A stretch of DNA of 64,000 nt from Paractinoplanes deccanensis (GTDB lineage: Bacteria > Actinomycetota > Actinomycetes > Mycobacteriales > Micromonosporaceae). The position numbers and the translations under genes are program-made. Each line of letters opens with the position of its first letter. Positions within the stretch are counted from its first letter, which is position 1. The notes beneath the pieces are model-generated. The model searched no databases. It worked only from the letters and a program-made list of their open reading frames with translations, and had not been told where the DNA came from. Location: positions 1 to 64,000 of the forward strand of contig NZ_BOMI01000013.1 in NCBI RefSeq assembly GCF_016862115.1, in the 5' to 3' direction. Positions 1 to 64,000 of the stretch are shown here, piece by piece.

Positions 1-190
1 ACGAGACCCCCAAACCATATAACACCACAAAATACTTTAATCAGACGTCCTCTGAGATCCACCGCATTGTTTCCCGTCGGCCGGCGCCGTAGATAACCGG
101 CGTAAAGTCTTCCCTATCCGGCGCATAGAGAGGAGGCCGCATGAGACGTATGGTCCTTGAAGGTAGCGGGCGTCGGAGGAGGGAACGCCG
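1..190. other. Upstream leader region, relatively AT-rich at the left edge
   Basis: The first 60 bases are much richer in A and T than the rest of the window, which could mark the edge of an acquired segment. Two purine-rich Shine-Dalgarno-like runs occur, AGGAGG at 131-136 before an ATG at 141 and GGAGGAGGG at 175-183 before the GTG of the RNase H gene. The ATG at 141 opens a 68-codon arginine-rich frame that overlaps the RNase H gene out of frame and is probably not a protein gene. No RNA gene or clear terminator is visible. Confidence 0.4.
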
Positions 191-817
191 GTGGCGATCG
201 AGAAAGTGCCGGGCATGCGCGGCAATGAGAATCGTGTGGTCACGGGCGATGTCCGATCTCACTGGACGGGCGCGGCCCTCATCTACACCGACGGTGCGGC
301 TCTGCAAAAGGCGATCAAATCTCAATGGGGCCAAAAGGGCTGGCTGACGGGCTGGGGGTTCGTTTCTACCGGCGGGCGTTACGGCTGCGGTCCGTACCCA
401 CAGCTGGAAGGTCAAGCAGGTCAAGACTTAGCAGTGATTGCCGAGCTACGCGCCGTCTGGTATGCGATCCGCGGCGATGAGCTCGCCGCGCCGGTGACCG
501 TAGTCCTGGACTCACGGCACGCTCTCGACGTTCTGGAAAGGTGGAAGAAGGGCGCTGTCGATATGCCCGGAGGCTATGTGGGCTCCAGGGTGCGCACGCC
601 GACCATGGAGAAGCTTCGAACTTTGATCGCGAGCCGGCCGGCAAATCTTACGTTGCAGCACGTGAAAGGACATGCTGGAGATCCACTCAATGAGGCCGCC
701 GATTCCCTCGCCCGTTTAGGTGCGCGCTGGATCAAGGACAAACTGCCTCAGCGAGAAGTCGAGAGTCGCGCTCGCGGCCTTGCGGAGGCATTCCTTGCCG
801 CCGGGCCGACCTGCTGA
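191..817 (+). CDS. RNase HI-like ribonuclease H family protein
   Basis: This 208-residue protein has the ribonuclease H fold signature. The acidic residues expected of the RNase HI active site are visible: D34 in YTDGA, E85 in ELRAVWYA, D107 in VLDSRHAL and D171 in NEAADSLA, with the assisting histidine H161 in HVKGHAGD. Enzymes of this family cut the RNA strand of RNA-DNA hybrids. The GTG start is chosen because GGAGGAGGG lies 7 bases upstream. The N-terminal 30 residues precede the domain and are not recognised. The gene sits at the AT-rich window edge beside an Ntn peptidase gene, so it may be an accessory copy and not the housekeeping rnhA. Family assignment is firm; cellular role is unknown. 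Confidence 0.85.
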   Translation: MAIEKVPGMRGNENRVVTGDVRSHWTGAALIYTDGAALQKAIKSQWGQKGWLTGWGFVSTGGRYGCGPYPQLEGQAGQDLAVIAELRAVWYAIRGDELAAPVTVVLDSRHALDVLERWKKGAVDMPGGYVGSRVRTPTMEKLRTLIASRPANLTLQHVKGHAGDPLNEAADSLARLGARWIKDKLPQREVESRARGLAEAFLAAGPTC

Positions 818-902
818 ATCGGAATACGACCGTGGGATTTCCGCATCCCCGCCGTGGTCTGTGCCGGTTGGCATCGGGCCGCCGGCCATGGACAGTGGCT
901 TC

Positions 903-1442
903 ATGACGTGCATCGTCGGGATTACGGATGGGCGGACCGTCACCGTCGGCGGTGACTCGGCGGGGAGTGACGGGTGGCACGTCGCGGTGCGCTCCGATTC
1001 CAAGGTGTTTCAGGTCGGTCCCTATCTGATGGGCTTCACGACCAGCTATCGGATGGGGCAGCTGCTGCGCTACTCGCTGAATGTCGGCGAGCCCGACACC
1101 TGGGACGTCGACCGGTTCATGGCCACCACGTTCATCGACGCCGTCCGGGAATGTCTCTCCCGGGGCGGTTATGCGCGGACCGAGGACGGACAGGAGCAGG
1201 GCGGCCAGTTCCTCGTCGGCATTCGCGGGCGCCTCTATGTGGTCGGCGACGACTATCAGGTCGGGCACACGATCTCCGGTTATGCCGCTGTGGGGTCCGG
1301 CTACCTCGTCGCGTTGGGGTCGCTGCACTCCACGGCCCAAGCACCCCTCGACAGCCGGCAGCGTGCGGTGATGGCCCTGGAAGCGGCGGCCGAGCTCACC
1401 GAGGGCGTGCGACCGCCCTTCACGGTCGTGCAGTCGAAGTGA
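903..1442 (+). CDS. Solitary HslV/20S-proteasome-like Ntn peptidase
   Basis: The 179-residue product begins Met-Thr-Cys. If the initiator Met is removed, Thr becomes residue 1 and the conserved catalytic set of HslV and proteasome beta subunits falls exactly in place: Thr1, Asp17 (in GGDSAG) and Lys33 (in DSKVF). A GSG motif near residue 131 matches the HslV/proteasome glycine-serine motif. The whole protein is one proteasome-like domain with no propeptide, like HslV and unlike actinobacterial PrcB. No HslU-type ATPase is encoded nearby. The ATG at 903 is preferred over earlier in-frame starts because only this start exposes the catalytic threonine. Substrate and ATPase partner are unknown; similar single-subunit proteins are known from actinobacteria and phages. 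Confidence 0.8.
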   Translation: MTCIVGITDGRTVTVGGDSAGSDGWHVAVRSDSKVFQVGPYLMGFTTSYRMGQLLRYSLNVGEPDTWDVDRFMATTFIDAVRECLSRGGYARTEDGQEQGGQFLVGIRGRLYVVGDDYQVGHTISGYAAVGSGYLVALGSLHSTAQAPLDSRQRAVMALEAAAELTEGVRPPFTVVQSK

Positions 1443-1481
1443 ACGAGCCCTGATCATGCAGTCGCGAATAGACTGTCAATC

Positions 1482-1730
1482 GTGCAGCGGAGAAGGCCGA
1501 CAGAGAACCGCGTCCAGCGGGCCACTGTCGCTGCGCTTTTCGCCGCGACCAACGCCTTCTCCGAGGCGTTCAAGATTGTCGCCGGCTTCGACCAGTCTCC
1601 CGACGTGTCACAGATCTGGTCGTTGATCGCCGTCACCGTGGTGGCCGCCGCCCTGGGGTGGGTGGCCGCGCCCCGGCTCAACACACACCTTTTAAAAAAA
1701 GTCAATGAAGTGTCGCTAAGACGCTATTGA
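1482..1730 (+). CDS. Small membrane protein, unknown function
   Basis: A possible 82-residue protein opening with GTG. It has a hydrophobic stretch around residues 46-67 that would form one transmembrane helix, preceded by a moderately hydrophobic helix near residues 16-38, and a basic C-terminus. No domain is recognised. Its size and position next to an accessory peptidase gene would fit a small phage-type membrane protein such as a holin, but nothing in the sequence proves that. No strong ribosome binding site is seen, and an overlapping reverse frame of similar size exists, so this call is tentative. Confidence 0.4.
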   Translation: MQRRRPTENRVQRATVAALFAATNAFSEAFKIVAGFDQSPDVSQIWSLIAVTVVAAALGWVAAPRLNTHLLKKVNEVSLRRY

Positions 1731-1779
1731 CAGGGGCCGGCCAGTTCGGGAGGGCTTTACTGCGAGCACACAGCGCCCG

Positions 1780-3024
1780 CTACAGCCGGAACGGGTTGCG
1801 GCTCAGCGCCGCCAGCAGGTACCAGGCCGTCGCTCCGGTGTGCAGGCTCGCGTGATACAGGTCGCCGAAACCGGTGTCCAGGCCGTCGCTGGAGGCGGCC
1901 GGGACGCCGCGTCCGTCGCCGTGCGGGGTGGTGGCCTGGGCCCGGCCGATGTTCCACAGCAGTTTGCGGCTCAGCAGGGCGTCGCCGCGGCCGTCGCGGG
2001 CCTTCAGGGCCAGCGCGGTGTGCGCGGTGCCCTCCAGCCACACCTTGCTCGTGTCGGTGTCGCTGTAGCTGACGCCGTAGACGCCGGCGTCCAGGGCGGC
2101 GAGCTTGTCGAGCACCCAGGTCACCGCCCGGTCGTAGCGGTGGTCGCCGGTGGCGAGCAGGGCCCACGTCTGCACGTCCTCCGGAATGGGCGTGCGGTTG
2201 GTCGTGGTGCCGTCGGGGTCGGTGCCGGTCCACAGGTGGCCGCCGCGCCGGTCCTGCATCGCCTCGACGAAGGCGAACGCGGCGCGGGCCCGGGCGTGCC
2301 AGACCCGGTTGCCGGTGAGCGTGCCGAGCATGGTGAGGAACGCGCCCACGTCGATGTTGTGCTCGGTGGCCTTGAACGTGGTGGGCTGGTCGTCCGCCGT
2401 GCGCCCGCCCGTGTAGCCGTGCGGCGCCCGTTCGCCGTCCCAGGTCTTGTCCTGGATCCACGCGGCCTCCCGCAGGGCGCCTTTCAGGAACCGCTTCTGC
2501 CGGGTACGGGCGTACAGGTGCGCGAACGCCATGCCGACCCACGCCTGGTTGCCGGTGAAGGCGGCGGGCGAGCCGATGTCGAGGGTGCCGTTCAGCGTGG
2601 TGAAGGAGTCCGGCTGGTACGAGGCGCGGGTGCGCCCGTCGCCGATCGGGTCGTGCTCCTGCGCGTAGAGCAGCGTGTCGCCGAGGATCGTGGCGCGCCG
2701 CACGTCGCCCCGGGCCAGCCACGCCATGATGACCAGCGCGTCGTCGTACGCGAAGGACGACACGAACGTCCAGGTGGGCGTCTCGAAGAAGCCGCCGGTG
2801 TAGCTGCGCGGGACGCGGAGCGCGCTTCCCGACCCGTACTCGTCGAATGTGGCCGTCAGGAAGTCGAAGGCCGCGCCGACCGACGACGGGCTCGCGCCGG
2901 CGGTCCAGCTCGTCGCCGAGGCCGAGGCCGAGGCCGGTGCGGGCAGGAGGGCGCCGGTCAGCACCGCGGTGAGGGTGCCGGAGGCGCCGAGCAGGACGTC
3001 GCGGCGGCGGGGGTTGAAGGGCAC
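1780..3024 (-). CDS. Tat-exported alpha/alpha-barrel glycosidase-like protein
   Basis: A 414-residue protein with a twin-arginine signal (RRRDVLLG followed by a hydrophobic stretch and an Ala-rich cleavage region near residue 35). The mature part shows repeated helical segments with aromatic and acidic clusters, such as SFAYDDALVIMAWLA, GNQAWVGMAFAHLY and HNIDVGAFL, typical of alpha/alpha-toroid glycosidases. I cannot assign a CAZy family or catalytic pair. It is the last gene of the leftward amino-sugar operon, starting 10 bases after the GH20 gene ends, so it probably acts outside the cell on the same polymer or oligosaccharides as the importer. The fold and export are inferred from sequence pattern; the substrate is unknown. 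Confidence 0.7.
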   Translation of the reverse strand: MPFNPRRRDVLLGASGTLTAVLTGALLPAPASASASATSWTAGASPSSVGAAFDFLTATFDEYGSGSALRVPRSYTGGFFETPTWTFVSSFAYDDALVIMAWLARGDVRRATILGDTLLYAQEHDPIGDGRTRASYQPDSFTTLNGTLDIGSPAAFTGNQAWVGMAFAHLYARTRQKRFLKGALREAAWIQDKTWDGERAPHGYTGGRTADDQPTTFKATEHNIDVGAFLTMLGTLTGNRVWHARARAAFAFVEAMQDRRGGHLWTGTDPDGTTTNRTPIPEDVQTWALLATGDHRYDRAVTWVLDKLAALDAGVYGVSYSDTDTSKVWLEGTAHTALALKARDGRGDALLSRKLLWNIGRAQATTPHGDGRGVPAASSDGLDTGFGDLYHASLHTGATAWYLLAALSRNPFRL

Positions 3025-3034
3025 GGCGGGCTCC

Positions 3035-4636
3035 TCAGGTAGCGCTGATGGTGGCGACGAGCCGGGCGATGTGCGCGGCCCGCTGCTCGCGGGTGTCGGG
3101 GCGGCCGGGCACGCCGGGGCGCCGCTGCCAGGGACGGGGGCCGTCGGCCGGCCGGTACTCGACGCCGAGCGCGTCGAGCCGGAGCAGGTGGTGGCGCAGC
3201 CGGCGCTCGAAGTCGGCGAAGTCGCGGGCGGCCGGTCCCCACAGCGCCTCGGCGATCGCGCAGAGGCGGGGGAAGACCAGGTAGTCGACGGTGCGGGGCG
3301 AGTCGGCGTGCTCGGTCCAGATGTTGGCCTGGCCGCCGAGCACGTGCCGGGCCTCGTCCTCGGTCAGGCCGGCCGGCACCGGGTCGAGCGCGTACACGTC
3401 GCGCAGGGTCAGCGGGATGGACACCGGGATCGGCTCGTCGGGCAGCTCGGACTGGCGGTAGTCGAGGTAGGCCAGGTCGTCGGGGCAGGCGACGACGTCG
3501 TAGCCGCGCCGGGCCGCGCCGGTCAGGCCGCGCCACGAAGCGATGGTCGTGCCGGCCGAGAGGTCGTGGCCCTCCAGGATCTCGTCCCAGCCGAAGAGGC
3601 GGCGGCCGGCGGCGCTCAGGTGCTCGTCGAGGCGCCCGATGAACCAGGCTTGCAGGCCCTCCTCGGTGGCGATGCCGAGCTCGGCCATGCGCTGCTGGGT
3701 GCGCGGGTCGTCGCGCCACTGGTCGCGCGGGCACTCGTCGCCGCCCACGCCGATGTGGCGCGCCGGGAAGAGCTCCAGCACCTCGTCGAGCACGCCGCGG
3801 AAGAAGTCCACCGTGGACTCCTCCGTGTTGAGGACGTTGTTGTTGATGCCCCAGCGCGTCCAGACCTCCAACGGCTGCCGGGTGACGCCCAGTTCCGGGT
3901 ACGCCGCCAGGGCCGCCTGGACGTGCCCGGGCGACTCGATCTCGGGCACCACGGTGACGAACCGCTCCGCCGCGTACGCGACGATCTCCCGTACGTCGTC
4001 CTGCGTGTAGAAGCCGCCGTGCGGGCGGCCGTCGCCGGGCGCGTCGCGGGCCGCGCCGACCTGGCTCTCCCGCCGCCACGCGCCCACCTCGGTGAGCCGC
4101 GGATAGCGCTTGATCTCGAGCCGCCAGCCCTGGTCGTCGGTGAGGTGCCAGTGCAGCGTGTTGAGCCGGTGCATCGCCATCAGGTCGATGAAGCGCAGCA
4201 CGTCGTGCTTGGGCATGAAGTGCCGGGCCACGTCGAGCATCGCGCCGCGCCAGCCGAAGCGGGGCTTGTCGTGCACCTCGGCCGCGGCGACCGCCCAGCG
4301 CCGCCCGGTCACCGGCGCGCGCCGGTACACCTCGGGCGGCAGCAGCTGGAGCAGCGCCTGACAGCCGTAGAACACGCCCGCCGGCCCGCCACCCTCGACG
4401 GTGGCGCCGTCCGGCGTGACGCTCAGCCGGAACTCCTCGGGGCCCAGGTCGGCCAGACCGAGCCTGATGGTCCCCGCCGGCGCCTCGCGCAGCGGCAGCC
4501 CGGTGGCGGGCCGTAGTGCCTGCTGCAGCCAGATCAGGACGCCGCCGAGCGGTTCTTCGGCCGAGACGGTGGTGCTGTGGTCGAGGACGAGCTCGCCCCG
4601 GCCGGGGACGAACGAGAGCGGAGCGGGGATCAGCAA
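3035..4636 (-). CDS. Beta-N-acetylhexosaminidase, GH20, apparently cytoplasmic
   Basis: A 533-residue GH20 enzyme that removes terminal N-acetylglucosamine or N-acetylgalactosamine. The N-terminal non-catalytic GH20b-like domain covers about residues 1-120. The catalytic barrel follows, with LHWHLTDDQGWR near residue 161, PEIESPGH near residue 231 and the adjacent catalytic Asp-Glu pair D300-E301 in GVGGDECP, which acts with the substrate acetamido group. No signal peptide is visible, so it should act inside the cell on imported disaccharides such as chitobiose. It begins 3 bases after the permease gene ends and is clearly in the same operon. Its genomic partners support a role downstream of sugar uptake. 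Confidence 0.93.
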   Translation of the reverse strand: MLIPAPLSFVPGRGELVLDHSTTVSAEEPLGGVLIWLQQALRPATGLPLREAPAGTIRLGLADLGPEEFRLSVTPDGATVEGGGPAGVFYGCQALLQLLPPEVYRRAPVTGRRWAVAAAEVHDKPRFGWRGAMLDVARHFMPKHDVLRFIDLMAMHRLNTLHWHLTDDQGWRLEIKRYPRLTEVGAWRRESQVGAARDAPGDGRPHGGFYTQDDVREIVAYAAERFVTVVPEIESPGHVQAALAAYPELGVTRQPLEVWTRWGINNNVLNTEESTVDFFRGVLDEVLELFPARHIGVGGDECPRDQWRDDPRTQQRMAELGIATEEGLQAWFIGRLDEHLSAAGRRLFGWDEILEGHDLSAGTTIASWRGLTGAARRGYDVVACPDDLAYLDYRQSELPDEPIPVSIPLTLRDVYALDPVPAGLTEDEARHVLGGQANIWTEHADSPRTVDYLVFPRLCAIAEALWGPAARDFADFERRLRHHLLRLDALGVEYRPADGPRPWQRRPGVPGRPDTREQRAAHIARLVATISAT

Positions 4637-4639
4637 GGT

Positions 4640-5467
4640 CTAGCCCTTCACGGCGCCGGCGGACATCCCGGCCACCAGGTTGCGCTGGATGATCAAGAAG
4701 AAGACGACGACGGGTACGGAGAACAGGACGGACGCCGCCATCTGGCCGCCGAAGTCCGTACCCGTGTGCGGGTTGGTGAACGACGCCAGCCAGACCGGCA
4801 GGGTGTAGCGGCTCTGGTCCTGCATGAACGTGTACGCGAACAGGTAGTCGTTCCACGCGGCGATGAACGCGAAGATGCCGGTCGAGATGACGCCGGGCGC
4901 GACCAGCGGGAACAGGACGCTGGTGAGCACGCGCCAGGTGCTCGCGCCGTCCATCCGGGCGGCCTCCTCGATCTCGGCCGGGATGGTGACGAAGAAGCCG
5001 CGCATCACCCAGATCGAGAACGGCAGGACGGTCGCCACGTAGGCGAGCACGAGGGCCGCGTACGTGCCGAGCAGGTCGAGCTGGTTGAACATGACGAACA
5101 TGGGGATCAGCAGCGCCGTGCCGGGCAGCATCTGCACCGCCAGGATCACCACCATGATCAGCCGCCGGGCGCGGAACCGGAACCGGGACAGCGCGGCGGC
5201 CGCGAAGATGCCCAGCACGATCGAGACCATGACGGTCAGCACGACCACGATGACGCTGTTGCGCAGGTTGGTGAGGAACTGCTCCTGGGTCACCGCCTTG
5301 ACGAAGTTGTCGAGCGTCGGGTGCTCGGGCACGAAGTGCGGCGTCGGTGTCATCACCTCGGGCCGGGGCTTGAACGCCGTGTTGACCATCCAGTAGACCG
5401 GGAACGCCCACACCAGGCAGAAGACGGCCGCGAGAGTGTTGGCGATCCATCGCCGCTTGTGCTTCAC
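4640..5467 (-). CDS. Sugar ABC transporter permease, MalG/DasC type
   Basis: A 275-residue inner-membrane permease of the carbohydrate uptake ABC family (CUT1). About six transmembrane helices are visible. The conserved EAA loop that contacts the ATPase reads EAARMDGASTWRVL near residue 175. The GTG start is fixed by a 4-base overlap with the stop codon of the preceding permease gene, and is followed by a basic cluster typical of an N-terminal cytoplasmic tail. No ATPase gene is in the operon; in actinomycetes such importers commonly share the multipurpose ATPase MsiK encoded elsewhere. Amino-sugar disaccharide transport is inferred from the adjacent GH20 enzyme. Confidence 0.9.
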   Translation of the reverse strand: MKHKRRWIANTLAAVFCLVWAFPVYWMVNTAFKPRPEVMTPTPHFVPEHPTLDNFVKAVTQEQFLTNLRNSVIVVVLTVMVSIVLGIFAAAALSRFRFRARRLIMVVILAVQMLPGTALLIPMFVMFNQLDLLGTYAALVLAYVATVLPFSIWVMRGFFVTIPAEIEEAARMDGASTWRVLTSVLFPLVAPGVISTGIFAFIAAWNDYLFAYTFMQDQSRYTLPVWLASFTNPHTGTDFGGQMAASVLFSVPVVVFFLIIQRNLVAGMSAGAVKG

Positions 5468-6429
5468 AGGTCCTCTCCCGCCTTGAGCAGGTTGCGGATG
5501 TAGACCGCGGTCAGGCCGAGCAGCAGCAGCGTCGTGACGACCGAGATGGCCGCGCCCTGCCCGATGTGGAAGCCGACGAACGCGGTCTTGTACGTGTAGA
5601 CGCCGAGCGTGCTGGTGGCGTCGCCCGGCCCGCCCCGCGAGATCAGCCAGATCTGGTTGAACACGTTGTAGTCCCAGATCACCGACAGGATCGTGACCAG
5701 CAGCAGCGTCGGCCGCAGGTGGTTGAGCGTGATGATCCGGTAGACGGCGAGCTCGGTGGCGCCGTCCATCCGCGCCGCCTCCAGGTATTCGCGCGGCACC
5801 TGCGTCTCGGCCGCGTTCAGCGTCAGCGCGATGAACGGGACCGCCTGCCAGACGATCAGGAGCCAGATGACCACGTACGCCCGCGCGGGGTCCTGCGCCC
5901 AGTCGAGGCTCGTGGTGTCCCCGAAGACGCGCAGCTGGTCGAGACCCCAGTTGACCACGCCGTAGCCAGGCTGGAAGAGCCAGTTCCACACCAGCGACGA
6001 GGCCACGTTCGGCATGGCCCACGCGACGATCAGCACCACCGTGACCGTGTAGCGCCAGCCGCGGCCCAGCCGGGTCAGCAGATGCGAGACGCCCATGCCG
6101 GTCAGGACGCTGCCGGCCACCATCGCCGCGGTGAACAGCACCGTGCGCACCAGCGAGGCCCAGAACGCGCCGCTGCCCAGCAGCTCGGTGTAGTTGTCCA
6201 GGCCGACGGCGTGGTACGCGCCGGTGAACAGCGACCGCTGGTTGTAGTCGGTGAACGACGTGTAGACCAGGAACCCGATCGGCGCCAGCGTCACCAGGGC
6301 CAGCACGAGGCCGGCCGGGCTCAGCAGGAACAGGGGGGCGAGGCCGCGCCGGGTGCGGCGGGACCGGGGCGCGGGCGGGGCCGGCGCGGCCGGCGGGGCG
6401 CCGGCCGCGCCGGTGATCACGGTGGTCAC
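5464..6429 (-). CDS. Sugar ABC transporter permease, MalF/DasB type
   Basis: A 321-residue CUT1 permease with a proline/alanine-rich cytoplasmic N-terminus of about 35 residues followed by six predicted transmembrane helices. The EAA loop reads EAARMDGATELAVYRII near residue 222. It overlaps the binding-protein gene by 4 bases upstream and the second permease by 4 bases downstream, so translation of the three is probably coupled. It forms the membrane channel together with the second permease. Substrate is inferred from context to be an N-acetylglucosamine disaccharide or related sugar. Confidence 0.9.
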   Translation of the reverse strand: MTTVITGAAGAPPAAPAPPAPRSRRTRRGLAPLFLLSPAGLVLALVTLAPIGFLVYTSFTDYNQRSLFTGAYHAVGLDNYTELLGSGAFWASLVRTVLFTAAMVAGSVLTGMGVSHLLTRLGRGWRYTVTVVLIVAWAMPNVASSLVWNWLFQPGYGVVNWGLDQLRVFGDTTSLDWAQDPARAYVVIWLLIVWQAVPFIALTLNAAETQVPREYLEAARMDGATELAVYRIITLNHLRPTLLLVTILSVIWDYNVFNQIWLISRGGPGDATSTLGVYTYKTAFVGFHIGQGAAISVVTTLLLLGLTAVYIRNLLKAGEDL

Positions 6430-7757
6430 TTACCGCCGGCGAGAGTCTCGCCGAGGTGCGCGTCGAAGTCCTTGGCCGCCTGCTCGGGGGTCTTGGCGCC
6501 GGAGGCGACGGCGGAGAAGAGCTGGTTGACGCTCTTGTCGCCCTCCAGGGTCGGCCACTGCGCGGCGGCCGGTGTCGCCTTGGACGTCAGGGCGGCGGTG
6601 AAGAAGCCCTTCTGCTGCTCGTCCAGGCTCGGCTGGGCGGCCTGGATGCCCTCGGTGCTGTTCGGGATCCAGCCGTCCTTGCCGAAGACCCACTTGTCCT
6701 GCATCTCGGGGCTCGCGGCGATCTTCGTCCACTGCAGCGCGAGGTCGTGCGCGTCGCTCTTGGCGGCGATGCCCCAGTCGGAGCCGCCGAGCATCACCGG
6801 CTGGGCCTTGCCGGAGACGCCCGGCAGCGGGAACGTACCGATGTCCTCGGTCTTGATCTGGGGGTTGGCCTTCTGGATCAGGCCGATCGAGCCGCTGGTG
6901 GCCAGGATCGCCGAGGTCTTGCCGTCGGCGAAGAGCTGCGTCTGGTCGGGCTGGAGGGTGTCCAGCGTGCGGGAGGCGGCGGTGGAGTACGCGTTCTGGA
7001 AGGTCTTGAAGTCGGTCAGGCCCTTCTGCCCGGCCGGGGTGGAGAAGCCGCCCTTCCAGGCGCCGCCCTCGCTGGTCGCGATGTCGCCGCCGGCGTCCCA
7101 GAGGAACTGGAGGCCCGCGAACCAGTATTGGCCCGGCAGGTAGAACGGGGAGAAGTCGGCGGCCGGGTTCTTCGCCTTGATCTTGTCGAGGGCGGCGGTC
7201 AGCTCGGTGTACGACGCCGGCGCCGCGGTGACGCCGGCGGCGGCCCAGGTCTTCTTGTTGTAGATGACCGCGCGGGCGCCGGCGAAGCCCGGCACGGCGT
7301 AGAGCGCGCCGTCGACCGTCGCGGGCTCCTCCAGGCCGGCCAGCCAGGTGCGGCCCTGCCTCAGGTCGTCTTTGTATTTCGTCAGGTCGAGCAGGCCGCC
7401 GTTCGCGGCGAAGCCGGGCACCTGGGTGTTGCCGAGGTCGAGCACGTCCGGCGTGCCCGAGGTGGACAACGCCGTGCTGATCTTGGTGGTGATGCCGTCC
7501 CACTGCTGGATCTGGAGGTCCACCTTGGCGCCGGTGTCCGCGGTGAACTTGGCGTTGATGGCGTCGAGGGTTTCCGGGGTGTAGTCGCCGTCCATCACCC
7601 AGACGGTGAGGGTCTTGCCGTCGCCCTTGACGGCGGGAACCGCGGCGGCGGCGCTGTCACCGCCGGAGCCGCCGTTTCCGTCGCTGCTGCAGGCGTTCAG
7701 GCTGAGAAGGGCGGTGGTGCTCAGGGCGAGTGCTGCGATATAGCGGGTGGACCGCAT
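6426..7757 (-). CDS. Lipoprotein sugar-binding protein of the first amino-sugar importer
   Basis: A 443-residue extracytoplasmic solute-binding lipoprotein. The signal peptide ends in a lipobox LNAC with the lipidated Cys23, followed by a Ser/Gly-rich linker. The mature part has the CUT1 binding-protein pattern, for example LTVWVMDGDYTPE at the mature N-terminus and a PGVSGKAQPVMLGGSD segment. The ATG at 7757 is chosen because GAGGAG lies just upstream and because it gives a proper lipoprotein signal; an upstream frame extension lacks these. It resembles DasA/NgcE-like chitobiose binders in context, but sequence alone does not fix the ligand. Confidence 0.88.
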   Translation of the reverse strand: MRSTRYIAALALSTTALLSLNACSSDGNGGSGGDSAAAAVPAVKGDGKTLTVWVMDGDYTPETLDAINAKFTADTGAKVDLQIQQWDGITTKISTALSTSGTPDVLDLGNTQVPGFAANGGLLDLTKYKDDLRQGRTWLAGLEEPATVDGALYAVPGFAGARAVIYNKKTWAAAGVTAAPASYTELTAALDKIKAKNPAADFSPFYLPGQYWFAGLQFLWDAGGDIATSEGGAWKGGFSTPAGQKGLTDFKTFQNAYSTAASRTLDTLQPDQTQLFADGKTSAILATSGSIGLIQKANPQIKTEDIGTFPLPGVSGKAQPVMLGGSDWGIAAKSDAHDLALQWTKIAASPEMQDKWVFGKDGWIPNSTEGIQAAQPSLDEQQKGFFTAALTSKATPAAAQWPTLEGDKSVNQLFSAVASGAKTPEQAAKDFDAHLGETLAGGK

Positions 7758-7785
7758 GATGACTCCTCGTGGAGGGGGGAATCTT

Positions 7786-8709
7786 TCACTGGTTCTTGCC
7801 GCGGCCGCGGTAGCGGGTCGGCATCTTCTCGGGGAGCCTGTGGGCGTCCACCGCACGAACGGTCAGCTCGAGCGCGTCGGCCGTGCGCTCGTAGGTGCGC
7901 TGGGCCACCGCCACGTAGATCATGTCGAGGACCAGCAGCTGGGAGTGGAGCGCGGAGAGGGCGGCGAGCCGGAACGTCGTCTCCTGCACCGCGGTGGTGA
8001 AGACGACGTCGGCGACCTCGGCCAGCGGCGAGCGGCTGTAGCTGGTGACCGCGACGGTGAGCGCGCCGTGGTCGGCCGCCTCGGCGAGCGTTTCGATGAC
8101 CTCACGGGTACGCCCGGAGTGCGACAGCCCGATCGCCACGTCCCCGGGCAGCAGCAGCGCGGCATTGGTGAGCGCGGTGTGCGAGTCGGGCCGGTGCCAC
8201 ACCGGCACCCGGATGCGCTCCAGGCGGAACGCCATCTCGCGCGCCGAGGTGCCGCTGCTGCCCAGCCCGAAGAGCTCGACCCGCTTCGCGCCGGCGATCG
8301 CGGCGGCGACCCGGTCGACGGCGGCCATGTCGAGCGCGGCCGCGGTGTCGTGGATGGCCCGGGTGTCGGCGGCGGTGACCACGCCGAGCACCTCGGTCAG
8401 CGGGTCGCTCGGGGCGATGTCGCCGCTGATGTCGGTCTCCCAACGGGCCTGCTCGGCCCGCCCGGTCTCGGTCGCCACGGCCACGCGCAGGTTCGCGTAC
8501 CCCTTGAAGCCCAGCGTGCGGCTGAACCGGGTGACCGTCGCCGTCGAGGTGCCGGACCGCTCGGCGAGGTCGACGATGCTCGCGTGCGCCGCGGCCTCCG
8601 GGTCGGCCAGGATCGTCTCGGCGATCCGCGCCAGGGCCTCCGGCATGCCGGGCCCCTCGATCCGCAGGCGGCCGAGCAGCCCGCCGCTTTCACCCGTCAC
8701 GTCGGTCAT
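7786..8709 (-). CDS. RpiR/MurR-family transcriptional regulator of the first amino-sugar operon
   Basis: A 307-residue regulator. Residues 25-100 form the RpiR helix-turn-helix (SIVDLAERSGTSTATVTRFS), and the C-terminal half is a SIS sugar-isomerase domain (VELFGLGSSGTSAREM, GLSHSGRTREVIE) that binds phosphosugars. It is the first gene of the leftward operon; its stop lies 28 bases before the binding-protein start. An alternative ATG at 8718 would add three residues. It is clearly paralogous to the regulator at 36825. An inverted repeat overlapping its own candidate promoter suggests autoregulation, with relief by a phosphorylated amino sugar produced by the divergent kinase. Confidence 0.92.
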   Translation of the reverse strand: MTDVTGESGGLLGRLRIEGPGMPEALARIAETILADPEAAAHASIVDLAERSGTSTATVTRFSRTLGFKGYANLRVAVATETGRAEQARWETDISGDIAPSDPLTEVLGVVTAADTRAIHDTAAALDMAAVDRVAAAIAGAKRVELFGLGSSGTSAREMAFRLERIRVPVWHRPDSHTALTNAALLLPGDVAIGLSHSGRTREVIETLAEAADHGALTVAVTSYSRSPLAEVADVVFTTAVQETTFRLAALSALHSQLLVLDMIYVAVAQRTYERTADALELTVRAVDAHRLPEKMPTRYRGRGKNQ

Positions 8710-8711
8710 CC

Positions 8712-8766
8712 TTTTCATCAGCTGCTGTTGCCGATGAAAATTACGACCGAAGGGTGAACTAGTCAA
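8712..8766 (-). promoter_or_regulatory. Promoter with overlapping inverted-repeat operator for the RpiR-led operon
   Basis: On the minus strand a -35 box TTGACT (8761-8766) is separated by 17 bases from a -10-like box TAATTT (8738-8743). A perfect 8-base inverted repeat, TTTTCATC at 8712-8719 and GATGAAAA at 8733-8740 with a 13-base spacer, covers the -10 box and the expected start of transcription. This is the layout of an autorepressor site. The arms are seen directly; binding by the adjacent RpiR protein is inferred. The 77-base region also lies between divergent genes, so the site may control the kinase too. Confidence 0.6.
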
Positions 8767-8795
8767 CAACTTTTGTCTGTGCTTCGATCGGGGCC

Positions 8796-9701
8796 ATGAC
8801 GTTGGTGGTCGGAGTGGATGCGGGCGGCACCTCCTCACGCGCGGTGGTCGCCACCACCACGGGCACCGTCGTCGGCCGAGGCCAGGCCGGCCCCGGCAAC
8901 CCGCTCACCGCCGGCCCCGCCCGCGCCGCCGCGTCGGTGGCCGCCGCCGTGCGCGACGCTCTGCAAGGGCGGCCCCCCGAGCAGATCGGCGCCGCCACCC
9001 TCGGCATAGCCGGCCCCGCCACGGCGTCCCAGTTCGCGCCCGCGCTGGCCGCCCTCGGCGTGACCGCCCCCGTCACGGTCACCGGCGACGTGGTGACGGC
9101 CTTCGCCTCGGGCACCCCCGCCCCGCACGGCGCGGTCCTCATCGCCGGCACCGGAGCGATAGCCGCCGCGGTGCGCGCCGGCGCCGTCGAGCGCACCTCG
9201 GACGGCCTGGGCTGGCTGCTCGGCGACGAGGGCTCGGGCCGCTGGCTGGGCCTGCGGGCGGTCCGCACGGCCGTACGAACGTGGTCCACCCCGTTCGCCG
9301 CCCGCGTGGCCACCCAGGTGGGCGTGGCCACGGCCGACGAGATGGTCTATTGGGCGCAGGCCCTGCCCTGGAACGAGATCGGCGACCTGGCCCCCCTGGT
9401 CTGCGAGACTGCCCGAGCGGGCGACCCCCACGCGACAGCCCTCGTCGCCGAGGCCGTCGCCCACCTGGTGCACACCCTCGACGACCTGGGCGCCGACGGC
9501 CCGATCGTGCTGGGCGGCGGCCTTCTGGCCTGCGACACCCCCGTGCGCGACGGCGTCCTCGGCGCCCTCCGGGCCCGCGGCCTGCACCCCCGCACGGCCC
9601 GGGACCCCGCCGCCGGCGCCGCCTGGCTCGCGGCTCGGCCGTTGAGCCCGCTCACCCCTACGGCACTGCACGAGGCGCTTTTGGGGCCACGGGTGCGCTA
9701 G
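8796..9701 (+). CDS. BadF/BadG-family N-acetylglucosamine-type kinase
   Basis: A 301-residue kinase of the BadF/BadG/BcrA ATPase superfamily, which includes eukaryotic-type N-acetylglucosamine kinases and bacterial MurK. The ATP phosphate-binding loop VVGVDAGGTSSRAVV opens the protein, GAVLIAGTGAIAAAV forms the second phosphate loop, and GWLLGDEGSGRWLG is the characteristic family motif. It is divergent from the RpiR-led transporter operon. Because ABC uptake delivers unphosphorylated sugar, this enzyme probably phosphorylates imported or hydrolysed N-acetylglucosamine at C6, making the likely effector of the regulator. The exact sugar is not provable from sequence. Confidence 0.87.
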   Translation: MTLVVGVDAGGTSSRAVVATTTGTVVGRGQAGPGNPLTAGPARAAASVAAAVRDALQGRPPEQIGAATLGIAGPATASQFAPALAALGVTAPVTVTGDVVTAFASGTPAPHGAVLIAGTGAIAAAVRAGAVERTSDGLGWLLGDEGSGRWLGLRAVRTAVRTWSTPFAARVATQVGVATADEMVYWAQALPWNEIGDLAPLVCETARAGDPHATALVAEAVAHLVHTLDDLGADGPIVLGGGLLACDTPVRDGVLGALRARGLHPRTARDPAAGAAWLAARPLSPLTPTALHEALLGPRVR

Positions 9702-9711
9702 CATTGCTAGC
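9697..9711. promoter_or_regulatory. Palindromic operator candidate of the FitAB-type module
   Basis: A 15-base palindrome with odd centre, GCTAGCATTGCTAGC, lies 42 bases before the antitoxin start and overlaps the stop codon of the upstream kinase gene. Ribbon-helix-helix antitoxins such as FitA bind inverted repeats in their own promoters, so this is a good candidate site. The palindrome is seen directly; binding is inferred. Confidence 0.6.
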
Positions 9712-9753
9712 ACCGCGCCCGACGTGGAGAGACCCGACGAGGAGGGACGAGCC

Positions 9754-10002
9754 ATGGCGGCCCTGAGCATCAGAGACCTCGACGACTCCGTGAAGGAGAA
9801 GCTTCGTCAGCGCGCGGCCCGGCACGGCCGCTCCATGGAGGCCGAGATCCGCCTGATCCTCACGGCGGCCGCCACCGAGGACGAGCGACCGCAGAACGAC
9901 CTCTTCAGTGCGTTGACCGAGCGGTTCACCCAGCTCGGGGGCGTGGACCTGGAGGTTCCTGCCCGAACCACCTCGCCGCGCGCGGCGGACCTCAGCGAGT
10001 GA
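9754..10002 (+). CDS. fitA: FitA-type ribbon-helix-helix antitoxin
   Basis: An 82-residue antitoxin. The N-terminal ribbon-helix-helix DNA-binding domain covers about residues 1-45 (ALSIRDLDDSVKEKL then RHGRSMEAEIRLIL). The flexible C-terminal tail should wrap around and neutralise the PIN toxin. The ATG is preceded by GGAGGG at a suitable distance. Its stop overlaps the toxin start by 4 bases, the usual arrangement for coupled toxin-antitoxin pairs. The pair likely represses its own promoter through the palindrome at 9697-9711. Confidence 0.9.
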   Translation: MAALSIRDLDDSVKEKLRQRAARHGRSMEAEIRLILTAAATEDERPQNDLFSALTERFTQLGGVDLEVPARTTSPRAADLSE

Positions 10003-10439
10003 TGATCGTCCTCGACACGAACGTCGTCTCCGAGCTCATGCGTGCCGCGCCCGAACCGGCTGTGCTCGCGTGGCTTCAACAGACGTCGAGCACTGGGCTC
10101 TACACCACAGCGGTGACCGTTGCCGAGATCCGCTATGGCATCGCGCGGCTACCAGAAGGCCGGCGTAGGCACACACTGCACCAAGCCGCCGACGAGATCT
10201 TCGCGGCGTTTCCGCGCCAGGTGCTGCCCTTCGACCTCGCTGCTGCCACCGCGTACGCGGACGTGGTCGCCGGCCGCGAGAGAGACGGCAATCCGATCAG
10301 TGGGTTCGACGGTCAGATTGCCGCAATCTGCCGCTCTCGCGCCGCGACCCTGGCCACGCGCAACATCAAAGACTTCACCGAGACGGGCATCGCCCTCGTT
10401 GATCCGTGGCAGGAGACGCGAGGGCGCGATCAGAGATAG
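9999..10439 (+). CDS. fitB: FitB/VapC-type PIN-domain toxin ribonuclease
   Basis: A 146-residue PIN-domain protein. The metal-binding acidic residues of the family are present: D6 in VLDTNVVSE, E43 in TVAEIRYGI, D104 in GFDGQIAA and D125 in NIKDF. Such toxins are magnesium-dependent ribonucleases held inactive by the partner antitoxin. The start overlaps the antitoxin stop by 4 bases. The last 10 bases overlap the end of the convergent SDR gene. All key residues are intact, so the toxin looks functional. The RNA target is unknown. Confidence 0.9.
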   Translation: MMIVLDTNVVSELMRAAPEPAVLAWLQQTSSTGLYTTAVTVAEIRYGIARLPEGRRRHTLHQAADEIFAAFPRQVLPFDLAAATAYADVVAGRERDGNPISGFDGQIAAICRSRAATLATRNIKDFTETGIALVDPWQETRGRDQR

Positions 10440-11335
10440 CTGACGCCGGTCAGCTCCTCGGCCGCCGCCCAGAGTCGCTCGCCGGCGGCCGGGTCGGCGG
10501 CCTCCTGGCTGAGCCGCGCCTCGGTGACCCGGCCCCGCGTCTCCCCGAGGCCGGCCGGGCCGAAGAACTGACCGCCGCGTACGCCCGGATCGGTTGCGGC
10601 GCGCAGCTGCGGCAGCGCGCCCCGATCCACCGGCTGGGTGGCCAGCAGGCCCAGCCGCGCGATCACGCGGCCGAGCCGGCCGCGGTGCTCCCAGGCGCGG
10701 GGTGTGAGGTTGGTGCGGGTGAGGCCGGGATGGGCCAGCGCGCTGACGATCGGCGACCCGGCGGCGCGCAGCCGGCGGTCCAGTTCGATGCCGAAGATCG
10801 TGGTGGCGAGCTTGGACCGGCCGTACGCGGCGGCGGCCCGGTAGTCACGCTCGTACATCAGATCGTCGAAGTCGAGATGCGCGCCCTTGTGGGTGATGGA
10901 GCTGAGGCTGACCACCCGGGCCGCCGGCGCCGCGGCCAGATTGCTCAGCAGCAGCCCGGTCAGGGCGAAGTGGCCCAGCATGTTGGTGGCCAGGTGCAGC
11001 TCGAAGCCGTCGGCGGAGGTGCGGCGCGGCCCGAGCAGCACCACGCCGGCATTGTTGACGAGCAGGTCGATCGCCGGGTGGTCGGCGGCCAGCTTCGCCG
11101 CGAAGGCCCGCACGGAGGCGAGCGAGGCCAGGTCCAGCTCGCGCACCTCGACGTCGCCGGCGATCCGCCGGGCGGCCTTTTCGCCGGCGGCGAGGTTGCG
11201 GACGGCCAGCACGACGCGGGCGCCGTGCCGGGCCAGCTCGGTGGCGGTGACCAGGCCGAGGCCCGAGTTGGCGCCGGTCACGACGGCGATCCGGCCGCGC
11301 TGGCCGGGGATGAGGTCGGCGGTCCACCCTGTCAT
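10430..11335 (-). CDS. Short-chain dehydrogenase/reductase
   Basis: A 301-residue classical SDR of the retinol-dehydrogenase-like group. The cofactor motif TGANSGLG lies near residue 20, NNAGV near residue 93, and the catalytic Ser and Tyr-x-x-x-Lys appear as SSITHKG and AYGRSKLA. An arginine follows the second beta strand (AVRNLAAG), compatible with NADP. The gene is divergent from an XRE-type regulator with an inverted repeat between them, a common actinobacterial pairing in which the regulator controls the reductase. The natural substrate is unknown. Confidence 0.88.
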   Translation of the reverse strand: MTGWTADLIPGQRGRIAVVTGANSGLGLVTATELARHGARVVLAVRNLAAGEKAARRIAGDVEVRELDLASLASVRAFAAKLAADHPAIDLLVNNAGVVLLGPRRTSADGFELHLATNMLGHFALTGLLLSNLAAAPAARVVSLSSITHKGAHLDFDDLMYERDYRAAAAYGRSKLATTIFGIELDRRLRAAGSPIVSALAHPGLTRTNLTPRAWEHRGRLGRVIARLGLLATQPVDRGALPQLRAATDPGVRGGQFFGPAGLGETRGRVTEARLSQEAADPAAGERLWAAAEELTGVSYL

Positions 11336-11414
11336 CTGCTGCTCCTCGGGGTCGGTGCGGTGAGACCGTCGACGCTAGGAGCGATCCGGGCCGGCTCGGT
11401 CGTACCCCGTTGCC

Positions 11415-11431
11415 TAGGTCTGCGGGACCTA
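11415..11431. promoter_or_regulatory. Inverted repeat between the divergent SDR and XRE-regulator genes
   Basis: TAGGTC (11415-11420), a 5-base spacer, and GACCTA (11426-11431) form a perfect 6-base inverted repeat in the 130-base divergent intergenic region, 35 bases before the regulator start. It is a candidate operator for the helix-turn-helix protein encoded next to it. No direct evidence of binding can be seen. Confidence 0.5.
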
Positions 11432-11465
11432 CCTTCGGCGCCGCCGGCCGCGGCACACTTGCGGC

Positions 11466-12329
11466 ATGAACAGCCCCAATCCGTACGCCCGTGAGCTCGG
11501 CGACTTCCTGCGCGCCCGGCGGGGTCAGCTCCGCCCGCGCGACGTCGGCCTGGAGCCGGGCGGCCGGCGCAAGGTCACTGGGCTGCGGCGCGAGGAGCTG
11601 GCCCTGCTCGCCGGGCTGAGCACCGACTACTACCAGCGGATGGAACAGGGCCGGGAGGTGCGCCCGTCCGACGACGTCCTGGACGCGCTCGCCGCCGCGC
11701 TCGGCCTCGACGGTCAGCAACGCCGGCACCTGTTCACCCTGGCCCGCGCCGCCCGCCGCCCGGCGGCCGCCCGAGCGGGGCGCGAGCCGGACCGGGTGCC
11801 GGACAGCACGCGGCGGCTGCTCCGGGTGATGGACACCCCGGCGGTCGTGCTGAGCCGGCATCTCGACCTGCTCGACTGGAACCCGATGGCCGAGGCGCTG
11901 CTCGGCGACCCGGACGGCTACCCGCCCGACCGGCTCAACATGCTCCTGCTCATGTTCGACGACACGCTGACCGGCCGGCGCACCTGCCCGGACTGGGAGC
12001 GGCAGGCCCTGGACTACATCGGCATGATGCGCGCCGCCGTGGCCACCGACCCCACCCACCCCCGAGCCACCGCCGTCATCGGCGAGCTGACCATCCGCAG
12101 CGCCGACTTCCGGCGGCTGTGGGCCCGGCACGACGTACGCGAATCGGTCAGCGGCACCAAGACCTTCCAGGTCCCCGAGGTGGGCGCCATCGTCCTCGAC
12201 TGGGACACCTACCCCCTGCCCGGCAACCCCGGCCCGGTCATGCTGGTCTTCACCACCGAGCCGGGCAGCCCCGACGCGGACCGCCTGCAAATCTTGGCGT
12301 CCCTGCACGCGACCCGCTCCACCCGGTGA
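11466..12329 (+). CDS. XRE-family regulator with MmyB-like ligand-binding domain
   Basis: A 287-residue transcription regulator. An N-terminal XRE helix-turn-helix covers roughly residues 10-85 (LRREELALLAGLSTDYYQRMEQGR). The C-terminal domain, with LDLLDWNPMAEALLGDP and the late motif VGAIVLDWDTYPLPG, matches the MmyB-like PAS-type ligand-binding domain of actinobacterial regulators. Members often sit next to an SDR gene and repress it until a small ligand binds. The divergent SDR and the inverted repeat at 11415-11431 fit that pattern. The ligand is unknown. Confidence 0.88.
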   Translation: MNSPNPYARELGDFLRARRGQLRPRDVGLEPGGRRKVTGLRREELALLAGLSTDYYQRMEQGREVRPSDDVLDALAAALGLDGQQRRHLFTLARAARRPAAARAGREPDRVPDSTRRLLRVMDTPAVVLSRHLDLLDWNPMAEALLGDPDGYPPDRLNMLLLMFDDTLTGRRTCPDWERQALDYIGMMRAAVATDPTHPRATAVIGELTIRSADFRRLWARHDVRESVSGTKTFQVPEVGAIVLDWDTYPLPGNPGPVMLVFTTEPGSPDADRLQILASLHATRSTR

Positions 12330-12423
12330 CCACTCCCGCCGGCAGATCAGGATGGTGATCACGGCCCCAGCCTGACGCGCCCGCCCCTCTGCGCCAGCCG
12401 ATACAGGGGAGGAGAAAAGCGGT

Positions 12424-12466
12424 GCCGACCCTGCATTGAGCGGCAGGAAAGCTGTCGAGGGTCGGC
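12424..12466. other. Hairpin-forming inverted repeat in the 12330-12643 gap
   Basis: GCCGACCCT (12424-12432) and AGGGTCGGC (12458-12466) form a 9-base perfect stem with a 25-base loop. It lies about 95 bases past the XRE regulator stop. It could be a factor-assisted terminator or an operator; no U-run follows it. This is the only structured element in the first half of the 310-base gene-free stretch. Confidence 0.35.
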
Positions 12467-12554
12467 GAACGACAATCAGCCGTCGGAGATCCGGATCTGT
12501 CGGAAGCACATGAAAAACGCTTCAGTACGGAGCGGCGGCGTCATTCTTGAGGAT

Positions 12555-12584
12555 TTGACTCCGGTTGTGAACTGCGTTCATGAT
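12555..12584 (+). promoter_or_regulatory. Candidate promoter before the small membrane protein gene
   Basis: TTGACT (12555-12560) and CATGAT (12579-12584) are spaced by 18 bases. A short inverted repeat TGAAC-TGC-GTTCA (12568-12580) sits in the spacer and touches the -10-like box, so regulation by a repressor is possible. The boxes match consensus moderately; this is an inference from spacing and sequence. Confidence 0.4.
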
Positions 12585-12643
12585 CTTGGTCCGCTGATGC
12601 CGAGGTGGGTCAGCCGAGTTTCCGTGGGGACAAAAGTACAGCT

Positions 12644-12895
12644 ATGAGTATCGGTGCCGCGAAGTCGCCTTGGACCGGCGCGTTGGTCGCTGTGGTTTCG
12701 ATTGCGGTCGTCAGCGCCGTCGCGGTGGTACGAAATTGGGACTTCGGCTCCTGGATTTGGGCGGCAGCCGTGTGCGTAGTGGGCGGAGTTGCCTCTTCCA
12801 TTGCGCAGGCGGCCCGAAATCGGCGTCTCGATCGCATGGTCGCACAAGCACGCGAACTGGACGGCAGGCCCCAATTCGAGCAGCGCTCGAGGTAA
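12644..12895 (+). CDS. Small two-helix membrane protein, unknown function
   Basis: An 83-residue protein with two hydrophobic stretches, about residues 11-31 and 37-57, forming a helical hairpin in the membrane, then a charged C-terminal helix (RNRRLDRMVAQAREL). No family is recognised. The ATG start at 12644 is preferred over a GTG at 12605 because the shorter form begins just before the first membrane helix. A plausible promoter lies upstream. It stands alone between the XRE regulator and a VOC protein gene. Confidence 0.5.
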   Translation: MSIGAAKSPWTGALVAVVSIAVVSAVAVVRNWDFGSWIWAAAVCVVGGVASSIAQAARNRRLDRMVAQARELDGRPQFEQRSR

Positions 12896-12989
12896 CCCGC
12901 CGGCACCACCGAGGATCCGGCGCGATCCGCGTGCCGGCCGGCTGGGCCGCTGGTCAGCGAGGCAGGGCCGCGCAGTCCGGCCGTGGCGG

Positions 12990-13125
12990 GTCATGAGTCG
13001 GTGGGCGTCAGCCGCCGCGTGAGCGACGTCGGTGCCGGCGAGGAGGGTGCCGATGTCATCGCCGGGGTGACGCCGGTCCCAGGACATGTCGTCGATCAGC
13101 CAGTGCACGGGCTGCGGGTGTGACT
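12990..13125 (-). pseudogene. Possible decayed coding remnant
   Basis: The 240-base stretch between the small membrane protein gene and the VOC gene has no intact gene. On the minus strand, however, about 45 codons read like coding sequence with strong third-position GC (for example IDDMSWDRRHPGDD and AHRLMTRHG), without a start or a natural end of its own. It may be the remnant of a lost gene. I do not recognise the family, and chance is possible in DNA this GC-rich. Confidence 0.2.
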
Positions 13126-13138
13126 TCCGGCGCGTATC

Positions 13139-13531
13139 GTGCGGCTCGTGACCGCCATCTCGCTGATGCTCGCGGTGCCGGACGCTCCCGCGGCATCCGC
13201 CTGGTATCAGCGCGCTCTCGGCGCCACCGAGCTGTGGAACCTCGGCTCGGTGATCGGCCTGGAGGTGGGCGGGGCGCCGTTCTTCCTGGCCCAGCCGGAG
13301 AACAACCGATGGGAGAGCCCCGCCGAGCTGGGCACCACGACGGTGCGCGTCGAGGTCTTCGTGGACGACCCGGACTCGTTCGCCGCCGGCGCCGCGGCTG
13401 CGGGGGCGGATTACCACGATCCTGTACGAGACCACGAAGCGCCGTGGGGGACACACCGGCAAGGCGGCTTCTTCGATCCGTACGGGCATCTCTGGCTCGT
13501 GGGCGACGAGTCACCCCTGCGCCGTCGTTGA
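13139..13531 (+). CDS. VOC-family (glyoxalase/dioxygenase-like) protein
   Basis: A 130-residue single-domain member of the vicinal oxygen chelate superfamily. It shows the paired beta-alpha-beta-beta-beta pattern, with SAWYQRALGATELW in the first half and the typical ending GGFFDPYGHLWLVGDE in the second. Members include glyoxalases, dioxygenases and antibiotic-binding resistance proteins; the specific activity cannot be read here. Two GTG starts are possible (13139 and 13148). The 3-prime end overlaps the convergent monooxygenase-like gene by 21 bases. Confidence 0.8.
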   Translation: MRLVTAISLMLAVPDAPAASAWYQRALGATELWNLGSVIGLEVGGAPFFLAQPENNRWESPAELGTTTVRVEVFVDDPDSFAAGAAAAGADYHDPVRDHEAPWGTHRQGGFFDPYGHLWLVGDESPLRRR

Positions 13532-13876
13532 GCCGGCCCGTCCGGTGAAGTCCGGGTAGGCCGTCACCTGGGGATGGGCGGCCACCCAGGCGAGCAACTC
13601 GGGACCGAGCGTGCCGTAGAGCTCCGCGAACACCATCTCCGCGCTGTCTTCGACACGGGCGAGCAGGTCGGCCGACCGTTCGTTGTGAGCCAGGGCGGCC
13701 GCCGTGTCCGCGTACTGCTCGATGACGAGATAGCCGCCGTGATCCGGCGCGAACCAGCGATAGCTGAGGGTGCCGGCTTCCTCCGCCGCTCGCGCCGTCA
13801 AGGCCAGGACGATCTCCTCGAAGTCCGCCCGCCGGCCGGCCCGCGCCTCGAAGCGCGCGCGCACGAAGATGGTCAT
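13511..13876 (-). CDS. Antibiotic-biosynthesis-monooxygenase (ABM) domain protein
   Basis: A 121-residue single ABM domain protein with a ferredoxin-like dimeric alpha/beta barrel pattern: MTIFVRARFEARAGR at the start, then a helix with EEIVLALTARAAEE, and YRWFAPDHGGYLVIEQYAD in the middle. Such small proteins act as quinone-forming monooxygenases, heme-degrading enzymes or detoxification factors. No cofactor motif is decisive. It is not part of a visible biosynthetic cluster, so a stress or housekeeping role is equally possible. Confidence 0.75.
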   Translation of the reverse strand: MTIFVRARFEARAGRRADFEEIVLALTARAAEEAGTLSYRWFAPDHGGYLVIEQYADTAAALAHNERSADLLARVEDSAEMVFAELYGTLGPELLAWVAAHPQVTAYPDFTGRAGSTTAQG

Positions 13877-13955
13877 CGCCCCATTGCACCATGCCGCTTG
13901 GCGTCGGAGGTCGTCGCGCTCGTTGGCCGCTGCGTTTCAGCACCACGTCGGGGCG

Positions 13956-15041
13956 CTAGCGCTCGATAGTCACCGTCCGCGACGCGTCCGACAGGCCGGC
14001 GTCCCGCACGTACCCGGACTTGGTCAGATCGACGGCGAACGCCGCGCCGAACGTCGACAGCTTCTCCGGCACCTCGACGGCGAACGCCTGGCTGTAGGCC
14101 TCCTCCGGGGTGCCGGGCTGGAAGCCGAGGTCGACCGCGAGCGCGGAGGTCCCGGCCGGAAAGAGCCGCGCGGGCACGCCCTGCCCGGACAAGCGCAGCG
14201 CCTTGCCGAGATCCACCTCGACCGGTACGGGCACCTGCACGGCCTTCGCCATGTCGGGCACCTTGACGGCGCCGGCGGTGACCGACACCGTGCCGGTCAG
14301 CCAGGCGCGGCCCGCCGAAGCCCAGCCCTTCTTCTCGGTCCACGACGTGAACTCCGCCTTGAGGGAGACGCTGACCGTGGTGTACGTGCTGCCCCGGTAT
14401 CGCCACACCTCCTGCAGGTTGGTCCTCGCCTCCCGCACCGGATAGAGCCCGGCCGCCGCGTTGATCCGCTTGCCGGTGCGCAGATCCAGCGACTGGGTGC
14501 GGCCCTCGTCCGTCAGATCGAGCCGCACCTCGGCCCCCACCGGGACGACCGCCAGCAGCGCGTCCCGCGTGTTGTACGCGACGAGTCTGTTGCCCAGCGG
14601 CCGGCTCTGCCCGCCCACCACGAGCGTGAAGCTGACCTTCTGCATGACACCGTTCTGCGAGGGCGCGAGCATCTTGGGGTCGTCGGCGTCCACGATGAAC
14701 AGCTCGTGTCCCTCCGGCGCCCGCACCTCACCGGCCGAGGCCGGCAGCCCGTCGCCGCCCTTGAGATCGAGTCCCGCGGCGGTGAGCTGCTCGCCGGTCA
14801 GCTCGCGGGCCACCGCCCACCGCGCGAACTTGATGGTCTGGTGCGGGCTGACCAGAAGCGCGTCCTTCAGCTCGGTCGCCGGCAGCCCGAGCCGCGAGAC
14901 CGGCCCCTCGCGAACGCCACTGGAATAGAGCCCCAGCGTCTCGGCCGCCCCGGTGCCCGCGCCGGATCCCTCCGCCCCGCCCGAGCAGGCTGCCGTCAGG
15001 GTGACCAGAACGGCCAGAAATCCCGTCATCACACGCTTCAT
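13956..15041 (-). CDS. Putative lipoprotein, unknown function
   Basis: A 361-residue exported protein. The first 19 residues form a signal peptide with a somewhat weak lipobox ending in Cys19 (LTAAC), followed by a Gly/Ser/Ala-rich linker, so it is probably anchored to the outer face of the membrane. The rest is rich in beta strands and contains no family signature I recognise. The ATG has a strong GGGGAGG upstream. It is followed divergently by another secreted protein gene, and the two may share the roughly 120-base promoter region. Confidence 0.7.
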   Translation of the reverse strand: MKRVMTGFLAVLVTLTAACSGGAEGSGAGTGAAETLGLYSSGVREGPVSRLGLPATELKDALLVSPHQTIKFARWAVARELTGEQLTAAGLDLKGGDGLPASAGEVRAPEGHELFIVDADDPKMLAPSQNGVMQKVSFTLVVGGQSRPLGNRLVAYNTRDALLAVVPVGAEVRLDLTDEGRTQSLDLRTGKRINAAAGLYPVREARTNLQEVWRYRGSTYTTVSVSLKAEFTSWTEKKGWASAGRAWLTGTVSVTAGAVKVPDMAKAVQVPVPVEVDLGKALRLSGQGVPARLFPAGTSALAVDLGFQPGTPEEAYSQAFAVEVPEKLSTFGAAFAVDLTKSGYVRDAGLSDASRTVTIER

Positions 15042-15164
15042 CAGCGACCTCCCCGACGATCGCCGATGAGTGTAGACGTGAGCCGCTTGTCGCATTTCCC
15101 GGATGAGACCGGATGGGAGACGGGGTGAGGCCCGCGGCGCCGGCGATGTGCGACGTTGTCGTCC

Positions 15165-17390
15165 ATGGGCGGTCGCCAATGGACAGTGATCGCGGCTCTC
15201 GTGCTCGCCGGGCTCGTCGTGCCGGCCCGGCCGGCCGAGGCGGCGGTTGCGCTGCCCTTCAAGGTGGACTTCTCCGATGCCGCGACGGCGCCGGCCGCCG
15301 GGTATGTGCGGGACTCGGGTGGTGCCTTCACCGCCGCGCGCGGCTACGGGTGGGTCGATCTCGGCGAGGGCACGCCGGTCGACCTCACCGGGAACGGGCG
15401 CAACCGCAACCCCGCCGCCGGGCAGGCCGATCCGCGGCTCGCCACCTTCATGCACGCTCAGCTGCCCGCCGGGTCGGCCGGGGTCGCCACGCCCGGCGCG
15501 TGGGAGGCCGCCGTGCCGGCCGGCCTCTACACCGTGACCGTGGCGGTCGGTGACGCCGGCACCGCCGTGGACAGCAAGCACTGGGTGTCGGTCGAGGACC
15601 AGAACGCGATCGCCGCCTTCGTTCCCACCAGCGGCACCAAGTTCGCCACCGCCACGCGGACCGTGCGGGTCACCGACGGCAAGCTCACGATCAGCCCGGC
15701 GGGCGGGGTCAACACCAAGTTCGCGTACGCCGACATCACCGCCGTCGCCGGAGCCGAGACCATTCCCGCCGTACGCGCGAGCACGCCCGCGAACGGCGCG
15801 ACCGGCGTGCCGGTGACCACCAGCGTCGTCGAGGACCTCGTGTTGCCGAACGGTGGCGTGCGGGCCGCCTCGCTGACGTCGTCGACGGTGACCCTGACGC
15901 GGGTGCCGGACGGCGCGCCCGTGCCCGCGACCACGATCACCAGCGGCGGCGGTGACGTCATCAACCTGTCGCCGACCGCGCCACTCGCGCCGCTCACCGC
16001 GTACCGCTTCTCGGTGACGGCCGGCGTGACCGATGTGACCGGCAAGCCGTTCGCGCCGTACTCGATCGTCTTCACCACCGGCAGCGGCGGCGGCACCGGC
16101 GGACCGGCCGCCTTCGACAAGACCGTCGGCGTGGCCACCGGGGCGCCCTTCACGACCGTGGTCAAAGGACCCGACAACAGGGTGTACGCGGGCACGCTCG
16201 ACGGCCGCGTCTTCCGCTTCCCGATCAACACCGGCGGCACCCTCGGCACGCCGACGGTCATCAATGCCGTGCGGAACAACGCCGCCGCCCTGGGCCTGCC
16301 GGGCGCACCGGCCCGCACGATCATCGGGATGGCCTTCGACCCCGCGTCGACGGCCGCCGCGCCGATCCTCTGGGTGACCGACAACTACGAGTACGTGGGG
16401 CCGCTCGACGTGCCCGACTGGTCCGGGCGGATCGGCCGGCTCAGCGGGACGGACCTGAGCACGTACACGCCGATGGTGGTGAATCTGCCCCGCTCGGTGA
16501 AGGACCACGAGACCAACTCGCTGGCGTTCGGGCCGGACGGCGCGCTCTATGTGTCGCAGGGCGCCAACAACGCCATGGGCGCACCCGACTCGACCTGGGG
16601 CAACCGTCCGGAGCGGCTGCTCAGCGCCGCCGTCCTGCGGCTGGACCCGGCCCGGCTCCCGGCCGGCACGCCGCTGAACGTGAAGACCGGGGACGGCGGC
16701 ACCTACGACCCGTACGCGGTGGGCGCGCCCTTGACGTTGTACGCGACCGGCGTACGCAACGCCTTCGATCTGGTGTGGCACCGCAACGGCCATCTGTACG
16801 CCCCGACGAACGGCTCGGCCGCCGGCGGCAACACCCCCGCGACCCCGGCCACCCTGCCCGCCTCGTGTGCCCGGCGCGGCTACACCGGCCCGGTCGTGCC
16901 CGCGCTGACCAACGTACCCACCGCCGAGACCGACTACGTCTTCGACGTGCGGCCGGGCCGCTACTACGGCCACCCGAACCCGCTGCGCTGCGAGTGGGTG
17001 CTGGCCGGCGGCAACCCGACCGCGGGCACCGACCCCTTCCAGGTCGGCGCCTACCCGGTGGGCACCGCGCCCGACCCCAACCTGCATCTGGCCGGCATGA
17101 CCGACGCGGGCCTGCACGCCTCCGCGAACGGCGTCATCGAATATCGCGGCGGCGCGCTCGACGGCAAGCTGCTCGTGGTGCGCTACTCGGCCGGGCAGGA
17201 CATCGAGACCTTCGACGTGAGCGCGTCCGGCGCCCTGTCCAACCGCACGACCGGCATCACCGGCTTCACCGGGTTCAGCCAGCCCCTCGATCTCACCCAG
17301 GATCAGACGACCGGTTTCCTGTACGTGACGGAGCTGGGCGCCTCGCGCATCACGCTGCTCACACCGCGAGCGACCGCAGCAGGATCCTGA
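15165..17390 (+). CDS. Secreted glucose/sorbosone-dehydrogenase-like beta-propeller protein
   Basis: A 741-residue secreted protein. A signal peptide covers about residues 1-30. A galactose-binding or malectin-like domain follows to about residue 200, then an Ig-like SbsA/Big_5-type domain to about 305 (STPANGATGVPV ... YSIVFTTG), a Gly-rich linker, and a six-bladed beta-propeller of the PQQ-dependent sugar dehydrogenase type (HETNSLAFGPDGALYVSQG, GVRNAFDLVWHRNG). The propeller could oxidise or bind sugars, but PQQ-contact residues cannot be confirmed by eye. The start is uncertain: a TTG lies three codons earlier and there is no strong ribosome binding site. Its end overlaps the convergent ABC ATPase gene by 32 bases. 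Confidence 0.8.
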   Translation: MGGRQWTVIAALVLAGLVVPARPAEAAVALPFKVDFSDAATAPAAGYVRDSGGAFTAARGYGWVDLGEGTPVDLTGNGRNRNPAAGQADPRLATFMHAQLPAGSAGVATPGAWEAAVPAGLYTVTVAVGDAGTAVDSKHWVSVEDQNAIAAFVPTSGTKFATATRTVRVTDGKLTISPAGGVNTKFAYADITAVAGAETIPAVRASTPANGATGVPVTTSVVEDLVLPNGGVRAASLTSSTVTLTRVPDGAPVPATTITSGGGDVINLSPTAPLAPLTAYRFSVTAGVTDVTGKPFAPYSIVFTTGSGGGTGGPAAFDKTVGVATGAPFTTVVKGPDNRVYAGTLDGRVFRFPINTGGTLGTPTVINAVRNNAAALGLPGAPARTIIGMAFDPASTAAAPILWVTDNYEYVGPLDVPDWSGRIGRLSGTDLSTYTPMVVNLPRSVKDHETNSLAFGPDGALYVSQGANNAMGAPDSTWGNRPERLLSAAVLRLDPARLPAGTPLNVKTGDGGTYDPYAVGAPLTLYATGVRNAFDLVWHRNGHLYAPTNGSAAGGNTPATPATLPASCARRGYTGPVVPALTNVPTAETDYVFDVRPGRYYGHPNPLRCEWVLAGGNPTAGTDPFQVGAYPVGTAPDPNLHLAGMTDAGLHASANGVIEYRGGALDGKLLVVRYSAGQDIETFDVSASGALSNRTTGITGFTGFSQPLDLTQDQTTGFLYVTELGASRITLLTPRATAAGS

Positions 17391-18126
17391 CCCGCCCGCC
17401 GGGGCCCGGCATCACGTCAGCACCGACCCCGAAGACCTCGGCGATCGACTCCTCGGTCAGCACCCGCGCCGGTGTGCCCGCGGCCACCACGCGGCCGGCG
17501 GCGAGCAGCACGATCCGGTCGCAGTACTGGCCGGCCAGGTCGAGGTCGTGCAGCGCGGCCACCACGGTGACCGGCGCCCGCGCCAGGTCGGCGAGCAGGG
17601 CGAACCGGTGCCGGATGTCGAGGTGGTTCGTCGGCTCGTCGAGCAGCAGCACGTCCGGCTCCTGCAGCAGCGCGCGGGCGATGGCGACCCGCTGCCGTTC
17701 GCCGCCGGACAGCGAGGCCCACCGGCGCCGCTCCCACCCGGCCAGGCCCGCGCCGTCGAGGGCGGCGGACACGCGGTGTACGTCGTCGGCGCCGACCGGC
17801 GCCAGCAGCGGCCGGTGCGGGATGCGGCCCAGCAGCAGCACGTCGGCGACGGTCATGTCCGCCTCGGTGGGCTCGTGCTGGGTCACCACCGCGACGCGGC
17901 GGGCCACCGCCCGGCGGGGCAGGGCGGTGCGGTCGGTCTCGTCGAGCAGCACCCGGCCGCCGTCGGGCCGGTCCAGGCCGGCGAGCACCCGCAGCAGCGT
18001 CGACTTGCCCGAGCCGTTCGGCCCGAGCAGGCCGACCGTGCTGCCCGGGGGAGCGTCGAGCGTCACGGAGGCGAGCAGAGTGGTGGCGCCGATGCGCCGG
18101 TCGACGTCCTGTGCCCGTACCCTCAT
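17359..18126 (-). CDS. FecE-type ABC transporter ATPase
   Basis: A 255-residue ATPase of the iron-chelate/cobalamin uptake family. Walker A is GPNGSGKST, the signature is LSGGERQRVAIARAL, Walker B is LLLDEPTNHLD and the switch histidine appears in ALHDLDLA. It overlaps the permease stop by 4 bases and closes a four-gene operon of binding protein, methyltransferase, permease and ATPase. It powers import of a metal chelate or cofactor. The upstream Zur-like box suggests a zinc-related ligand; an F420-precursor assignment, used for some related actinobacterial transporters, is an alternative. Confidence 0.92.
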   Translation of the reverse strand: MRVRAQDVDRRIGATTLLASVTLDAPPGSTVGLLGPNGSGKSTLLRVLAGLDRPDGGRVLLDETDRTALPRRAVARRVAVVTQHEPTEADMTVADVLLLGRIPHRPLLAPVGADDVHRVSAALDGAGLAGWERRRWASLSGGERQRVAIARALLQEPDVLLLDEPTNHLDIRHRFALLADLARAPVTVVAALHDLDLAGQYCDRIVLLAAGRVVAAGTPARVLTEESIAEVFGVGADVMPGPGGRVRILLRSLAV

Positions 18127-19133
18127 GACGCCCTGCCCGATCGGTGCAGCAGCATCGCGAACGCCGGCACCCCGAGCAGCGCGGTGACCACCCCGACCGG
18201 CAGTTCCTGCGGCGCGAAGACGGTCCGCGCGGCGGTGTCGGCCCAGATCAGCAGGACCGCACCGGCCAGCGCGCAGGCGGGCAGCAGCAGGCGGTGCCGC
18301 GAGCCGGTGAGCCGGCGCACCGCGTGCGGCACGATCAGCCCGACGAAGCCGATCGCGCCGCTCGCCGCGACCAGCACGGCGGCCAGCAGGGCGGTCACCG
18401 CGAAGAGGAGCGCGCGGACCCGGGCGGGGGAGAAGCCCAGCGTCTGGGCCACGTCGGAGCCGAACGCGAAGGCGTCCAGCGCCGGCGCGGCCGCCCAGCA
18501 CGCCAGCACGGCCACGCCGCCGGCCGACGCGGCGAGGGCGACCGCCGGCCACGACGCCGCGGTGAGCGAGCCGAGCAGCCAGAACATGACGCTGCGGGTG
18601 GTGTCGGGGCTCGCCTGCCCGACGATGACGAGGCTGGTCAGCGCCGAGAACAGCTGCGCCGTGGCCACCCCGGCGAGCAGGATGCGCGACGGCTCGGTCC
18701 ACCGCCGGCCGGCGAGCAGCACGGCCGCCGCGAAGGCCGCAACGCCGCCCGCGAAGGCGCCCGCCGACAGCGCCACCGCGCCGGCGCCGAGACCGAGCAC
18801 GAGCACGGCGACCGCGCCGGTGGAGGCACCGGCCGAGATGCCCAGCAGGTAGGGGTCGGCCAGCGGGTTGCGGGTCAGCGCCTGGAGCACCGCCCCGCAC
18901 ACCGCCAGGCCGGCGCCGACGATGCCGGCCAGCAGGACCCGCGGGGTGCGCAGGTCCCACACGATGCTGTCCTCCAGCGGCGGCAGCCCGCGCACCGGCA
19001 GCCCGGCGTGCGCGGCGAACGTCCGCAGCACGTCGGCCGCGCCCAGGTCCGCCACCCCGATGGTCACCGAGACGCAGACGCTGAGCAGCAGCGCCGCCCC
19101 CGCCACGGGCAGCGCCGCTTTGGCGCCCGTCAC
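18123..19133 (-). CDS. FecCD-type ABC transporter permease
   Basis: A 336-residue permease with about ten transmembrane helices, as in BtuC/FecCD. The family motifs are clear: ALTRNPLADPYLLGISAGAS near residue 85-105, GAIGFVGLIVPHAVRRLTGSRHR near residue 245 and ELPVGVVTALLGVPAFAMLL at the C-terminus. The GTG start overlaps the methyltransferase stop by 4 bases, which fixes it. It works with the FecE-type ATPase and the lipoprotein binding protein in the same operon. Confidence 0.93.
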   Translation of the reverse strand: MTGAKAALPVAGAALLLSVCVSVTIGVADLGAADVLRTFAAHAGLPVRGLPPLEDSIVWDLRTPRVLLAGIVGAGLAVCGAVLQALTRNPLADPYLLGISAGASTGAVAVLVLGLGAGAVALSAGAFAGGVAAFAAAVLLAGRRWTEPSRILLAGVATAQLFSALTSLVIVGQASPDTTRSVMFWLLGSLTAASWPAVALAASAGGVAVLACWAAAPALDAFAFGSDVAQTLGFSPARVRALLFAVTALLAAVLVAASGAIGFVGLIVPHAVRRLTGSRHRLLLPACALAGAVLLIWADTAARTVFAPQELPVGVVTALLGVPAFAMLLHRSGRAS

Positions 19134-19891
19134 CGTCGCGCGAGGACGACGTAGTCGTCGAGGTACTGCCAGGCCGTGCCGGCCTCGGCGAAGCCCGCCG
19201 TCCGCAGCGCGGCGAGGTGGAACTCCAGCGGGGCGAGCGGCTGCGGCGGCCGGTCGGCGAACCGCTTCTCCCGCACCGGCACCAGCGCCGCGAGGCCCGG
19301 CTCGCGGGCCGCCTCGGCATACCAGGCGGCGTAGTCGAGCGCCCCGGCGGCGAACCCGGCCCGCTGGGTCTGCTCGTCGTGGCGGGCCGACAGGTCGCGC
19401 AGGGCCGGCGAGCGGTCGTCGAAGCGCAGGTGGTCGGCGTTGAGCAGGAACCCGCCGGGCGGCAGCAGCTCGGCGGCCGCCTGATAGACGGCGAGCAGCT
19501 GGGCGGGGGAGAGCCAGTGCAGCGCGGTCGAGGTGAGCACCGCGTCCACCTTGCCGACGCCCGCGGTCCACTCCGGGGCGATCAGGTCGGCGTCGAGCAC
19601 CCGGGCGCGGTCGCCGAACTCCGCCAGCGCCCCGGCCGCGATGCGCAGCAGGATCGGGTCGTAGTCGACGGCGGTGACCCGGGCCTCCGGGAAGGTCTCC
19701 AGCACCCGGCGCGAGATCGCGCCCGGCCCGCACGCCAGGTCGAGCACGTGTGGCCGCCCGCCGGGAAAGCTCAGCCGCAGCACGTCGAGCATGACGGCGA
19801 AGCGGTTCTCGCGGTGGGCCACGTACGCCGACTGCTGCTCGTCCCAGGCGCGCAGCAGGCGCGTGGCGGTGCCGGCGGTGAGCGCGCTCAT
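19130..19891 (-). CDS. Class I SAM-dependent methyltransferase embedded in the ABC operon
   Basis: A 253-residue methyltransferase. The SAM-binding motif I reads VLDLACGPGAISR near residue 50, followed by an acidic end of strand 2 (TAVDYDP) and motif DAVLTSTALHWL. It overlaps both neighbours by 4 bases, so it is translationally coupled to the importer genes. Its place between the binding protein and the permease suggests that it modifies the imported ligand or a biosynthetic precursor such as a metallophore. No biosynthetic enzymes for such a ligand are nearby apart from the divergent P450. The methyl acceptor is unknown. Confidence 0.88.
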   Translation of the reverse strand: MSALTAGTATRLLRAWDEQQSAYVAHRENRFAVMLDVLRLSFPGGRPHVLDLACGPGAISRRVLETFPEARVTAVDYDPILLRIAAGALAEFGDRARVLDADLIAPEWTAGVGKVDAVLTSTALHWLSPAQLLAVYQAAAELLPPGGFLLNADHLRFDDRSPALRDLSARHDEQTQRAGFAAGALDYAAWYAEAAREPGLAALVPVREKRFADRPPQPLAPLEFHLAALRTAGFAEAGTAWQYLDDYVVLARR

Positions 19892-20850
19892 CGGCCCAGC
19901 TCCGCGAGGCCGGCGCCGACTTGCTCCGCGGCAGAGACGCTGCGCACGGAGGGGTCCATCGAGGAGCCCGGCACGGTGATGAACCGCCCGGCCCTCACCG
20001 CGTCCAGCTTCGAGGTGACCGGGTTCTTCCTCAGGAAGTCGATTTTGGACCGAGCGCTGTCGCCGTCGCCGCCGCGGGTGAGGTCGGCCAGCACGATCAC
20101 GTCCGGGTTCCGGGCCGCGATCTGCTCCCAGGCGCCGGCGGGCCAGGTCTGCTTCGCGTCGGCGTAGACGTTGCGCGCGCCGAGCTTCTCGGTGACGGCG
20201 GCGGGCACACCGCCGGGCCCGGCGACGTACGGCGTGCTCGTGCCGGAGTAGTACCAGAGCAGCGAGGTGTCGCCGTGCTCGCCCTTCAGCGCCGCGTCCA
20301 GCTTCGCCCGCTGCTCGGCGACCAGGCGCTGCCCGCGCTCGGGCACGCCGAACAGGGTCGCCACCTCCTCGATCTCGGCGAAGAGGCCGTCGAAGCCGAA
20401 CGCCGCCGGGTCCTTCTCGCACGCGAACCGGGAGAGGTACGCGGGCACGCGCAGCTTCGCGAGGTCGGCGCGCGGGCCGGCGGCGTCGCCGGCGTACGCG
20501 GAAGTGAAGGTGGAATAGACGAAGTCGGGCCGCGCCTCGAGCACCTTCTCGCGCGACGGATAGAGCTTGGCGAGGACCGGGACGCCGTCGTACGCGGTCT
20601 TCAGCGACGGCAGCACCGGGTCGGTCTGGTAGCTGGTGCCGGCCATCCGGTCGCCGAGGCCGAGGCTGAGCAGGATCTCGGTGGCGTTCTGCTCCATCGT
20701 GACCGCTCGCTGTGGGGACGCTGTGACAGTGACCGTCGTCCCACAGTTGCTGACCGTCACCGCCTGCGCTTCCGGTGCCGCGCTTCCCTCGGCGGCCGTG
20801 CACCCAGCCAGGAGCCCCGCCGTCGTTAAGGCAATGAAAACCGTTTTCAT
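19888..20850 (-). CDS. FecB-type lipoprotein binding protein for a metal chelate or cofactor
   Basis: A 320-residue lipoprotein with lipobox LAGC (Cys17) and two lobes of the TroA/FecB periplasmic-binding fold: ITLAND-type opening around RAVTMEQNATEILLSLGLGDRMAG, and VIVLADLTRGG in the second lobe. An unusual pair of cysteines, in VSNCGTTV and RFACEKDP, could form a disulphide. The ATG at 20850 follows a -10 box by 7 bases, so the mRNA is probably leaderless. A TTG three codons upstream is an alternative. The Zur-like palindrome spans the first six codons. Ligand is unknown: zincophore, siderophore or F420-like cofactor are all possible. Confidence 0.87.
   Translation of the reverse strand: MKTVFIALTTAGLLAGCTAAEGSAAPEAQAVTVSNCGTTVTVTASPQRAVTMEQNATEILLSLGLGDRMAGTSYQTDPVLPSLKTAYDGVPVLAKLYPSREKVLEARPDFVYSTFTSAYAGDAAGPRADLAKLRVPAYLSRFACEKDPAAFGFDGLFAEIEEVATLFGVPERGQRLVAEQRAKLDAALKGEHGDTSLLWYYSGTSTPYVAGPGGVPAAVTEKLGARNVYADAKQTWPAGAWEQIAARNPDVIVLADLTRGGDGDSARSKIDFLRKNPVTSKLDAVRAGRFITVPGSSMDPSVRSVSAAEQVGAGLAELGR
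20834..20850. promoter_or_regulatory. Zur-box-like palindrome at the start of the FecB-type gene
   Basis: ATGAAAA (20834-20840), CCG, TTTTCAT (20844-20850) is a perfect 7-base inverted repeat. Its core TGAAAA-N3-TTTTCA has the same arms and spacing as the actinobacterial Zur consensus TGAAAATGATTTTCA. It lies just downstream of the candidate promoter and covers the probable leaderless transcription start, where a bound repressor would block transcription. Sequence match is direct observation; zinc control is inference. Confidence 0.65.
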
Positions 20851-20857
20851 GTTCGGC

Positions 20858-20887
20858 AACGTACTGTGACGGGCTTTCGCTGGTCAA
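20858..20887 (-). promoter_or_regulatory. Leaderless promoter of the FecB-methyltransferase-FecCD-FecE operon
   Basis: On the minus strand TTGACC (20882-20887) and TACGTT (20858-20863) are separated by 18 bases. The -10 box ends 7 bases before the ATG at 20850, which places the transcription start at or next to the start codon. No Shine-Dalgarno sequence is present between them, as expected for a leaderless message. Confidence 0.6.
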
Positions 20888-20990
20888 ACCGGGGCTCCGT
20901 GACCGGCCTCACTGCGCCGCCAAGATCTCGGGACGACGATCGGAGACGCAGCCCCTCACGGGGGTGAACAACGGCTGTCTGGAGGGCGAC

Positions 20991-22259
20991 ATGGTTCCTG
21001 TGCGCCTGCGCCTGTTGGGGTGGATCGCCCGCCGGTTCGGTGCCGGCAAAGCCTCGATGTCCCTGTCCTCGCTGCCGGACAGCTCGCTCTTCCCGCTCTA
21101 CCGCGACGGGCTCGACCCGGTGCCCGAGATGGCCAAGCTGCGCGAGCGCGCCCCGGTCAGCCGGCTGCCGCTGCCCATGGGCATCCGCGCGTGGCTGGTC
21201 ACCGGCTACGAGCCGGTGCGGGCCGTGCTGGGCAGCGCCGAGGGCTTCAGCAACGACTTCGGCCGCTTCGCCGCGGGCGTCGGGCTGACGGCGGGGGAGC
21301 AGCCCGGCGGCCTCGGCATGACCGACCCGCCGATGCACACGCGGCTGCGCCGGCTGGTCACGCCCGAGTTCACCATGCGCCGGCTGGCCCGGTTGCAGCC
21401 GCGCATCGAGTCCATCGTGGCCGAACGGCTCGACGCGATGGCGAGCGCCACCGGCCCGGTCGACCTGTTGCAGGAGTTCGCCCTGCCGGTGCCCGCGCTG
21501 ACCATCTGCGAGCTGCTCGGCGTCCCGTACGCCGACCGCGCCCTCGTCCAGGAGTTCAGCACGGCCCGCTTCGACCTCGGCGACGGGGCCTACGCGCCGC
21601 TCGACGCGATCAACGAGTCGCGCGCCTACCTGCGCAGCCTGGTCGCGGCCCAGCGCGCCGACCCGGGCGACGGGCTGATCGGGTCGCTGATCCGCGCGCA
21701 CGGCGACGAGCTCGGCGACCAGGAGCTGGCCGGGCTGGCCGACGGCGTGCTCACCGGCGGGCTCGAGACCAGCGCCAGCATGCTCGCGCTCGGCTCCCTG
21801 GTGCTGATGACCCAGCCCTCGCTCGCCGATCCGCTGCGCGCCGGCGAGCCGGCCGACGCGCTGGTCGAGGAGCTGCTGCGCTACCTCACGGTGGTGCAGG
21901 TCGGGTTCCCGCGCTTCGCGGTCCGCGACCTGGAGGTGGCGGGCGTGCGCATCAAGGCCGGCGACATCGTCATGTGCTCGCTGAGCGCCGCCGACCGCGA
22001 CGAGGTCCTCGGCCCCGGCATGGACCAGATCGACGCGGGGCGCCCCACCAGCCGCTCCCACCTGGCCTTCGGCCACGGGCTGCACCGCTGCGTCGGCGCC
22101 GAGCTGGCCCGCATGGAGCTGCGCACCGCCTATCCGGCCCTGGTGCGCCGCTTCCCGGCCATGCGCCCGGCGATCGATCCGGCCGAGCTGCCGATGCGCC
22201 GCGCCTCGATCGTCTTCGGCTTGGAGGCGCTGCCGGTCCGGCTATTCGTCGAGGCGTAG
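20991..22259 (+). CDS. Cytochrome P450
   Basis: A 422-residue soluble bacterial class P450 monooxygenase. The heme-binding loop is FGHGLHRCVGAELA with Cys367 as thiolate ligand. The K-helix ExxR motif is E294-LL-R297 and the I-helix oxygen-activation motif reads GGLETS at 256-261, with the expected acid-Thr pair. The ATG at 20991 is chosen because GGAGGG sits 5 bases upstream; a GTG at 20964 is the alternative. No ferredoxin or reductase gene is adjacent. It is divergent from the Zur-box importer operon and ends within the last 18 bases of convergent prfC. Substrate is unknown. Confidence 0.92.
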   Translation: MVPVRLRLLGWIARRFGAGKASMSLSSLPDSSLFPLYRDGLDPVPEMAKLRERAPVSRLPLPMGIRAWLVTGYEPVRAVLGSAEGFSNDFGRFAAGVGLTAGEQPGGLGMTDPPMHTRLRRLVTPEFTMRRLARLQPRIESIVAERLDAMASATGPVDLLQEFALPVPALTICELLGVPYADRALVQEFSTARFDLGDGAYAPLDAINESRAYLRSLVAAQRADPGDGLIGSLIRAHGDELGDQELAGLADGVLTGGLETSASMLALGSLVLMTQPSLADPLRAGEPADALVEELLRYLTVVQVGFPRFAVRDLEVAGVRIKAGDIVMCSLSAADRDEVLGPGMDQIDAGRPTSRSHLAFGHGLHRCVGAELARMELRTAYPALVRRFPAMRPAIDPAELPMRRASIVFGLEALPVRLFVEA

Positions 22260-23825
22260 GCCGGGGTGCCGGCCGGCGATCGTGCGCATGCGCCAGCGGT
22301 GCGGAAAGACGGCGAGCAGCGCGTCGTCGCGTACCCGGGTCATGACCTCGACGTTCGACTCGGTCCGCAGGATCTCGCGGCCCGCCGCGTCGGTGCGGGC
22401 GGCCAGCTCGTAGGGCAGGTGCTCCAGGCGCACCTTCACCCCGAACTCGGCCTCCAGCCGGTGGGTGGCCACCTCGAACTGCATCGGGCCCACGGCGGCG
22501 AAGACCGGCGCCTGGTCGCCGCGCTGATCCGAGCGCAGCACCTGCACGACGCCCTCGCCGTCGAGCTGCTCGATGCCGCGCCGGAAGCGCTTGAAGGCCG
22601 AGGTGTCGTCGGTGCGCACGACCGCGAAGTGCTCGGGCGGGAAGGACGGCAACGGCGGGAACCGCACGGGATCGCCGGTGTAGAGGGTGTCGCCGATGCC
22701 CAGCGAGGTCGCGTTGACCAGACCCACCACGTCACCCGGGTACGCCTCGTCGATCGTCTCGCGGCCCCGGCCGAAGATCTGCTGGGCGTACTTGGTGGCG
22801 AACGGCTTGCCGGTGCCCGCGTGGGTGACCACCATGCCGCGCTCGAACCGGCCCGAGCAGACCCGCATGAACGCGACCTGGTCGCGGTGCGCGCGGTTCA
22901 TGTTCGCCTGCATCTTGAAGACGAACCCGGAGAACGAGCCGTCGACCGGCTGCTGCGTGCCGGCGGCGGTGGGCCGGGCCGACGGCGGCGGGGCCAGCTC
23001 CACCAGGATGTCGAGCAGCTGCCGTACGCCGAGATTGGCGACCGCGGCGCCGAAGAGCACCGGCGTGCTCGTCGCGGCCAGGAACGTCTCCTGGTCGTGG
23101 TCGGCGCCCGTCATCGCCAGCAGGTCGAGCTCCTCGACCGCGGTGGCCCAGTCGGCGCCGTACCGCTCGGCCGCCTCGTCCGCGCCCATCTCCTCCTCGA
23201 TGGCCAGCTCGGCGCCGCCGGGGGAGCGCTGCATCCGTACGAACCGGCCGGTGCGGCGGTCGATCACGCCGTGGAAGTCGCCGGCGATGCCCACCGGCCA
23301 GGTCAGCGGGGTCGGCTTGAGCCCGATCCGCTGCTCGATCTCGTCCATCAGCGCCAGCGCGTCGTTGCCCGGACGGTCCCACTTGTTGATGAAGGTCATC
23401 ACCGGGATGCCGCGCTGCCGGCACACCTCGAACAGCTTGAGCGTCTGCGGCTCCAGGCCCTTCGCGGCGTCCAGCAGCATCACCGCGCTGTCCACCGCGG
23501 TCAGCACCCGATAGGTGTCCTCGGAGAAGTCGGCGTGCCCCGGCGTGTCGAGCAGGTTGATCACCACGTCGCGGTACGAGAACTGCAGCGCCGCCGAGGT
23601 GACCGAGATGCCGCGCTGCTGCTCCATCTCCATCCAGTCGGAGACCACGCCCTTGCGGTCGCCCTTGCCGTGCACGGCGCCCGCCTGGCCGATCACCCGT
23701 GCGTGCAGGGCCAGCGCCTCGGTCATCGTCGACTTGCCGGCGTCCGGGTGCGAGATCACCGCGAACGTACGCCTCCGGCCCGCCTGAACGGCGACTCCCG
23801 ACGCCGCCAGCACGTTCTGACTCAC
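22242..23825 (-). CDS. prfC: Peptide chain release factor 3
   Basis: A 527-residue translational GTPase that recycles RF1 and RF2 after termination. The GTP-binding motifs are G1 SHPDAGKST near residue 25, G3 DTPGHADF and G4 NKWDRP, followed by RF3 domain II (MRVCSGRFERGMVVTHAG) and the C-terminal RF3 domain. The length is normal for RF3. The GTG start is supported by AGGGAGCG upstream. It stands alone, divergent from a TetR regulator and convergent with the P450 gene. Confidence 0.95.
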   Translation of the reverse strand: MSQNVLAASGVAVQAGRRRTFAVISHPDAGKSTMTEALALHARVIGQAGAVHGKGDRKGVVSDWMEMEQQRGISVTSAALQFSYRDVVINLLDTPGHADFSEDTYRVLTAVDSAVMLLDAAKGLEPQTLKLFEVCRQRGIPVMTFINKWDRPGNDALALMDEIEQRIGLKPTPLTWPVGIAGDFHGVIDRRTGRFVRMQRSPGGAELAIEEEMGADEAAERYGADWATAVEELDLLAMTGADHDQETFLAATSTPVLFGAAVANLGVRQLLDILVELAPPPSARPTAAGTQQPVDGSFSGFVFKMQANMNRAHRDQVAFMRVCSGRFERGMVVTHAGTGKPFATKYAQQIFGRGRETIDEAYPGDVVGLVNATSLGIGDTLYTGDPVRFPPLPSFPPEHFAVVRTDDTSAFKRFRRGIEQLDGEGVVQVLRSDQRGDQAPVFAAVGPMQFEVATHRLEAEFGVKVRLEHLPYELAARTDAAGREILRTESNVEVMTRVRDDALLAVFPHRWRMRTIAGRHPGLRLDE

Positions 23826-23957
23826 GATCCGCTCCCTAAGCTCCCGCCTGCAACCTGACGACGTTACCTCGTCTCGCCCCCGCGTGATCAGCAGGCCGGG
23901 CCCCCGGGGAGCCGCCGGCCGGTACTCTCGGGGAAAGCCACTGACCGGGGACGATGG

Positions 23958-24596
23958 ATGAGCCAGACCAGAGCGGAGCAGGCCGGCACCACCCGGCAGC
24001 GCATCCTGGACGCGGCCGAGCGGCTCTTCGCCGAGCACGGCGTCTTCTCGATCTCCAACCGCCAGATCAGCGAGGCCGCCGGCCAGGGCAACACGGCGGC
24101 GGTCGGCTACCACTTCGGGTCCAAGGCCGATCTGGTACGAGCCATCGTGCGCCGCCACTCCGAGCCGACCGAGCGGATCCGCGCCCGCCTGCTCGCCCGC
24201 TACGACGGCAGCGCCGTGCTGCGCGAGCGGGTCGCCTGCCTCGTGCTGCCGTTCACCGAGCACCTGGCGTCGCTCGGCACCCCGAGCTGGTACGCCCGCT
24301 TCGCCGCCCAGCTGATCGCCGAGCCCAAGCTGCGCGAGCTCGTCGCCGTCGACGTGGGTGAGGCGCCGACCCTGCGCGCGGCCACCGGCGCGCTGCACGA
24401 CTGCCTGCCCGAGCTGCCCGATCGGGTCCGGCGCGAGCGCGACGACATGGCCCACACGCTGATCGTGCATTTCTGTGCGCAGCGTGAGCGCTCCCTGACC
24501 CCGCAGTGGCCGGCCGCGGCGAGCAGCCTCATCGATGCGGTCCAGGGCCTGTATCGAGCGCCCGTGACCGTTCCGGAAGTCAATCAGTTGGTTTAA
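23958..24596 (+). CDS. TetR-family regulator
   Basis: A 212-residue TetR-type repressor. The N-terminal helix-turn-helix covers about residues 12-60 (RQRILDAAERLFAEHG then ISNRQISEAAGQGNTAAVGYHFGSKADLV). The C-terminal ligand-binding region has no identifiable specificity. It ends 53 bases before the Baeyer-Villiger monooxygenase gene on the same strand, so it probably controls that enzyme in response to its ketone substrate or a related compound. It is divergent from prfC. Confidence 0.9.
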   Translation: MSQTRAEQAGTTRQRILDAAERLFAEHGVFSISNRQISEAAGQGNTAAVGYHFGSKADLVRAIVRRHSEPTERIRARLLARYDGSAVLRERVACLVLPFTEHLASLGTPSWYARFAAQLIAEPKLRELVAVDVGEAPTLRAATGALHDCLPELPDRVRRERDDMAHTLIVHFCAQRERSLTPQWPAAASSLIDAVQGLYRAPVTVPEVNQLV

Positions 24597-24649
24597 ATTG
24601 TGGGCCCGGGATGCGATCCACTCCGGACGGTCTTCGCGAAAGGGCCCCC

Positions 24650-26410
24650 ATGTTCCCCACCACCCCGCACCGCTACACGCCCGAGGAAGTGGAGTGGCTG
24701 CGCTCCCGCTACCGGCAGGAGCGGGACCGCCGCATCCGTCCCGAGGGCAACGCGCAGTACCAGCGGGCGTCCGGCGAGATCGTCACCGACCCGTACACGG
24801 AGCGTGCCGAGCGTGCCCCCGTCCACGACCGCGTCGAGGCCCTGGTCATCGGCGGCGGCTTCGGCGGCCTGCTCGCCGGCGCGCGGCTGCGCCAGGCCGG
24901 CGTCGGCGACATCCGCATGGTCGACGAGGGCGGCGACTTCGGCGGCACGTGGTATTGGAACCGCTACCCCGGCGTCCAGTGCGACGTCGAGGCCACCGTC
25001 TACATGCCGCTGCTCGAGGAGGTCGGCTACGTCCCCAAGTGGCGGTACGCGCCCGGCGAGGAGATCCGCGCCCACGCCGTCGCGATCGCCAAGCAGTTCG
25101 ACCTGTACGCCGACGCCCTCTTCCACACCCGCGTCACCGAGCTGCGCTGGGACGACGAGACCGCCGAGTGGACCGCCACCACCGACCGCGGCGACGAGTT
25201 CCGGACCCGCTACGTGGTCATCTCCTCCGGCACGCTCGCCCAGCCGAAGCTCCCCGCCGTCCCCGGCATCGACGACTTCGCGGGCCACACCTTCCACACC
25301 AGCCGCTGGGACGCGGGCTACGAGCTCGCCGGCAAACGCGTCGCCGTGGTCGGCACCGGCGCCAGCGGCATCCAGGTCATCCCGCACGTCGCCGAGCAGG
25401 CCCAGCACCTGTACGTCTTCCAGCGCACCCCGTCGTCGGTGGACGTCCGCGACAACCGCCCCATCGACCCGGCCTGGGCGGCCACCCTGAAGCCCGGCTG
25501 GCAGCGCGAGCGCATGGAGAACTTCCTCACCCTGGTCACCGGCGGCCACGTGCCGGAAGACCTGATCGACGACGGCTGGACGGCGACGGCGAACCTCCAG
25601 CGCCAGATCCTCACCGGCACCGTCGACCCGACCATCTCCGCCGAGGAGCGCGAATACCTCGACGAGCGCGCCGACTTCCGCAAGATGGACGAGATCCGAG
25701 CCCGCGTCGCCGCGGTGGTCGAGGACCCGGCCACCGCCGAGAAGCTGAAGCCCTGGTATCGCTACATGTGCAAGCGCCCCACCTTCAGCGACGACTACCT
25801 GCCCACCTTCAACCGCCCCGACGTCACCCTGGTCGACACGGCGGACACGGGCGGCATCACGGCGATGACCTCATCGTCCGTGGTGGTGGGCGACCAGCAC
25901 TACGAGGTCGACTGCGTCATCTTCGCCACCGGCTTCGAGACCGGCATCTCCGGCGTGGTCTCCGGCACTCTGCCCGTGCACGGCCGGGGCGGCCTGCCCC
26001 TGCTCGGCCACTGGCGCAACGGCCCCCGCACCCTGCACGGCTTCGCCAGCCACGGCTTCCCCAACCTGTTCCACCTGGGCTCGCTGCAGAACGCCGCCTC
26101 GGTGAACTTCACCCACGTCCTGCAGGAACAGGCCACCCACATAGCCGAGTTGGTCGCCGAGGCCGCCCGCCGGGGAGCCCACCGCATCGAGCCCACGGCC
26201 GAGGCCGAGGAGGCGTGGGTGGCCACCATCCGCGAGACGGCCCCCGACAACTACAACTTCCAGGCGGAATGCACTCCGGGCTACTACAACGGCGAGGGCA
26301 GGCCCCGCCCGGTGAACAACTCGTTCGGCCCGGGCCCGGTCGTCTTCCACGAGCTCCTGCGCACCTGGCGAGCCAACGGAGGCATGGACGACGTCATGCG
26401 CACCGCCTGA
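24650..26410 (+). CDS. Baeyer-Villiger monooxygenase, FAD/NADPH flavoprotein
   Basis: A 586-residue type I Baeyer-Villiger monooxygenase that inserts oxygen next to a ketone to give an ester or lactone. The FAD Rossmann motif GGGFGG is at residues 68-73. The family fingerprint reads FAGHTFHTSRWD, with Asp at the last position where many members have Pro. The NADPH Rossmann motif VVGTGASGIQVIP follows directly, and FATGFETG closes the FAD domain. The long N-terminal extension of about 60 residues is typical of the phenylacetone/steroid monooxygenase subgroup. The ATG start follows the upstream TetR gene by 53 bases. Substrate cannot be deduced. Confidence 0.92.
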   Translation: MFPTTPHRYTPEEVEWLRSRYRQERDRRIRPEGNAQYQRASGEIVTDPYTERAERAPVHDRVEALVIGGGFGGLLAGARLRQAGVGDIRMVDEGGDFGGTWYWNRYPGVQCDVEATVYMPLLEEVGYVPKWRYAPGEEIRAHAVAIAKQFDLYADALFHTRVTELRWDDETAEWTATTDRGDEFRTRYVVISSGTLAQPKLPAVPGIDDFAGHTFHTSRWDAGYELAGKRVAVVGTGASGIQVIPHVAEQAQHLYVFQRTPSSVDVRDNRPIDPAWAATLKPGWQRERMENFLTLVTGGHVPEDLIDDGWTATANLQRQILTGTVDPTISAEEREYLDERADFRKMDEIRARVAAVVEDPATAEKLKPWYRYMCKRPTFSDDYLPTFNRPDVTLVDTADTGGITAMTSSSVVVGDQHYEVDCVIFATGFETGISGVVSGTLPVHGRGGLPLLGHWRNGPRTLHGFASHGFPNLFHLGSLQNAASVNFTHVLQEQATHIAELVAEAARRGAHRIEPTAEAEEAWVATIRETAPDNYNFQAECTPGYYNGEGRPRPVNNSFGPGPVVFHELLRTWRANGGMDDVMRTA

Positions 26411-26434
26411 CCGTCCGCCTCCCCTTGTTGGCAT

Positions 26435-26446
26435 CGAAAGCTTTCG
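26435..26446. promoter_or_regulatory. Perfect 12-base palindrome after the monooxygenase gene
   Basis: CGAAAGCTTTCG is a perfect palindrome 25 bases downstream of the monooxygenase stop and 134 bases before the next start. It could be a small transcription-factor site or the stem of a weak terminator. It does not have the central CG typical of LacI-family operators. Function is not known. Confidence 0.3.
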
Positions 26447-26478
26447 TCGCCGCCTTCCCATCGCAGTTGTCGCACGCC

Positions 26479-26543
26479 TATAGTCATGAAGCATGACCAG
26501 TGTCCTGCTCCGCGCTCCGGAAAGCCGCTCTTGTAGGTACAAT
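26479..26543 (+). promoter_or_regulatory. Promoter/operator region of the Phd-VapC pair
   Basis: Two -10-like boxes, TATAGT (26479-26484) and TACAAT (26538-26543), each overlap an inverted repeat: GTCATG-AAG-CATGAC at 26483-26497, and TTGTA-GG-TACAA at 26531-26542. This is the arrangement expected for autorepression by an antitoxin-toxin complex, possibly from two promoters. No good -35 boxes are visible, and binding is inferred. Confidence 0.45.
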
Positions 26544-26572
26544 CCCCTCAACGTAGGCACATCGTTGAGGGG
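26544..26572 (+). promoter_or_regulatory. Hairpin covering the antitoxin ribosome binding site
   Basis: CCCCTCAACG (26544-26553) pairs perfectly with CGTTGAGGGG (26563-26572) across a 9-base loop. The right arm contains the GAGGGG ribosome binding site of the antitoxin gene that starts at 26580. The stem could hide the ribosome binding site in the mRNA, or the repeat could act as a DNA operator. The pairing is seen directly; the effect on translation is inference. Confidence 0.5.
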
Positions 26573-26579
26573 GCAGCCG

Positions 26580-26864
26580 ATGGGCTCGGTGTCGGTGCGG
26601 GAGTTCTCCTACAACCCCAGTGCCATGTTCAACCGCGTCGAGCAGGGCGAGACGATCGAGGTCACGCGGCACGGCAAGGTCATCGCGGTGCTGCTCCCGG
26701 GCGCGACGGGCCTCGGCCGCTACTCGTCGCTGGTCGCCAAGGGGCTGATCCGGCTCAAGGCCACCACGACCGCCGACCTCGACCGCATACCGCCGTACGA
26801 CGTTCCGGGTGACGCTTCGCCGCTGGACCTGCTGCTGGAGGCCCGAGCCGAGGACGACCGTTGA
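26580..26864 (+). CDS. Phd/YefM-family antitoxin
   Basis: A 94-residue antitoxin. The N-terminal Phd/YefM DNA-binding fold is evident in VSVREFSYNPSAMFNRVEQGETIEVTRHGKVIAVLLP. The acidic C-terminal tail, with PLDLLLEARAEDD, should bind the toxin. The ATG is preceded by GAGGGGG inside a hairpin. The stop codon overlaps the TTG start of the PIN toxin by 4 bases. The pairing of a Phd-type antitoxin with a PIN toxin is common in actinobacteria. Confidence 0.88.
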   Translation: MGSVSVREFSYNPSAMFNRVEQGETIEVTRHGKVIAVLLPGATGLGRYSSLVAKGLIRLKATTTADLDRIPPYDVPGDASPLDLLLEARAEDDR

Positions 26865-27253
26865 TCTACCTGGACGCCTCCGCGCTCGTCACGCTCCTCG
26901 CGGGGCGCGCCTACGCCACGGAGCTACGCGACTTCCTGGCGGCCCGGCCGGTGATGCCCATGGCCACCAGCACCCTCGGTTTCGTCGAGACCGTTCGCAC
27001 CATGGACCGCATCGGCGACTATCCCCATCTCATGCGCGATCTCGTCGGCCGCTTCACCGAGATCCTGCTGACCGAGGAGGTCCGCGACGCGGCAGCCCAC
27101 CTTGCGGGCACCCTCCGGACGCTCGACGCCATCCACGTGGCGAGCGCCCAGATCCTCGGCGATGCGCTGGACACCCTCGTCACCTACGACAAGCGCATGC
27201 TCGACGTCGCGCGCGCCGAGGGATTGCCGGCCGCGGCTCCCGGCCTCCTCTGA
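26861..27253 (+). CDS. vapC: VapC-type PIN-domain toxin
   Basis: A 130-residue PIN ribonuclease toxin. The acidic residues are D5 in IYLDASALV, E43 in FVETVR, D89 in TLDAIHVAS and D110 in TYDKRM, so the active site is complete. It starts with TTG overlapping the antitoxin stop, which keeps toxin translation coupled and low. This is the second PIN toxin module in the window and is not close in sequence to the first. A broken transposase lies immediately downstream. Confidence 0.9.
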   Translation: MIYLDASALVTLLAGRAYATELRDFLAARPVMPMATSTLGFVETVRTMDRIGDYPHLMRDLVGRFTEILLTEEVRDAAAHLAGTLRTLDAIHVASAQILGDALDTLVTYDKRMLDVARAEGLPAAAPGLL

Positions 27254-27375
27254 GAGCGGTCCGGCCACGGCGCGAAATCCGCCGCCTCCCATGGGCTGCC
27301 CCCTTTTGCGAGCACCCGCCGCATGCCGATACGCGCGCACGACCGGGCCGTTCCGGCAACGTGGTGGTATGTCCT

Positions 27376-27647
27376 TTCCTGGCTTATACCGTTCCGGGCC
27401 GGTATTTGTCGTTCGCGGAGCGGGAGGAGATCGCGGTGCTGAACGGCCAAGGCTTTGGGGTGCGTGAGATCGCGCGTCAGGTGAGGCGTGATCCGTTCAC
27501 CATCTCGCGGGAGCTGCGCCGCGACGCGGGCACCAGAGGCGGCAAGCTCGAATGCCAGGCGTCGGTGCGCGGTGGAAGGCCGAGCTGTTCGCGCGGCACC
27601 CGAGGCCGGCTGCGAGCAGGGTCGGAGGGTGTTTGCGATGGTGGTGA
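27376..27647 (+). pseudogene. IS30-family transposase, N-terminal fragment with frameshift
   Basis: From about 27403 the frame reads YLSFAEREEIAVLNGQG, FGVREIARQVRRDPFTISR and ELRRDAGTRGGKLE, the helix-turn-helix start of an IS30-type transposase. Near 27570 the frame breaks and continues in another frame as WKAELFARHPRP, then stops at about 27647. The DDE catalytic domain is absent. No terminal inverted repeats are found. It is an old remnant of an insertion at the junction between the toxin-antitoxin pair and the second amino-sugar island. Confidence 0.75.
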
Positions 27648-27686
27648 CCGCCGGGCATCGTGGGGACGGTCCGCATCAAGGCGTGC

Positions 27687-28574
27687 TTAGCGGAGCTGGC
27701 CGGCCGCCAGGCCGCTCTGGAACTGGCGGTGGAACAGCAAGTAGGCGGCGATCACCGGGAGCATGGCGATGGTCATGCCGGCGAAAAGGCCGCTGAAGTC
27801 GCCCCGGTACCCCTCGTTGACGGCCAGCGCGGTCAAGCCCTGGGCCAGGACCCATCTCTTGTCCGCGCCCTCGCCCTGCATCAGGACGATCGGCAGGACG
27901 TACTGGTTCCACTGGAACAGGAAGGTGAAGATGCCGACGCTGACCAGGCCGGGGCGGGCCATGGGCAGCATGACGCTGAAGAAGAGGCGGAAGTGGCCGC
28001 ACCCGTCGACCATGGCGGCCTCGGCGACCGAGGTGGGCAGGGTGCGGAAGAACGCGGTCAGGAAGAACACGGTGAACGGCAGGGAGTAGGCCGCGTACAC
28101 CAGAGTCAGGCCGGGCAGGGTGCCCAGGAGGCCCAGGTTGCGGACGACGAAGAAGAGCGGCACCAGGGCCAGGAAGACCGGGAACATCATGCCGCCGACG
28201 AAGGCGTAGTAGATGACGCGGGCGCCGCGGAAGCGGTAGCGGGCCAGGATGTAGGCGGCCATGGCGCCGAGCAGCATGGTCAGGGTGAGGGCGCCGGTCA
28301 CGACGATGGCGCTGTTCAGGAAGTAGCGGCCGATGTGGGCCTCGTTCCAGGCGCGCTCCCAGTTCTCCCAGCGCAGGCGGGACGGCAGGCTCCACGGGTC
28401 GGTGAGGATCTCGTTGTCGCTCTTGAAGGAGCTGAGCACGGCCCACAGCAGCGGCAGCGTGGTGAGCAACGCCCAGCCAGCCAGGAACACGTGGGATAAA
28501 ACGGGCACCGTAGAGCGGGGTCGCGGCGGCGACGGAACTGGAACCGAGGAGCGCGGGCGGGTGAGCACAGCCAT
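27687..28574 (-). CDS. ngcG: NgcG-type amino-sugar ABC transporter permease
   Basis: A 295-residue CUT1 permease with a basic, proline-rich cytoplasmic N-terminus of about 28 residues and six transmembrane helices. The EAA loop reads EAAMVDGCGHFRLFF near residue 190. It directly follows the other permease gene with no gap and closes the operon beginning with the AmiE-like hydrolase. It pairs with the NgcF-type permease. The actinobacterial Ngc system is known to carry N-acetylglucosamine and chitobiose; in this cluster N-acetylmuramic acid is a possible alternative cargo. No ATPase is encoded locally. Confidence 0.88.
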   Translation of the reverse strand: MAVLTRPRSSVPVPSPPRPRSTVPVLSHVFLAGWALLTTLPLLWAVLSSFKSDNEILTDPWSLPSRLRWENWERAWNEAHIGRYFLNSAIVVTGALTLTMLLGAMAAYILARYRFRGARVIYYAFVGGMMFPVFLALVPLFFVVRNLGLLGTLPGLTLVYAAYSLPFTVFFLTAFFRTLPTSVAEAAMVDGCGHFRLFFSVMLPMARPGLVSVGIFTFLFQWNQYVLPIVLMQGEGADKRWVLAQGLTALAVNEGYRGDFSGLFAGMTIAMLPVIAAYLLFHRQFQSGLAAGQLR

Positions 28575-29480
28575 CTACAGCTCCACCCGATCGCGCCGCG
28601 TCACGCGCAGGAACATGGCGGCGACCGTGAGGGTCAGGAAGAACATCGCCACGCCGATCGCCGACGCGTAGCCGAACTGGCCGTCGGCGAAGGCCGCCTT
28701 GTAGAGGCGCAGGCCCACCACGTCCGACGACGAGGACGGGCCGCCGTCGGTGATGATCTGCACGATCGCGAAGCCGTCGATCGCGATGATGGCCAGGTAG
28801 ACCCAGGCGACCTGGATGGTGTCCCACAGCAGCGGCACGGTCAGGCGCACCAGCGTGGTGAGCCGGCTCGCGCCGTCGAGCAGCGCGGCCTCGTACAGGT
28901 CGCGGGGGATCGACTGCATGGCGGCGCTGAACAGGACCACGTAGAAGCCGACGTTCATCCAGATCATCACGGCCATCACGCACCAGAACGAGAACCGTGG
29001 GTCGCCGAGCCACGCCACCGCCAGCCCGTCCAGGCCGGCGGCGCGGAGGAAGCCGTTGATCATGCCGGTGTGCGGGGCGTACATCTCCTTCCAGAGCACG
29101 CCGACGATCGCGACCGACAGCACCTGCGGGAAGAAGTAGACGACGCGGTAGAAGGCCGATCCCCGGACGCCGTGGACGCCCGCCCGGTCGGCGCGGCCGC
29201 CCACGCTGATCATCGAGGCGAGGAAGAGGCCGAGCAGGATCGTCACCACCGGCAGCAGCAGGAGCAGCCAGGCGTTGTGGCGCAACGCGTTCCAGAAGTA
29301 GCCGTCCTCGGCGAGCCGGCGGAAGTTGTCCAGCCCGACGAAGTCGTACGTCGGGGACAGCCCGCTCCAGTCGGTGCCGGCGATCTGGAACGCCTGCGCG
29401 TACGGCGAGACGACGAAGATCCCGTACAGCAGCAGGGGTGGAATGAGGAAGACGGCGATGAACAGCCGCGTGCCGCGCAC
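28575..29480 (-). CDS. ngcF: NgcF-type amino-sugar ABC transporter permease
   Basis: A 301-residue CUT1 permease with six transmembrane helices, starting almost immediately after the binding-protein gene. The EAA loop reads EAALLDGASRLTTLVRL near residue 197. The sequence around GPSSSSDVVGLRLYKAAFAD near the C-terminus is typical of the NgcF branch. It forms the translocation pathway with the second permease. Because both permeases and the binding protein match one known system, the name is used with moderate confidence. Confidence 0.88.
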   Translation of the reverse strand: MRGTRLFIAVFLIPPLLLYGIFVVSPYAQAFQIAGTDWSGLSPTYDFVGLDNFRRLAEDGYFWNALRHNAWLLLLLPVVTILLGLFLASMISVGGRADRAGVHGVRGSAFYRVVYFFPQVLSVAIVGVLWKEMYAPHTGMINGFLRAAGLDGLAVAWLGDPRFSFWCVMAVMIWMNVGFYVVLFSAAMQSIPRDLYEAALLDGASRLTTLVRLTVPLLWDTIQVAWVYLAIIAIDGFAIVQIITDGGPSSSSDVVGLRLYKAAFADGQFGYASAIGVAMFFLTLTVAAMFLRVTRRDRVEL

Positions 29481-29481
29481 C

Positions 29482-30882
29482 TCAGGCCCGCTTGTACTTC
29501 TTGATCGCGGGGTCCTGGGCGAACTCGTCGGCCGACTTCTGGATCTTGTCGCACCACTGGGCGGCGGTGATCCGCTTGGCGTACAGCTCGGCGGAGGCCG
29601 CGTCGACGCGCTCGCGTTCCAGCTTGCGGTAGTACGACGAGTAGAGCCAGGTGAACGCGGTGCCCTTCGACGCGTCGATCAGCCCGGTCACCGACGTGAG
29701 GCCCGGGCCCAGGTCGATGCCCTCGCTCGACCCGCGCACGCAGGTGAGGCTGCTGACCTTGCGGGTGAAGTCGGCGGCGCCCTGCCGGGACAGCATGACG
29801 CGCAGGTATTCGAGCCCGCCGCGCACGTTCTTGCCCTTCGACGGCACCACGAACGGCTCGCTGCCGGTGCCGCGGAACGCCTCGTACGGCATCTTGTCGC
29901 TCGTCGTGAGGCTCGGCGTGGGCGCGACGGCCATGCGGAAGTCCGGTGGGGTGACCGCCTTCTGCTCGTTCTCGAGCCACGATCCGCAGGAGACGAACGC
30001 GGCCTTGCCCCGGCACCACTCGGTCTGCGACTGCACGTGGTCCATGCCCTCGGCGCCCGGCTGCAGGTACCCGTCCACAGCGAGCTGGTAGTACGCCTCC
30101 GCGGCGGCCTTGACGGCGTCGTGCTTCCAGGCGTTCGGCTCCAGGTTGTCGATCGCCTTGATCACGTCGAGGCCGCCCATCTTGCCGGCGGCGGCGAGGA
30201 TCGGCCAGCTCATGTAGCGGGCGTGCTTGCCGGGATACGTCCACGGCGCGATGCCGGCCGCCTTGATCTGCTTGCAGAGGGCGATCATGTCGTCCCAGGT
30301 CCTCGGGTACGCCCAGCCTTTCGCCTCGAAGAGCTTCTGCGAATACCAGATGCCGTACGCCGAGTAGGCGTAGTTCAGCGACAGGAACTTCCCGTCGTAC
30401 GAGCCGACGTCGACGATGCCCGGCAGCAGCGTGTCGCGGACCTTCGTGTCCGGGTCGTCCAGGCTCGGCGCGTCGAGCAGCTCGCCGAGGTCGGCGAGGG
30501 CGCCCTGGGAGACGAGCCCGTTGAAGTCGATCTGGCTGCCGCCCGAGTTGTTGACCACGTCGGGCGGATCGCCGGCGACGAACCGGGGCTGGAGCGTCTC
30601 GGCGATCTGCTGGGTGGCCGAGTGCTTGATCTCCGCCTGCGGGTGGCGCTGCCGGTACATGGCCTCGTGCGCCTTCGCGTACTCCTCGCCGAAGCCGCCG
30701 TTGAAGATGACCACCTCGAGCGGCGCGTCCTCCTTGACGCCCAGCGGGTTGCTCGCGCTGGTCTCGCCCTTGGCGTCGTCCTCGGCGTCGTCGCCGCCCA
30801 TGGCGCACCCGGCCAGCGTGCTCGCCGCGGCGACGCCGGCCGCGCCCTGCAGTAGTCCGCGCCGGCTGATCGTGTGTCCCAT
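29482..30882 (-). CDS. ngcE: NgcE-type binding lipoprotein for N-acetyl amino sugars
   Basis: A 466-residue solute-binding protein. A twin-arginine motif SRRGLL is followed by a hydrophobic core and lipobox LAGC (Cys26), so it is probably a Tat-exported lipoprotein, as in NgcE proteins. The mature start NPLGVKEDAPLEVVIFNGG and KAHEAMYRQRHP strongly recall the actinobacterial N-acetylglucosamine/diacetylchitobiose binder NgcE. Neighbouring MurNAc enzymes raise the possibility that this copy binds MurNAc, GlcNAc-MurNAc or related muropeptide sugars. It begins 13 bases after the AmiE-like gene. Confidence 0.88.
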   Translation of the reverse strand: MGHTISRRGLLQGAAGVAAASTLAGCAMGGDDAEDDAKGETSASNPLGVKEDAPLEVVIFNGGFGEEYAKAHEAMYRQRHPQAEIKHSATQQIAETLQPRFVAGDPPDVVNNSGGSQIDFNGLVSQGALADLGELLDAPSLDDPDTKVRDTLLPGIVDVGSYDGKFLSLNYAYSAYGIWYSQKLFEAKGWAYPRTWDDMIALCKQIKAAGIAPWTYPGKHARYMSWPILAAAGKMGGLDVIKAIDNLEPNAWKHDAVKAAAEAYYQLAVDGYLQPGAEGMDHVQSQTEWCRGKAAFVSCGSWLENEQKAVTPPDFRMAVAPTPSLTTSDKMPYEAFRGTGSEPFVVPSKGKNVRGGLEYLRVMLSRQGAADFTRKVSSLTCVRGSSEGIDLGPGLTSVTGLIDASKGTAFTWLYSSYYRKLERERVDAASAELYAKRITAAQWCDKIQKSADEFAQDPAIKKYKRA

Positions 30883-30895
30883 GCTCGGCTCCCGC

Positions 30896-32632
30896 CTAAG
30901 TGTTCGGTAAGGGGTTCCAGCCGTCGGCGGCGAACGGGGTCGTGCCGTCGACGAGGGTCGCGCCGGGCTCGGCGACCCGGATCCGGCCGAGGAGGACGCC
31001 GCGGCCCTGCGAGTTCGCGTCGGTGCGGTAGGTGAAGCGCAGCGCGGTGGTGCCGGCCGGCACGTCGGCCGTGACCTGCCACCAGTGCCGGCCGCCGAAT
31101 CCGGTGAGCGTCCCGTCGCTGGTCAGCGTGTCCCGGCGATCGTGCAGGGTCAGCGGTACGAGGGTCCAGGTCACGCCGTCCGCGGACCACTCGACGGCGG
31201 CGGTGTCGGCGCGCGGCTCGGTGTCGTACCAGAGCAGGAACGACGCCCGTGCCCGATCGCCGGCCGGGCGCCGCAGCGGCGCGGTCAGGGTCATGACGGC
31301 GTTGTCGCGCAGCTGGGTCCGCCAGTCGCCGCCCACGATGGGACGAGCGTCGGCAAAGGCACGGGCGAGAGCGCGCCGCGCCACGTTGTTGCCGCCCCAG
31401 GCCCGGTCCGGGTGCACCCGGTTGCTGAGCAGCACGAGGAACGACTGGTCGAGCGGGTCGATGACGATCGACGTGCCGGTGAAGCCGGTGTGCCCGAAGG
31501 TGACCGGCGAGGTCATTCCGTCCATGTACCAGTGCTTGGCGAGCTCGAAGCCGAGCCCGCGGGCGCTCTCCGGGTATTGCGGCAGCAGGTCGGCGTTGTA
31601 GTTGACCAGCGCCTGGCGCACCATCGCCTCGGACAGGATGCGCCGGCCCCGGTAGGAGCCGCCGTCGAGCAGCGTCTGGCACAGGACGGCCAGGTCGCCC
31701 GCGGTGGAGAAGACCCCGGCGTGTCCCGCCACGCCGCCGAGCGACCACGCGTTCTCGTCGTGCACCTCACCCCAGACCAGACCGCGGTTCACGTACGGCT
31801 GGTACTCGGTCGCCGCGGTCCGCTGCCGCAGCTCCGGGCCGGGGCGGTAGCCGGTGTCCCGCATGCGCAGCGGGCCGGTGACGCCGTCGCGTACGGCGGT
31901 GGCCAGGGGTTTGCCGGTGACGCGCTCGATCAGCACGCCGAGCGCGATGAGCCCGATGTCGGAGTAGACGTACTGCCGGCCGGGCACGGACCCGGCGGTG
32001 ACCGGCGTCGCCAGGGCGGCGGCGAAGCGCTCCTCGGGCGTGGGATAGCGCGAGTAGAACGGCAGGAACGCCGGCAGCCCGGAGGTGTGGGTGAGCAGGT
32101 GCCGGATCGTCACGTCCTGCTTGCCGCCGGCCGCGAACTCCGGGACGTACGTGGCGACCGGCGCGTCGAGGCTCACCCGGCCGGCCTCGGCCTGCTGGAG
32201 CACCACGATCGTGGTGAAGAGCTTGGAGATCGAGGCAAGGTCCCACAGCGTGTCCGTACGGGCGGGAACGCGCTCGCCCGGGGGCAGCTCGGCGATGCCG
32301 GCCGGGCCCGCGGTGTAGCGGACCGCGTCGCCGACCGCGAAGCGCGACACCACGACGCCGTGGCGGGCGGCGAGAACGGTGGCTCCCGCGTACGTGGGAT
32401 GGTCGGGGTGGTCGGGCGTCGGTCGTAAATATGACTCGGCGACGGCGGGCAGCGCGGCCACCGGGCCCGGCAGCAGGCCGGCCTGGCGGGCGGTGCCGGC
32501 GCGCAGCACATCGTGCCGGAAGTGGATGTCGGCGGGGGTCACGACAGGCCCCTGAGCTGGGGCTGCGGTCGCCGGCGCGCCCACGGTGAGACCGGCGGCC
32601 AGACAGAGCGGGAGCAGCACCAGAAGTCTCAT
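30896..32632 (-). CDS. Secreted serine hydrolase, AmiE/penicillin-binding-protein-like (beta-lactamase superfamily)
   Basis: A 578-residue exported serine hydrolase. A signal peptide covers about residues 1-24. The beta-lactamase/PBP fold has the active-site motif S134-I-S-K137, a YSD motif in place of YxN, and HTG in FGHTGFTG. The C-terminal 150 residues form an extra beta-rich domain. In Bacillus the homologous position of the mur-nag locus is held by AmiE, which strips peptides from muropeptides; this protein could do the same, though esterase or peptidase activity is possible. The ATG at 32632 is chosen because it gives a proper signal peptide. It heads the leftward operon with ngcEFG. 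Confidence 0.8.
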   Translation of the reverse strand: MRLLVLLPLCLAAGLTVGAPATAAPAQGPVVTPADIHFRHDVLRAGTARQAGLLPGPVAALPAVAESYLRPTPDHPDHPTYAGATVLAARHGVVVSRFAVGDAVRYTAGPAGIAELPPGERVPARTDTLWDLASISKLFTTIVVLQQAEAGRVSLDAPVATYVPEFAAGGKQDVTIRHLLTHTSGLPAFLPFYSRYPTPEERFAAALATPVTAGSVPGRQYVYSDIGLIALGVLIERVTGKPLATAVRDGVTGPLRMRDTGYRPGPELRQRTAATEYQPYVNRGLVWGEVHDENAWSLGGVAGHAGVFSTAGDLAVLCQTLLDGGSYRGRRILSEAMVRQALVNYNADLLPQYPESARGLGFELAKHWYMDGMTSPVTFGHTGFTGTSIVIDPLDQSFLVLLSNRVHPDRAWGGNNVARRALARAFADARPIVGGDWRTQLRDNAVMTLTAPLRRPAGDRARASFLLWYDTEPRADTAAVEWSADGVTWTLVPLTLHDRRDTLTSDGTLTGFGGRHWWQVTADVPAGTTALRFTYRTDANSQGRGVLLGRIRVAEPGATLVDGTTPFAADGWNPLPNT

Positions 32633-32744
32633 TATCAACGCCTTTCGATACGCCGATTCGTCGAGGATGGATGTTTCCTTCGCGACTTGCAAGAGGGGTG
32701 AAGGTTATTGCCATCGCTCCGTGACCCGGCTACCTTCCGACAAC
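32633..32744. promoter_or_regulatory. Divergent promoter region between the AmiE-ngcEFG and nagZ-namZ operons
   Basis: This 112-base region must carry promoters for both operons. I see a TTGCAA on each strand (it lies at 32687-32692 and is nearly symmetric) but no well-spaced -10 box on either side and no perfect long inverted repeat. It is the natural place to look for binding of the MurR-like regulator encoded at 36825. Confidence 0.4.
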
Positions 32745-34463
32745 ATGCGGACGCGTACTGTCGCTCTCCTCGCCCTCGCCGCCCTGGGCGTCCCGGCCGC
32801 CGGGGTCCCGAAGGCCTCGCCCGTCGACGCGCTCCTGGCCCGCATGACGCTGCCGGAGAAGGTCGGGCAGCTGTTCACCACGTACGCCTACGGCAGCGAC
32901 GCCCACACAGTGTCGGCCGAGAACCGCCGCCTCTACGGCGTGGACACTCCGGCCGAGGTCGTCGCGAAATACCACCTCGGCGGCGTCATCTACTTCGCCT
33001 GGACGAACAGCCTGCAGAACCCGCGGCAGATCGCCACGCTGAGCAACGGGCTCCAAGCCGCCGCCACCCGCGTGCCGCTCGCCATCTCCACCGACCAGGA
33101 GCACGGCGTGGTCACCCGCATGCCGGCGCCCGCCACCCAGTTCCCCGGCGGCATGGCGCTCGGCGCCGGGCGCGACCCGGCCGGCGCGTACCGCACCGGG
33201 CAGGTCACCGGCCGCGAGCTGCGCGCCGTCGGCATCACCCAGGCCTGGGCGCCGGTCGCCGACGTCAACGTCAACCCGGCCAACCCGGTCATCGGGGTGC
33301 GCTCGTTCGGCAGCGACCCCGGCCTCGCCGCCACGATGACCGCGAGCCAGGTGCTCGGGTTGCAGCGCGGCGCCAACACGTCGGCCGCCGCCAAGCACTT
33401 CCCGGGCCACGGCGACACCGCCACCGACAGCCACACCGGCCTGCCGGTGATCACGCACACCCGCGAGGAGTGGCAGCGCGTCGACGCGCCACCGTTCCGG
33501 GCCGCGATCGCCGCCGGCGCCGACGCGATCATGAGCGCGCACATCGTGGTGCCGGCGCTCGACCCGTCCGGTGACCCGGCCACCCTGTCGAAGCCGATCC
33601 TCACCGGGCTGCTCCGCGGCGAGCTCGGCTACCGCGGCGTGATCGTCACCGACTCGCTGGAGATGGCCGGGGTCCGGCAGAAGTACGGCGACGAGCGGGT
33701 GCCGGTGCTGGCCCTCAAGGCGGGCGCCGACATGCTGCTGATGCCGCCGAACATGCAGGTGGCGTACGACGCCGTGCTCGGCGCGGTCGCCTCCGGCGAG
33801 CTCACCGAGGCGCGCATCGACGAGTCGGTGCGCCGCGTCCTCACCCTCAAGCAGAAGCGTGGCCTGCTCACCTGGCAGCCCGTCGACCCGGAGGCCGCCG
33901 CCCGCACGGTCGGCTCGGCCGGCAACGTCCGCGTGGCCCAGGCGGTCACCGACCGCACGATCACGGCCGTGCGCAACGAGGGCGGCCTGCTGCCCCTCGC
34001 CGAGGGCAGGTCGGTGCTGGTGACCGGCTGGAACTCCAGTGCCACCAACAACGTCACGACGCTGGCCGGCGAGCTCGGCGCCACACCGCTGGTCACCGGC
34101 CTCCCGGACGACGCCAAGATCGCCGAGGCGGTCACGGCGGCCAACGCGCACGACGTGACGGTGGTGCTCACCAGCCGGGCGTGGGACACCACCACCGCCG
34201 ATCCGGGCGGCCGTCAGCAGGCCCTGGTCAAGGCGCTGGTGGCGACGGGCAAGCCGGTCGTGCTGGTCGCGGTGCGCGACCCGTACGACGTCGGGTCGCT
34301 GCCCGGCACCGGCGCCGCGCTGGCGACGTACAGCTCCTCGGTGGTCTCCATGAAGGCGCTCGCCAAGGTGCTGCGCGGCGACCTCCCGCCGCGGGGCAAG
34401 CTCCCGGTCGAGATTCCCGGGCACTATCCGTACGGGTACGGGCTGAGCTGGAGCGTCCGGTGA
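32745..34463 (+). CDS. nagZ: Exported beta-N-acetylglucosaminidase, GH3, NagZ-like
   Basis: A 572-residue GH3 enzyme with a short N-terminal signal-like hydrophobic stretch (residues 5-22). The NagZ signature KHFPGHGDTATDSH is at 217-230 and supplies the catalytic Asp228-His230 pair; the nucleophile is D303 in VTDSLEM. A C-terminal alpha/beta domain from about residue 390 makes it the two-domain type found in Bacillus, not the short Gram-negative NagZ. It should release N-acetylglucosamine from the non-reducing end of cell-wall fragments outside the cell. It is coupled to namZ by a 4-base overlap. The start is uncertain because no clear ribosome binding site precedes it; a GTG lies 24 bases upstream. 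Confidence 0.93.
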   Translation: MRTRTVALLALAALGVPAAGVPKASPVDALLARMTLPEKVGQLFTTYAYGSDAHTVSAENRRLYGVDTPAEVVAKYHLGGVIYFAWTNSLQNPRQIATLSNGLQAAATRVPLAISTDQEHGVVTRMPAPATQFPGGMALGAGRDPAGAYRTGQVTGRELRAVGITQAWAPVADVNVNPANPVIGVRSFGSDPGLAATMTASQVLGLQRGANTSAAAKHFPGHGDTATDSHTGLPVITHTREEWQRVDAPPFRAAIAAGADAIMSAHIVVPALDPSGDPATLSKPILTGLLRGELGYRGVIVTDSLEMAGVRQKYGDERVPVLALKAGADMLLMPPNMQVAYDAVLGAVASGELTEARIDESVRRVLTLKQKRGLLTWQPVDPEAAARTVGSAGNVRVAQAVTDRTITAVRNEGGLLPLAEGRSVLVTGWNSSATNNVTTLAGELGATPLVTGLPDDAKIAEAVTAANAHDVTVVLTSRAWDTTTADPGGRQQALVKALVATGKPVVLVAVRDPYDVGSLPGTGAALATYSSSVVSMKALAKVLRGDLPPRGKLPVEIPGHYPYGYGLSWSVR

Positions 34464-35755
34464 AACGGCGCGCCGTCCTCGCCGCCGGCGTCGCGACGGG
34501 TCTCGCCGTCGGCGCGGAACCGGCGGCCGCCGGGTCGCCGTCGAGGGTCCGTACCGGCCTGGACCGGCTCGCCGCCCGGGGCTGGGACACGCTGCGGGGC
34601 ACGCGCGTCGGCGTGGTCTCCAACCCGACGGGCGTCGACCGGTCGTACCGCCACCTGGTCGACCGCATGCACGCCGACGGGGTCACCATCGGCGGCGTCT
34701 TCGGGCCCGAGCACGGCTTCCGCGGCTCGGCGCAGGCCGGCGGCAGCGAGGGCACCGGCGTCGACGCGCGCACCGGGCTCACCGTCTACGACGCCTACCT
34801 GGCCTCCCTCTCCCGCTGGACCGAGATGTTCACCGCGGCGGGGGTGGGCACGGTGGTCTTCGACATCCAGGACGTGGGTGCGCGCTTCTACACCTACATC
34901 TACACGCTGTACGACTCGATGGCGGCGGCCGCACAGCTCGGGCTCCGCTACGTGGTGCTCGACCGGCCCAACCCGATCGGCGGCCGCGCGTACGGGCCGA
35001 TGATGACCGACGGCTACACCTCCGGCGTGGGCCGGCTCGCGATCGTGCAGCAGCACGGCATGACCGTGGGCGAGCTGGCCCGCTTCTACAACGGCGAGTT
35101 CCTCTCCGGCGCGGTCCGCCTCGAGGTGATCGCCTGCCAGGGCTGGACAGGGCGGCTGCGCGCGGCCGACACCGGCGTGCCGTGGGTCATGCCCAGCCCC
35201 AACATGCCGACCCCGGACACGGCGGCGGTCTATCCGGGCACGGGGATGTTCGAGGGGGTGTCCTCACTGTCCGAGGGGCGCGGCACCACCCGGCCGTTCG
35301 AGCTGATCGGCGGGCCGGGCTTCGACTACCACTGGGGCGACCGGGTGGCGGCGCTCGGGCTGCCCGGCGTGGAGTTCCGGGAGGCGTACTTCACGCCGAC
35401 GTTCAACAAGTTCAGCGGGGTGCTGTGCGCGGGCGTCGAGGTGAAGGTGACCGACCCGGGCGTGTTCGACCCGATCCGCACGGCGGTCGGCATGCTCGTC
35501 GAGGGACGCAAGTCGCCGGCCTTCGCGTGGCGGCTCGACGGCAGCCGCTACTGGATCGACCTGCTCACCGGCTCGGCGCGGCTCCGCACGATGATCGACG
35601 CGGGCGCGACGACCGGCGAGGTGACGGGGGCGTGGGCGGCGGAGTTGCGCGCCTTCTCGGCGCAGCGGCGGCCCTATCTGCTGTATCCGCGGCCGGGCTC
35701 CTCCGGCTCGGTCCCGTCGGGGGCCGGTCCGCTCGCGCCGCGGGCCGGCTCGTGA
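34460..35755 (+). CDS. namZ: Exo-beta-N-acetylmuramidase NamZ, GH171 (DUF1343)
   Basis: A 431-residue member of DUF1343, the family shown in Bacillus subtilis to be NamZ, which removes N-acetylmuramic acid from the non-reducing end of peptidoglycan fragments. Family motifs are clear: GVVSNPTGVD near residue 45, FGPEHGFRG near 80, FDIQDVGARFYTYIYT near 135 and SPNMPTPDTAAVYPGT near 245. An N-terminal KRR followed by a hydrophobic stretch suggests Tat-type or Sec export. The GTG start overlaps the nagZ stop by 4 bases. The last 82 bases overlap the convergent kinase gene. Confidence 0.93.
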   Translation: MKRRAVLAAGVATGLAVGAEPAAAGSPSRVRTGLDRLAARGWDTLRGTRVGVVSNPTGVDRSYRHLVDRMHADGVTIGGVFGPEHGFRGSAQAGGSEGTGVDARTGLTVYDAYLASLSRWTEMFTAAGVGTVVFDIQDVGARFYTYIYTLYDSMAAAAQLGLRYVVLDRPNPIGGRAYGPMMTDGYTSGVGRLAIVQQHGMTVGELARFYNGEFLSGAVRLEVIACQGWTGRLRAADTGVPWVMPSPNMPTPDTAAVYPGTGMFEGVSSLSEGRGTTRPFELIGGPGFDYHWGDRVAALGLPGVEFREAYFTPTFNKFSGVLCAGVEVKVTDPGVFDPIRTAVGMLVEGRKSPAFAWRLDGSRYWIDLLTGSARLRTMIDAGATTGEVTGAWAAELRAFSAQRRPYLLYPRPGSSGSVPSGAGPLAPRAGS

Positions 35756-36786
35756 ATGCTGCTGGTCAGGCGGGCGTGCACCACCGGGGGCACGGGGGCG
35801 CCGGTGAGCCGTCCGAGGGCCAGCGCGGCGGCTCCGCCCGCGCCGTCGAGCGCGGGGCGGGGCTCGCCCGCGGTGCGCGCGCGAAGGCCGGCGCGCACCG
35901 CACGGCCGACCGGCCCGGGAGTGAGCAGGACCGAGCCGGCCAGCACCACGGCAGCGCCGGGTGGCGGCTCGACGCTGTCGTAGGTGTGCAGCAGCCGCGC
36001 GGCGGCCGCCGCGCAGATCCGCCCGGCCACGGGGTCGCCGCCGTCCGCCGCGGCGCTGACGGCGGGCGCGAATCGCCCGAGCGCGGCGGGCGGGACGGCG
36101 AACCCGGCCGCGAGCAAGGCCTGAGCCGTCTCCTCATGGCGCGCGGCGTCCGCCTCTTCACGGCCCGCGCCGCCTGCCTTTTCACGGCCCGCGCCGCCCG
36201 CCGCCTCATGGCGCGCGATGTCCATGTCGAAATGGGCGCACGCCTCCTCCACCAGGGTCGTCCACTCTCCTCGGCCGTCGAGGGCGGCCAGCACCGCGCG
36301 CAGCGCCCGCACGGCGATCCACACCGCGGAGCCCTCGTCGCCCAGCAGCCAGCCGTATCCGTCGCAGCGCCGCCGCAGCTCCCCGCCCGCGAACCGGGCC
36401 GCCAGCGCGCCGGTGCCCGCCAGCAGGAGCACCCCGTCGGCCGCGGGCGTGCCGGCCGCGTACGCCACCTCGAGGTCTGTCGCCGTCACCACCTCGCCGG
36501 TCAGGCCGGCGTCGCGCCAGGCCCGCAGCGCGGCCGCCCGGAACGCCTCGCGGCCCGCGCCGGCCGATCCCGCCGCGCCGAGAACCCCGAGCCGCACGCT
36601 CGCCGGATCCACAGTGGCCAGCGCTTCGGCGAGCGCCACGCCCAGGGTCGCGGTCACCTCGCCGCCGCTGCTGTTGCGGTTCGCGCCTCCCGCCGTACCC
36701 CTGCCCCGCACGTGGCCGTCGACCGTCGCGATCACGCACCGCGTGGTGGTGGCACCCGCATCGACCCCCATCACCAGGGTTGCCAT
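35674..36786 (-). CDS. BadF/BadG-family amino-sugar kinase, MurK-like candidate
   Basis: A 370-residue kinase of the same superfamily as the gene at 8796. The phosphate-binding loop is VMGVDAGATTTRCVIA, followed by LLLAGTGALAARF and GYGWLLGDEGSAVW. It lies between namZ and murR-murQ, so N-acetylmuramic acid is a strong candidate substrate; MurK-type kinases phosphorylate both MurNAc and GlcNAc at C6. A low-complexity insert at about residues 190-219, rich in Gly, Ala, Arg and Glu, comes from a 24-base DNA repeat and probably forms a surface loop. The C-terminal coding end overlaps namZ by 82 bases on the opposite strand. Confidence 0.85.
   Translation of the reverse strand: MATLVMGVDAGATTTRCVIATVDGHVRGRGTAGGANRNSSGGEVTATLGVALAEALATVDPASVRLGVLGAAGSAGAGREAFRAAALRAWRDAGLTGEVVTATDLEVAYAAGTPAADGVLLLAGTGALAARFAGGELRRRCDGYGWLLGDEGSAVWIAVRALRAVLAALDGRGEWTTLVEEACAHFDMDIARHEAAGGAGREKAGGAGREEADAARHEETAQALLAAGFAVPPAALGRFAPAVSAAADGGDPVAGRICAAAAARLLHTYDSVEPPPGAAVVLAGSVLLTPGPVGRAVRAGLRARTAGEPRPALDGAGGAAALALGRLTGAPVPPVVHARLTSSIHEPARGASGPAPDGTEPEEPGRGYSR
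36132..36217. repeat. Short repeats inside the MurK-like kinase gene
   Basis: The 18-base unit TTCACGGCCCGCGCCGCC occurs at 36157-36174 and again at 36181-36198, a 24-base period, and CCTCATGGCGCGCG flanks them at 36132-36145 and 36204-36217. Both periods keep the reading frame. The repeats encode the Gly/Ala/Arg/Glu-rich insert of the kinase. The gene at 8796 lacks this insert, so copy number may vary between strains. Confidence 0.8.
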
Positions 36787-36824
36787 CCACCGACCGTACC
36801 CCCCGATCGAAGGAATACATCTCC

Positions 36825-37700
36825 ATGACTACGCCGGTCACGGTCCGAGCGCGCGGCCTGCTGCCGTCGCTGTCCCCGGCCGAACAGCGGGTGGCCCGAG
36901 TGATCATCGACGAGGCCGCCACCGCCTCCCGGCTGACGATCACCGACCTCGCCGAGCGTGCCGGCTCCAGCGAGACCACCGTGATCCGGTTCTGCCGGGC
37001 GCTGGGCTTCGCCGGCTACTCCCAGCTGCGGCTGACCCTGGCCACCGAGGCCGGGCGCGCCCCGTCCGCCGAGGAGCCGGTGGGCAGCGACATCAGCGCG
37101 AGCGACGACCTCGCCGAGGTGGTCAAGAAGATCGCCTTCGCGGACGCCCGAGCGGTCGAGGAGACGGCCTCGCAGATCGACATCGCGGTGCTGGAGCAGG
37201 TCGTCGGCCTGGTGGCCGGCGCGCGGCGGGTGGACATCTACGGTGTCGGCGCGAGCGCGTTCGTGGCCACGGACTTCCAGCAGAAGCTGCACCGCATCGG
37301 GCGCGTCGCGTACGCCTGGAGCGACACCCACGTGGCCCTCACCAGCGCCGCCCTGCTCGACGAGCGCGACGTGGCGTTCGGCATCTCGCACACCGGCACG
37401 ACCAGCGACACCATCGACGCGTTCGCCGAGGCGGGCCGGCACGGCGCGCGCACTGTCGCGCTGACGAACTTCCCGAAGTCCCCGATCACCCGCGTCGCCG
37501 ACCTGGTGCTGACCACCGCGGCCCGCGAGACCACGTTCCGCTCCGGCGCGATGGCCAGCCGCCTCGCCCAGCTCACCGTCATCGACTGCGTCTTCGTCGG
37601 CGTCGCCCAGCGCACCTACCAGGAGACAAGAACAGCCTTGGACGCCACGTACGAGGCCGTGCGCGGCCGCCGGATCGGCACCGACCGGAGCCGCGCGTGA
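36825..37700 (+). CDS. murR: RpiR/MurR-family regulator of the MurNAc island
   Basis: A 291-residue regulator with an N-terminal RpiR helix-turn-helix (TITDLAERAGSSETTVIRFCRALGF at about 35-60, quoted in two parts elsewhere as TITDLAERAGSS and ETTVIRFC) and a C-terminal SIS domain (VDIYGVGASAFVATDF, GISHTGTTSDTID). SIS-domain MurR proteins sense MurNAc-6-phosphate, the substrate of the enzyme encoded directly downstream. The ATG is preceded by AAGGA. It is paralogous to the regulator at 7786. The murQ gene overlaps its stop by 4 bases. Confidence 0.9.
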   Translation: MTTPVTVRARGLLPSLSPAEQRVARVIIDEAATASRLTITDLAERAGSSETTVIRFCRALGFAGYSQLRLTLATEAGRAPSAEEPVGSDISASDDLAEVVKKIAFADARAVEETASQIDIAVLEQVVGLVAGARRVDIYGVGASAFVATDFQQKLHRIGRVAYAWSDTHVALTSAALLDERDVAFGISHTGTTSDTIDAFAEAGRHGARTVALTNFPKSPITRVADLVLTTAARETTFRSGAMASRLAQLTVIDCVFVGVAQRTYQETRTALDATYEAVRGRRIGTDRSRA

Positions 37701-38602
37701 GGCCCGTGGAGGAGGCGCCGCTGGCGCGCACCGAGCAGCGCAACCCGCACAGCGCCACCATCGACCAGATGTCCACCCCCGACCTGCTCCGCCTGATCAA
37801 CGAGGAGGACAGCCAGGTCCCGGCCGCGGTCGCCCGCGTCCTGCCCGAACTGGCCGCCGCCGTGGAGCTCGCCGTGACCGCCCTGGCCGCCGGTCACCGG
37901 GTGCACTACGTCGGCGCGGGCACCTCCGGCCGGATAGCGGTCCTCGACGCGGCCGAGCTGATCCCCACCTTCGGCCTCGACCCCGACCGCGTGGTGGCCC
38001 ACCTGGCCGGCGGCCCGCGAGCCCTGACCCGCCCCGCCGAGGACGCCGAGGACGACGAGATAGCCGGCGCCGCCATAGCCGGCCAGGTGGTCGAGGGCGA
38101 CCTGGTCGTCGGCGTCACCGCGAGCGGCCGCACCCCCTACGTCCGGGCGGCCCTGGCCGCGTCCCGGGCCTGCGGCGCCCGCACGGTCCTGGTGTCGGCC
38201 AACCCGGCGTCACCGATAGCCACCGGCGTGGACGTGCACATAGCCCCCGACACCGGCCCCGAGGTGCTGACCGGCTCCACTCGCATGAAGGCGGGAACCG
38301 CACAGAAGCTGGTCCTGAACGCCTTCTCCACAGCCACGATGGTCCGGCTGGGCCGCACCTACTCCAACCTGATGACCGACATGCTGGCCGGCAACGCCAA
38401 ACTGCGAGACCGCCGCCTCCGCATCCTGGCCGAGGCGACGGGCGCCGACCTGGAGAGCTGCCGAGAGGCGTTGGAGGCCGCCCAGGGCGACGCCAAGGTG
38501 GCCGTGGTGACGCTGATAGCCGGCGCCACCACGGAGGCGGCCGGCCGGGCCCTGGCGGAGGCGGGCGGCCACGTCCACCTCGCGTTGCGGCACCTCGACT
38601 GA
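37697..38602 (+). CDS. murQ: N-acetylmuramic acid 6-phosphate etherase
   Basis: A 301-residue SIS-domain lyase that cleaves the lactyl ether of MurNAc-6-phosphate to give GlcNAc-6-phosphate and lactate. The opening EQRNPHSATIDQMST and GAGTSGRIAVLDAAELIPTFG are family hallmarks. The two catalytic acids expected from the E. coli enzyme (E83 and E114) correspond to E87 and E115 here. TGSTRMKAGTAQKLVLN is also conserved. The GTG start at 37697 overlaps the murR stop by 4 bases; a second GTG lies three codons later. Its presence is the strongest evidence that the whole island handles MurNAc. Confidence 0.96.
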   Translation: MRPVEEAPLARTEQRNPHSATIDQMSTPDLLRLINEEDSQVPAAVARVLPELAAAVELAVTALAAGHRVHYVGAGTSGRIAVLDAAELIPTFGLDPDRVVAHLAGGPRALTRPAEDAEDDEIAGAAIAGQVVEGDLVVGVTASGRTPYVRAALAASRACGARTVLVSANPASPIATGVDVHIAPDTGPEVLTGSTRMKAGTAQKLVLNAFSTATMVRLGRTYSNLMTDMLAGNAKLRDRRLRILAEATGADLESCREALEAAQGDAKVAVVTLIAGATTEAAGRALAEAGGHVHLALRHLD

Positions 38603-38645
38603 CCGAGGGATCTCGGCCGATCGCCCGCGACCCGTAGCCCTCGGT
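38602..38645. terminator. Possible terminator stem after murQ
   Basis: ACCGAGGG (38602-38609) can pair with CCCTCGGT (38638-38645), a perfect 8-base stem with a 28-base loop that starts at the murQ stop codon. No U-run follows, so termination would need a factor. The pairing is seen; the role is a guess. Confidence 0.3.
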
Positions 38646-38731
38646 GACACCGGCTGCACACGAGCTCCCACGATCAGCGATCCGGCAACGTCCGACGCGG
38701 GCACCGACGCCTTTGCTGCTGAGGCCGCCGT

Positions 38732-39262
38732 CTAGGGCCGCCGCGGGGGTCGCAGGCCGAGCCACTGGTCGGCGTCCCAGGCGTGGAAGCGCTCCACCTC
38801 GACGAAGCCCAGCTTGCCGGCGAGACGCATCGAGGCGGTGTTGGCGGTCTGGGTGGCGAGCACCACCGCTTCGCCGGGAAGGGCGTTGTCGAGCCAGTCG
38901 AGGGCGGCGAAGCAGGCTTCGGCGGCGTAGCCGTGTCCCCAGGCGCGGGGCAGGAAGAGGTAGCCGAGGTCGATCTTGCCCATGGCGGCGGGGCGGTGCC
39001 GGGCCGGCCTTCTCAGCAGGACGTGACCGATCATCGAGCCGTCGAGCTCGGCGACGAAGCTGCCGGGCCACTGCTCGGGGGTGCCGGGGGTCTCGCGTTC
39101 GATCTGGTCGCGGGGGCGGGCGCCGCCCAGGTAGGTGTGCACCTGGGGGGAGGCCAGCAGCTCGACGAAGGCGGGGCGGTCGCGGGACTCCGGCGCGCGC
39201 AGCACGAGCCGCTCGGTCCGGATCGGCTCGGGTGGCCAGGCGACGGGTCCGAGATCGGTCAT
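38732..39262 (-). CDS. GNAT-family N-acetyltransferase, RimJ/RimL type
   Basis: A 176-residue acetyltransferase. It opens with IRTERLVLRAPESRDRPAF, typical of the RimJ/RimL-like subgroup that acetylates protein N-termini or small amines. The acetyl-CoA binding region reads DLGYLFLPRAWGHGYAAEAC and is followed by NTASMRLAGKLGFVEVE. The ATG at 39262 is preferred because the family begins just before this conserved stretch; a frame start at 39322 would add 20 unconserved residues. Substrate unknown. It is convergent with murQ and probably unrelated to the island. Confidence 0.85.
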   Translation of the reverse strand: MTDLGPVAWPPEPIRTERLVLRAPESRDRPAFVELLASPQVHTYLGGARPRDQIERETPGTPEQWPGSFVAELDGSMIGHVLLRRPARHRPAAMGKIDLGYLFLPRAWGHGYAAEACFAALDWLDNALPGEAVVLATQTANTASMRLAGKLGFVEVERFHAWDADQWLGLRPPRRP

Positions 39263-39513
39263 GGCGGACAGCCAACCAGCGGACCCGCTGCCGATCAAGG
39301 CTCGCCATTCGTGGCCGCCCATGCATCGGAAGTGGCTCGGGCGCTTGTCTCACGAATGGCGCTCATGGCACGACTCCTGCGCGACTTGAGCGAGAACTGG
39401 GCGATAAAGCGCGCCAAACGGGCAAAATGATCCGGCCGAAGGGGTCTGACCGAGGGCTTCCCAGAAGATCATGCTGCAGGTACGGACATGGTCGAGCGGA
39501 AGGAGCCGACGTC

Positions 39514-39831
39514 ATGTTGTTGCAAGGTAGCCGCCCCGAGGAGCGGCCGAGGCGAACCGTCGCCCCCGTCCCCGCACCCGCTCCCGTTCAGCCGGCCACG
39601 GCAAGAACCGTCGTGGAGGCCGCTGTCCAGCCCGCCCGCGCATACCCGCCGATCACCTGGGAGCAGCCGAGCCTGGGCCGGGCGGTCACCGACGGGCTCG
39701 GCGGCATCAGCCGCACGGTGGTGCTGCTCGCGGTGGCGGGCTTCGCCCTGCTCGGCGTGGCGATGGTCGTGGCGATCATCGTGGCGAGCATCGTCGGAGG
39801 CTTGGGCTTCGACCCGGCGAGCGGCTACTGA
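39514..39831 (+). CDS. Small single-pass membrane protein
   Basis: A 105-residue protein with a proline-rich, basic N-terminal half and one strong transmembrane helix near the C-terminus (about residues 70-96, VVLLAVAGFALLGVAMVVAI). AAGGAG lies 9 bases before the ATG, which supports translation. No family is recognised. It is expressed from its own 250-base upstream region and ends 4 bases before the convergent large membrane protein gene. Confidence 0.65.
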   Translation: MLLQGSRPEERPRRTVAPVPAPAPVQPATARTVVEAAVQPARAYPPITWEQPSLGRAVTDGLGGISRTVVLLAVAGFALLGVAMVVAIIVASIVGGLGFDPASGY

Positions 39832-39835
39832 CGGG

Positions 39836-41284
39836 TCACCAGGCGGTCAGCACGAGGTGGTTGACGAGCAGAGCCGTCACGGCTTGGGCGGTCAACCACC
39901 ATCGCCGGTCCCGGCCGGGCAGCACGACGGCGGCGGCCGGCAGCCAGACGGCGAAGGGCAGCCAGATGCGTTCCACCTCGGCCTTGCTCATGCCGGAGAG
40001 ATCGGCCGCGAGCGCCGCGGCGCAGAAGGCCGCAACGAGCAGAGCCACGCGCCCGTGAACGCCGGCTCCGCGGGTGGTGAGACGGTGGAAGGGGACCGCG
40101 AGACTCCCGGCCAGGAGACTGCTGCCGGCGATGCGGCGCAGGACCGGGGCGGCGATGGGGCCGGTGCTCAGGCAGAAGGCGGCGAGGTTCGCCCACACCC
40201 AATATCCGTATGGTCGCTCGCTGGCGAGCCCCTGGTAGTAGCGCTCCCTGACCAGGTGGTAGCCGTCCCACCACGAGAAACCAAGCAGGGTCATCGCCAC
40301 CACGACGGCTGCCATGCCGGCCAGAACCCACGTCAGCAGAGAAAGAACGTTCGTTCTGCCCAACGGGGTGGCGTGCCGGCCGGCGAGATGCGTCAGTGCG
40401 ACAGCGGCGGCGGGCAAGGCCAGCAGGATCAGGCCGTACGACAGATAGGCGCAGCCGGCCAGGGCCGCGCCGGCGGCGATGAGGCGCCAGGGTGACGAAC
40501 GGGCCAGGCCGGCGGCGAGCAGGGCGATGGCGAGGGCGGCCACCCCGGCGAAGAGGCCGTCGGCGGAGACGCCCACCCAGACGGCGCCGGGAAAGAGGAC
40601 GAGGTAGGGCAGCGCGGCGCGGGCGGCCGGCTCGTCGTGCAGGGCTCGCAGCGTGCCGGCTACGGCCGCGGTGGCCAGGCATCCGATGAGGGCGCAGGCG
40701 ATCGCGGCCCAGGCGCCGCCGTGCAGGCCGAGGCGGTCGAGGGCGACGAAGACGAGCAGGGCGCCGGGTGGGTGGCCCGCCACGTGGGTGGTCCACGGGT
40801 CGGGGGAGCCCTCGACGATGTGGCTGTCGAAGGTGCGCAGCATGGTGAGGATGTCGGTGACGCGGGGAACCTCGGCGAGGTATTCGAAGCGCGTGGTGAG
40901 GCGGTCCGCTATGCCGCGCTCGGGGCCGTCGATCAGGGCGAGCGCGAAGGTCCATGCCACGGAGGCCGCGTAGGCCGTGGCCAGCAGCCGCCGCCACGGC
41001 AGGCGGGCCGCCAGGGGCGGGCCCCACCTGATCACTGCCAGGGCGACGGCGATCGCGGCGGGTGTGCCGGGGCCGGCGTGCGGGAGGACATGGCCGAAGA
41101 GCGGCGCGGCCGGGGCGTGCACCGGCCGCCCGGCCAGGCCGAGGAGGCCGCCGGTCAGCGCGGCCGCCGCGATGAGGACGGCGACCGCGGCGAGCGCCCA
41201 TCGATCACCGCGTGACGACGGAAGCAAGCGCGGGCGCGGCCCTCGCGCGGGGGAACGGCCGGTCAGCCGCGCAGCGGTGCGCAT
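39836..41284 (-). CDS. Polytopic membrane protein, possible lipid-linked-sugar glycosyltransferase
   Basis: A 482-residue protein with about ten to twelve hydrophobic helices. The topology and the soluble loop after the first helices (FDSHIVEGSPDPWTTHVAGHPPG) resemble GT-C mannosyltransferase-type membrane proteins, but I do not see a secure catalytic Asp motif. It overlaps the epimerase gene by 22 bases on the same strand, so the two are probably co-transcribed, and they face a divergent glycosyltransferase operon. A role in building a surface glycan or glycolipid is inferred from context. Confidence 0.65.
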   Translation of the reverse strand: MRTAARLTGRSPARGPRPRLLPSSRGDRWALAAVAVLIAAAALTGGLLGLAGRPVHAPAAPLFGHVLPHAGPGTPAAIAVALAVIRWGPPLAARLPWRRLLATAYAASVAWTFALALIDGPERGIADRLTTRFEYLAEVPRVTDILTMLRTFDSHIVEGSPDPWTTHVAGHPPGALLVFVALDRLGLHGGAWAAIACALIGCLATAAVAGTLRALHDEPAARAALPYLVLFPGAVWVGVSADGLFAGVAALAIALLAAGLARSSPWRLIAAGAALAGCAYLSYGLILLALPAAAVALTHLAGRHATPLGRTNVLSLLTWVLAGMAAVVVAMTLLGFSWWDGYHLVRERYYQGLASERPYGYWVWANLAAFCLSTGPIAAPVLRRIAGSSLLAGSLAVPFHRLTTRGAGVHGRVALLVAAFCAAALAADLSGMSKAEVERIWLPFAVWLPAAAVVLPGRDRRWWLTAQAVTALLVNHLVLTAW

Positions 41285-42303
41285 GCGAACTCCCGCAAGC
41301 CGGTGGCGGGTGGCACCGCGGCGCGGAAGCCGAGCTCGGCGGCGGCGCGTTCCGGCGAGGCCAGCACGTGGCGGACGTCGCCGAGGCGGAAACGGCCGGT
41401 CACCTCGGGGGACGGGCCGCCGAACGCGTCGGCGAGGGCGGCGGCCATCTCACCCACGGTGGTGGGTCGGCCCGAGGCGATGTTGTACGGGTGGAAGCCG
41501 TCGCCGACCGTCAGCGCGGCCAGGTTCGCGGCGGCCACGTCGGTGACGTGGACGAAGTCGCGCAGTTGGGCGCCGTCCTCGTACACCTGGGGTGCCCTGC
41601 CCTGCTCCAGCGACGAGCGGAAGATCGCCGCGACGCCGCTGTAGGGGGTGTCGCGGGGCATGCCGGGGCCGTAGACGTTGTGGTAGCGCAGCGCCGCCAC
41701 CGCTGCCCCGCACTCGCGGGCCCAGAGCGCGCACAGGTGTTCCTGCGCGACCTTGGTCGCCGCGTAGACGCTGCGCGGGTCCATCGGCGAGTCCTCGTCC
41801 ACCAGCGCGGGGCTCAGCGCCGCCCCGCAGGCGGGACAGGGCGGCTCGAACCGGCCCGCCGCCAGGCCGGCCGGGTCGCGGGGTGCCGGCCGTACCGGGC
41901 CGTGGCGCTCGCAGCGGTAGGCGCCCTCGCCGTACACGACCATGGAGCTTGCCAGGACCAGCCGCCGCACGCCCGCCTCGGCCATCGCCGCCAGCAGGAC
42001 CGCGGTGCCGAGGTCGTTGCAGCCGACGTATTCGGGCAGGTCCCGCGGGCCGGCGCCGAGACCCACCAGGGCGGCCTGGTGCACGACCGCGTCGACGCCG
42101 CGCAGCGCGCCCTGCACCGCGGCCCGGTCGCGCAGGTCGGCCCGGTGCAGCAGCGCGACGCCGTCGGGCACCTCGGGCGGCTCGTGGTGCGCGGCGGGGT
42201 GGGCAGAGTCGAGCACGGACACGTCATGGTTCGCGGCGAGCAGGGCCGCGGTCACGGCCGAGCCGATGAAGCCGGCGCCGCCGGTCACGAGGATATGGGT
42301 CAC
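41263..42303 (-). CDS. NAD-dependent nucleotide-sugar epimerase/dehydratase with cysteine insert
   Basis: A 346-residue extended SDR. The NAD-binding motif is VTGGAGFIGS at residue 7, the catalytic YxxxK appears in SVYAATKVAQEHL, and RYHNVYGPGMPRDTPYSG is typical of nucleotide-sugar epimerases. Between them is an insert with cysteines, YRCERHGPVRP and PPCPACGAAL, which may bind zinc and is also seen in enzymes annotated as dTDP-L-rhamnose 4-epimerases. The substrate sugar is otherwise unknown. It is divergent from the GT2 operon with a 133-base regulatory region between. Confidence 0.87.
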   Translation of the reverse strand: MTHILVTGGAGFIGSAVTAALLAANHDVSVLDSAHPAAHHEPPEVPDGVALLHRADLRDRAAVQGALRGVDAVVHQAALVGLGAGPRDLPEYVGCNDLGTAVLLAAMAEAGVRRLVLASSMVVYGEGAYRCERHGPVRPAPRDPAGLAAGRFEPPCPACGAALSPALVDEDSPMDPRSVYAATKVAQEHLCALWARECGAAVAALRYHNVYGPGMPRDTPYSGVAAIFRSSLEQGRAPQVYEDGAQLRDFVHVTDVAAANLAALTVGDGFHPYNIASGRPTTVGEMAAALADAFGGPSPEVTGRFRLGDVRHVLASPERAAAELGFRAAVPPATGLREFACAPLRG

Positions 42304-42366
42304 GCCGGCGACCGTAGGCCCGTCGTGGGGGCCGTGACGACGGCCGCGGGCGATCCGTCAGCGGTT

Positions 42367-42429
42367 CGTAAGGACTGGCGGCGGCGTTCGCATTCCGTAA
42401 GAAATATCGGCCCTGGCCAGGGCTAACTT
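42367..42429 (+). promoter_or_regulatory. Regulatory region of the GT2 operon with CGTAAG repeats and a leaderless promoter
   Basis: CGTAAG occurs at 42367-42372 and 42396-42401 in similar contexts (TTCGTAAGGA and TTCCGTAAGAA). A perfect 14-base palindrome GCCCTGGCCAGGGC lies at 42410-42423, followed by TAACTT at 42424-42429. That -10-like box ends 7 bases before the ATG at 42437, which has no ribosome binding site, so the message is probably leaderless. The CGTAAG boxes recur before the response-regulator gene and are candidate binding sites for it. Confidence 0.5.
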
Positions 42430-42436
42430 CCAGCTC

Positions 42437-43096
42437 ATGACCGATGTGGTGTTGCCCTGCCTCAACGAGGCCGCCGCCCTGCCGTGGCTGCTGTCGCGCA
42501 TGCCGGACGGCTTCCGGCCGATCGTCGCCGACAACGGCTCCACCGACGGCTCCCGCGAGATCGCCCGCCGGCACGGCGCACGGGTGATCGACGTGCCGCG
42601 GCGGGGCTACGGCGCCGCCGTGCACGCGGGGATGCTCGCGGCCGGCCCAGGGGACGGCGTGGTGTGCGTGCTCGATGCCGACGGGTCCTTCGACCCCGCG
42701 GAACTGCCCCGCCTCGCCGGCCCGGTGCGCGACGGCGCCGTCGATCTGGTGTGCGGGCGGCGCCGGCCGACGGGCGTCCGGGCGTGGCCCCTGCACGCCC
42801 GGGCCGGCAACGCCGTGCTCGCCCGCCGGGTGCGCCGGGCCACCGGCCTGCCCGTGCACGACATCGCCCCGATGCGCGCGGCCCGCCACGACGCGATGCT
42901 CGCCCTCGACCTGCGCGACCGCCGCTTCGGCTATCCGCTCGAGCTGCTGCTCGCCGCGGCCCGCGCCGGCTGGCGGGTGCGCGAGCTCGACGTCACCTAC
43001 CGGCCCCGGGCGGCCGGGACCCGGTCCAAGGTGACCGGCACCGTCCGCGGCACGCTGCGGGCGATCCACGACATGCGGGCGGTGCTGGCCCGATGA
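42437..43096 (+). CDS. Glycosyltransferase family 2
   Basis: A 219-residue GT-A type glycosyltransferase. The opening DVVLPCLNEAAALPWLL, ADNGSTDGS and the metal-binding DxD-type VLDADGSFDP are classic for GT2. There is no transmembrane helix, so it acts at the inner face of the membrane or in the cytoplasm. It begins an operon of five overlapping genes. The stop overlaps the next start by 4 bases. Donor and acceptor are unknown; with the neighbouring epimerase and membrane transferase a glycan or glycolipid pathway is likely. Confidence 0.9.
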   Translation: MTDVVLPCLNEAAALPWLLSRMPDGFRPIVADNGSTDGSREIARRHGARVIDVPRRGYGAAVHAGMLAAGPGDGVVCVLDADGSFDPAELPRLAGPVRDGAVDLVCGRRRPTGVRAWPLHARAGNAVLARRVRRATGLPVHDIAPMRAARHDAMLALDLRDRRFGYPLELLLAAARAGWRVRELDVTYRPRAAGTRSKVTGTVRGTLRAIHDMRAVLAR

Positions 43097-43932
43097 TTCA
43101 GCTGCTCATGATGGCCAAGGCGCCGGTGCCGGGCCGGGTGAAGACCCGCCTCTGCCCGCCGTGCACCGCCGAGGAGGCCGCGACGATCGCCGCGGCCGCG
43201 CTCGCCGACACCCTGGAGACGATCACAAACTTCCCGGCTGTACGGCGGACGCTCGTGCTCGACGGCTCGTACGCGCCCCCGCCCGGCTGGTCCTGCGTGC
43301 CGCAGCGCGGCGCCGGTCTGGGCGAACGGCTGGCGCACGCGTTCGCCGACACCGCACTGCCCGGCGTGCCGGCGCTGCTGGTCGGGATGGACACGCCGCA
43401 CCTGTCCGGAAGCCTGCTGCACGACGCGGCCGCCACGCTCGGCGCCGGCCGCGCGGTGCTCGGCCCGGCCCGCGACGGCGGCTGGTGGGCCCTGGGCCTG
43501 CACGATCCGGCCGACGCCGGGGTGCTGCCGGCCGTGCCGATGTCCACAGCGGACACGGGGGCGCTGACGCTCGCCGCCCTGCGCGGTCGCGGCGTCGACC
43601 CCGTCGCGCTGCCCTGCCTGCGCGACGTCGACACCGCCGCCGATGCCGTCGCGGTCGCGGGGGAGTGCCCGCCGGACAGCCGGTTCGCGGCCGCGGTGTC
43701 TTTCCTGGGCGTGGGGGATGGCCGGGTGTCTTTCGTGGGCGTGGGGAATGGCCGGGCGTCTTTCGTGGGCGTGGGGAATGGCCGGGCGTCTTACGTGGGC
43801 GTGGGGGATGGCCGGCGCGCGGCGGGGTCTCCGGGCGCGGACAGGCGGTTCGCGGAGGCGGCGCGGATCGGCGCCGGCGGGGTGGGCGGCCGAGGCGCGG
43901 ACGTGGGCGCCGCGCCGGGACGGCCGGCGTGA
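43093..43932 (+). CDS. TIGR04282/DUF2064-family nucleotidyl- or glycosyltransferase-like protein
   Basis: A 279-residue protein whose first 200 residues form a GT-A-like DUF2064 domain: MMAKAPVPGRVKTRL, GLGERLAHAF, LVGMDTPHLSG and PARDGGWWALGL. Family members are annotated as TIGR04282 arsenosugar-type glycosyltransferases, though the reaction is poorly known. The tail from residue 202 is unusual: four perfect-frame 10-residue repeats (VSFVGVGNGR type) followed by a Gly/Ala-rich end. The ATG overlaps the GT2 stop and the final codons overlap the methyltransferase start. The core call is firm; the tail looks recently expanded. Confidence 0.85.
   Translation: MIQLLMMAKAPVPGRVKTRLCPPCTAEEAATIAAAALADTLETITNFPAVRRTLVLDGSYAPPPGWSCVPQRGAGLGERLAHAFADTALPGVPALLVGMDTPHLSGSLLHDAAATLGAGRAVLGPARDGGWWALGLHDPADAGVLPAVPMSTADTGALTLAALRGRGVDPVALPCLRDVDTAADAVAVAGECPPDSRFAAAVSFLGVGDGRVSFVGVGNGRASFVGVGNGRASYVGVGDGRRAAGSPGADRRFAEAARIGAGGVGGRGADVGAAPGRPA
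43696..43815 (+). repeat. Four 30-base tandem repeats inside the DUF2064 gene
   Basis: Units at 43696-43725, 43726-43755, 43756-43785 and 43786-43815 differ by one to a few bases and keep the frame, encoding VSFLGVGDGR, VSFVGVGNGR, ASFVGVGNGR and ASYVGVGDGR. The near identity at DNA level indicates recent slippage or unequal recombination. The peptide predicts a Gly-rich extended or beta-roll-like tail. Copy number may vary between strains. Confidence 0.95.
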
Positions 43933-44609
43933 ACGTCGCGATCACCGACTGCCCGCCCGAGGAACGGGCCGCCCTGCACGTGTTCGACGAGGCGCTTGTG
44001 CGGGCCGCCGCCGGCGCCGACGCCACGCTCACGCTGCGCGACACGCACGGGCGCGAGCACCGGGTGGACGCCGCCGCCTGGTGCCGGCCGGAGCGCCCCG
44101 GCGACGACGGGCTGCTCGGCCGGTGCGACGGCGCCACCCTCGACGTCGGCTGCGGGCCGGGCCGGCTCACCGGCGCGCTGCTGGGGCTGGGCCGTCCCGC
44201 GCTCGGCATCGACGTCAGCGCCACCGCCGTGCGCCTGGCCCGCGCCCGCGGCGCGCTCGCCCTGCGCCGGGACGTCTTCGCCGCGGTGCCGGGGCAGGGC
44301 CGGTGGGAGCACCTGCTGCTCGCGGACGGCAACCTCGGCATCGGCGGCGACCCGGCCGCGCTGCTGCGCCGCTGCCGTGACCTGCTCGCCCCGGACGGCC
44401 GGCTGCACGCCGAGGTGGAACCGCCCGGCGCCGGCAGCTGGAGCGGCCCGGCCACCCTGCACGACGGCACCGCCGGCTCCGGCGCGCCGCTGCGCTGGGC
44501 GCAGGTGGCCGCCGACGACCTGGCACCGCTGGCCCGCGCCGCGGGCCTGCTCATCCGCACGAGCTGGACGGAGGCGGGCCGATGGTTCGCGACGCTGGCG
44601 CCCGCCTGA
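43929..44609 (+). CDS. Class I SAM-dependent methyltransferase
   Basis: A 226-residue methyltransferase with SAM motif I TLDVGCGPGRLTGALL near residue 74 and an acidic end of strand 2 (GIDVSATAV). Motif IV reads HLLLADGNLGIGGDP. The GTG start overlaps the upstream stop by 4 bases, and the last 28 bases overlap the next gene. It probably methylates an intermediate of the same pathway as the GT2 and DUF2064 proteins. The acceptor is unknown. Confidence 0.85.
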   Translation: MNVAITDCPPEERAALHVFDEALVRAAAGADATLTLRDTHGREHRVDAAAWCRPERPGDDGLLGRCDGATLDVGCGPGRLTGALLGLGRPALGIDVSATAVRLARARGALALRRDVFAAVPGQGRWEHLLLADGNLGIGGDPAALLRRCRDLLAPDGRLHAEVEPPGAGSWSGPATLHDGTAGSGAPLRWAQVAADDLAPLARAAGLLIRTSWTEAGRWFATLAPA

Positions 44610-45820
44610 GGCAGGTGCTCACCTGGCCGAGCCGGCCGCCGCGGTGGGGTCCCTGGCGCCCGGGCGCCTTCGGGTCGCCGCTGCGCTCGACGCGGCTCAC
44701 CAGCCTGCTCGGCGTCGCGCTCGGTGCGGCGTTCGGCGTCTGCTTCGTCACCGGCGTGCTCAGCCACCTGATCCAGCACCCGCCCGGCTGGTTCTGGTGG
44801 CCGTCGCGGCCGGTGGGGCTCTACCGCTTCACCCAGGGCCTGCACGTCGCCACCGGCCTGGCCACCGTGCCGCTGCTCGGCGCCAAGCTGTGGTCGGTCT
44901 ATCCGCGCCTGTTCGCCTGGCCGCCGGTGCGCGGCCTCGCCCACGCCGCCGAACGCCTCGGCGTGGCGGCCCTGGTCGCGGCCGCCCTGTTCCAGGTGGT
45001 CACCGGCGTGCTGAACGTGGCCCACTGGTACGCGCCGATGCCGTTCTTCTTCACCGCCGCCCACTACTGGGTCGCGTGGCTCGCGATCGGCGCCCTGCTG
45101 ACCCACATCGGCGTCCAGCTGCCGGCCATCCGCGGCGCCCTGAGCCGTGCCACGGGCGCGGCGGAGGCAGGGAAGGGCGCCCCGCTGGGGCGGGGCGATC
45201 GCGGCGAGGAGGTGGACGACGGGCGGCGGCGGCTTTTGCGGGCTGTGGGTGTGGCGGCCGGCGTGATCACTGTTGCCACGGTGGGGCAGACGGTGCGGCC
45301 GCTGGCGAGGGTCAGCGTGCTGGCGCCGCGCCGTCCCGGTGACGGCCCGCAGGGCCTGCCGGTGAACCGGACCGCCGACGCGGCCGGGGTTCGGGCCGTC
45401 GCGCTCGATCCCGCGTACCGCCTCGTCGTCAGCGGTTTCGGCCGCGACGTCTCGCTCAGCCTGGCCGACCTGGGCGCGATGCCGCAGCACACCGCGAGCC
45501 TGCCGATCGCCTGCGTGGAAGGCTGGAGCGCCACCGGCACCTGGACGGGTGTGCGGCTGCGCGACCTCGCCGCCCTGCTCGGCGCCGACCCGCACGGCAG
45601 CGAGGCCGAGGTCGAGTCGCTCCAGGCGGCCGGCCGCTATCGCACGTCCGTGGTGGCCTCCCCGCACCTGGCCGACGGGCTCACGTTGCTCGCGCTGCGG
45701 CTGGGCGGCGAGCCGCTCGCCCTCGATCACGGCTTCCCGGTGCGGCTCATCGCGCCCAACCGGCCCGGCGTGCTCCAGACCAAGTGGGTCGGCCGGATCA
45801 CGGTCCGGAGGTCCCGATGA
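44582..45820 (+). CDS. Membrane cytochrome-b-like/sulfite-oxidase-like molybdopterin fusion protein
   Basis: A 412-residue two-part protein. Residues 35-185 contain about four transmembrane helices with several histidines (SHLIQHPPG, GLHVATGLA, AHYWVAWL) like the cytochrome b561-type heme subunit. After a charged linker there is an internal twin-arginine-like segment (RRRLLRAVG followed by a hydrophobic helix), then a sulfite-oxidase-type molybdopterin domain with the cysteine expected to bind molybdenum in SLPIACVEGWS. The fusion suggests electrons pass from an external oxidation at the Mo centre to heme in the membrane. The substrate is unknown. Confidence 0.82.
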   Translation: MVRDAGARLRQVLTWPSRPPRWGPWRPGAFGSPLRSTRLTSLLGVALGAAFGVCFVTGVLSHLIQHPPGWFWWPSRPVGLYRFTQGLHVATGLATVPLLGAKLWSVYPRLFAWPPVRGLAHAAERLGVAALVAAALFQVVTGVLNVAHWYAPMPFFFTAAHYWVAWLAIGALLTHIGVQLPAIRGALSRATGAAEAGKGAPLGRGDRGEEVDDGRRRLLRAVGVAAGVITVATVGQTVRPLARVSVLAPRRPGDGPQGLPVNRTADAAGVRAVALDPAYRLVVSGFGRDVSLSLADLGAMPQHTASLPIACVEGWSATGTWTGVRLRDLAALLGADPHGSEAEVESLQAAGRYRTSVVASPHLADGLTLLALRLGGEPLALDHGFPVRLIAPNRPGVLQTKWVGRITVRRSR

Positions 45821-46179
45821 GGCGGGTGCTGGTGGGGCTGGGTGCGGCCGTCATGGCGTACGCGATCGTCGGCTCCTTGACGGACGGCGACGTCGATCCG
45901 GTCGGCGTGGCGATCTTCCTGGTTGCTGTCCTGGTGTTGCACGACGCGGTGTTCCTGCCGCTCGTGCTGGCCGGCGGCGCGCTGATCCGGCGGGTCGTCC
46001 CGGTGCGGTGGCGCTCGACGGTCCGCGCGGTCGCGATCGTGGATCTGGCCGTCGTGGTGGTCGCGCTGCCGTTGATGATCGGTCTCGGGGCGCCGTACGG
46101 CCTCGGCCTTCTGTTGATCTTGTTGGTGACGCCTGCCGTAAGGAAATGGAAAGGGACGCGACGCGCCCCGCGCGGGTAG
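45817..46179 (+). CDS. Small polytopic membrane protein
   Basis: A 120-residue protein with three or four hydrophobic helices and a basic C-terminal tail (RKWKGTRRAPRG). Its ATG overlaps the stop of the molybdopterin fusion gene by 4 bases, so it belongs to the same operon and may be an accessory subunit of that membrane oxidoreductase. No family is recognised. The response-regulator gene starts 10 bases after its end but appears to have its own leaderless promoter inside this gene. Confidence 0.7.
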   Translation: MRRVLVGLGAAVMAYAIVGSLTDGDVDPVGVAIFLVAVLVLHDAVFLPLVLAGGALIRRVVPVRWRSTVRAVAIVDLAVVVVALPLMIGLGAPYGLGLLLILLVTPAVRKWKGTRRAPRG

Positions 46180-46182
46180 CGT
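46137..46182 (+). promoter_or_regulatory. Internal promoter and CGTAAG box before the response regulator
   Basis: CCGTAAGGAAAT at 46136-46147 matches the element CCGTAAGAAAT before the GT2 operon. TAGCGT at 46177-46182 ends 7 bases before the GTG start at 46190, with no ribosome binding site, the pattern of a leaderless promoter. Shared boxes suggest that the response regulator controls both its own gene and the upstream operon. Confidence 0.45.
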
Positions 46183-46189
46183 CCGAGGC

Positions 46190-46885
46190 GTGACCCACCA
46201 GGTGCTTGTGGTCGACGACGACCCGACCGTCAGCGACGTCGTCCGCCGCTACCTCGAGCAGGACGGCTGCCGGGTGCGCCTCGCCGCCGACGGCCTCGCC
46301 GCGCTCGCCGCCGTCGACGCCGAACGCCCCGATCTGGTCGTGCTCGACCTCATGCTGGGCGGCGTCGACGGCCTCGACGTGTGCCGCCGGCTGCGGCGCG
46401 ACCAGCCGGGCCTGCCGGTCGTCATGCTCACCGCGCTGGGCGAGGAGAGCGACCGGGTGCTCGGCCTCGAGGTGGGCGCCGACGACTACGTGACCAAGCC
46501 GTTCAGCCCGCGCGAGCTGGTGCTGCGGGTGCGCTCGGTGCTGCGGCGCACCGCCCCGCAGGCCCCGCCCCGCCCGGCGCTGCTGCGCGACGGCGACCTG
46601 GTGGCCGACACCGGCCGGCGCACCGCCGAGCTGGCCGGCCGGCCGCTGGCGCTCACCGTGCGCGAGTTCGACCTGCTGGAGTTCCTGATGCGTCACCCGG
46701 CCCGCGCGTTCTCCCGGGCCCAGCTGCTCGACCAGGTGTGGGGCTGGCAGTTCGGCGACCAGTCGACCGTCACGGTGCACGTGCGCCGGCTGCGCGAGAA
46801 GATCGAGGCCGACCCCGCGGCGCCGGCCCGCCTGCTGACCGTGTGGGGCGTCGGCTACCGGTACGAGCCGGCCGGCCATGCGTGA
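46190..46885 (+). CDS. OmpR/PhoB-type response regulator
   Basis: A 231-residue two-domain regulator. The receiver domain has the acidic pocket VVDDD, the phosphorylation site D53 in VVLDLMLGG, and the conserved Lys in DDYVTKPFSPREL. The C-terminal winged-helix DNA-binding domain includes LTVREFDLLEFLMRHPARAFSRAQLLDQVWG (given here only as a region, about residues 155-185) and the end motif RLLTVWGVGYRYEP. It overlaps the kinase gene by 8 bases. Target genes are probably the adjacent GT2-oxidoreductase operon. Confidence 0.93.
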   Translation: MTHQVLVVDDDPTVSDVVRRYLEQDGCRVRLAADGLAALAAVDAERPDLVVLDLMLGGVDGLDVCRRLRRDQPGLPVVMLTALGEESDRVLGLEVGADDYVTKPFSPRELVLRVRSVLRRTAPQAPPRPALLRDGDLVADTGRRTAELAGRPLALTVREFDLLEFLMRHPARAFSRAQLLDQVWGWQFGDQSTVTVHVRRLREKIEADPAAPARLLTVWGVGYRYEPAGHA

Positions 46886-47897
46886 CATCCTGCTGATCGG
46901 GCTCTTCTCGCTGACCGCCGGTGCCGTCGTCGGGCTGCTCGGCGCGGTGGTGCTGCGGATGCTGCGCGGCCGGTCGATCGCCGTGCACGTGTGCGTGCTG
47001 CTCCTCGTGACCGTCGCCGCGGTCGTCGCCGGGGTGGTCACCGTCGCCCGGGCCATGTTCCTGTCGCCGCACGACATGCAGGTCGTGCTCATCACCGTGG
47101 CCGCGTCGGCGGTGGTCAGCCTCGCGGTCGGGGCGATCTTCGGGCGCCGGCTCGCCGCCGCGGCGATGTGGGCCGCCCAGGCCCGCGACCAGGAGCGCCG
47201 CATGGAGGCCGGTCGCCGCGACCTGGTCGCCTGGGTGTCGCACGACCTGCGCACGCCGCTCGCCGGGCTGCGCGCGATGACCGAGGCGCTGCAGGACGGC
47301 GTGGTCGCCGACCCCGCCACGGTCGCCGATTACCACCGCCGGATCCGGGCCGAGACCGACCGGATGAGCGGGCTGGTCGACGACCTGTTCGAGCTCTCCC
47401 GCATCCACGCCGGCGCGCTGCGGCTCGCCCCGGCCGCCCTGCCGCTGGCCGACGTCGTCTCGGACGCGGTCGCCGCCGTGGCCCCGCTGGCCGGCAGCCG
47501 CGGGATCCGGGTGGTGGCCACCGACCGCGAGTGGCCGGTCGTCACCGCCGGCCCGGCCGAGCTCAACCGGATCCTCGACAACCTGCTCACCAACTCGCTG
47601 CGCTACACGCCGGCCAACGGCACCGTGCACATCGACGCCGGCCGCGACGGCCGCACGGTGTGGTTCGCGGTCTCGGACAGCTGCGGCGGCATCCCGGAGG
47701 AGGACCTGCCGCGGGTCTTCGACGTCGCCTTCCGCGGCACCCGCGCCCGCACTCCGGAGAGCGCGGGCGGGGGCGGGCTGGGCCTGGCCATCGTGCGCGG
47801 CCTGGTGGAGGCGCACGGCGGCCAGGTGCGGGCGGGCAACGTCGACGGCGGCTGCCGCTTCGAGGTGCGCCTGCCCGCGCCGCCGGCGCGGCCCTGA
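46878..47897 (+). CDS. Membrane sensor histidine kinase
   Basis: A 339-residue kinase with three hydrophobic helices in the first 90 residues and almost no extracellular sensor loop, so it probably senses a signal within the membrane. The phospho-accepting His122 lies in LVAWVSHDLRTPLAGL. The ATPase domain has the N box NRILDNLLTNSLRYTP, G1 DSCGGIPEEDL and G2 GGGGLGLAIV. It is the partner of the response regulator encoded just upstream. The signal is unknown but may relate to the redox enzyme of the neighbouring operon. Confidence 0.92.
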   Translation: MRDILLIGLFSLTAGAVVGLLGAVVLRMLRGRSIAVHVCVLLLVTVAAVVAGVVTVARAMFLSPHDMQVVLITVAASAVVSLAVGAIFGRRLAAAAMWAAQARDQERRMEAGRRDLVAWVSHDLRTPLAGLRAMTEALQDGVVADPATVADYHRRIRAETDRMSGLVDDLFELSRIHAGALRLAPAALPLADVVSDAVAAVAPLAGSRGIRVVATDREWPVVTAGPAELNRILDNLLTNSLRYTPANGTVHIDAGRDGRTVWFAVSDSCGGIPEEDLPRVFDVAFRGTRARTPESAGGGGLGLAIVRGLVEAHGGQVRAGNVDGGCRFEVRLPAPPARP

Positions 47898-47905
47898 GCG
47901 AGAGC

Positions 47906-49546
<1,641 letters not shown>

Positions 49547-49551
49547 TCGGA

Positions 49552-50280
49552 TCAGGTGACGTCCCGCCGCACGGTGGTCAGGACCGCCGCCACGGCGAAG
49601 ACGGCGGCGTAACCGGCCAGCGCGACACCGGCGAGCCACTGCGGCGGCCCGTCGGTGGCGGTGGGCAGGGCGTCGAGCGCCGAGCCGAGCGCGAACGGGA
49701 GCCAGTCGGCCCCGTCGCCGACGAGCGCGGCGACGACACCCTCGACCAGGGCGAGCCAGGCCAGCGCGGCCGCGACCGCGCCCATCAGGTTGGTGATCAG
49801 GGCCCCGACGCCGACCCCGATGGCGCAGAACAGGGCGTTCCAGATGATGCCGCCGCCGACGGTGCGCCAGAGCTCGCCCGATCCGGTGGCGAGCGAGGCG
49901 CCCCTGCCGGACAGCCACAGGGCGGCCGAGATCAGCGCGGTCGCCGCGGCGGCCACGCCGAAGACCAGGCCCACGACGGAGTAGACGCCCAGCTTGGCCA
50001 CGACGACCCGGGCGCGGTCCGGCGTCGTGAGGTAGGTGTCGCTGATCGTGCGGTGCCGGTATTCGCCGGCCACCGCCGTGATGCCCAGGACGAGCGTGAG
50101 GATCGAGACCAGGCCGGCGTGCGCGACGGCGTCCCGCTGGATCGCGGCGGCGGCGATGTCGTCGCGCCGGGCCAGGACCCCGGAGATGCCGGCCACGACG
50201 AGCAGCTGGGCGGCGGCGAAGAGGATCAGCGGCGTACGGATGGTGAGCAGCTTGCGGATCTCGGCGCGGACCGTCATCAC
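49552..50280 (-). CDS. ABC-2 type transporter permease
   Basis: A 242-residue membrane subunit with about six hydrophobic helices and a soluble segment after the first helix (ARRDDIAAAAIQRDAVAHAG), as in ABC-2 export systems for drugs or lantibiotic-type peptides. VAGEYRHRTISDTYLTTPDR is a typical cytoplasmic loop of this family. It overlaps the ATPase gene by 4 bases. Together they form an exporter divergent from a NarL-type two-component system that probably regulates it. Confidence 0.87.
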   Translation of the reverse strand: MMTVRAEIRKLLTIRTPLILFAAAQLLVVAGISGVLARRDDIAAAAIQRDAVAHAGLVSILTLVLGITAVAGEYRHRTISDTYLTTPDRARVVVAKLGVYSVVGLVFGVAAAATALISAALWLSGRGASLATGSGELWRTVGGGIIWNALFCAIGVGVGALITNLMGAVAAALAWLALVEGVVAALVGDGADWLPFALGSALDALPTATDGPPQWLAGVALAGYAAVFAVAAVLTTVRRDVT

Positions 50281-50966
50281 CGGGTCTCCTTCGTCAGGCG
50301 CAGGAACATGGGCTCGAGCCCGCCCTCGTCGGAGAGCCCGGCGAAGCGCAACCGGCCGCCGCTGATCACGATGACGCGGTCGGCGACGCGGTCGACCTCG
50401 GCCAGCACGTGGCTCGAGACGAGCACCGTGCGGCCCTCGCCGGCCAGGGAGCGGAGCAGGCCGCGCAGCCAGGCCATGCCGGCCGGGTCGAGGCCGTTGG
50501 CGGGCTCGTCGAGGATCAGCACGCCCGGATCGCCGAGCAGCGCGCCGGCCAGCCCGAGCCGCTGGCGCATGCCGAGGGAGAAGCCGCCGACCCGGCGTTG
50601 CGCGGCGGCGGTCAGCTCCACCTGGTCCAGCACCCGGTCGACGCGCTCGGCGGGGATCCCGGCGGCGGTGGCCAGGACCATGAGGTGCTGCCGGGCGGTG
50701 CGGGCGGGATGGAACCCGGTCGCCTCGAGGACCGCACCGACGGCGCGGCGCGGGTGCCGCAGCTCGGCGTAGCGCCTGCCGTCGATGGTCGCGGCGCCGG
50801 CGGTCGGGCGGATCAGCCCGAGCACGATGCGCAGGGTGGTCGTCTTGCCGGCGCCGTTGGGGCCGAGGAAGCCGGTGACGCCGGGTGTCACGTCGAAGTC
50901 GAGGTCACCGACGGCCTCCACGGTGCCGAAGCGCTTGGTCAGGCCGGTCACTCGTACATGGGTCAT
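50277..50966 (-). CDS. ABC exporter ATPase, DrrA/BcrA type
   Basis: A 229-residue ATPase. Walker A is GPNGAGKTTT, the signature is FSLGMRQRLGLAGALLG, Walker B is LILDEPANGLDP and the switch His is in SSHVLAEVD. The signature has SLGM in place of SGGQ, a common feature of BcrA/DrrA-like exporters. It is shorter than most DrrA proteins, lacking a C-terminal extension. It acts with the ABC-2 permease. Its divergent neighbour is a histidine kinase, suggesting induction by the exported compound or envelope stress. Confidence 0.9.
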   Translation of the reverse strand: MTHVRVTGLTKRFGTVEAVGDLDFDVTPGVTGFLGPNGAGKTTTLRIVLGLIRPTAGAATIDGRRYAELRHPRRAVGAVLEATGFHPARTARQHLMVLATAAGIPAERVDRVLDQVELTAAAQRRVGGFSLGMRQRLGLAGALLGDPGVLILDEPANGLDPAGMAWLRGLLRSLAGEGRTVLVSSHVLAEVDRVADRVIVISGGRLRFAGLSDEGGLEPMFLRLTKETR

Positions 50967-51078
50967 GGGAGGTGAGAGTGTCCGAACGGGAGGGCTTTCT
51001 CGTCACCCGGCGGCGGCATCTTCGGCGTACAGCATCGGCGGTATCGTGCCGCGACCGGCGCGCCCTTACGGTGGGTCC

Positions 51079-52212
51079 ATGGAGGCTCTCGGCCGCCCGC
51101 ACGTGGCGGATGGCGCCGTCGCGAGTGCGGTCTTCCTCGCCACCCTGCTCGGCACGGCGGGCGGCGGTCACCCGCACGACGTCCTGTCGGTGCTGCTGGC
51201 CGTCGCGGCGGCCGCGCCGCTGCTGGTGCGCCGCCGCTTGCCGTACACGGTGCTGGTGGTCAGCACGGTCGCCGCCGAGGCGTACATGTTCCGCTACCGC
51301 GGCGACAACGGGATCCTGGCGCTGAGCGCCCCGCTGGTGGCGCTCTACACCGCCGCCGAGCATTCCGACCGGCGCCGGTCGCTGCTGTTCGGCGGCGTGG
51401 TCGTGCTCGCGGTCGGCGCGTTCCACACGTTCGGGGCGCCCCACCGGGTGCTGGGCCCCGAGAACCTGACGCTGGTCGCCCTGGGCGGGCTCGGCGTGGC
51501 GGCCGGGACCGCCGCCCGGCATCGGCGGCTCTACCTGGCCGAGGTGGTGCGCCGGGTGCGGCAGACCGAGCACAGCCGCGACCTGGACGCCCAGCGGCGG
51601 GTCGCCGAGGAGCGGCTGCGGATCGCGCGCGACCTGCACGACAGCGTGGGCCACCAGCTGGCCCTCATCAACGTGCAGGCCGGGGTCGCCGCGCACCTGC
51701 TGGACGGCCCGCAGCCGGAGGTGCGCGAGGCGCTGCGGCACGTGCGCGACGGCAGCCGGGCGGCGCTCGAGGAGCTGCGCGACTCGGTGGGCCTGCTGCG
51801 CCGGCCGGGCGATCCGGCCGCCCCGACGGCGCCGACCGTCGGCCTCGACGGGCTGGACGACCTGCTCGCCTCGTTCCGGCGTGCCGGGTCGCGGGTCGAG
51901 CTGAGCCGGCCCGGTCAGCCACCGGCGCTGTCGCGGCCGGTCGACCTCACCGCCTACCGGGTGATCCAGGAGGCGCTGACGAACGCCTGCAAGCACGCGC
52001 CGGGCGAGCCCGTCCGGGTCACCGTGGCCGCCGAGCGCGGCGACCTGACGCTCACCATCGAGAACGACGGCGCTCCCGTGGCACCGCGCACCGGCCACGG
52101 CATCGTCGGCATGCGCGAGCGGGTCGTCGCCGTCGGCGGGTCGCTGCGGGCCGGGCCGCGGCCGGCGGGCGGCTTCCTGGTGACCGCCACGCTGCCCGGG
52201 GGACCCGCGTGA
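51079..52212 (+). CDS. NarL-type sensor histidine kinase (HisKA_3)
   Basis: A 377-residue kinase with four to six hydrophobic helices in the first 145 residues. The dimerisation domain carries the phospho-acceptor His187 in RIARDLHDSVGHQLAL, the HisKA_3 signature. The ATPase domain shows VIQEALTNACKHAPGEPV and GHGIVGMRERV. It overlaps the response-regulator start by 4 bases. The divergent ABC exporter is the likely target. Confidence 0.93.
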   Translation: MEALGRPHVADGAVASAVFLATLLGTAGGGHPHDVLSVLLAVAAAAPLLVRRRLPYTVLVVSTVAAEAYMFRYRGDNGILALSAPLVALYTAAEHSDRRRSLLFGGVVVLAVGAFHTFGAPHRVLGPENLTLVALGGLGVAAGTAARHRRLYLAEVVRRVRQTEHSRDLDAQRRVAEERLRIARDLHDSVGHQLALINVQAGVAAHLLDGPQPEVREALRHVRDGSRAALEELRDSVGLLRRPGDPAAPTAPTVGLDGLDDLLASFRRAGSRVELSRPGQPPALSRPVDLTAYRVIQEALTNACKHAPGEPVRVTVAAERGDLTLTIENDGAPVAPRTGHGIVGMRERVVAVGGSLRAGPRPAGGFLVTATLPGGPA

Positions 52213-52880
52213 TCCGGGTCGTGGTCGCCGACGACCAGCCCGTCGTGCGGGCCGGGTTCGCCACCCTCGTCCGGTCGGCGCCCGACCTGACGGTGGTCGG
52301 CGAGGCCCGCACCGGCGCCGAGGCCGTCGCCCTGGCCCGCAGCGAGCGCGCCGACGTCGTGCTCATGGACATCCGGATGCCCGAGCTCGACGGCCTCGGC
52401 GCCACCCGCCTGATCACCGGGGACGACGACCTGGCCGGCGTGCGGGTGCTGATCCTGACGACGTTCGAGATCGACGAGTACGTCTTCGCGGCCCTGCGCA
52501 GCGGCGCCAGCGGCTTCCTCGGCAAGAGCGCCGAACCGGAGCAGCTGCTGGACGCGATCCGCGTGGTGCACCGCGGCGACGCGCTGCTCACCCCGGCCGC
52601 GACCCGCAGCCTGATCAGCCGCTTCCTGGCCCGCCCGGAACCGGGCCGCCTCGTCCCGCCGGCCCGGCTCGCTGGCCTGACCGGCCGCGAGCGCGAGGTG
52701 CTGGCCCTGGTCGGCTCTGGCCTGTCCAACGACGAGATCGCCGACCACCTGGTGGTCAGCCCGCACACGGTCAAGACCCACGTCAACCGCACGATGGCCA
52801 AGCTCGGCGCGCACGACCGGGCACAGCTGGTCGTGGTCGCCTACGAGACCGGCCTGATCGTGCCGCCGCCGGCTCGGTGA
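52209..52880 (+). CDS. NarL/LuxR-type response regulator
   Basis: A 223-residue regulator. The receiver has DDQP at residues 9-11, the phosphorylation site D54 in VLMDIRMPELDG and the conserved Lys in GFLGKSAEPEQ. The C-terminal LuxR-type helix-turn-helix reads LTGREREVLALVGSGLS and SPHTVKTHVNRTMAKL. The GTG start overlaps the kinase stop by 4 bases. It is the cognate partner of the upstream kinase. Confidence 0.93.
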   Translation: MIRVVVADDQPVVRAGFATLVRSAPDLTVVGEARTGAEAVALARSERADVVLMDIRMPELDGLGATRLITGDDDLAGVRVLILTTFEIDEYVFAALRSGASGFLGKSAEPEQLLDAIRVVHRGDALLTPAATRSLISRFLARPEPGRLVPPARLAGLTGREREVLALVGSGLSNDEIADHLVVSPHTVKTHVNRTMAKLGAHDRAQLVVVAYETGLIVPPPAR

Positions 52881-52976
52881 GCTGATCGGGTGGCGAAGCC
52901 CGGCCGGTCGGTGGGCACCCGCCGGCCTCCGCTGCCGCGGGAGGACGACGCAAGCCTGACGCGTATCCTGCTTTGC

Positions 52977-54632
52977 ATGGACGAAGACCTGTTCGAGTCC
53001 GAGGCAGGCTTCGCGGGGTTGGGGCTCCGGCCGGAGCTGCTGCGCGCGCTCGCCGCCCTCGGCTACGAGGAACCCACACCGATCCAGCGGGGCGCCATCC
53101 CGCCGCTGCTCGACGGCGCCGACCTGGTCGGGCAGGCGGCCACCGGCACGGGCAAGACGGCCGCCTTCGCGCTGCCCATGCTCCAGATGCTGAGCGGCTC
53201 GGCGCGGGACGCCGTCGCCGAGGGGCCCCGGGCGCTGGCGCTCGTGCCCACCCGGGAGCTCGCCGAGCAGGTCTCCCAGGCGGTCCACCGCTACGGGCGC
53301 GAGCTGGGCGTGCGGGTGCTGCCGGTCTACGGCGGCCAGCCGATCGGGCGGCAGCTGCAGGCCCTGCGGCGCGGCGTCGACGTGGTGGTCGGCACCCCGG
53401 GCCGGGTCCTCGACCACATCAACCGCGAGACGCTGCACCTCGGCGACGTCGGCATGGTGGTGCTCGACGAGGCCGACGAGATGCTCGACATGGGCTTCGC
53501 CGAGGACCTCGAGGCGATCCTGGCGGAGACCCCCACCGAGCGGCAGACGGTGCTCTTCTCGGCGACCATGCCGCCGCGCATCGACGGCATCGCCCGGCGC
53601 CACCTGCGCGACCCGGTCCGGGTCCGGATGGGCCGCGAGGACGCCGCCCCCGGAGAGCTGCCGCTGGTGCGCCAGAGCGCGTACATCGTGGCCCGGCCGC
53701 ACAAGGCCGCCGCGCTGGGCCGCATCCTCGACGTCGAGGCGCCGGCCGCGGCGATCGTCTTCTGCCGCACGCGCGAGGAGGTCGACCAGGTCACCGAGAC
53801 GCTGAACGGGCGCGGCTACCGGGCCGAGGCGCTGCACGGCGGCATGAGCCAGGACCAGCGCGACCGGGTCATGGGCCGGCTGCGCGCCGGCAGCACCGAG
53901 CTGCTGGTCGCCACCGACGTGGCCGCCCGCGGGCTCGACGTCGAGCAGCTCACCCACGTGATCAACTTCAACGTGCCGGCGGCCCCCGAGGCCTACGTGC
54001 ACCGCATCGGCCGGGTCGGCCGCGCCGGGCGCGAGGGCGTCGCGATCAGCCTCGCCGAGCCGCGCGAGCAGCGCATGCTCAAGGCGATCGAGAGGTTGAC
54101 CGGGCGGCGGATCCCGCTCGAGAAGCTGCCCACGGTGACCGACCTGCGGGCCCGGCGGCTCGAGCTGACCCGCTCGGCGCTGCAGGCCGGCCTCGACGAC
54201 GCCGACGGCCTCGACCGCTTCCGCGTGGTGGTCGACTCGCTGACCGGCGACTACGACCTCGAGACCATCGCGCTCGCCGCGGTGAAGCTGCTGCACGAGG
54301 CGGCGGGCGGCGACGTGGACGAGGAGGAGATCCCGTCCCCGGCGCCGGCGCGGCGCGACCCGCAGACCCGCATGCGGCCCGCCGACAGCGGCGTGGCCCG
54401 GCTCTTCGTCGGCATCGGCCGGCGCGCCGGGCTGCGGCCGCAGGACCTGGTCGGCGCGATCGCCGGCGAGTCCGGGCTGCCGTCGCGCGACATCGGCGCC
54501 ATCCAGATCACCGACCGGTTCTCGCTGGTCGAGGTGCCCGAGCAGGCCGCCGACATGGTGATCAAGGCGCTGTCGCGCGCCACCATCCGGGGCCGCCGCC
54601 CGACGGTGCGCCGGGAGCGCTTCACCCGCTGA
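52977..54632 (+). CDS. deaD: DEAD-box ATP-dependent RNA helicase, DeaD/CsdA type
   Basis: A 551-residue helicase. The Q motif is near residue 30 (YEEPTPIQRGAIP), motif I is ATGTGKTAAF, motif II DEAD appears in VVLDEADEML, motif III SAT in LFSATMPPR and motif VI in HRIGRVGRAGR. The C-terminal 75 residues form a DbpA-like RNA-binding domain (VARLFVGIGRRAGLRPQDLVGAI), which points to ribosome assembly or cold-shock RNA remodelling. The ATG at 52977 starts just before the conserved N-terminus; an upstream GTG frame would add a basic extension of low plausibility. Confidence 0.93.
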   Translation: MDEDLFESEAGFAGLGLRPELLRALAALGYEEPTPIQRGAIPPLLDGADLVGQAATGTGKTAAFALPMLQMLSGSARDAVAEGPRALALVPTRELAEQVSQAVHRYGRELGVRVLPVYGGQPIGRQLQALRRGVDVVVGTPGRVLDHINRETLHLGDVGMVVLDEADEMLDMGFAEDLEAILAETPTERQTVLFSATMPPRIDGIARRHLRDPVRVRMGREDAAPGELPLVRQSAYIVARPHKAAALGRILDVEAPAAAIVFCRTREEVDQVTETLNGRGYRAEALHGGMSQDQRDRVMGRLRAGSTELLVATDVAARGLDVEQLTHVINFNVPAAPEAYVHRIGRVGRAGREGVAISLAEPREQRMLKAIERLTGRRIPLEKLPTVTDLRARRLELTRSALQAGLDDADGLDRFRVVVDSLTGDYDLETIALAAVKLLHEAAGGDVDEEEIPSPAPARRDPQTRMRPADSGVARLFVGIGRRAGLRPQDLVGAIAGESGLPSRDIGAIQITDRFSLVEVPEQAADMVIKALSRATIRGRRPTVRRERFTR

Positions 54633-54650
54633 CCGGAGGACGACCAGGGG

Positions 54651-55589
54651 ATGACCGCGACACAGGACGACGTGCTCGGCTACTTCGACACGCTGTCGAA
54701 CTGGGGACGGTGGGGCGCCGACGACGAGCTCGGCACCCTCAACCACATCACCGACGACGTCCGGCTGGCGGCGGCGCGGGCCGTGCGCCATGGCCGGAGC
54801 GTGTCGTGCGCGTGGGAGATCGCCGCACCGGACGAGATGGAACGGTCGACGACGGTGTGCCCGCACGCCGTCGAGATGCCGGGCGCCGAGGCCATGCCGC
54901 CGGCCTTCCACGCCGACCGGCGCTGGGGCTTCTCGTCCGAGCGGCTCGGCCTGTCCTTCCACGGCAACACGATCACCCACCTCGACTCGCCGTGCCACAT
55001 CCTCTGGGACGGCGCGATGTACAACGGGCGGCCGCACACCTCGGTGGACGCCACGACGGGATCGGCGTGGGCGGCCGTGACGGCGGCGGCGAACGGCATC
55101 GTCACGCGCGGCGTCCTGCTGGACATCGCGGCGGTCCGCGACGTGCCGTGGCTCGCACCGGGGCAGGGCGTGCTTCCCGAAGATCTCGAAGAAGCCGAGC
55201 GCCGCCAGGGCGTGCGGGTGCGGCCCGGCGACGCGGTGCTGCTGCGGACCGGCCACGGCCGCTTCCGGCACGAGTCCGGCCCCGCGGGCGGCGTCACGCA
55301 GGCCGGGTGGCACGCCTCCTGCCTGCCGTGGCTGCACGAGCGGCGGGTCGCGCTGATCGGCGCGGACACGCCGCAGGACGTGCAACCCTCGGGGTACCCG
55401 GACGTGCTCATGCCGGTGCACGCCGTCGCGCTGGTGGCGATGGGCCTGTGGATGGTCGACAACTGCGACCTGGAGGCGTGCGCGGCCACGGCCGCCTCGC
55501 TCGGGCAGTGGGAGTTCCAGCTGGCGGTCGCGCCGGTTCGCTTCGCCGGCACGTCCGGCAGCCCGGTCAACCCGATCGCCACGTTCTGA
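54651..55589 (+). CDS. Cyclase-family metal-dependent hydrolase
   Basis: A 312-residue member of the cyclase family (PF04199), which includes kynurenine formamidases and related amide or lactone hydrolases. The metal-binding motif appears as FHGNTITHLDSPCH near residue 105, a variant of the HxGTHxDxPxH pattern. The longer form with DDELGTLNHIT near the start is typical of the larger cyclase subfamily. It starts 18 bases after the helicase gene with GGAGG upstream, so it may be co-transcribed by readthrough. Substrate unknown. Confidence 0.85.
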   Translation: MTATQDDVLGYFDTLSNWGRWGADDELGTLNHITDDVRLAAARAVRHGRSVSCAWEIAAPDEMERSTTVCPHAVEMPGAEAMPPAFHADRRWGFSSERLGLSFHGNTITHLDSPCHILWDGAMYNGRPHTSVDATTGSAWAAVTAAANGIVTRGVLLDIAAVRDVPWLAPGQGVLPEDLEEAERRQGVRVRPGDAVLLRTGHGRFRHESGPAGGVTQAGWHASCLPWLHERRVALIGADTPQDVQPSGYPDVLMPVHAVALVAMGLWMVDNCDLEACAATAASLGQWEFQLAVAPVRFAGTSGSPVNPIATF

Positions 55590-55630
55590 CCGCGGGCCGC
55601 GCTCTGCCCTCGGCCTCTCCCCGGGCCGGG

Positions 55631-56851
55631 TCAGGGCTCCTGCGGCGGGTGTGAGGCCGGGCCGCGCTCCTGTGCCCGGCCGGGTTCTTGTGCCGGGGCG
55701 GGCTCCTGTGTTGAGGCGGTGGCTGGGGCGGGCTCCTGGGGTGGGGCGGTGGCCGGGGCGGGCTCCGGTGGCGGGAGCCGGGACGGGACGGTGGCTCGGC
55801 CGTGGGCTATGACGATCGGGGGCGGGCGGCGGCGCGGGCGGATGCGGCGGATCAGCGACCAGGTGACCAGCAGCGCGAGGGCGAGGACGCCGGTCGCGGC
55901 GAGCACGGCGGTCAGCCGGCGCCGGGGCTCGGCGGCCGCGGCGGCTGCGTCCGGATCGGGCAGCCGCACGTCCGCGGCGAGGGTCAGGTCGGGCGTTCGT
56001 ACCCGCAGCGGCACTGCCTGCTGACGGCGGGCCGGCGTGGGGAACCGGACCAGGTGGCGCCCGTTCAGCGTGGTCTGGATCTGGTCGAGGGCCGGCACCA
56101 CCACCGGGTGCCCGGCGGGAGCGAAGAAGCCCCCGGTCGGCTCGGTGGCGGCCGTCCAGTACGGACTGGTGCCGGCCGTCGTGGCCACGACCAGGATCAT
56201 CCCGGCGGCCCGGAACCGCTCCGCCACCGCGGCCGCGGCAGGCCCGCCCGCGTCGGCCGCGCCGGTGTAGACCACGGTCAGCTTCCGGCCCGCCGGCACG
56301 TCCGGATATTGGCCGGCCGCCAGGGTCAGCGCCGCCGCGGTGTCCCGGCCGCCGCGGGCGCGCACCTTGCCGAGGGCGGCCACCACCCCGGCCGGGCTCC
56401 GCTGCTGCGCCGCGATCACCCCGGCCGGCGCGGCGTCGCCGATCACCGTCGCCCGGGTGCCCATCGGCGCCTCGAGGATGAACCGGGCGCCGGCGCTGAG
56501 CCAGGCCGGCATCGTGGCCGGATCGGCCGCGGACGTGTCCACCACGATCGTCACGGCGAGCCCGGCGGACATGAGCGGCACCAGCTCGGCGGGGCGCCGG
56601 ACCCCGTCGACGACCACCTCGGCCGTGCGAGGGCCGGGGCGCGTGCTCGCGGTCAGGTCGACCACGGCCGACGTCTGCCGATCGCCGGGGAAGACGGCCT
56701 TCACCGGCAGCGGCACGGTGGCCGCCGCGGCGGGCTGCGCGCCGGCCACGATCGCCGCACCGGCCAGCACCGGCGCCCACCACCGGCGCCCACGCCCGCA
56801 CCCCGGCGCGGGGCGGTCAGGCGGCTTCGGCGAAGGCGATGACGTTGTCAC
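55631..56851 (-). CDS. Exported VWA-like membrane-anchored protein with proline-rich tail
   Basis: A 406-residue protein. After a signal-like hydrophobic segment (about residues 25-43) the exported part has VWA-like features: VTIVVDTSAADPATMPAWL, then GGRDTAAALTLAAG and LTVVYTGAADAGG. A single transmembrane helix (about 318-338, LTAVLAATGVLALALLVTW) is followed by an arginine cluster and a cytoplasmic tail of repeated EPAPATAPPQ-type units. The N-terminal 35 bases overlap the sortase gene. No LPxTG motif is present. It may act as a surface adhesion or assembly factor together with the sortase, but the role is unproven. Confidence 0.65.
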   Translation of the reverse strand: MTTSSPSPKPPDRPAPGCGRGRRWWAPVLAGAAIVAGAQPAAAATVPLPVKAVFPGDRQTSAVVDLTASTRPGPRTAEVVVDGVRRPAELVPLMSAGLAVTIVVDTSAADPATMPAWLSAGARFILEAPMGTRATVIGDAAPAGVIAAQQRSPAGVVAALGKVRARGGRDTAAALTLAAGQYPDVPAGRKLTVVYTGAADAGGPAAAAVAERFRAAGMILVVATTAGTSPYWTAATEPTGGFFAPAGHPVVVPALDQIQTTLNGRHLVRFPTPARRQQAVPLRVRTPDLTLAADVRLPDPDAAAAAAEPRRRLTAVLAATGVLALALLVTWSLIRRIRPRRRPPPIVIAHGRATVPSRLPPPEPAPATAPPQEPAPATASTQEPAPAQEPGRAQERGPASHPPQEP

Positions 56852-57428
56852 GGTAGCTTCCGCTGCTGTGGTCGAAGCTGCCGCCGCAGGTCACCAGGCG
56901 GAGCGTCGGGTCGAGGCTGGGCCCGTACACGAGGTCGGTCGGGAAACGGGTCTTGGCCACCCGGGACACCTCGGTGATGCGGAACCGGGCGGTGCTGCCG
57001 TCGGCGCGGTCGACCTCGGCCAGCGTGCCCGGCCTCACCCGGTAAAGGTCGACGAAGACGCCCGGGCCGCGCTTCGAGTCGACGTGGCCGAGGATCACCG
57101 CGGGGCCCGGCTGACCGGGGCGCGGCCCGCCGTCGTACCAGCCGGGGACGGACGCGTCGCCGGGCACCTCGATCGAGCCGTCCGGCCGGAGGCCCAGGTC
57201 GATCAGCCGGCTGTCCACGCGCAGCGCCGGGATGCGCAGCCGCACCGGCAGTGCCACCGACGGATAGCTGCTGCTGGAGACGAAGGAGTCGGCCGGCGCG
57301 GGCGACGCCGCGGGCGGCACCACGCTCGGGGTGGGCGGGCCGGCGGCACCCTCCGGCCGGCCGGAGGGTGCCGCCAGCACCAGGGCCAGCGCGACGGCCA
57401 GGCCGGTGATGCGGGCGTACACGGGCAT
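56817..57428 (-). CDS. Class F sortase
   Basis: A 203-residue sortase, a membrane cysteine transpeptidase that attaches proteins to the cell wall. An N-terminal signal anchor is followed by the sortase barrel: LRIPALRVDSRLIDLGLRPD, the catalytic His in ILGHVDSKRG, the catalytic Cys in LVTCGGSF and a downstream Arg in GSYRDNVIAFA. The small size and the GHVDS pattern fit the actinobacterial class F. The gene sits 1 base after the duplicated exported protein gene and overlaps the VWA-like gene. A dedicated LPxTG substrate is not visible nearby. Confidence 0.9.
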   Translation of the reverse strand: MPVYARITGLAVALALVLAAPSGRPEGAAGPPTPSVVPPAASPAPADSFVSSSSYPSVALPVRLRIPALRVDSRLIDLGLRPDGSIEVPGDASVPGWYDGGPRPGQPGPAVILGHVDSKRGPGVFVDLYRVRPGTLAEVDRADGSTARFRITEVSRVAKTRFPTDLVYGPSLDPTLRLVTCGGSFDHSSGSYRDNVIAFAEAA

Positions 57429-57429
57429 C

Positions 57430-58698
57430 TCAGCGATGCCCCACCACGTCGGCCAGACCACCGTGGCCGGTCTGCGCCGCGCCCTTGGGCAGCCGGGCGG
57501 CCACCGAGGCCCCGAACGCGTCGGCCAGGGTGCGTGCCAGCGAGGACATGTGGTCGTACGTCCGGTAGGCGATCTCGTGGGCCTCGGGGTAGTCGCGGGC
57601 CGCGTAGGCGTCGGCGTGCTGGAGCAGCATGTGGTCGTGCTCGACCAGGGCGGCCCGCAGCGCGGCCGGCGTGGCCCGCCCGTTCGTCGCGCCCGCCAGG
57701 AAGACCGCCATGTCCTGGTGGAACTTGTCGAGCCGGGCCCGGGCCTCCCGCTGTCTGGCCGGGTCGCGCGCCGCGCCGGCCGCCGAATAGGACACCAGCG
57801 CCGTCACGTGCGTGCCCCACAGCTGCTGGAAACGCCGTGCCGCCGCCGAGCCGAACAGCGTGTCCATCGCCGCCGCGAGATCGCTGGTGTTCGCGTTCAG
57901 CATGCGGGCCGAGGCGGTGAAGTCGGCGGTGCGGGTGACCGCGGCCCGGGTGGCGTCGCCGATCAGCACCGCGTGCTCGGCGAGCAGCTTGCCGAGCTGC
58001 GAGCGCAACCGCCAGACCGGCTCGCTCAGCACCCCGGAGTCGGACGGCGGCAGCAGCGCCTTGGCCAGGCCCAGGCCCAGGTCGTACGTGTGCTGGAAGC
58101 CCTGCCGGAACTGCTCGTCGGAGCGCGTGTAGTCGCCGGCCGCGTAGGCGTCGGCCTGCCCGGTCAGGTGCTGCACGTGCAGCACGACCAGGCTCCGCGC
58201 GGTGGCCGGCGGCAGCCGCCCCTGCGACCCGGCGGCGAAGAACTCGGCCAGGTCGATCTCGTAGCCGGCGAGCTCGTCGCGGGCCTCCTCGCGGGCGGCG
58301 TCGTCGTGGTTGGCCAGGGCGCCGGCGTACGCGAAGAGCGCCACGATGTGCTGCGACCACAGCGGCTCGAACTTCTCCGCGGTGGCCGTGCCGAACAGGC
58401 GCCCGACCAGCGCGGTCATGTCGGTCGTGTTCTGGCCGAGCGAGGCGTTGGCGGCCTGCGCGAAGTCGTCGTCGCCGCGGACCCGGCTGCGCATCATGTT
58501 GGCGGCCAGCACCGAGTGTTGCCCGAGCAGCGCCTCGAACCGCACCGCCAGGTCGGCCGGGGCGCCGGCGGGCGCGGCGGCAGTGTGCGCGAAGGGATGT
58601 GCCGGTGCGGGCGCCGGCTCCTGCCGCAGGGCGGCCACGCCGGTCGCCGTCGCGGTCAGCACGGCGACCGCCCCGATCCGGTATCCGATCGTCCGCAT
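57430..58698 (-). CDS. Exported protein with internal duplication, unknown function
   Basis: A 422-residue protein with a signal peptide or anchor at residues 1-24. Two copies of a helical domain of about 150 residues follow. They share landmarks: GQHSVLAANMMRSRV and AEHAVLIGDATRAAV, LWSQHIVALFAYAGA and LWGTHVTALVSYSAA, QADAYAAGDY and HADAYAARDY. Conserved histidines and acidic residues in each copy could bind a metal. I do not recognise a characterised family. It heads a leftward envelope group with a sortase and a VWA-like protein. Confidence 0.7.
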   Translation of the reverse strand: MRTIGYRIGAVAVLTATATGVAALRQEPAPAPAHPFAHTAAAPAGAPADLAVRFEALLGQHSVLAANMMRSRVRGDDDFAQAANASLGQNTTDMTALVGRLFGTATAEKFEPLWSQHIVALFAYAGALANHDDAAREEARDELAGYEIDLAEFFAAGSQGRLPPATARSLVVLHVQHLTGQADAYAAGDYTRSDEQFRQGFQHTYDLGLGLAKALLPPSDSGVLSEPVWRLRSQLGKLLAEHAVLIGDATRAAVTRTADFTASARMLNANTSDLAAAMDTLFGSAAARRFQQLWGTHVTALVSYSAAGAARDPARQREARARLDKFHQDMAVFLAGATNGRATPAALRAALVEHDHMLLQHADAYAARDYPEAHEIAYRTYDHMSSLARTLADAFGASVAARLPKGAAQTGHGGLADVVGHR

Positions 58699-58902
58699 GC
58701 CCCTCGCCCCGTTGGTCGTCGTTCGCCGGTGACGTGTCGCTTCGCGACGCTACGCCCGGTATCGACGCCGGTCGAGTCCGCCGGACGGTCAGGCATGCGA
58801 CCTTACGGTCCGATGGCGATCGGCGTCGGTTGATGAATCGTCCGGCGGTGTGCAGTACGGTCGAGGGTGCAGGGGGCCGGCGCGAACGGTCTTGGGGGGC
58901 CG

Positions 58903-60276
58903 ATGACAGCGGCAGGCGACCTGATCGCCGAGCGCTACCGGGTGGGACGACCCCTGGTGGCGGGGCGGTTGGGGCACATCTGGCTGGGCACCGACGAGCG
59001 GTCCGGCCGCGAGGTCGTCCTGAAGAGATCCGACCTGCCCGACACGCTCACGCCCCGCGAGCGCGACGTGGTCCGGGTGTGGATGCCCCGCGAGGCGCGG
59101 GCCTTCGCGCGCATCCGGCACCCCAACGTGATCCGCACCCTCGACGTGCTGCTCGACGGCGACGCCTCGTGGATCGTCATGGAGTACGTGCCGTCCCGCT
59201 CGCTGCTCGACGTGGTCCGCGAGGACGGCGCGCTGCCGCCCGGCCGGGTGGCGGAGATCGGCCTCGACCTGCTGGCCGCCCTGACCGCGGCCTGGGAGGC
59301 CGACGTGCTGCACCTGGACGTCAAGCCGTCCAACGTGCTGATCGCCGACGACGGCCGGGTGGTGCTCACCGACTTCGGCCCGGCGGGCACCCGGGCCGGG
59401 GTGGCCGCGATGGCCGAGGCGGGGATCATCTTCGGCACCCCGCACTACGTCGCCCCCGAGCGCCTCTTCGGCGGCGCGTCGGACGAGCGCTCCGACCTGT
59501 GGTCGCTGGGCGCGACGCTCTATCACCTGGTCGAGGGCCGCCCGCCGTACCACCAGCCGGCCGCCGGCGAGGACGGCCCCGACCCGCCGTACCTGGCCGG
59601 GCCGCTCACCCCCGTGCTGCTCGGCCTGCTGCGCCGCAACCCGGCCGAGCGGATGACGGCGGCCCAGGTGCGCTCCCGGCTGCGCCGCACAGCCCCGTCC
59701 GCCCGCCGAGCCACCGCCCTGCGAGCCGCCGCGGCGGTGGCGGTCGCGGCCGCGGTGGTCGCGGTCGGCGGCTCGGCCTTCGACGCCGAGCGCGGCGTCC
59801 CGAGCTCCGCCGCGGCCCCGTCCCCGGCGGCGTCACCGTCCGCCTCCCTCCCGAGCGGCTACGGCTGGTGGACCGACCCCGGCGCCTTCCGCGTGGCGGC
59901 CCCGAACGGCTGGCGCCCCACCCGCACGGACGACGGCCTCACGCTCACCGCCCCCGGCGGCCGGCCCACGCTGACCGTGATGAGGTGGAACGCCACCGGC
60001 CCGCTCGTGCCCGCCCTGGTCACCGCGGAGCAGCAGGCCCGCCTGCCCGGCTACCGCCGCATCCACATCGTCCCGGCCACGGACCCGCCCGGCGCGGTCT
60101 GGGAATACACGTTCCAGGACCCGGTCACCGGCCCCATGCGAGCCCTCCGCCAGATCGTGACCCTCGGCGACCGCTCCTACCAGCTCGACTGGCGAGCCCC
60201 CGCCGCCGGCTGGGCCTCCGCCCTGCCCACCCTGCTGACCGTGCTCGCCACGCTGGGCCCCGATCCCGCCGACTGA
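58903..60276 (+). CDS. Membrane serine/threonine protein kinase with extracytoplasmic domain, non-RD type
   Basis: A 457-residue Hanks-type kinase. ATP-binding Lys41 is in EVVLKRSD, the catalytic Asp139 in LHLDVKPSN and the DFG Asp157 in LTDFGPAG. The residue before Asp139 is Leu where most bacterial kinases have Arg, so it is a non-RD kinase, often less dependent on activation-loop phosphorylation. The glycine loop is degenerate. A transmembrane helix at about residues 277-297 leads to an external domain of about 150 residues with no PASTA repeats. ATG at 58903 is chosen after a G-rich run; GTG at 58867 is an alternative. It is divergent from the envelope group. Confidence 0.87.
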   Translation: MTAAGDLIAERYRVGRPLVAGRLGHIWLGTDERSGREVVLKRSDLPDTLTPRERDVVRVWMPREARAFARIRHPNVIRTLDVLLDGDASWIVMEYVPSRSLLDVVREDGALPPGRVAEIGLDLLAALTAAWEADVLHLDVKPSNVLIADDGRVVLTDFGPAGTRAGVAAMAEAGIIFGTPHYVAPERLFGGASDERSDLWSLGATLYHLVEGRPPYHQPAAGEDGPDPPYLAGPLTPVLLGLLRRNPAERMTAAQVRSRLRRTAPSARRATALRAAAAVAVAAAVVAVGGSAFDAERGVPSSAAAPSPAASPSASLPSGYGWWTDPGAFRVAAPNGWRPTRTDDGLTLTAPGGRPTLTVMRWNATGPLVPALVTAEQQARLPGYRRIHIVPATDPPGAVWEYTFQDPVTGPMRALRQIVTLGDRSYQLDWRAPAAGWASALPTLLTVLATLGPDPAD

Positions 60277-60284
60277 GCCGGCCC

Positions 60285-60659
60285 TCAGGCCGGGTCGACG
60301 ACGATGACCGTGATGCGGGCCGGGCGGCGGCTCAGGCGGTAGCGGATCACGCCGAAGCGGCCCGTCAACCAATACTTGCGGCCCAGGACCTTGGCGAAGT
60401 GGTCGCGCTCGGCGTCGTCGGCGATGCGGGCTCGGCCCTCGACCGTGGGGCCCTGCAGGTTGCCGCGGAAGTCGCAGGGGGCCACGGTGACGTGGGGGTT
60501 GTTGCGGACCCGCTTGACCTTCCACGAGTCGGTGGTGGTCCAGAACGCCACCCCGGAGCCGGCGGGCAGCACCCAGAGGGGCGTCGCGACACCCCGCCCG
60601 TCCTTGCGGAACGTGGTGAGCGACGCGTACTTCGCCGAACCGATCTCCTGGAGCGACAT
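60285..60659 (-). CDS. PPOX-class F420-dependent oxidoreductase
   Basis: A 124-residue single-domain split-barrel protein. The opening SAKYASLTTFRKDGRGVATPLWV and VAPCDFRGNLQGPTVEGRARI are characteristic of PPOX-class proteins annotated as F420-dependent in actinobacteria. Such enzymes use reduced F420 (or flavin/heme in relatives) to reduce small unsaturated substrates. The substrate is unknown. It ends 8 bases from the convergent kinase gene. Its presence supports an actinobacterial host that makes F420. Confidence 0.82.
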   Translation of the reverse strand: MSLQEIGSAKYASLTTFRKDGRGVATPLWVLPAGSGVAFWTTTDSWKVKRVRNNPHVTVAPCDFRGNLQGPTVEGRARIADDAERDHFAKVLGRKYWLTGRFGVIRYRLSRRPARITVIVVDPA

Positions 60660-60684
60660 GATCCCACCGTAGCCGCCGCGGCGA

Positions 60685-62022
60685 TCACCGGCTCAGCAGG
60701 CGGGCCAGCGCGTCGACGGCCGGGGTGTCGCCGGGCTCGGTGTCGAGGTCGCGCCCGAGCCATGCGGTGAGCTGGGGGAGGACGGAGGGCATGACCGCCA
60801 CGGTCGCGGGGCTCTCCCTCGTGCTGTCCCGGCCCGCGGGCATGCGGCACCAGTTCCACCAGAGGTCGTCGGCGCCGGCGTTGCGGGGATCGGCGCAGCG
60901 GTCATGGAAGTCGAGCAGCCGGCGGAACTCGTCGCCGCGCAGGCGGACCACGAGCGGGGCGGCGCGGGTGCCGAAGACCCGCGTCACGTCGAGGGCGGTG
61001 ACGTCGCCGGCGCACAGGGCGCCCACCGCGCCGTCGAGGGGCGCCTGGGTGCCGTGCTTGCCCGGCGGGACCAGCGCCGCGTCCGCCCCGGTGGCCCGGC
61101 GCAGCGCGGTGGCGACGAGGTCGGGCAGGTAGTGGCGCGCGCCGGTGCGGGTGAGCCAGGTGTGGTCCAGCCGGGCCACCACTCGCGCCGCGGCCTCGTC
61201 CAGGGCCTCCACCGCCTCGGTGCGCGCCGCGGGGCGCTCCGGCGGGACGGGATACGAGCCGCGGACCACCGCGGACGCGGGGTCGTCGAGCAGGTCGGCG
61301 ACCAGCACGGTCGAGGCGAACGCGAACGGGTGGGCGACCGGCACCCCGTCGACGGCACCCGCCCAGCCGGCGGGCGTGTGACCGCCGAGCACCAGATCGA
61401 CCTGCGCAAGCCACGGCCGTACCAGAGCGGCCAGCCGGTCGGCCCGCGTGTGCACGGGCCGGTCGCCGTCCGCCGGCCACCACGCCACGCCGTCGTGCAC
61501 CACCGCCACGACCCAGCGCGCACCGGCGGCGCGCAGCCCCCGGGCATGCGCCGTGACCCGTTCCGTCCCATCGTCGTACGGCCGGGGAGCCCCGGTGAAC
61601 TCGTGGATCCAGGGGTTCGTCAACCCGATCACGCCGAGCCCTCCGGCCCCGGTGTCGATCAGCGCGCACGGCGCAAGGCCGGCGTCGGCGTTGGCGCACA
61701 GCAGCGGAAAGCCGGGCGGCGACGCGGGCAGCCCGTCGTCGAAGTCGTGGTTGCCGGCGGCCGCGGCGTCGATGGGCAGGCCCGTCACCTCGTCCCACGG
61801 CCGCCGGCCCAGAAGGGCCTCCACCGGGCCCACGGTCAGGTCGCCGGCGTCGAGCCACACCGTGGGCCGGCGCCGCCGTTCGCGGTCGAGCAGGGCGGCC
61901 ACGCCGGCCGGCGTACCGCCGAGGCCGTGGCTGGTGGTCATCGGCACGAGGGCGAAACCCAGGTCGGTGGTGGCCAGCACGCGGACGGCGGTGCCGGGCA
62001 CGGGCGGCGGCAAGGGGTCCAT
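60685..62022 (-). CDS. Metallophosphoesterase / 5'-nucleotidase-like protein
   Basis: A 445-residue calcineurin-like phosphoesterase with a C-terminal 5'-nucleotidase domain. Visible metal motifs are WLDAGDLTVG, AAGNHDFDDG, VVAVVHDG and LVLGGHTPAG. The first family motif, usually DxH, reads TTDLG, so one histidine metal ligand seems missing. The C-terminal domain has LDVTRVFGTRAAPLVVRLRGDEFRRLL (about residues 345-372), typical of the nucleotidase substrate domain. No signal peptide is seen, so it is probably cytoplasmic. It is the only gene in its transcript, divergent from the DUF1295 gene. Confidence 0.82.
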   Translation of the reverse strand: MDPLPPPVPGTAVRVLATTDLGFALVPMTTSHGLGGTPAGVAALLDRERRRRPTVWLDAGDLTVGPVEALLGRRPWDEVTGLPIDAAAAGNHDFDDGLPASPPGFPLLCANADAGLAPCALIDTGAGGLGVIGLTNPWIHEFTGAPRPYDDGTERVTAHARGLRAAGARWVVAVVHDGVAWWPADGDRPVHTRADRLAALVRPWLAQVDLVLGGHTPAGWAGAVDGVPVAHPFAFASTVLVADLLDDPASAVVRGSYPVPPERPAARTEAVEALDEAAARVVARLDHTWLTRTGARHYLPDLVATALRRATGADAALVPPGKHGTQAPLDGAVGALCAGDVTALDVTRVFGTRAAPLVVRLRGDEFRRLLDFHDRCADPRNAGADDLWWNWCRMPAGRDSTRESPATVAVMPSVLPQLTAWLGRDLDTEPGDTPAVDALARLLSR

Positions 62023-62054
62023 CGTCGCAGGCTAACGGGCCGTACGCTTCGACG

Positions 62055-62945
62055 ATGGTGATCGATCGCGCCGGGCGGCGGGCGGGGTTCGCCGTCGTCG
62101 TGCTCGCGTACGGGCTGGCGGGCCTCGCGGCGTGGGGCGCCGCTGTGGCCGTCGGCGGTGCGCCTCCGCTGGTGGTCACGCTGGTGGCCGATCTCGCGGC
62201 GACCGTCGTGGTGTTCCTGGCCAGTGTGGTCGTGGCGAACGCGAGCCTCTACGACCCGTACTGGAGTGTCGCGCCGCCGGTGATCGTGGTGGCCTGGGTC
62301 GTGTGGCAGGGCGGGCTGACCGGGCGGCAGGTCGCGCTGCTGGTGGTCGTGTTCGCGTGGGCGGTGCGGCTGACCGCGAACTGGGCGGTCTCCTGGCGGG
62401 GGCTGGCGCACGAGGACTGGCGGTACGTGCGATTGCGTGACCAGCGGCCGTCGTGGCTGCCGTTCTGGGTGGTGAGCCTGACCGGCATCCAGCTGATGCC
62501 GACGCTCGTGGTCTTCGCCGGCCTGCTGCCCGTCTGGCCGGCGGTGACGGTCACCGGCCGGCCGTGGGGTCTGCTGGACGCCGCCGCCGTCCTGGTCGGC
62601 CTCGGCGCCGTCGTCATCGAGGGGGTCGCCGACCGGCAGATGCGCCGCTTCACGCGCGACCCCGCCAACCACGGCCGGGTGAACGACCGGGGCCTGTGGC
62701 GCTGTTCGCGCCATCCCAACTACCTCGGCGAGATCACCTTCTGGTGGGCGATGTGGCTGTTCGCCCTGGCCGCCGCGCCGAACTGGTGGTGGACGGTCGC
62801 CGGCCCGGCCGTCATGGTGCTGCTCTTCGTCTTCGTCAGCGTCCCGTTGATGGACCGCCGGTCGCTGGAGCGCCGTCCGGGCTACGCCGGCTACATGCGC
62901 CGCGTGCCGCCCCTGCTGCCGTTTCCGGTGCGCCCCGGGGCGTGA
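62055..62945 (+). CDS. DUF1295-family membrane protein (steroid-reductase-like fold)
   Basis: A 296-residue membrane protein with about seven hydrophobic helices. The DUF1295 signature is clear: NASLYDPYWSVAPP near residue 65, HEDWRYVRLRDQ near 122 and the cofactor-binding C-terminal stretch GLWRCSRHPNYLGEITFWW near 213. The family is related to steroid 5-alpha-reductases and isoprenylcysteine methyltransferases, and may use NADPH. The substrate is unknown. It is convergent with the secreted protein gene at the window end, with a terminator-like hairpin between. Confidence 0.88.
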   Translation: MVIDRAGRRAGFAVVVLAYGLAGLAAWGAAVAVGGAPPLVVTLVADLAATVVVFLASVVVANASLYDPYWSVAPPVIVVAWVVWQGGLTGRQVALLVVVFAWAVRLTANWAVSWRGLAHEDWRYVRLRDQRPSWLPFWVVSLTGIQLMPTLVVFAGLLPVWPAVTVTGRPWGLLDAAAVLVGLGAVVIEGVADRQMRRFTRDPANHGRVNDRGLWRCSRHPNYLGEITFWWAMWLFALAAAPNWWWTVAGPAVMVLLFVFVSVPLMDRRSLERRPGYAGYMRRVPPLLPFPVRPGA

Positions 62946-63051
62946 CACCCCGCAACCGGCGGTTGCTCTTCCCGGCGAACGTGGCGCCCGAGGTGGCGCG
63001 GCAGTGGCAGGCGCGGAACAGCCTGGTCACCACCGCGCCCACCGAAGCCAC

Positions 63052-63070
63052 CGCGCCCACCGTGGGCGCG
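63052..63070. terminator. Bidirectional terminator-like hairpin
   Basis: CGCGCCCA (63052-63059) and TGGGCGCG (63063-63070) form a perfect 8-base GC-rich stem with a 3-base loop, between the ends of two convergent genes. No U-run follows on either side, as is usual for strong GC stems in actinomycetes. Position and strength support a terminator. Confidence 0.55.
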
Positions 63071-63074
63071 TGAC

Positions 63075-64000
63075 TCACCGGCCGGTCTCGGTCGGCGTCT
63101 CGATCGGCTTGGCGTCGCTCGTGATGCCGAGGCCGTGCAGGGCCGGGGACGTCCCGGCCCGGCCGCGGGTCAGCTCGACGCGGTACTGCGCGTAGCGGGA
63201 GCCGCCCACGACCCGGTCGCCCTGGCCCACCTGCTTCCAGGCGGTCCAGCCGGCGCCCGGCGCCGAGGTGCTGCCGGTGCGGACCCACACCCGCACGCTC
63301 GCGCCGGCGGGCACGGTCGCCTGGTAGGAGAGCCGGTCCCAGGTGACCATCTGGCCGGCGTCGAGCACCCGGGACACCATGCTTCCGCTGCGGGCGCCGG
63401 TGGCCAGCCGTACGCCGTCGGCGGCGACCGTGGTGCCGTTCGCCCTGCCGGTGCGCAGCGCGGGCACCGTGTGGTCGGCCACCCCGGCGGCGGTGGAGAC
63501 GAAGGTGCCCGCCGGCGACACGGTCACGTTGCCGGAGCGGTCGGTGACCCGTACCCGGAAGTGATGGGTGGTCTGCGGATCGAGGCCGGTCACCGTGGCG
63601 GTGTGCTGCCGGCCGGTCAGGTCGGCGGGCCAGTCCTGGCCGTCCACCTCCAGCGTCGTGGCGGCCGGCTCGTTCGTGCTCCACGAGACCGTCGCCGTGC
63701 CGTCCGGGCGGGCCACGACGGCGATGTCCGAGACGGCCGGCGCGACGGAGTCCGGAGCGGGCGTGGCCTGCCGCTGCTGGGGCGCGGCAGCGGGTGCGGC
63801 GGTCGCGTAGGTGGCCACGTGGGCGCCCGGCGCGGCGGTGAACATCGCGTACTCCACCCCCTTGATCGTCGTACGGGTGAACGGCACCGCCGTGCCCGCA
63901 CGGGTCAGCGTGGTCAGGGCGCGGCCGTCCGAGCCGAGGGTGGGCACCATGCCGGTGAGCCCGTTCGCGCCGGTGCCGACGTTCACCGTGAACGACAGCG
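63075..64000 (-). CDS. Secreted protein with fibronectin type III-like domain, C-terminal part only
   Basis: The gene runs off the right edge of the window; the open frame continues to position 64000, so only about the last 308 residues are visible and the start is missing. The visible part contains a linker rich in Ala, Pro and Gln, then a fibronectin type III-like domain (VSDIAVVARPDGTATVSW, ATVTGLDPQTTHHFRVRVTD), and a C-terminal beta-sandwich with VRVWVRTGSTSAPGAGWTAW and YAQYRVELTRG, as in carbohydrate- or wall-associated proteins. The N-terminal catalytic domain, if any, lies outside the window. Function cannot be given. Confidence 0.75.
   Translation of the reverse strand, partial: LSFTVNVGTGANGLTGMVPTLGSDGRALTTLTRAGTAVPFTRTTIKGVEYAMFTAAPGAHVATYATAAPAAAPQQRQATPAPDSVAPAVSDIAVVARPDGTATVSWSTNEPAATTLEVDGQDWPADLTGRQHTATVTGLDPQTTHHFRVRVTDRSGNVTVSPAGTFVSTAAGVADHTVPALRTGRANGTTVAADGVRLATGARSGSMVSRVLDAGQMVTWDRLSYQATVPAGASVRVWVRTGSTSAPGAGWTAWKQVGQGDRVVGGSRYAQYRVELTRGRAGTSPALHGLGITSDAKPIETPTETGR

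Follow-up and report, generated by a model that had tools for sequence, protein, structure and literature searches.

A muramyl-sugar salvage locus of Paractinoplanes deccanensis with a predicted ABC importer and kinase in place of the PTS permease MurP

We believe, with a probability of roughly three in four, that one locus of Paractinoplanes deccanensis encodes a muramyl-sugar salvage pathway in which a CUT1 ABC importer and a cytoplasmic kinase together do the job of MurP. Positions 27687-38602 of the window (the whole stretch of DNA analysed, 64,000 nucleotides) hold an amiE-like gene, ngcEFG, nagZ, namZ, a gene for a BadF-type kinase, murR and murQ, all together. The literature searched, mostly papers outside subscription journals, did not describe any MurNAc importer of the CUT1/NgcEFG type.

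Results

Each of the products named in the original prediction (AmiE-like hydrolase, NgcEFG, NagZ, NamZ, BadF-type kinase, MurR and MurQ, within 11 kb) was matched there (Table 1). On one strand ngcF and ngcG directly abut, the start of namZ overlaps the stop of nagZ, and the GTG start of murQ, as read at 37697, falls inside a longer open frame and overlaps the stop of murR. For amiE, nagZ, namZ and murR the longest ORFs start too far upstream; the start of amiE, the first gene of the amiE-ngcEFG row, was reset to 32632. On inspection, the AmiE-like protein, NagZ and NamZ have N-termini resembling export signals, and NgcE has a twin-arginine start and a LAGC lipobox. SISK, YSD and HTG motifs are present in the AmiE-like protein, for which a PDB search at 1e-20 gave zero matches; NagZ has the KHFPGHGD..DSH His/Asp loop and the VTDSLEM motif, and NamZ has the PDB relatives 4k05 and 4jja. 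Two conserved catalytic Glu residues of MurQ align with 4s12.

Table 1. Features of the locus and the candidate regulatory sites, in window coordinates
Feature	Positions	Strand	Basis
ngcG-like permease, CUT1 ABC importer	27687..28574	-	PF00528 (BPD_transp_1) 62.6 bits
ngcF-like permease	28575..29480	-	PF00528 (BPD_transp_1) 48.1 bits
ngcE-like solute-binding lipoprotein	29482..30882	-	TIGR03851 612.5 bits, cut-off 399.65
amiE-like secreted serine hydrolase, predicted MurNAc-L-Ala amidase	30896..32632	-	Beta-lactamase PF00144 223.7 bits
Candidate MurR operator AAGGAAACATC, one mismatch to AAGGAAACNTT, amiE/nagZ divergent promoter	32670..32680	-	motif search
nagZ, secreted GH3 beta-N-acetylglucosaminidase	32745..34463	+	PF00933 298.9 bits
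namZ, GH171 exo-beta-N-acetylmuramidase	34460..35755	+	PF07075 231.5, PF20732 155.3 bits
BadF/BadG-type sugar kinase	35674..36786	-	PF01869 90.9 bits, cut-off 31.5
Imperfect palindrome copy GAAGGAATACATCTCC (murR-upstream type), kinase/murR intergenic	36809..36824	+	sequence alignment
murR-like RpiR-family regulator, HTH_6+SIS	36825..37700	+	PF01418 61.0, PF01380 83.2 bits
murQ, MurNAc-6-phosphate etherase	37697..38602	+	TIGR00274 310.6 vs 302 (with 7 extra N-terminal residues); NF003915 368.3 vs 168

The locus contains no PTS gene, as had been claimed, and a genome-wide search for PTS EIIC (PF02378) gave 0 matches. PF02302 likewise had 0 matches in the genome; we take it not to be the IIB family of MurP, and it was dropped as a PTS test in favour of PF02378. 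The genome also gave no match to AnmK. A single HPr domain is found outside the locus, inside a 1046-aa open frame; NagA is encoded in the genome, and three UgpC-type ATPases are over the cut-off. Only two BadF proteins of the genome exceed the cut-off, both within the window, which has a second locus at 3035-9701 (GH20/ABC/RpiR/kinase) that looks like a GlcNAc counterpart of the MurNAc locus.

murQ occurs in 15 of 36 Actinoplanes-group genomes, and the murQ locus of all 15 has a carbohydrate CUT1 ABC permease pair; one of 20 control regions has such a pair. The importer is window-type NgcEFG in 12 of these loci and another one in three (L130-L132), where a different solute-binding protein (SBP) is encoded directly downstream of murQ. 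One of the outcomes that the prediction had named as refuting it, importer genes unlinked to namZ and murQ in relatives, did not occur: window-type NgcE genes adjoin murQ in 12/12 cases in the Actinoplanes group and in 9/9 GTDB loci at >=65% identity, and the ngcG-like permease is linked to murQ in 12/12 clade-A genomes. Since it recurs in relatives, the arrangement is more than chance. Dactylosporangium roseum (L083) keeps murQ-murR-kinase-ngcEFG, with no hydrolase gene, nagZ included, matched in its 21.4 kb stretch. NgcE matches as a whole lie mostly away from murQ (57/69 in a 60-genome sample). Eight Actinoplanes-group loci (L114, L116-L120, L122, L123) have NgcEFG and a BadF kinase without murQ, seven of them with an RpiR match, and two of the 15 murQ loci (L132, L141) have no BadF kinase in the stretch examined. 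Several stretches end at contig ends (e.g., L043, L053, L060, L066, L069, L075), which makes a missing gene weak evidence in those loci.

At the class level a CUT1 importer near murQ is a minority arrangement (6/46 loci), which ruled out CUT1 beside murQ as a class-wide rule. A BadF kinase accompanies the CUT1 importer in 5/6 of these loci, the sixth being L059, where the importer lies 8 kb from murQ; it is found with PTS EIIC in 0/9, with Dpp-type importers in 0/14, and in 3/17 loci with none of the three (Fisher p=2.3e-4 for CUT1 vs the rest, a statistic ignoring kinship). Dpp-type importers occur within 10 kb of murQ in 14/46 class loci, and in Streptomyces a PTS EIIC gene lies no more than 2 kb from murQ in 8/10 loci. 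To call the locus the actinomycete version of the salvage system is too broad, given the PTS genes of Streptomyces and the Dpp-type importers of other families.

In the tree, NgcE proteins linked to murQ group in a single clade (SH-aLRT 100) that excludes Streptomyces NgcE and the Actinoplanes paralogues; 19 conserved columns between residues 54 and 458 set this clade apart. Arg337 and Trp226 are clade-specific; Arg337 is invariant in the clade and aligns near a sugar-contacting residue, in a pocket mapping that comes from sequence alignments disagreeing by two residues at this very position and that uses a numbering offset of 47, inferred from two NagB1 tryptophans. Arg222 is also invariant in the clade, yet is found in 8/27 other rows. 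Clade-specific columns are weakly enriched near sugar contacts (p 0.016 to 0.24 by distance), and this weak, distance-dependent enrichment was discarded as ligand evidence. The structure model of NgcE has a pLDDT of 90.1. Foldseek and VIA-align put NgcE among SBPs that bind di- and oligosaccharides, a placement that does not single out one ligand. The named ligands of the NgcE equivalog TIGR03851 are GlcNAc and diacetylchitobiose, and the score of the window protein, far over the cut-off, counts against MurNAc as its ligand. S. coelicolor NgcE is reported to bind MurNAc with a Kd of 25 uM vs 1.9 uM for GlcNAc (PMC6167110), which makes a muramyl ligand plausible for the family.

The kinase is predicted to act on MurNAc, perhaps also on GlcNAc. 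Its best PDB sequence match carries the name MurNAc/GlcNAc kinase, and it scores 56.3 against NF046058 (NagK_SO3507), below the cut-off of 370. The Thr before the catalytic Asp (T94 of MurK) is present in 17/18 rows of window-type kinases; it was dropped as a MurNAc signature since a PDB profile alignment has it in human NagK and 1zc6 as well and shows Asn in its place in 8zo3, which bears the name MurNAc/GlcNAc kinase. The stretch S133-P134-L135 of MurK is D-G-Y in the window kinase and mostly D-G-L in kinases of the murQ-less NgcEFG loci. Judged from these alignments, pocket residues do not discriminate between MurNAc and GlcNAc.

A palindrome, GGAAANTTTCC, precedes murR in 14/18 clade-A loci and 7/8 Streptomyces loci, and ngcF in 0/18 clade-A loci; its chance level is 3.2% in control regions and 7.6% in the clade-A loci themselves. 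The murR promoter of the window has no copy of GGAAANTTTCC within 2 mismatches, only a degenerate palindrome. The site at 32670 is a variant of the same palindrome and, alone within the window, is not beyond chance. In 12/18 distinct clade-A loci the AAGGAAACNTT form is found ahead of amiE, nagZ or ngcE (directly before ngcE in L142, which has no amiE); no such site was found in L130-L132, the murQ loci whose importer is of the other kind.

Comparison with known systems

The ybbC gene of B. subtilis is namZ. The cluster order in that species is given as murQ-murR-murP-amiE-nagZ-ybbC (PMC5061867); the window likewise has murQ, murR, amiE-like, nagZ and namZ genes but differs in having ngcEFG and a BadF-type kinase gene instead of murP, and in its divergent gene order. 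With Streptomyces NgcEFG, described as an SBP and two permeases in a cluster without an ATPase (PMC6167110), it shares this composition and an NgcE above the equivalog cut-off; the window NgcE differs in its separate clade, its position beside murQ and its residues 226 and 337, and 0/25 Streptomyces loci found by NgcE had a murQ or murR match in the examined flank. Tannerella forsythia MurK is assigned to the BcrAD/BadFG family PF01869 (PMC5790795), to which the window kinase also belongs; the other characterised MurNAc kinase compared was that of C. acetobutylicum (MurK, PMC10465942). Unlike MurK, the window kinase has a specificity loop D-G-Y, not S-P-L. Agrobacterium YejBEF-YepA also recovers peptidoglycan fragments by an ABC importer; it is described as a muropeptide transporter (PMC9790009) rather than a CUT1-type sugar importer paired with a kinase.

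Discussion

In the pathway that we infer, with its ligand, kinase substrate, serving ATPase, operator function and direction of flux, the exported AmiE-like amidase would strip the peptide off muramyl residues outside the membrane, where NagZ would take off GlcNAc and NamZ would free MurNAc. The lipoprotein NgcE would bind MurNAc, and NgcFG, drawing on an MsiK/UgpC-type ATPase that is shared and has its gene outside the locus, would bring it in unphosphorylated. The BadF-type kinase would convert it to MurNAc-6-phosphate, from which MurQ would yield GlcNAc-6-phosphate and D-lactate, with NagA acting next. MurR, presumably sensing MurNAc-6P, may control the murRQ, amiE-ngcEFG and nagZ-namZ promoters through the GGAAANTTTCC-type operator. 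The original proposal that an ABC importer plus a kinase replace MurP gains support, since EIIC and AnmK are unmatched and the kinase tracks the CUT1 importer.

The strongest competing reading, which we consider unlikely, is that NgcEFG imports GlcNAc, released by NagZ, and that the kinase acts on it, MurNAc entering by an unlinked route and another kinase feeding MurQ. The NgcE family name and known ligands, the presence in the locus of NagZ, which would free GlcNAc, and a kinase as similar to GlcNAc kinases as to MurNAc kinases all agree with it. It fits poorly with an NgcE clade found only beside murQ (12/12), with the separate existence of the eight murQ-less NgcEFG and kinase loci in the group, with Dactylosporangium, where nagZ is unmatched although importer, kinase, murR and murQ are all kept, and with a genome without an AnmK or PTS EIIC match as a source of MurNAc-6P. 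Still less probable is import of a larger fragment (the GlcNAc-MurNAc disaccharide or a MurNAc-peptide) trimmed inside the cell. Here the fold relatives of NgcE, 9h0p and 7eho, bind di- and trisaccharides (PMC8233162), and the Dpp-type importers near murQ in 14/46 class loci mean that peptide-type import may serve relatives; against it, the CUT1 family is one of sugar importers, and the export-signal-like starts of the AmiE-like protein, NagZ and NamZ lead us to expect trimming outside the cell. That an NgcEFG operon was merely inserted beside a MurNAc locus, with unrelated functions, might be proposed from the abundance of CUT1 operons in actinomycetes and the pair in 1/20 control regions, but it is already contradicted by the importer in 15/15 genus-group murQ loci, with two SBP groups in one slot, and by the operator-like motif common to the murR and amiE/nagZ/ngcE promoters.

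Returning to MurNAc import, we lean, somewhat less firmly than for the pathway as a whole, towards the murQ-linked NgcE branch being a dedicated MurNAc receptor, in which Arg337 and perhaps Arg222 would clamp the lactyl carboxylate; with the BadF-type kinase it would form an ABC-plus-kinase module that, within a regulon under MurR, has taken the place of the MurP PTS. Different SBPs have probably come to occupy the importer slot on two or more occasions within a single genus group.

MurQ-dependent MurNAc recycling is described as working in S. coelicolor (PMC5061867) and M. smegmatis (PMC13041923), actinobacteria with no reported MurP. In the former, murQ mutants accumulate MurNAc-6P in the reported absence of a MurP orthologue (PMC5061867); for the latter, MurNAc uptake is speculatively ascribed to an "unknown transporter" in a 2026 preprint (PMC13041923). 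The MurNAc recycling genes of Actinoplanes-type soil bacteria are tied to an ABC importer and a separate kinase, the counterpart in Bacillus being a one-step PTS importer. The locus names a candidate MurNAc importer, kinase and regulator for Micromonosporaceae, together with specific residues, and offers a testable rule: next to murQ, CUT1 importers should come with a BadF-type kinase and PTS genes should not.

Results

Gene content of the locus and its genome

The genome to which the window belongs is of 10.6 Mb and falls in the Actinoplanes group. The gene names of the original prediction for 27687-38602 hold, with several start codons shifted. ngcG, ngcF, ngcE and the amiE-like gene occupy the minus strand (reading order amiE-ngcE-ngcF-ngcG, short gaps); nagZ and namZ, overlapping by 4 bases, are on the plus strand; the BadF-type kinase gene (minus strand) overlaps the end of namZ with its own 3' end; and murR and murQ (plus strand) again overlap by 4 bases. 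A Phd/YefM-type antitoxin gene (PF02604, 26493-26864) adjoins the locus, and a PIN-domain gene is found at 9999-10439.

The locus had been described as free of PTS genes, and indeed none lies within 27687-38602. Genome-wide, PTS_EIIC and PTS_IIB (PF02302) gave no match, and the one HPr domain is within a 1046-aa open frame. Since the PTS permease MurP was looked for and is absent, the locus is not of the MurP type. AnmK is likewise without a match in the genome, which suggests that MurNAc-6P is not made by the anhydro-MurNAc route either; NagA is encoded. The locus contains no ATPase gene for the importer, and three UgpC-type ATPases score above the cut-off in the genome. It shares the lack of an ATPase gene with the sugar importers of Streptomyces, whose ATPase is usually encoded outside the importer cluster, according to the part of PMC6167110 available.

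Only two BadF-family proteins in the genome score above the cut-off, both within the window. The stretch 3035-9701 looks like a GlcNAc/hexosaminide counterpart of the murQ locus (see the table).

Genes of the GH20 locus in the window
Feature	Coordinates	Strand	Remark
GH20 hexosaminidase	3035-4636	-	
CUT1 permease	4640-5467	-	
CUT1 permease	5464-6429	-	
SBP	6426-7856	-	
RpiR regulator	7786-8838	-	43% identity to the window's MurR
BadF-type kinase, divergent	8796-9701	+	36% identity to the murQ-locus kinase

Linkage of the importer to murQ

Sixty relatives were searched, 36 of them forming the genus group, where murQ occurs in 15 genomes, namZ in 17 and NgcE of the window type (68-100% identity) in 12. 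Each of the 12 window-type genes has murQ within 10 kb. NgcE matches from all 60 genomes number 69, and the remaining 57 (41-52% identity) are either in murQ-less genomes or, where murQ is present, on a different contig or hundreds of kb distant from it. The murQ genomes of the genus group that lack window-type NgcE, three in number (G118, G123, G130; loci L130-L132), have a different SBP and two CUT1 permeases directly 3' of murQ. A CUT1 importer was present at 15/15 murQ loci of the genus group versus 1/20 control stretches (19.9 kb each, set at round positions in four genomes).

A GTDB search with the window's NgcE gave 36 loci, the nearest named protein being that of Paractinoplanes atraurantiacus (94% identity). 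The nine loci of at least 65% identity (Actinoplanes/Paractinoplanes, Planosporangium, Dactylosporangium) all carry murR and murQ, eight a kinase match and eight a namZ match; in the other 27 (25 Streptomyces, 2 Glycomyces) murQ was absent from the examined flank. The co-occurrence of ngcEFG with murQ and namZ, which the original prediction proposed to survey, is borne out as linkage in these relatives. Three NgcE pairs are identical between the same-genus sample and the named Actinoplanes loci (L078/L134, L080/L140, L097/L139). Dactylosporangium roseum (L083) retains murQ-murR-kinase-ngcEFG, with no hydrolase match in the 21.4 kb examined, which is the core expected if transport, kinase and etherase work as one unit. 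Five namZ-only loci of the Actinoplanes group (L144-L148) have no murQ, nagZ or CUT1 match in the fetched stretch.

In the NgcE tree (64 rows, 61 distinct) the 21 murQ-linked rows make up one side of a single branch (SH-aLRT 100), and one change suffices to explain the linkage. They join two other Actinoplanes/Glycomyces groups with support 99, the three-way order not being settled by the tree. One of these groups (L092, L108, L114, L116-L120, L122, L123) is without murQ and has a BadF-type kinase in 10/10 loci and an RpiR match in 9/10 (the exception is L120); at L092, a Glycomyces locus, ngcE is preceded by a gene for a SIS-domain sugar isomerase. Such loci look like a GlcNAc form of the module.

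Kinase and importer type

At the class level, 118 genomes were surveyed and murQ scored above the cut-off in 39; all 47 such matches except the window's own were fetched (46 loci). A CUT1 pair within 10 kb was found at 6 loci, Dpp/Opp-type permeases within 10 kb at 14 (L032, L045-L051, L053, L054, L060, L062, L075, L076), a PTS EIIC gene within 2 kb at 9 and none of these at 17; a BadF kinase match accompanies 5/6, 0/14, 0/9 and 3/17, respectively (CUT1 loci versus the rest, Fisher p=2.3e-4, not corrected for kinship). This distribution agrees with the chemistry: PTS import phosphorylates its sugar, and ABC import leaves it unphosphorylated. The Dpp/Opp-type permeases are possibly muropeptide importers, with another kinase feeding MurQ.

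In the genus group a BadF kinase was found at 13/15 murQ loci, the fetched stretches of L132 and L141 having none. Among Streptomyces murQ loci (family f17, an assignment inferred from the loci), 8/10 have an EIIC gene within 2 kb; the only EIIC protein typed (L034, 10916-12400) matches the MurP model best, at 339.9 bits, under the cut-off of 516. A MurP orthologue is reported as absent from S. coelicolor in the accessible portion of PMC5061867. In another family of the class, L064 (4076-15000) is a second full cluster, nagZ-namZ-amiE-murR-murQ-SBP-two permeases-kinase, whose SBP scores far under the NgcE cut-off.

Operator-like motifs

The near-palindrome GGAAANTTTCC stands immediately 5' of murR, in the kinase-murR gap, the window's murR promoter having a degenerate copy. 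Among distinct loci of the murQ-linked NgcE clade (clade A) it precedes murR in 14/18 at up to two mismatches and in 10 at up to one, and ngcF in 0/18; elsewhere it precedes murR in 7/8 Streptomyces cases and 8/16 others. The chance level for 320-base segments is 3.2% in control stretches and 7.6% in clade-A loci.

Of 20 clade-A loci other than the window's own, 18 carry the related form AAGGAAACNTT (up to one mismatch), with 42 sites at a density of 10.4 per 100 kb when three duplicates are counted in; for the control stretches the figures are 3/20 and 0.75 per 100 kb. It lies 5' of amiE, nagZ or ngcE in 12/18 distinct clade-A loci, counting the window, whose site (32670-32680) taken alone is not above chance; in L142, without amiE, it is directly 5' of ngcE. 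The strict palindrome is rarer at hydrolase promoters (amiE 6/16, nagZ 4/11). We read this type of motif as a candidate MurR operator.

Discussion

We believe, with a probability of roughly three in four, that NgcEFG and the BadF-type kinase feed MurQ with MurNAc-6P. On this reading the locus would work as the B. subtilis cluster does, with an ABC importer plus kinase in place of MurP. Our confidence is slightly reduced because Arg222 is not clade-specific (invariant in the murQ clade and missing from both sister groups, it is found in 8/27 other rows) and because the other-importer loci L130-L132 are without AAGGAAACNTT.

By score the window's NgcE belongs to the NgcE family, and a changed ligand is predicted. 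Family ligands are GlcNAc and chitobiose, and S. coelicolor NgcE also binds MurNAc, with a Kd of 25 uM versus 1.9 uM for GlcNAc, as given in the consulted section of PMC6167110. The AlphaFold model (pLDDT 90.1) has binders of lacto-N-biose-type sugars and of chitin oligosaccharides as its closest solved structures. At nineteen columns, including Arg337, Trp226, Thr339 and Arg419, the murQ clade conserves a residue that is rare in every other group; a twentieth, Met1, was discarded as a trimming artefact. The lactyl carboxylate on MurNAc O3 could be the partner of a clade arginine near the sugar contacts; we keep this as a hypothesis, since the enrichment of clade-specific columns near these contacts is weak.

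The locus kinase belongs to PF01869, as does the MurNAc kinase of T. forsythia (PMC5790795, in part), and its top PDB match is an entry named MurNAc/GlcNAc kinase. Strict MurNAc and dual MurNAc/GlcNAc specificity appear equally likely for it; excerpts of PMC10465942 and PMC5790795 describe the C. acetobutylicum enzyme as dual. The specificity-deciding residues named for T. forsythia MurK (PMC10465942, in part) do not discriminate among the kinases compared. If the kinase is dual and NgcE also takes GlcNAc, the locus could use the GlcNAc released by NagZ.

For mycobacteria, a 2026 preprint (PMC13041923, in the part available) speculates on a MurNAc transporter whose identity is not known. The locus, with strong linkage evidence at the sequence level, offers a directly testable candidate for MurNAc uptake in Micromonosporaceae.
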